Shown: piece after piece, positions 1 to 19,051 of the stretch
Numbering within the stretch: the stretch's first letter is position 1
Layout: every line of letters begins with the position of its first letter
NCBI GenBank assembly: GCA_032718865.1
Contig: JALUTQ010000042.1
Coordinates: 1 to 19,051 of the forward strand
DNA: 19,051 nt
Source of the DNA: Tilletia caries
Lineage: Eukaryota > Basidiomycota > Exobasidiomycetes > Tilletiales > Tilletiaceae
Direction: 5' to 3'
Program-made: the position numbers and the translations under genes
Notes under the pieces: generated by a model
Database searches by the model: none
Seen by the model: only the letters and a program-made list of their open reading frames with translations
What the model was told of the DNA's origin: nothing

Positions 1-20
1 TGTGCTGGTATCGTGCTCCC

Positions 21-44
21 TTTCTCTTTCTCTTTCTCTTTCTC
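21..44 (+). repeat. (TTTCTC)4 polypyrimidine mirror repeat in LTR
   Basis: Four perfect TTTCTC hexamers. Most of this tract reads the same in both directions on one strand (mirror symmetry), and it heads a pyrimidine-rich stretch of about 100 bases that continues with CCGTTCC-like repeats to about 110. It sits in the U3 part of the LTR upstream of the TATA box. Copies are at 6375-6398 and 12724-12747. Possible promoter or nucleosome-excluding role; no function is shown. Confidence 0.8.
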
Positions 45-230
45 AGTGCTTTCTCTCTCTTTTTCCTTTCCGCTCCGTTCCGATCCCGTTCCGTTCCTTT
101 CCGTTCCCTCTTCTGGCTCGATCCCTTTTCTGCTACCAAATCGTTACGCAATGGCTCGCTCCTCTCTCACTCGCTCACCTTTCCGACGACTTCCTTTACT
201 CTTTCCCGCCCTTACCAAGCTGGCCTCGAG

Positions 231-237
231 TATATAA
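231..237 (+). promoter_or_regulatory. TATA box of unit 1 LTR promoter
   Basis: TATATAA in a GC-rich setting, downstream of the polypyrimidine tract and about 47 bases before the self-complementary segment at 284. This fits a polymerase II promoter that drives the genomic retrotransposon RNA from the LTR. Confidence 0.6.
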
Positions 238-283
238 CGACTCATTGTACTTAGTTCTTTCTCGAATTCCACATTCTTCTTCC

Positions 284-295
284 CATTCTCTTGCT
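284..295 (+). promoter_or_regulatory. Candidate 5' end of transcript / self-primer segment, unit 1
   Basis: CATTCTCTTGCT is a perfect 12-nt reverse complement of the segment at 477-488. A further TGCA at 298-301 can pair with TGCA at 472-475 across a small internal loop. In Tf1-type elements the first bases of the mRNA fold back on the primer-binding site and prime reverse transcription; the position about 50 bases past the TATA box suits a transcript start. Copies at 6637-6648 and 12985-12996. The start site itself is inferred. Confidence 0.45.
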
Positions 296-307
296 TTTGC
301 ATACCTT

Positions 308-345
308 GAGGACCTCGTCCTAAATACTCAGAGGACTTCGTCCTA
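308..345 (+). repeat. Two tandem hairpins (AGGAC-NNN-GTCCT) in the LTR leader
   Basis: Two 15-nt direct repeats with one mismatch, at 308-322 and 331-345, each a 5-bp stem AGGAC/GTCCT around a CTC or TTC triloop. They lie just after the putative transcript start, so they would be in the RNA leader and, through the 3' LTR, near the RNA end. Copies at 6661-6698 and 13009-13046 are identical. A role in dimerisation, packaging or 3'-end formation is speculation. Confidence 0.65.
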
Positions 346-394
346 TTTCTTCTCCAATCAACAGGTTAGTCCCTCTTGATTGCGGCACAAGGTG

Positions 395-412
395 ATGAGA
401 GCGGATTGCTAA
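395..412 (+). other. Short upstream ORF in gag leader, unit 1
   Basis: ATG at 395 opens a 5-codon ORF that stops at TAA 410-412, 74 bases before the gag ATG. If transcription starts near 284 this is the only upstream ATG seen in the leader. It could reduce gag initiation or be skipped. Copies at 6748-6765 and 13096-13113. Confidence 0.4.
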
Positions 413-476
413 GCTCACCAAACCGACTGGACGCTTGGCTCGACCCCCTACAGCTTTACGTCCTCCTCCTTTGCAC

Positions 477-488
477 AGCAAGAGAATG
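477..488 (+). promoter_or_regulatory. Candidate self-priming primer-binding site, unit 1
   Basis: AGCAAGAGAATG, overlapping the last base of the putative LTR and the gag ATG, is the exact reverse complement of 284-295. Its position next to the LTR end is where a primer-binding site is expected. No TGG-initial tRNA-complementary site follows any plausible LTR end. Self-priming is known for Tf1/sushi-type fungal gypsy elements. Confidence 0.45.
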
Positions 489-2045
489 CCGGGCAAGGGA
501 ACCCCTCAAGACTCGGTGCAGCGAACGCCTACTCTTGGTCACCCGGGCTCGCCCACTCACCCGGACCCTACCTCATCCTCTCCCCTCACGGCTCTGTCTT
601 CCTCTTCAAGCCAGGCCCATCAGACGGCCGACGATACCGACCGCCACCAACCCTCTCGCGCTGCTTCCCCCATGCAGCCCGTCCAGACGTCCGTTCCCCA
701 GCATGACAAGCTGCTGCAGCATCTGGTCGATCAGCTTGCGGATATGCAAACTGCCATCAAGAGGCTCGAGAACTCACCGGCGTCCGCCCCTCTGCGCCGT
801 GCCCCGGTTGGTTCCACCTCCAATCCCGCCGCCACTCGATACATCCCTCCCCACCTCATGCTCGATGAGGCCGAGCCCGAGAAGGATGACGATGGCGAGC
901 TCGGAGATCCGTTCACGGCTCTGGACCGCATGTCCAAGACGGAGAAGATTTCCCTCCGGACCGGTCTGCGTCGGTTTGGCGTCAAGTTCCGGGACTTCGT
1001 CGACATCGCTCAAGGTCGCGCCACTCCGCCACCCAAGTCGTCCTCTCCTTCTCGGCCTCGTTCCGATCCGACTCCTGATCGGTCCCAACCCGACATCTCC
1101 GTGCCGTCGTTCTCCTCCGTCTCGGCGATCTCAGGGAAGGTTCCCCACTGCCGACCGGAGTTCCTCGGCACGTTTGACGGGAATGCGGACGAGCTGGAGG
1201 TGTTCTTGGCGCAGGTGAACGACGTCGCCCGGTCGGATCCGGACCCGGCATGGATGATGGCGGTGCTGCGCACCTTGCCCATCGTTATGGTGGGCGACGC
1301 CAAGGCCTGGCACACGGGGTTGACCAACGAGGAGGCCGCCGAGATGACCACGTTGGCGTCCTGGATGGAGGCGATGCGGGAGTCGTTCCCCGTCAACCAG
1401 ACGCTGCAACGACAGCAGGCTCGCGATCGGAAGTGGCGACCTGAGGCAGAAGGCGCGTCAGCCTACTACTTCATCAAGCTGCGGCTCCTTCGCGCTGCTC
1501 ACGGTCAAGACCAGTCGGACCGGTATCTCACCAACGAGATTCTCGATGGCCTGCCAGCCACCTTCCTGGTCATGCTACGCCTTCCTCGCCGTGGTGTCAC
1601 CCTGAAGGATGTTCGACAGGAGATCAGCGAATGGGAACCAACGTGGCGTCAGTTGTACGAGACTACACGTACCTCTCGACCTCCCCCTCCCGTCAAGGCC
1701 GCCCCTCCCTTGACTCGATCCAACCCGTCCTCTGTTCCCGCTCTCACCGCTCCCGCGCTCGCCCCGCGACCTCCTGCTCCTCAGACTGGAAAGCCACTCG
1801 GCTTGTCGAGCTCGTACGACCCGTCCCGCGTCACCGAAGCGGCAAATGGAAAGCCCCGTGCGTATCGACGGCCGGATGGTCAGTTGATCGAACTCAAGCG
1901 CAACTGCGCGACGTGTGGTGCTGCTCACTTCACGTTCGAGCACGACCATCTTGCGTCGGCCGCTCAATTGCGCGTTGCCGAGGTCGACGAAGAGGAGTAC
2001 GGCGAGGTCGACGAGACCGAGGACCCGGACGAGTCGGGTTTATAA
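486..2045 (+). CDS. gag: Gag structural polyprotein, unit 1
   Basis: 519 aa from the ATG at 486 (A at -3) to TAA at 2043; the frame is open upstream but without an earlier ATG. Residues 1-70 are Pro/Ser/Thr-rich. About 73-97 form a possible coiled coil (LLQHLVDQLADMQTAIKRLE). From about 220 to 390 comes a capsid-like region with the gypsy-Gag hallmark FLGTFDGNADELEVFLAQV and a W/L-rich helical core. A Pro-rich linker precedes a variant zinc knuckle C474-x2-C477-x3-H481-x4-H486, and the tail is acidic (EVDEEEYGEVDE). It should form the cytoplasmic particle and bind genomic RNA. The protein is the same in all three copies with no indel, unlike pol. It ends on the frameshift heptamer that feeds pol. 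The Gag call is firm; the subdomain limits are approximate. Confidence 0.9.
   Translation: MPGKGTPQDSVQRTPTLGHPGSPTHPDPTSSSPLTALSSSSSQAHQTADDTDRHQPSRAASPMQPVQTSVPQHDKLLQHLVDQLADMQTAIKRLENSPASAPLRRAPVGSTSNPAATRYIPPHLMLDEAEPEKDDDGELGDPFTALDRMSKTEKISLRTGLRRFGVKFRDFVDIAQGRATPPPKSSSPSRPRSDPTPDRSQPDISVPSFSSVSAISGKVPHCRPEFLGTFDGNADELEVFLAQVNDVARSDPDPAWMMAVLRTLPIVMVGDAKAWHTGLTNEEAAEMTTLASWMEAMRESFPVNQTLQRQQARDRKWRPEAEGASAYYFIKLRLLRAAHGQDQSDRYLTNEILDGLPATFLVMLRLPRRGVTLKDVRQEISEWEPTWRQLYETTRTSRPPPPVKAAPPLTRSNPSSVPALTAPALAPRPPAPQTGKPLGLSSSYDPSRVTEAANGKPRAYRRPDGQLIELKRNCATCGAAHFTFEHDHLASAAQLRVAEVDEEEYGEVDETEDPDESGL
2036..2042 (+). promoter_or_regulatory. -1 ribosomal frameshift heptamer GGGTTTA, unit 1
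   Basis: In the gag frame the codons are TC[G GGT TTA] followed at once by the TAA stop, an exact X XXY YYZ slippery site. The heptamer is the same as that used by the yeast L-A dsRNA virus. The -1 frame continues GGG TTT ATA AAC into pol. The site overlaps a 10-bp palindrome GTTTATAAAC (2038-2047). A weak 4-bp stem (CGTC 2047-2050 / GACG 2057-2060) follows; no strong pseudoknot was found by eye. Here the C6 run at 2078-2083 closes the -1 frame at 2084-2086. Confidence 0.75.
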
Positions 2046-3344
2046 ACGTCCGCAATGACGATAAACTAGGCCCTCCACCCCCCTGATCCGCCCGACGTCC
2101 CCGGTCCCGCGGTCAGGACCCTGTCCGTTGCTGCAGATGGTGACAAGGAGAATGAGCTGGCGTCATCATCACCCCCTCCTACTTCTTCGTTCCACATGGA
2201 CCGTCGTCCACACTTCTTCCACATGCGAAAAAAAACGACGGTCGATCCGCAGGCCAAGCCCCTTCGCCATGCCATCAAACGCGAGGGCTCTATCGTCAAC
2301 TTGAAGCCCTCTGCGGCGACAGGGAGCGGCCAAGGCTATCGGAAACATGTCCCACTCACTCTTTCTCTACGCATAAATGACACAACCACATTTCCGCTTT
2401 CTTCCTTGCTTGATACGGGTGCCGCCCTCTCAATTATCGACGAGCATCTGTTGCAGACGTTGGGAGGGGAAGCGCAGGGAGAGGGGATGTGGGTACACGG
2501 CATCGGCAACATTCGAACGAAGGGATGGGTCTCACTCACGATCTTCGTCGAATCAACGGACGCTCAAGGTCGAACCGTCCATCTCGAGTCACAACAGGAC
2601 TTCCATGTCCTTCCCCTCTTTTCCCCGGGCCTCTGTCTTGGGCTTGATTCTATCACCGCCCATGATGTTCGCCTTGCGCCTGCTCGACAAACGGCCGCCA
2701 TTGACGGGTACGCCTTCCCCGTCCGCGAACACATCTCGGGACCCCACACTGCCGACGCTGCGTTACACACCGCCGTCGACACCGAGATTCTGGCCGGTCG
2801 TTACGTGTGGGTGCCTGTTGATGCTTCGTGTCTGGCCCCCGGTGTCGATCACACCGTCCATCCTCGGCTTTCTGTTGATGAAGATCAGGGGACTCAGCTG
2901 GCGGGGCCGACAGCGTTGATCCAACACAGCGCTCGGGCTCATGTTCTGGTGGGGAATTATGGCCCGGTGTCGTGCTTAGTGGGACGGGGAACCATCGTGG
3001 CCGATGCCATTGCTGCGCGTCTTGGGGACGTCGCCAGTTCCTCCTCGGAGTGTTTCGCCGTTGGCACGCCGGAGACTGGCTCTGACGCCGATGCGACGTG
3101 GCTGAGGAGGGACGTGGATGCAGCGACGCCGGTAAACCCTTTCGAAGGTACGGATGACGGAACGTCCGATTTGACTCGTCAGGCGGTGACGACTATGGTC
3201 GATGACCAGTTCCGCGTCGGAATTACCGACGGCGGTGGCGCTCCGCAGGAGATCGTCGACGTGCTGCGTGCGCATCGGGACGCGTTTGCTCTGGATGGCC
3301 GTCCGGGTCGCGTCGTCAGTCAGGAGATGCCGATCGACTTGAAG

Positions 3345-4128
3345 CCTGATGCCGACGTCCGTCCGGTTCCTCCTCGACGCGCTAGCCCTGAGAAGCGTCG
3401 GGCAATGGACGCCGCCATTGATCAGTTGTTGGATTGGGGCATAATCGAGCCCTCTTCCAGCCCTGTGTCGTTTCCGGTGCTGATGGTGAAGCAGTACGAC
3501 AAATGGCGTTTTTGTGTCGACTACAGGCATCTGAACACTGCTACCGTGTCGAATCGATACCCTTTGCCAACGATTGACTCGATTTTCAACACCCTCTTGG
3601 GCAAGCGCATCTTCAGCTCGCTTGATGCCATTCGTGGCTATCACCAGATGCCTGTCCGGGAGGGGGACCGGTGGAAAACGGCGTTCACCTGTCATCGCGG
3701 TTTGTACCAATACAAAACCGTACCCTTTGGCCTCAAGAACGCTCCAGCTGTGTTCCAACGCCTTATGGACAGGATTTTTGGGCGATCTTCGCTGGCGACA
3801 CGCCGTCGTGTACATTGACGACGTGGTGATCGCGTCGCACACGATGGCGGAGCATGCTGCTGCGTTGGATGCCTTGCTGCGTAATGCCACCTCGGCCGGC
3901 CTCCGCTTCAGTCCCGCCAAGTGTACCTTCGCCGTACCGTCCTTGGTGTTGTTGGGGAGGAAGGTGTCGGGCGCCGGCGTCGCCGTCTGGGAGGACCGTG
4001 CCAAAGCCGTCCGTGATCTTCCGCGTCCCTCCACTCTCCGAGAGCTCTATCATGTTCTCGGTCTGTTCGGGTACTACCGTGCGTTTGTTCCTCGGTTCGC
4101 CGACTTGGCCGCCCCCTCTCCAAGTTGA
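3345..4128 (+). pseudogene. Reverse transcriptase domain, unit 1, broken before YIDD
   Basis: Same RT as in unit 2 but with an extra T at 3775-3779, 32 bases before the YIDD codons (3811-3822), so the palm is split between two frames. A G-to-A change at 3552 turns Asp into Asn in VSNRYPLPT. The second piece ends at 4128 after the short C5 run. Confidence 0.85.
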
Positions 4129-4548
4129 CCAGGGGTTGGCGATACGAGGCCGCTGTTGATGGACGCTATCGGTTGGTGAATACCGACGGGCACCCTGCGT
4201 CGGCCGACAAAGTGTTGGTGCCCTGGGCCGAGGAGCAGCAGCAGAGTTTTTGACGCGCTCAAGGCGGCGATCGCGAGTCCGCCCACCTTGGCGCATCCCG
4301 ATCCAAGCCGGCCGTACGTGTTGTATGTCGACGCCTGTAAGGATGCTTTTGCTGCCATCCTACACCAGGTGTTTCCGACTACCGCGTCAACCCCCGCTGC
4401 CAGCAGCGACACCATTTCCGCGTTCCCCGTTTCTGTCCATCTGCTGCCTCCGCGCGTTGCCAAAGAACGGTGGATTGCGTGGATACGGATGGATCGGCAC
4501 TTCGCTGGCATCTATCGACGGTTGTCGGAGACTGCGGACGGTGCGGAC

Positions 4549-5671
4549 GACGAATGGACTCTGACGGATGGTCTTCTGGTCCGTCGCGTCGATGGCAAGC
4601 TGGCGCTGCCCGAGGGTGCGATTGCTGAGGTGTTTCGACAGGTGCATGATCACCGCGGCCTTTTCGGGTTCTTGCGGACCTACTTAGCCGTGTCGCGCGA
4701 TTTCTGGCGCCCTCAGCTCTCGTTGGCCGTCCGCGCGTGGATAAAGCATTGTCCGTCGTGTCTTCGGACCAAGCGCGTTCCAAAGACCGGTTCTCTTGAC
4801 GTCGATCAGGACCCGCAGTTCCCGTTTTTCAACCATCAGCCTGGACATCCTGTATGGTTTTTCCGCGCACCCGTTCCGGGAACGATGCCGTCGTCGCGAT
4901 CCATGACGTTTTCTCTCGGATGATCATCCTCGAGCCCTGTTCCGCATCCATCACTGCGGAAGGCGTAGCGGCGGTCGTGAGCGACCGGGTCCTCCGGTAC
5001 GGGTGGCGTCCTCGTCGGATTGTGACCGACTCCGAATCTCGAGTCTCTGGCGCGGTGATGCAGGTGTTGGCTCGTTCCCTTCGTGCTGAGCTCACTCCGT
5101 CCCCGCCGCATCATCAGCAGGCGAACTCTGTCGAGCGGGCAATCCAAACCGCGCAGATGGTACTGCAGACGATGAGCTCGGAGGGACGCGCGCACTGGGA
5201 TCGACGACTGGTGCCCACGGTAGAGTTGGCGATGAACTCCACTCCGTCTTCGGTGTCTGGTTTCCGGCCCTTGGACCTCGTGTTCGTCAGCCACCCGGAT
5301 GTGTGCCATGCCGTCTTTGACGACGACGACCACCTGGGCGTGTCTTCCTTTGCCGAGCGGTTAGCTGCAGCGGAGGAACGCCTTGGTGATGCCCGCTTGG
5401 CGATCGCACGGGCTCGCGCGGTACAGCAACGGCGCTATGGTCGACGTCGTGCCGCTCCCGTGGAGATGGTCGTTGGCGACGAAGTCTTCGTTCGCCTGAC
5501 GGATCGACCGATCCCGGGACTGCGTGTGGACAAGCTGGATCCACGGAAGGCTGGTCCCTATCGGGTTCAGGAGATCTTGTCGCCGCACCGTGTTCGTCTT
5601 GAGTTGCCGGCGGATGTGGGTGTTGGTGACGAGTTCAGCGTCGAGCAGCTCGATCTCGTTCCTCGTGAGCC
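4549..5671 (+). pseudogene. Integrase, unit 1, two breaks around the first core Asp
   Basis: Same integrase. Extra T at 4825-4829 and 4858-4862 flank a short piece that holds the first catalytic Asp (4844-4846), taking it out of frame from both sides. The remainder, from PRTRSGNDAVV on, is open through Asp 5028 and Glu 5133 and the GPY/F module. Confidence 0.85.
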
Positions 5672-5959
5672 CGATCCCTTCTTTGCCGACCGAGCGGCCT
5701 TGCCGGTACCGCCTGTCGATCCTCCTGTCTTGCATGGCGACGCGCCGGTCGACGATGGCGGCGGAAGCGCTGATCTCGAGGCGCATCCACGTTTGTCGGG
5801 GGGGAAGGTGACTCCGTGGCCGAGGTGCCGTCGAACCGTCCCGCGCGCCATCGACAGCTTCCTCCGAATCTTCGAGGATTCGACCTCGGAACCGTCCGTT
5901 CGTCCTCGTCGTCCGCGCTTGCCGACGCGCTTCGTGGTCCGATCTTTACCTCCAGGACT

Positions 5960-6316
5960 GTGGACGTGGACGGTGTCAGCGTTGAGTTGCGGGAGCGGCC
6001 GATTGCTTTCCTCTCGCGACTTACCTCTGTGGCCGAGAAGAAGATGGTGGCCTCTGAGCTAGAGCTCTGCTGCCTGGCTTGGGCGTTCGCTCGGTTTGCG
6101 CATCTTCTTGAAGGGGCCGAGGTGACTGTCGTGACCGATCACGCTCCGCTCGGCGCGATGCTGCTGTCGACGGCGGAGATTCCGTACGGACCAACCATCT
6201 CTCGGTGTCGGGCCCTGCTTATGCCGCATCTGCCGAACTTGCGCTTTATTCACCGCCCAGGTCATCGACACACAAACGCGGATGCGCTCTCCCGACTTCC
6301 TTTGCCGCCTTCTTGA
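5960..6316 (+). CDS. RNase H, C-terminal piece after integrase, unit 1
   Basis: Same segment with Glu 6062, Asp 6137 and Asp 6281, stop at 6314-6316. Separated from integrase by the G7 run at 5798-5804, which shifts the frame by two bases. Confidence 0.83.
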   Translation: MDVDGVSVELRERPIAFLSRLTSVAEKKMVASELELCCLAWAFARFAHLLEGAEVTVVTDHAPLGAMLLSTAEIPYGPTISRCRALLMPHLPNLRFIHRPGHRHTNADALSRLPLPPS

Positions 6317-6346
6317 TTTCTGGCCCGGGACGACCAGCTCTTCAAC

Positions 6347-6354
6347 GGTGGGGA
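6347..6354 (+). promoter_or_regulatory. Polypurine tract before the LTR, unit 1
   Basis: GGTGGGGA lies directly upstream of the TG that starts the next LTR, 30 bases after the pol stop. It is the expected place for plus-strand DNA priming. It is short and has one T inside. The intervening 30 bases (6317-6346) hold nothing else recognisable. Confidence 0.6.
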
Positions 6355-6830
6355 TGTGCTGGTATCGTGCTCCCTTTCTCTTTCTCTTTCTCTTTCTCAG
6401 TGCTTTCTCTCTCTTTTCCTTTCCGCTCCGTTCCGATCCCGTTCCGTTCCTTTCCGTTCCCTCTTCTGGCTCGATCCCTTTTCTGCTACCAAATCGTTAC
6501 GCAATGGCTCGCTCCTCTCTCACTCGCTCACCTTTCCGACGACTTCCTTTACTCTTTCCCGCCCTTACCAAGCTGGCCTCGAGTATATAACGACTCATTG
6601 TACTTAGTTCTTTCTCGAATTCCACATTCTTCTTCCCATTCTCTTGCTTTTGCATACCTTGAGGACCTCGTCCTAAATACTCAGAGGACTTCGTCCTATT
6701 TCTTCTCCAATCAACAGGTTAGTCCCTCTTGATTGCGGCACAAGGTGATGAGAGCGGATTGCTAAGCTCACCAAACCGACTGGACGCTTGGCTCGACCCC
6801 CTACAGCTTTACGTCCTCCTCCTTTGCACA
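6355..6830 (+). repeat. Putative LTR between units 1 and 2
   Basis: Identical to the first LTR except that the T5 run at 60-64 is T4 here (6414-6417). It serves both as 3' LTR of unit 1 and 5' LTR of unit 2. It follows the 38-nt tail after the unit 1 pol stop and begins directly after GGTGGGGA. The end at 6830 follows the GCACA/self-priming argument and is less certain than the start. Confidence 0.62.
6584..6590 (+). promoter_or_regulatory. TATA box of LTR promoter, unit 2
   Basis: Identical TATATAA and context to that in the first LTR. In the array this promoter would transcribe unit 2, and its LTR would also supply the 3' end of unit 1 transcripts. Confidence 0.6.
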
Positions 6831-6841
6831 GCAAGAGAATG
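6830..6841 (+). promoter_or_regulatory. Candidate self-priming primer-binding site, unit 2
   Basis: Same 12-nt element as at 477-488, complementary to 6637-6648 in the same LTR and overlapping the gag ATG at 6839. Confidence 0.45.
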
Positions 6842-8398
6842 CCGGGCAAGGGAACCCCTCAAGACTCGGTGCAGCGAACGCCTACTCTTGGTCACCCGGG
6901 CTCGCCCACTCACCCGGACCCTACCTCATCCTCTCCCCTCACGGCTCTGTCTTCCTCTTCAAGCCAGGCCCATCAGACGGCCGACGATACCGACCGCCAC
7001 CAACCCTCTCGCGCTGCTTCCCCCATGCAGCCCGTCCAGACGTCCGTTCCCCAGCATGACAAGCTGCTGCAGCATCTGGTCGATCAGCTTGCGGATATGC
7101 AAACTGCCATCAAGAGGCTCGAGAACTCACCGGCGTCCGCCCCTCTGCGCCGTGCCCCGGTTGGTTCCACCTCCAATCCCGCCGCCACTCGATACATCCC
7201 TCCCCACCTCATGCTCGATGAGGCCGAGCCCGAGAAGGATGACGATGGCGAGCTCGGAGATCCGTTCACGGCTCTGGACCGCATGTCCAAGACGGAGAAG
7301 ATTTCCCTCCGGACCGGTCTGCGTCGGTTTGGCGTCAAGTTCCGGGACTTCGTCGACATCGCTCAAGGTCGCGCCACTCCGCCACCCAAGTCGTCCTCTC
7401 CTTCTCGGCCTCGTTCCGATCCGACTCCTGATCGGTCCCAACCCGACATCTCCGTGCCGTCGTTCTCCTCCGTCTCGGCGATCTCAGGGAAGGTTCCCCA
7501 CTGCCGACCGGAGTTCCTCGGCACGTTTGACGGGAATGCGGACGAGCTGGAGGTGTTCTTGGCGCAGGTGAACGACGTCGCCCGGTCGGATCCGGACCCG
7601 GCATGGATGATGGCGGTGCTGCGCACCTTGCCCATCGTTATGGTGGGCGACGCCAAGGCCTGGCACACGGGGTTGACCAACGAGGAGGCCGCCGAGATGA
7701 CCACGTTGGCGTCCTGGATGGAGGCGATGCGGGAGTCGTTCCCCGTCAACCAGACGCTGCAACGACAGCAGGCTCGCGATCGGAAGTGGCGACCTGAGGC
7801 AGAAGGCGCGTCAGCCTACTACTTCATCAAGCTGCGGCTCCTTCGCGCTGCTCACGGTCAAGACCAGTCGGACCGGTATCTCACCAACGAGATTCTCGAT
7901 GGCCTGCCAGCCACCTTCCTGGTCATGCTACGCCTTCCTCGCCGTGGTGTCACCCTGAAGGATGTTCGACAGGAGATCAGCGAATGGGAACCAACGTGGC
8001 GTCAGTTGTACGAGACTACACGTACCTCTCGACCTCCCCCTCCCGTCAAGGCCGCCCCTCCCTTGACTCGATCCAACCCGTCCTCTGTTCCCGCTCTCAC
8101 CGCTCCCGCGCTCGCCCCGCGACCTCCTGCTCCTCAGACTGGAAAGCCACTCGGCTTGTCGAGCTCGTACGACCCGTCCCGCGTCACCGAAGCGGCAAAT
8201 GGAAAGCCCCGTGCGTATCGACGGCCGGATGGTCAGTTGATCGAACTCAAGCGCAACTGCGCGACGTGTGGTGCTGCTCACTTCACGTTCGAGCACGACC
8301 ATCTTGCGTCGGCCGCTCAATTGCGCGTTGCCGAGGTCGACGAAGAGGAGTACGGCGAGGTCGACGAGACCGAGGACCCGGACGAGTCGGGTTTATAA
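6839..8398 (+). CDS. gag: Gag structural polyprotein, unit 2
   Basis: Same 519-aa protein as the unit 1 copy: Pro/Ser-rich N-terminus, short coiled coil, capsid-like core, CX2CX3HX4H knuckle and acidic tail. In this unit the overlapping -1 frame is open from inside gag into pol without interruption, so this copy best shows how Gag-Pol is made: ribosomes that slip on GGGTTTA (8389-8395) miss the TAA at 8396 and continue into protease. Confidence 0.9.
   Translation: MPGKGTPQDSVQRTPTLGHPGSPTHPDPTSSSPLTALSSSSSQAHQTADDTDRHQPSRAASPMQPVQTSVPQHDKLLQHLVDQLADMQTAIKRLENSPASAPLRRAPVGSTSNPAATRYIPPHLMLDEAEPEKDDDGELGDPFTALDRMSKTEKISLRTGLRRFGVKFRDFVDIAQGRATPPPKSSSPSRPRSDPTPDRSQPDISVPSFSSVSAISGKVPHCRPEFLGTFDGNADELEVFLAQVNDVARSDPDPAWMMAVLRTLPIVMVGDAKAWHTGLTNEEAAEMTTLASWMEAMRESFPVNQTLQRQQARDRKWRPEAEGASAYYFIKLRLLRAAHGQDQSDRYLTNEILDGLPATFLVMLRLPRRGVTLKDVRQEISEWEPTWRQLYETTRTSRPPPPVKAAPPLTRSNPSSVPALTAPALAPRPPAPQTGKPLGLSSSYDPSRVTEAANGKPRAYRRPDGQLIELKRNCATCGAAHFTFEHDHLASAAQLRVAEVDEEEYGEVDETEDPDESGL
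8389..8395 (+). promoter_or_regulatory. -1 ribosomal frameshift heptamer GGGTTTA, unit 2
   Basis: Same site, directly before the gag TAA at 8396-8398. In this copy the C5 run at 8431-8435 leaves the -1 frame open for about 2.08 kb downstream, through protease and RT, which is the direct evidence that pol lies in -1 relative to gag. Confidence 0.8.
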
Positions 8399-8697
8399 AC
8401 GTCCGCAATGACGATAAACTAGGCCCTCCACCCCCTGATCCGCCCGACGTCCCCGGTCCCGCGGTCAGGACCCTGTCCGTTGCTGCAGATGGTGACAAGG
8501 AGAATGAGCTGGCGTCATCATCACCCCCTCCTACTTCTTCGTTCCACATGGACCGTCGTCCACACTTCTTCCACATGCGAAAAAAAACGACGGTCGATCC
8601 GCAGGCCAAGCCCCTTCGCCATGCCATCAAACGCGAGGGCTCTATCGTCAACTTGAAGCCCTCTGCGGCGACAGGGAGCGGCCAAGGCTATCGGAAA

Positions 8698-9037
8698 CAT
8701 GTCCCACTCACTCTTTCTCTACGCATAAATGACACAACCACATTTCCGCTTTCTTCCTTGCTTGATACGGGTGCCGCCCTCTCAATTATCGACGAGCATC
8801 TGTTGCAGACGTTGGGAGGGGAAGCGCAGGGAGAGGGGATGTGGGTACACGGCATCGGCAACATTCGAACGAAGGGATGGGTCTCACTCACGATCTTCGT
8901 CGAATCAACGGACGCTCAAGGTCGAACCGTCCATCTCGAGTCACAACAGGACTTCCATGTCCTTCCCCTCTTTTCCCCGGGCCTCTGTCTTGGGCTTGAT
9001 TCTATCACCGCCCATGATGTTCGCCTTGCGCCTGCTC
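8698..9037 (+). CDS. Retroviral-type aspartic protease domain of Pol, unit 2
   Basis: The core SLLDTGAALSIID holds the catalytic DTGA motif (Asp codon 8764-8766) between hydrophobic strands, as in retropepsins. Further on, LCLGLDSITAHDV fits the second conserved hydrophobic-glycine segment. The active enzyme should be a dimer and process Gag and Gag-Pol. Equivalent regions: 2346-2685 (Asp 2412) and 15044-15383 (Asp 15110). About 100 residues of low-complexity Pro/Ser sequence separate it from the frameshift site; they include a Lys stretch that is one Lys shorter in unit 3. Confidence 0.85.
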
Positions 9038-9120
9038 GACAAACGGCCGCCATTGACGGGTACGCCTTCCCCGTCCGCGAACACATCTCGGGACCCCACA
9101 CTGCCGACGCTGCGTTACAC

Positions 9121-9400
9121 ACCGCCGTCGACACCGAGATTCTGGCCGGTCGTTACGTGTGGGTGCCTGTTGATGCTTCGTGTCTGGCCCCCGGTGTCGA
9201 TCACACCGTCCATCCTCGGCTTTCTGTTGATGAAGATCAGGGGACTCAGCTGGCGGGGCCGACAGCGTTGATCCAACACAGCGCTCGGGCTCATGTTCTG
9301 GTGGGGAATTATGGCCCGGTGTCGTGCTTAGTGGGACGGGGAACCATCGTGGCCGATGCCATTGCTGCGCGTCTTGGGGACGTCGCCAGTTCCTCCTCGG
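9121..9400 (+). CDS. Protease-RT linker domain of Pol, unit 2 (function unknown)
   Basis: Between protease and RT the frame encodes a probably beta-rich region: GRYVWVPVDASCLAPG, then AHVLVGNYGPVSCLVGRGTIVADAI. Similar N-G-x-V-x-x-G-x-x-I/V-A patterns occur between protease and RT in many gypsy elements. I do not assign an activity; a dUTPase fold is not supported by recognisable motifs. Equivalent regions are at 2769-3048 and 15467-15746. Confidence 0.5.
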
Positions 9401-9696
9401 AGTGTTTCGCCGTTGGCACGCCGGAGACTGGCTCTGACGCCGATGCGACGTGGCTGAGGAGGGACGTGGATGCAGCGACGCCGGTAAACCCTTTCGAAGG
9501 TACGGATGACGGAACGTCCGATTTGACTCGTCAGGCGGTGACGACTATGGTCGATGACCAGTTCCGCGTCGGAATTACCGACGGCGGTGGCGCTCCGCAG
9601 GAGATCGTCGACGTGCTGCGTGCGCATCGGGACGCGTTTGCTCTGGATGGCCGTCCGGGTCGCGTCGTCAGTCAGGAGATGCCGATCGACTTGAAG

Positions 9697-10479
9697 CCTG
9701 ATGCCGACGTCCGTCCGGTTCCTCCTCGACGCGCTAGCCCTGAGAAGCGTCGGGCAATGGACGCCGCCATTGATCAGTTGTTGGATTGGGGCATAATCGA
9801 GCCCTCTTCCAGCCCTGTGTCGTTTCCGGTGCTGATGGTGAAGCAGTACGACAAATGGCGTTTTTGTGTCGACTACAGGCATCTGAACACTGCTACCGTG
9901 TCGGATCGATACCCTTTGCCAACGATTGACTCGATTTTCAACACCCTCTTGGGCAAGCGCATCTTCAGCTCGCTTGATGCCATTCGTGGCTATCACCAGA
10001 TGCCTGTCCGGGAGGGGGACCGGTGGAAAACGGCGTTCACCTGTCATCGCGGTTTGTACCAATACAAAACCGTACCCTTTGGCCTCAAGAACGCTCCAGC
10101 TGTGTTCCAACGCCTTATGGACAGGATTTTGGGCGATCTTCGCTGGCGACACGCCGTCGTGTACATTGACGACGTGGTGATCGCGTCGCACACGATGGCG
10201 GAGCATGCTGCTGCGTTGGATGCCTTGCTGCGTAATGCCACCTCGGCCGGCCTCCGCTTCAGTCCCGCCAAGTGTACCTTCGCCGTACCGTCCTTGGTGT
10301 TGTTGGGGAGGAAGGTGTCGGGCGCCGGCGTCGCCGTCTGGGAGGACCGTGCCAAAGCCGTCCGTGATCTTCCGCGTCCCTCCACTCTCCGAGAGCTCTA
10401 TCATGTTCTCGGTCTGTTCGGGTACTACCGTGCGTTTGTTCCTCGGTTCGCCGACTTGGCCGCCCCCTCTCCAAGTTGA
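9697..10479 (+). CDS. Reverse transcriptase domain of Pol, unit 2 (intact catalytic core)
   Basis: RNA-dependent DNA polymerase with the usual gypsy motifs in order: LLDWGIIEPSSSPVSFPVLMV, WRFCVDYRHLN, FSSLDAIRGYHQM (first catalytic Asp 9976-9978), KTAFTCHRGLYQYKTVPFGL, then YIDD (10162-10173) with the two other metal-binding Asp. The thumb ends with LGLFGYYRAFVPRFADLAAP, where the C5 run at 10463-10467 causes a stop at 10479. This is the only copy in which the frame passes cleanly through YIDD. Host assignment to gypsy is firm. Confidence 0.9.
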   Translation, partial: PDADVRPVPPRRASPEKRRAMDAAIDQLLDWGIIEPSSSPVSFPVLMVKQYDKWRFCVDYRHLNTATVSDRYPLPTIDSIFNTLLGKRIFSSLDAIRGYHQMPVREGDRWKTAFTCHRGLYQYKTVPFGLKNAPAVFQRLMDRILGDLRWRHAVVYIDDVVIASHTMAEHAAALDALLRNATSAGLRFSPAKCTFAVPSLVLLGRKVSGAGVAVWEDRAKAVRDLPRPSTLRELYHVLGLFGYYRAFVPRFADLAAPSPS

Positions 10480-10661
10480 CCAGGGGTTGGCGATACGAGG
10501 CCGCTGTTGATGGACGCTATCGGTTGGTGAATACCGACGGGCACCCTGCGTCGGCCGACAAAGTGTTGGTGCCCTGGGCCGAGGAGCAGCAGCAGAGTTT
10601 TGACGCGCTCAAGGCGGCGATCGCGAGTCCGCCCACCTTGGCGCATCCCGATCCAAGCCGG
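10480..10661 (+). CDS. RT-RNase H connection of Pol, unit 2
   Basis: Continues from RT after the C5 break: LTRGWRYEAAVDGRYRLVN, then VPWAEEQQQSFDALKAAI, the usual W-x-x-E-x-x-x-x-F-x-x-L-K signature before gypsy RNase H. Some 25 residues more than in a minimal gypsy connection lie between the LT and W-x-x-E parts. In unit 1 an extra T at 4247-4251 adds another stop here. Confidence 0.75.
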
Positions 10662-10724
10662 CCGTACGTGTTGTATGTCGACGCCTGTAAGGATGCTTTT
10701 GCTGCCATCCTACACCAGGTGTTT
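10662..10724 (+). CDS. RNase H, first strand with catalytic Asp (N-terminal piece), unit 2
   Basis: PYVLYVDACKDAFAAILHQVF is the first beta hairpin of gypsy-type RNase H, with the first metal-binding Asp at 10680-10682. In usual elements the second strand and the ExxL helix follow within some 20 residues. Here they do not: the frame goes on into an Ala/Ser/Thr linker and then integrase. Equivalent pieces are 4312-4374 (Asp 4330) and 17011-17073 (Asp 17029). Confidence 0.8.
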
Positions 10725-10898
10725 CCGACTACCGCGTCAACCCCCGCTGCCAGCAGCGACACCATTTCCGCGTTCCCCGTTTCTGTCCATCTGCTGCCTC
10801 CGCGCGTTGCCAAAGAACGGTGGATTGCGTGGATACGGATGGATCGGCACTTCGCTGGCATCTATCGACGGTTGTCGGAGACTGCGGACGGTGCGGAC

Positions 10899-12020
10899 GA
10901 CGAATGGACTCTGACGGATGGTCTTCTGGTCCGTCGCGTCGATGGCAAGCTGGCGCTGCCCGAGGGTGCGATTGCTGAGGTGTTTCGACAGGTGCATGAT
11001 CACCGCGGCCTTTTCGGGTTCTTGCGGACCTACTTAGCCGTGTCGCGCGATTTCTGGCGCCCTCAGCTCTCGTTGGCCGTCCGCGCGTGGATAAAGCATT
11101 GTCCGTCGTGTCTTCGGACCAAGCGCGTTCCAAAGACCGGTTCTCTTGACGTCGATCAGGACCCGCAGTTCCCGTTTTCAACCATCAGCCTGGACATCCT
11201 GTATGGTTTTCCGCGCACCCGTTCCGGGAACGATGCCGTCGTCGCGATCCATGACGTTTTTCTCTCGGATGATCATCCTCGAGCCCTGTTCCGCATCCAT
11301 CACTGCGGAAGGCGTAGCGGCGGTCGTGAGCGACCGGGTCCTCCGGTACGGGTGGCGTCCTCGTCGGATTGTGACCGACTCCGAATCTCGAGTCTCTGGC
11401 GCGGTGATGCAGGTGTTGGCTCGTTCCCTTCGTGCTGAGCTCACTCCGTCCCCGCCGCATCATCAGCAGGCGAACTCTGTCGAGCGGGCAATCCAAACCG
11501 CGCAGATGGTACTGCAGACGATGAGCTCGGAGGGACGCGCGCACTGGGATCGACGACTGGTGCCCACGGTAGAGTTGGCGATGAACTCCACTCCGTCTTC
11601 GGTGTCTGGTTTCCGGCCCTTGGACCTCGTGTTCGTCAGCCACCCGGATGTGTGCCATGCCGTCTTTGACGACGACGACCACCTGGGCGTGTCTTCCTTT
11701 GCCGAGCGGTTAGCTGCAGCGGAGGAACGCCTTGGTGATGCCCGCTTGGCGATCGCACGGGCTCGCGCGGTACAGCAACGGCGCTATGGTCGACGTCGTG
11801 CCGCTCCCGTGGAGATGGTCGTTGGCGACGAAGTCTTCGTTCGCCTGACGGATCGACCGATCCCGGGACTGCGTGTGGACAAGCTGGATCCACGGAAGGC
11901 TGGTCCCTATCGGGTTCAGGAGATCTTGTCGCCGCACCGTGTTCGTCTTGAGTTGCCGGCGGATGTGGGTGTTGGTGACGAGTTCAGCGTCGAGCAGCTC
12001 GATCTCGTTCCTCGTGAGCC
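10899..12020 (+). CDS. Integrase of Pol, unit 2 (zinc domain, DDE core, GPY/F), one frame break
   Basis: Order: WTLTDGLLVRRVDG lead-in; zinc-binding domain with VHDHRGLFGF (His at 10995 and 11001) and HCPSCLRTK (Cys at 11100 and 11109); catalytic core with ISLDILYGF (Asp 11193), IVTDSESR (Asp 11377) and QQANSVERAIQ (Glu 11482), a D-x34-E spacing; then KAGPYRV (GPY at 11902-11910) and a GPY/F module to about 12020. It inserts the cDNA into host DNA. The extra T at 11257-11261 shifts the frame between the first and second core Asp. No chromodomain follows the GPY/F module. Confidence 0.88.
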
Positions 12021-12308
12021 CGATCCCTTCTTTGCCGACCGAGCGGCCTTGCCGGTACCGCCTGTCGATCCTCCTGTCTTGCATGGCGACGCGCCGGTCG
12101 ACGATGGCGGCGGAAGCGCTGATCTCGAGGCGCATCCACGTTTGTCGGGGGGGAAGGTGACTCCGTGGCCGAGGTGCCGTCGAACCGTCCCGCGCGCCAT
12201 CGACAGCTTCCTCCGAATCTTCGAGGATTCGACCTCGGAACCGTCCGTTCGTCCTCGTCGTCCGCGCTTGCCGACGCGCTTCGTGGTCCGATCTTTACCT
12301 CCAGGACT

Positions 12309-12665
12309 GTGGACGTGGACGGTGTCAGCGTTGAGTTGCGGGAGCGGCCGATTGCTTTCCTCTCGCGACTTACCTCTGTGGCCGAGAAGAAGATGGTGGC
12401 CTCTGAGCTAGAGCTCTGCTGCCTGGCTTGGGCGTTCGCTCGGTTTGCGCATCTTCTTGAAGGGGCCGAGGTGACTGTCGTGACCGATCACGCTCCGCTC
12501 GGCGCGATGCTGCTGTCGACGGCGGAGATTCCGTACGGACCAACCATCTCTCGGTGTCGGGCCCTGCTTATGCCGCATCTGCCGAACTTGCGCTTTATTC
12601 ACCGCCCAGGTCATCGACACACAAACGCGGATGCGCTCTCCCGACTTCCTTTGCCGCCTTCTTGA
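12309..12665 (+). CDS. RNase H, C-terminal piece after integrase, unit 2
   Basis: VDVDGVSVELRERPIAFLS (second strand), ASELELCCLAWAFARF (catalytic Glu 12411), VTVVTDHAPL (Asp 12486), FIHRPGH and NADALSRLP (Asp 12630) are the remaining parts of a gypsy RNase H in normal order, ending at the pol stop. They start about 95 residues after the GPY/F module, across a Pro/Asp/Ser-rich linker. The first strand is missing from this piece but exists 576 residues earlier. The C5 in place of C6 and G7 in place of G5 runs break the joins here; unit 3 joins this piece directly to integrase. Confidence 0.85.
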   Translation: MDVDGVSVELRERPIAFLSRLTSVAEKKMVASELELCCLAWAFARFAHLLEGAEVTVVTDHAPLGAMLLSTAEIPYGPTISRCRALLMPHLPNLRFIHRPGHRHTNADALSRLPLPPS

Positions 12666-12695
12666 TTTCTGGCCCGGGACGACCAGCTCTTCAAC

Positions 12696-12703
12696 GGTGG
12701 GGA
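12696..12703 (+). promoter_or_regulatory. Polypurine tract before the LTR, unit 2
   Basis: Identical GGTGGGGA followed at once by the LTR start TG at 12704. Confidence 0.6.
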
Positions 12704-13178
12704 TGTGCTGGTATCGTGCTCCCTTTCTCTTTCTCTTTCTCTTTCTCAGTGCTTTCTCTCTTTTTCCTTTCCGCTCCGTTCCGATCCCGTTCCGTTCCTT
12801 TCCGTTCCCTCTTCTGGCTCGATCCCTTTTCTGCTACCAAATCGTTACGCAATGGCTCGCTCCTCTCTCACTCGCTCACCTTTCCGACGACTTCCTTTAC
12901 TCTTTCCCGCCCTTACCAAGCTGGCCTCGAGTATATAACGACTCATTGTACTTAGTTCTTTCTCGAATTCCACATTCTTCTTCCCATTCTCTTGCTTTTG
13001 CATACCTTGAGGACCTCGTCCTAAATACTCAGAGGACTTCGTCCTATTTCTTCTCCAATCAACAGGTTAGTCCCTCTTGATTGCGGCACAAGGTGATGAG
13101 AGCGGATTGCTAAGCTCACCAAACCGACTGGACGCTTGGCTCGACCCCCTACAGCTTTACGTCCTCCTCCTTTGCACA
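12704..13178 (+). repeat. Putative LTR between units 2 and 3
   Basis: Same sequence as the other two LTRs, with one CT dinucleotide fewer in the pyrimidine tract (12757-12760 region). It starts with TG directly after the unit 2 polypurine tract. The near identity of all three LTRs would mean either very recent amplification or copies of one molecule. Confidence 0.62.
12932..12938 (+). promoter_or_regulatory. TATA box of LTR promoter, unit 3
   Basis: Third identical TATATAA, in the LTR between units 2 and 3. Confidence 0.6.
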
Positions 13179-13189
13179 GCAAGAGAATG
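13178..13189 (+). promoter_or_regulatory. Candidate self-priming primer-binding site, unit 3
   Basis: Third copy of the 12-nt element, complementary to 12985-12996, overlapping the gag ATG at 13187. Confidence 0.45.
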
Positions 13190-14746
13190 CCGGGCAAGGG
13201 AACCCCTCAAGACTCGGTGCAGCGAACGCCTACTCTTGGTCACCCGGGCTCGCCCACTCACCCGGACCCTACCTCATCCTCTCCCCTCACGGCTCTGTCT
13301 TCCTCTTCAAGCCAGGCCCATCAGACGGCCGACGATACCGACCGCCACCAACCCTCTCGCGCTGCTTCCCCCATGCAGCCCGTCCAGACGTCCGTTCCCC
13401 AGCATGACAAGCTGCTGCAGCATCTGGTCGATCAGCTTGCGGATATGCAAACTGCCATCAAGAGGCTCGAGAACTCACCGGCGTCCGCCCCTCTGCGCCG
13501 TGCCCCGGTTGGTTCCACCTCCAATCCCGCCGCCACTCGATACATCCCTCCCCACCTCATGCTCGATGAGGCCGAGCCCGAGAAGGATGACGATGGCGAG
13601 CTCGGAGATCCGTTCACGGCTCTGGACCGCATGTCCAAGACGGAGAAGATTTCCCTCCGGACCGGTCTGCGTCGGTTTGGCGTCAAGTTCCGGGACTTCG
13701 TCGACATCGCTCAAGGTCGCGCCACTCCGCCACCCAAGTCGTCCTCTCCTTCTCGGCCTCGTTCCGATCCGACTCCTGATCGGTCCCAACCCGACATCTC
13801 CGTGCCGTCGTTCTCCTCCGTCTCGGCGATCTCAGGGAAGGTTCCCCACTGCCGACCGGAGTTCCTCGGCACGTTTGACGGGAATGCGGACGAGCTGGAG
13901 GTGTTCTTGGCGCAGGTGAACGACGTCGCCCGGTCGGATCCGGACCCGGCATGGATGATGGCGGTGCTGCGCACCTTGCCCATCGTTATGGTGGGCGACG
14001 CCAAGGCCTGGCACACGGGGTTGACCAACGAGGAGGCCGCCGAGATGACCACGTTGGCGTCCTGGATGGAGGCGATGCGGGAGTCGTTCCCCGTCAACCA
14101 GACGCTGCAACGACAGCAGGCTCGCGATCGGAAGTGGCGACCTGAGGCAGAAGGCGCGTCAGCCTACTACTTCATCAAGCTGCGGCTCCTTCGCGCTGCT
14201 CACGGTCAAGACCAGTCGGACCGGTATCTCACCAACGAGATTCTCGATGGCCTGCCAGCCACCTTCCTGGTCATGCTACGCCTTCCTCGCCGTGGTGTCA
14301 CCCTGAAGGATGTTCGACAGGAGATCAGCGAATGGGAACCAACGTGGCGTCAGTTGTACGAGACTACACGTACCTCTCGACCTCCCCCTCCCGTCAAGGC
14401 CGCCCCTCCCTTGACTCGATCCAACCCGTCCTCTGTTCCCGCTCTCACCGCTCCCGCGCTCGCCCCGCGACCTCCTGCTCCTCAGACTGGAAAGCCACTC
14501 GGCTTGTCGAGCTCGTACGACCCGTCCCGCGTCACCGAAGCGGCAAATGGAAAGCCCCGTGCGTATCGACGGCCGGATGGTCAGTTGATCGAACTCAAGC
14601 GCAACTGCGCGACGTGTGGTGCTGCTCACTTCACGTTCGAGCACGACCATCTTGCGTCGGCCGCTCAATTGCGCGTTGCCGAGGTCGACGAAGAGGAGTA
14701 CGGCGAGGTCGACGAGACCGAGGACCCGGACGAGTCGGGTTTATAA
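13187..14746 (+). CDS. gag: Gag structural polyprotein, unit 3
   Basis: Third copy of the 519-aa Gag, no length change against the other two. The downstream -1 frame is closed after about 15 codons by the C6 run at 14779-14784, so as written this copy would make Gag but not Gag-Pol. Confidence 0.9.
   Translation: MPGKGTPQDSVQRTPTLGHPGSPTHPDPTSSSPLTALSSSSSQAHQTADDTDRHQPSRAASPMQPVQTSVPQHDKLLQHLVDQLADMQTAIKRLENSPASAPLRRAPVGSTSNPAATRYIPPHLMLDEAEPEKDDDGELGDPFTALDRMSKTEKISLRTGLRRFGVKFRDFVDIAQGRATPPPKSSSPSRPRSDPTPDRSQPDISVPSFSSVSAISGKVPHCRPEFLGTFDGNADELEVFLAQVNDVARSDPDPAWMMAVLRTLPIVMVGDAKAWHTGLTNEEAAEMTTLASWMEAMRESFPVNQTLQRQQARDRKWRPEAEGASAYYFIKLRLLRAAHGQDQSDRYLTNEILDGLPATFLVMLRLPRRGVTLKDVRQEISEWEPTWRQLYETTRTSRPPPPVKAAPPLTRSNPSSVPALTAPALAPRPPAPQTGKPLGLSSSYDPSRVTEAANGKPRAYRRPDGQLIELKRNCATCGAAHFTFEHDHLASAAQLRVAEVDEEEYGEVDETEDPDESGL
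14737..14743 (+). promoter_or_regulatory. -1 ribosomal frameshift heptamer GGGTTTA, unit 3
   Basis: Third identical slippery heptamer abutting the gag TAA at 14744-14746. The -1 frame then meets the extra C at 14779-14784, as in unit 1. Confidence 0.75.
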
Positions 14747-16042
14747 ACGTCCGCAATGACGATAAACTAGGCCCTCCACCCCCCTGATCCGCCCGACGTC
14801 CCCGGTCCCGCGGTCAGGACCCTGTCCGTTGCTGCAGATGGTGACAAGGAGAATGAGCTGGCGTCATCATCACCCCCTCCTACTTCTTCGTTCCACATGG
14901 ACCGTCGTCCACACTTCTTCCACATGCGAAAAACGACGGTCGATCCGCAGGCCAAGCCCCTTCGCCATGCCATCAAACGCGAGGGCTCTATCGTCAACTT
15001 GAAGCCCTCTGCGGCGACAGGGAGCGGCCAAGGCTATCGGAAACATGTCCCACTCACTCTTTCTCTACGCATAAATGACACAACCACATTTCCGCTTTCT
15101 TCCTTGCTTGATACGGGTGCCGCCCTCTCAATTATCGACGAGCATCTGTTGCAGACGTTGGGAGGGGAAGCGCAGGGAGAGGGGATGTGGGTACACGGCA
15201 TCGGCAACATTCGAACGAAGGGATGGGTCTCACTCACGATCTTCGTCGAATCAACGGACGCTCAAGGTCGAACCGTCCATCTCGAGTCACAACAGGACTT
15301 CCATGTCCTTCCCCTCTTTTCCCCGGGCCTCTGTCTTGGGCTTGATTCTATCACCGCCCATGATGTTCGCCTTGCGCCTGCTCGACAAACGGCCGCCATT
15401 GACGGGTACGCCTTCCCCGTCCGCGAACACATCTCGGGACCCCACACTGCCGACGCTGCGTTACACACCGCCGTCGACACCGAGATTCTGGCCGGTCGTT
15501 ACGTGTGGGTGCCTGTTGATGCTTCGTGTCTGGCCCCCGGTGTCGATCACACCGTCCATCCTCGGCTTTCTGTTGATGAAGATCAGGGGACTCAGCTGGC
15601 GGGGCCGACAGCGTTGATCCAACACAGCGCTCGGGCTCATGTTCTGGTGGGGAATTATGGCCCGGTGTCGTGCTTAGTGGGACGGGGAACCATCGTGGCC
15701 GATGCCATTGCTGCGCGTCTTGGGGACGTCGCCAGTTCCTCCTCGGAGTGTTTCGCCGTTGGCACGCCGGAGACTGGCTCTGACGCCGATGCGACGTGGC
15801 TGAGGAGGGACGTGGATGCAGCGACGCCGGTAAACCCTTTCGAAGGTACGGATGACGGAACGTCCGATTTGACTCGTCAGGCGGTGACGACTATGGTCGA
15901 TGACCAGTTCCGCGTCGGAATTACCGACGGCGGTGGCGCTCCGCAGGAGATCGTCGACGTGCTGCGTGCGCATCGGGACGCGTTTGCTCTGGATGGCCGT
16001 CCGGGTCGCGTCGTCAGTCAGGAGATGCCGATCGACTTGAAG

Positions 16043-16830
16043 CCTGATGCCGACGTCCGTCCGGTTCCTCCTCGACGCGCTAGCCCTGAGAAGCGTCGGG
16101 CAATGGACGCCGCCATTGATCAGTTGTTGGATTGGGGCATAATCGAGCCCTCTTCCAGCCCTGTGTCGTTTCCGGTGCTGATGGTGAAGCAGTACGACAA
16201 ATGGCGTTTTTGTGTCGACTACAGGCATCTGAACACTGCTACCGTGTCGGATCGATACCCTTTGCCAACGATTGACTCGATTTTTCAACACCCTCTTGGG
16301 CAAGCGCATCTTCAGCTCGCTTGATGCCATTCGTGGCTATCACCAGATGCCTGTCCGGGAGGGGGACCGGTGGAAAACGGCGTTCACCTGTCATCGCGGT
16401 TTGTACCAATACAAAACCGTACCCTTTGGCCTCAAGAACGCTCCAGCTGTGTTCCAACGCCTTATGGACAGGATTTTTGGGCGATCTTCGCTGGCGACAC
16501 GCCGTCGTGTACATTGACGACGTGGTGATCGCGTCGCACACGATGGCGGAGCATGCTGCTGCGTTGGATGCCTTGCTGCGTAATGCCACCTCGGCCGGCC
16601 TCCGCTTCAGTCCCGCCAAGTGTACCTTCGCCGTACCGTCCTTGGTGTTGTTGGGGAGGAAGGTGTCGGGCGCCGGCGTCGCCGTCTGGGAGGACCGTGC
16701 CAAAGCCGTCCGTGATCTTCCGCGTCCCTCCACTCTCCGAGAGCTCTATCATGTTCTCGGTCTGTTCGGGTACTACCGTGCGTTTGTTCCTCGGTTCGCC
16801 GACTTGGCCGCCCCCCTCTCCAAGTTGACC
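16043..16830 (+). pseudogene. Reverse transcriptase domain, unit 3, two frame breaks
   Basis: RT motifs are all present but spread over three frames owing to extra T in 16281-16285 and 16474-16478. YIDD is at 16510-16521. The thumb/connection boundary is open here (C6 at 16811-16816): AAPLSKLTRGW reads through, as expected for gypsy elements, and shows that the stops at 4128 and 10479 are run-length breaks. Confidence 0.85.
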
Positions 16831-17247
16831 AGGGGTTGGCGATACGAGGCCGCTGTTGATGGACGCTATCGGTTGGTGAATACCGACGGGCACCCTGCGT
16901 CGGCCGACAAAGTGTTGGTGCCCTGGGCCGAGGAGCAGCAGCAGAGTTTTGACGCGCTCAAGGCGGCGATCGCGAGTCCGCCCACCTTGGCGCATCCCGA
17001 TCCAAGCCGGCCGTACGTGTTGTATGTCGACGCCTGTAAGGATGCTTTTGCTGCCATCCTACACCAGGTGTTTCCGACTACCGCGTCAACCCCCCGCTGC
17101 CAGCAGCGACACCATTTCCGCGTTCCCCGTTTCTGTCCATCTGCTGCCTCCGCGCGTTGCCAAAGAACGGTGGATTGCGTGGATACGGATGGATCGGCAC
17201 TTCGCTGGCATCTATCGACGGTTGTCGGAGACTGCGGACGGTGCGGA

Positions 17248-18368
17248 CGACGAATGGACTCTGACGGATGGTCTTCTGGTCCGTCGCGTCGATGGCAAGC
17301 TGGCGCTGCCCGAGGGTGCGATTGCTGAGGTGTTTCGACAGGTGCATGATCACCGCGGCCTTTTCGGGTTCTTGCGGACCTACTTAGCCGTGTCGCGCGA
17401 TTTCTGGCGCCCTCAGCTCTCGTTGGCCGTCCGCGCGTGGATAAAGCATTGTCCGTCGTGTCTTCGGACCAAGCGCGTTCCAAAGACCGGTTCTCTTGAC
17501 GTCGATCAGGACCCGCAGTTCCCGTTTTCAACCATCAGCCTGGACATCCTGTATGGTTTTTCCGCGCACCCGTTCCGGGAACGATGCCGTCGTCGCGATC
17601 CATGACGTTTTCTCTCGGATGATCATCCTCGAGCCCTGTTCCGCATCCATCACTGCGGAAGGCGTAGCGGCGGTCGTGAGCGACCGGGTCCTCCGGTACG
17701 GGTGGCGTCCTCGTCGGATTGTGACCGACTCCGAATCTCGAGTCTCTGGCGCGGTGATGCAGGTGTTGGCTCGTTCCCTTCGTGCTGAGCTCACTCCGTC
17801 CCCGCCGCATCATCAGCAGGCGAACTCTGTCGAGCGGGCAATCCAAACCGCGCAGATGGTACTGCAGACGATGAGCTCGGAGGGACGCGCGCACTGGGAT
17901 CGACGACTGGTGCCCACGGTAGAGTTGGCGATGAACTCCACTCCGTCTTTGGTGTCTGGTTTCCGGCCCTTGGACCTCGTGTTCGTCAGCCACCCGGATG
18001 TGTGCCATGCCGTCTTTGACGACGACGACCACCTGGGCGTGTCTTCCTTTGCCGAGCGGTTAGCTGCAGCGGAGGAACGCCTTGGTGATGCCCGCTTGGC
18101 GATCGCACGGGCTCGCGCGGTACAGCAACGGCGCTATGGTCGACGTCGTGCCGCTCCCGTGGAGATGGTCGTTGGCGACGAAGTCTTCGTTCGCCTGACG
18201 GATCGACCGATCCCGGGACTGCGTGTGGACAAGCTGGATCCACGGAAGGCTGGTCCCTATCGGGTTCAGGAGATCTTGTCGCCGCACCGTGTTCGTCTTG
18301 AGTTGCCGGCGGATGTGGGTGTTGGTGACGAGTTCAGCGTCGAGCAGCTCGATCTCGTTCCTCGTGAG
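17248..18368 (+). pseudogene. Integrase, unit 3, one break after the first core Asp
   Basis: Zinc domain and the first core Asp (17543-17545) are in one frame, and the rest from 17562 on in another, owing to the extra T at 17557-17561. Asp 17727 and Glu 17832 are intact. A C-to-T change at 17950 turns Ser into Leu in NSTPSLVSGF. Confidence 0.85.
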
Positions 18369-18656
18369 CCCGATCCCTTCTTTGCCGACCGAGCGGCCTT
18401 GCCGGTACCGCCTGTCGATCCTCCTGTCTTGCATGGCGACGCGCCGGTCGACGATGGCGGCGGAAGCGCTGATCTCGAGGCGCATCCACGTTTGTCGGGG
18501 GAAGGTGACTCCGTGGCCGAGGTGCCGTCGAACCGTCCCGCGCGCCATCGACAGCTTCCTCCGAATCTTCGAGGATTCGACCTCGGAACCGTCCGTTCGT
18601 CCTCGTCGTCCGCGCTTGCCGACGCGCTTCGTGGTCCGATCTTTACCTCCAGGACT

Positions 18657-19013
18657 GTGGACGTGGACGGTGTCAGCGTTGAGTTGCGGGAGCGGCCGAT
18701 TGCTTTCCTCTCGCGACTTACCTCTGTGGCCGAGAAGAAGATGGTGGCCTCTGAGCTAGAGCTCTGCTGCCTGGCTTGGGCGTTCGCTCGGTTTGCGCAT
18801 CTTCTTGAAGGGGCCGAGGTGACTGTCGTGACCGATCACGCTCCGCTCGGCGCGATGCTGCTGTCGACGGCGGAGATTCCGTACGGACCAACCATCTCTC
18901 GGTGTCGGGCCCTGCTTATGCCGCATCTGCCGAACTTGCGCTTTATTCACCGCCCAGGTCATCGACACACAAACGCGGATGCGCTCTCCCGACTTCCTTT
19001 GCCGCCTTCTTGA
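18657..19013 (+). CDS. RNase H, C-terminal piece fused in frame to integrase, unit 3
   Basis: Same segment with Glu 18759, Asp 18834 and Asp 18978. The frame is continuous from the integrase core (17562) to the stop at 19011-19013, with G5 at 18497-18501. This copy settles that integrase and the RNase H remainder belong to one reading frame. Confidence 0.88.
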   Translation: MDVDGVSVELRERPIAFLSRLTSVAEKKMVASELELCCLAWAFARFAHLLEGAEVTVVTDHAPLGAMLLSTAEIPYGPTISRCRALLMPHLPNLRFIHRPGHRHTNADALSRLPLPPS

Positions 19014-19043
19014 TTTCTGGCCCGGGACGACCAGCTCTTCAAC

Positions 19044-19051
19044 GGTGGGGA
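19044..19051 (+). promoter_or_regulatory. Polypurine tract at window end, unit 3
   Basis: GGTGGGGA forms the last eight bases. Joining the window end to its start recreates the junction seen at 6354/6355 and 12703/12704. Confidence 0.55.

What the first reader, a model, noticed from the sequence alone, without database searches (positions are those of the whole stretch)
10662..12665. Integrase nested inside RNase H: a split RNase H in a gypsy Pol
The first strand and catalytic Asp of RNase H (LYVDACKDAFAAILHQVF, Asp 10680) follow RT as usual, but the second strand and the Glu, Asp, Asp residues (12411, 12486, 12630) come after integrase and its GPY/F module, at the C-terminus. In the known gypsy order RNase H is one block before integrase. 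Each piece lacks just what the other has, and the order is the same in all three units; unit 3 joins integrase to the C-terminal piece in one open frame. If functional, RNase H would be assembled from two ends of the polypeptide, or from two cleavage products, with integrase looped out or released. An origin by partial tandem duplication and loss is possible. I know of no described family with this order.
Basis: partly seen in the sequence, partly recalled or inferred. Interest (0 to 1): 0.88.

Follow-up and report, generated by a model that had tools for sequence, protein, structure and literature searches.

The report
Integrase nested inside retrotransposon RNase H
A family of jumping genes in bunt fungi carries its integrase enzyme in the middle of its RNase H enzyme, so a working RNase H would have to be put together from two distant parts of one protein, an arrangement for which no published description was found here.

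Summary
It is no local damage. In the same genome, probably Tilletia caries TC1_MSG, 70 of 150 scored RT_RNaseH hits (3 in the window) start only at profile position 27-30. Of 20 such loci fetched, many picked for long frames, 13 have Pol frames of 1229-1601 aa, all RT - RH(N) - integrase - RH(C); nine have exact 5-bp target duplications. Of 242 proteins, 128 from Tilletia and 3 from elsewhere show this order; in 30 ordinary proteins the pieces abut (median gap 1; 519 in split ones). Catalytic residues are near-invariant; both pieces are under purifying selection. One AlphaFold model superposes on Ty3 RT-RNase H at 2.3 A, its last Asp in a poorly predicted tail; a second model was inconclusive. 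Best reading: integrase is an inserted domain in the beta2-beta3 loop of one working RNase H. Ten literature searches listed no description. No activity was measured; the window's copies are not intact.

The parts
6355..6742 (+). LTR of unit 2 (unit 1: 1-389; unit 3: 12704-13090)
   Evidence: TGTGCTGG... to ...GGCACA, repeated in all three units; related loci have two LTR-like direct repeats
6788..8398 (+). Gag-like ORF, 536 aa (no Pfam match for the unit 1 copy)
   Evidence: identity as Gag inferred from position
8764..8775 (+). aspartic protease motif DTGA
   Evidence: weak PF13650/PF00077 matches below cut-off
9847..10308 (+). reverse transcriptase (RVT_1; YIDD at 10162)
   Evidence: PF00078 E 4.7e-32; motif
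10575..10739 (+). RNase H N-terminal piece (lead-in, strands beta1-beta2, catalytic Asp 10680)
   Evidence: PF17919 positions 1-55 of 100
10959..11126 (+). integrase H2C2 zinc-binding domain
   Evidence: PF17921 E 1.8e-11
11187..11490 (+). integrase core (D-D-E motifs SLDIL 11187, TDSES 11374, NSVERA 11473); the frame changes inside it in unit 2
   Evidence: motifs; rve matched in unit 3; which residues are catalytic is recalled
11824..12000 (+). integrase C-terminal SH3/GPY-F module
   Evidence: PF24626 in unit 3, shifted by 6350; GPY at 11902
12001..12299 (+). variable linker between integrase and RNase H C piece; the frame changes within it in units 1 and 2, not in unit 3
   Evidence: low constraint and disorder of the linker in relatives
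12300..12662 (+). RNase H C-terminal piece (beta3 to end; Glu 12411, Asp 12486, Asp 12630)
   Evidence: PF17917 positions 29-88 of 105, E 4.8e-14; PF17919 positions 54-100; codons
4321..4368 (+). unit 1 RNase H N piece core (Asp 4330)
5990..6295 (+). unit 1 RNase H C piece
17020..17067 (+). unit 3 RNase H N piece core (Asp 17029)
   Evidence: PF17919 in ORF 16321-17328
17496..19013 (+). unit 3 open frame joining integrase core, SH3 module and RNase H C piece (505 aa)

Best explanation
This is a Ty3/gypsy-derived LTR retrotransposon lineage whose Pol order is protease - RT - RNase H(beta1-beta2) - integrase - RNase H(beta3 to end). Integrase sits as a very large inserted domain in the beta2-beta3 loop of a single RNase H. 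Shown: the order, its recurrence at many loci and in several species, conservation of the four carboxylates, purifying selection on both pieces, full-length insertions with identical or near-identical terminal repeats, and one structure model in which RT plus at least part of the C piece superpose on Ty3 RT-RNase H. Inferred: that the two pieces form one active RNase H (the N piece giving the first Asp, the C piece the Glu and two Asp), and that they meet in cis with integrase looped out on two flexible linkers. Not decided: whether protease later cuts the linkers and frees integrase, leaving a nicked but paired RNase H, or whether a fused RT-integrase-RNase H chain is the working form.
Against: No enzyme activity or protein processing was measured. 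Foldseek's own alignment to 4ol8_A covers 348 columns, which need not reach the C piece. All three window units have broken Pol frames, and the near-identical locus L023 holds only part of the element, so function rests on relatives. The window family has Leu at the second zinc His. P0207 lacks the Asp-bearing hairpin in its annotated protein. Two of 96 aligned proteins have Asn at the first Asp.
Confidence: 0.83

Rival explanations
1. A variant that shares the core claim: the two pieces form RNase H in trans, the N piece of one Pol subunit pairing with the C piece of another in the RT dimer, or on a cleaved fragment.
For: Ty3 RT works as an asymmetric homodimer with RNase H supplied by the other subunit (PMC5371799, passages); the linkers around integrase are long and disordered.
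Against: The monomer model already superposes on Ty3 RT-RNase H. No dimer was modelled.
Confidence: 0.25
2. Assembly or sequencing artefact: the order is made by a misjoined repeat contig.
For: The window is a whole small contig of exactly three units starting at the LTR, probably from a nanopore assembly, with length changes in homopolymer runs between units.
Against: 67 of the 150 scored hits lie outside the window and match only from profile position 27-30; 13 fetched ones have long split Pol frames on contigs over 1 Mb; named proteins from T. indica, T. laevis, T. caries, T. controversa and T. walkeri, a fragment from T. horrida, and three proteins from outside Tilletia agree.
Confidence: 0.01
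3. The split is a relic: RNase H is broken and the elements are dead or borrow RNase H from ordinary elements.
For: The window copies and 7 of 20 fetched loci have no Pol frame of 1200 aa or more; 26 of 205 Tilletia proteins have RT, N piece and integrase without the C piece.
Against: Near-invariant catalytic residues, low dN/dS in both pieces, identical terminal repeats and exact 5-bp target duplications, and the order kept at 37-38% identity in P0206 and P0209.
Confidence: 0.05
4. RNA splicing removes the integrase segment and makes an ordinary RT-RNase H.
For: In 10 of 13 loci the codon after LHQ begins with GT.
Against: 3 of 13 loci (L016, L019, L021) lack GT there, and by eye no acceptor common to all is seen in the 48 bases before the C piece; the frame stays open through both linkers in the long frames; linker dN/dS is below 1 in the pairs that gave a value. 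No RNA data were available, so other sites are not excluded.
Confidence: 0.05
5. The C-terminal piece is a second, separately acquired RNase H, as in dual-RNase H elements of oomycetes and plants.
For: Added RNase H domains in LTR elements are described (PMC5348765, passages).
Against: The C piece is the gypsy-type domain, its best match in five Tilletia proteins, P0110, P0206 and P0209 starts at profile position 28-30, it lacks the first Asp, and it starts where the N piece stops.
Confidence: 0.03

Closest known systems
Ty3 of Saccharomyces cerevisiae (Pol and RT structure 4ol8)
   Same: RT fold, RNase H fold and four carboxylates (Ty3 D358, E401, D426, D469; PMC5371799 passages); RT before integrase
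   Different: Ty3 RNase H is one block before integrase; here integrase and long linkers separate beta2 and beta3
Fungal chromodomain gypsy elements (chromoviruses)
   Same: H2C2, rve and SH3/GPY module; three relatives outside Tilletia carry a chromodomain after integrase
   Different: the RNase H C piece follows the chromodomain; no chromodomain was found in the window pieces or in six Tilletia proteins tested
Gmr1-type gypsy elements with copia-like order (recalled, not looked up)
   Same: a gypsy lineage with rearranged Pol order
   Different: there integrase lies as a whole before RT and no domain is split
Oomycete Chronos/Archon and plant Tat elements with an added archaeal-type RNase H (PMC5348765, passages)
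   Same: unusual RNase H content in LTR elements
   Different: they gain a second RNase H; here one is divided
RNases H2/H3 with helices between beta2 and beta3 (PMC3985635, passages)
   Same: the beta2-beta3 loop of the fold can take insertions
   Different: there helices, here about 520 residues holding a complete enzyme

Membership tests
Ty3/gypsy LTR retrotransposon | two LTRs and target-site duplication | tested here: met
   in relatives: 15 of 20 fetched loci have an LTR-like repeat pair around the element, 9 of 20 an exact 5-bp duplication; the window has an LTR in each unit but no flanks
Ty3/gypsy LTR retrotransposon | RT before integrase, gypsy-type RVT_1, H2C2, rve, GPY/F | tested here: met
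   (rve in some proteins under its cut-off)
Ty3/gypsy LTR retrotransposon | RNase H as one block between RT and integrase | tested here: not met
Ty3/gypsy LTR retrotransposon | RT phylogeny within gypsy | tested here: met
   split clade lies among ordinary RT-RNase H-integrase elements, 97/93 (midpoint root, no named gypsy reference set)
chromovirus | chromodomain after integrase | tested here: not met
   none in the window pieces or six Tilletia proteins; present in P0206, P0207, P0209, below the curated cut-off
chromovirus | RT clusters with named chromoviruses | not tested
   no named reference set was in the trees
active RNase H (D-E-D-D) | four catalytic carboxylates | tested here: met
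   94/96, 98/98, 96/97, 94/94; all four codons in the window
active RNase H (D-E-D-D) | both pieces pack into one fold | tested here: inconclusive
   supported by model 1, not confirmed by poorer model 2
active RNase H (D-E-D-D) | cleaves RNA in RNA/DNA hybrid | not testable with these tools
   needs an enzyme assay
dual-RNase H (aRNH) elements | two complete RNase H domains | tested here: not met
   profile coverage of the pieces is complementary, not repeated

The most novel reading that the evidence does not exclude
Integrase excision and RNase H are coupled: protease cuts the two disordered linkers, integrase leaves, and RNase H goes on as a nicked two-chain enzyme, so Pol maturation could switch RNase H state. 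The layout arose once in the shared history of smut-fungus elements and spread as a lasting alternative Pol architecture.
Probability: 0.3. Interest if true: 0.92.

Novelty: new variant of a known kind. Interest (0 to 1): 0.85.

Why it matters
The order of Pol domains is used to classify LTR retroelements and retroviruses. A lineage that keeps integrase inside RNase H, and appears to have inserted recently, suggests that RT-RNase H can mature around a whole inserted enzyme. It offers a natural split RNase H, makes the need for a contiguous RNase H testable, and warns that domain pipelines will score such elements as having a partial RNase H.

Tried and rejected
Artefact, relic, splicing and second-RNase-H readings were examined and are given as rivals. 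A scan of viral contigs with alignment A1 confirmed no relative (120 pattern matches, none confirmed). A protein search with the window's integrase-C piece found 71 hits, all named Tilletia; one with a divergent Tilletia member found the outside relatives. Ten literature searches in PMC open-licence papers showed no description of this order in their listings; five of them returned no paper, and searches listed 25 of 40 and 20 of 44. Preprint servers, subscription papers and Repbase were not searched. Papers seen as passages only: PMC3248453, PMC5348765, PMC2864245, PMC3985635, PMC5371799, PMC9172201, PMC10684912. The second structure model was inconclusive on assembly. Selection and rows dropped: the 20 loci were picked by hand, largely for long frames; 22 of 120 listed proteins were left out of alignment A1 because they cover less of the query, so residue counts favour fuller proteins; 7 of 20 loci without long frames were left out of the Pol alignment. 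The count of 70 was made by listing rows by hand; the class of most of them was not checked beyond the match range. The 150 hits are the scored part of 315 candidates. The script put P0121, which is not Tilletia, into the Tilletia group by its number; I moved it by hand. Protein search reaches near relatives only, so absence elsewhere is weak evidence.

Full report
What was checked. The finding claims that RNase H in this gypsy Pol is split by integrase. Over the window pieces Pfam gives RVT_1, the first half of RT_RNaseH_2, integrase H2C2, rve (weak), the SH3_Tf2-1 module and then the rest of RT_RNaseH_2/RT_RNaseH. The two pieces cover positions 1-55 and 54-100 of one and the same 100-position profile (PF17919), so they are complementary and not a repeat.

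The window. It is a whole contig (C37 of G000, 1-19051) made of exactly three units of 6354, 6349 and 6348 bases, each starting at the first base of an LTR. The units are 99.8% identical and differ mainly by length changes in homopolymer or short C/T-repeat runs. G000 contains contigs of 2,689,501 and 1,798,756 bases, the largest-contig and N50 values given for the nanopore-plus-Illumina assembly of Tilletia caries TC1_MSG (PMC10684912, passages). The contig number and total differ somewhat (40 and 38,104,258 here; 46 and 38.18 Mb there), so the host is very probably, not certainly, that wheat bunt isolate, and the run-length changes may be sequencing error. The window alone shows nothing about function.

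The same genome. A search for RT_RNaseH gave 150 scored hits of 315 candidates. They fall mainly into near-full-length matches and 70 that begin at profile position 27-30 (listed by hand), 3 of them in the window. I fetched 20 stretches of the second kind, largely rows with long frames. In 13 the longest frame is a Pol of 1229-1601 aa, 43-96% identical to each other. All 13 have the beta1-beta2 hairpin (LYVDAS...LHQ and variants) after RT, then integrase, a variable linker and the C piece; in 12 the C piece is complete, in L020 its end is lost from the frame.

Evidence of use. Fifteen of the 20 loci show an LTR-like repeat pair more than 4 kb apart, seven of these identical (in L015 only 146 bases aligned); nine (L009, L010, L013, L014, L016, L019, L021, L025, L026) have an exact 5-bp duplication at the repeat ends. 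A sixteenth, L028, is a tandem pair, and L023 has a closer pair. Nei-Gojobori comparison: in L011/L017 and L019/L021 the N piece has dN/dS 0 and 0.034 (3 and 9 changes), the C piece 0.093 and 0.051, RT 0.036 and 0.032, integrase 0.057 and 0.047, the linker 0.49 and 0.375. The C piece has 0.070 in L013/L018, 0.085 in L011/L012 and 0.167 in L009/L021, where synonymous sites are near saturation; several segments of those pairs gave no value, and L014/L015 has too few changes to tell.

Other species. Three protein searches gave 127 (120 listed), 71 and 103 hits. Named Tilletia hits come from T. indica, T. laevis, T. caries, T. controversa, T. walkeri and, as a fragment, T. horrida. P0207's annotated protein lacks the Asp-bearing hairpin; its N-piece match is only 11 bits. 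With HMMs of the four segments, the 242 proteins held fall as follows. Of 205 Tilletia proteins (P0001 included) 128 are RT-RHN-IN-RHC, 36 IN-RHC, 26 RT-RHN-IN, 4 RT-IN-RHC, 4 RHN-IN-RHC, 5 RHC, 2 IN. Of 37 others 29 are RT-RHN-RHC-IN, 3 RT-RHN-IN-RHC, 2 RT-RHN-IN, and 1 each RT-RHC-IN, RHN-RHC-IN and RT-IN. In the 30 proteins with both pieces before integrase the pieces abut (median gap 1, range -6 to 20); in 135 split ones the gap is 519 (283-614).

Descent. In an RT tree of 54 rows the 14 split rows chosen form one clade (97/93; 96% of 200 bootstrap trees). A tree of 32 rows, mostly own-genome loci, joins 17 split loci at 98/99, next to ordinary elements of the same genome (L008, L029, L033, L034; 97/96). 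This fits a single origin; rooting is by midpoint, and the nearest ordinary rows (P0225, P0231) are on long branches.

How it may work. RNase H of this type uses four carboxylates, and here the first comes only from the N piece. The simplest mechanism is folding in cis around integrase, which hangs out of the beta2-beta3 loop on two flexible linkers. Whether protease then frees integrase is unknown. Pairing in trans within an RT dimer is not excluded. Splicing is unlikely: no fixed donor or acceptor was seen, and the linkers are open.

Novelty. Ten searches of open-licence papers listed no description of this order (see Tried and rejected). Papers on Tilletia genomes report gypsy elements as the commonest transposons without this detail in the passages seen. 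I rate it a new variant of a known kind: gypsy-derived by RT and integrase, but failing the single-block RNase H feature.

Noticed in passing
window 1-19051: The contig is exactly three LTR-plus-internal units, begins at the first LTR base and ends just before the next LTR would start: a tandem array or a circle read three times.
   Followed up: partly
L028 (G000:C1:1768900-1778800): Two split-type hits about 6.3 kb apart on one strand, sharing a repeat of 1750 columns at 99.5% identity: a second tandem pair, in a large contig.
   Followed up: partly
window 4645, 10995, 17345: The H2C2 zinc motif of the window family reads HDHRGLF, with Leu where aligned relatives have the second His (H442 of P0057; His in 94 of 95 letters).
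   Followed up: no
P0190 (Tilletia indica): Annotated protein that joins a transporter (MFS) start to the RNase H C piece; perhaps a gene-model fusion or an insertion.
   Followed up: no
P0206, P0207, P0209: A chromodomain lies between integrase and the C piece in these relatives; none was detected in the six Tilletia proteins tested, suggesting loss there.
   Followed up: partly
split Pol proteins, between RT and the RNase H N piece (P0057 about 270-297): A small extra segment sits between RT and RNase H; in most ordinary own-genome loci the RT profile skips it.
   Followed up: no
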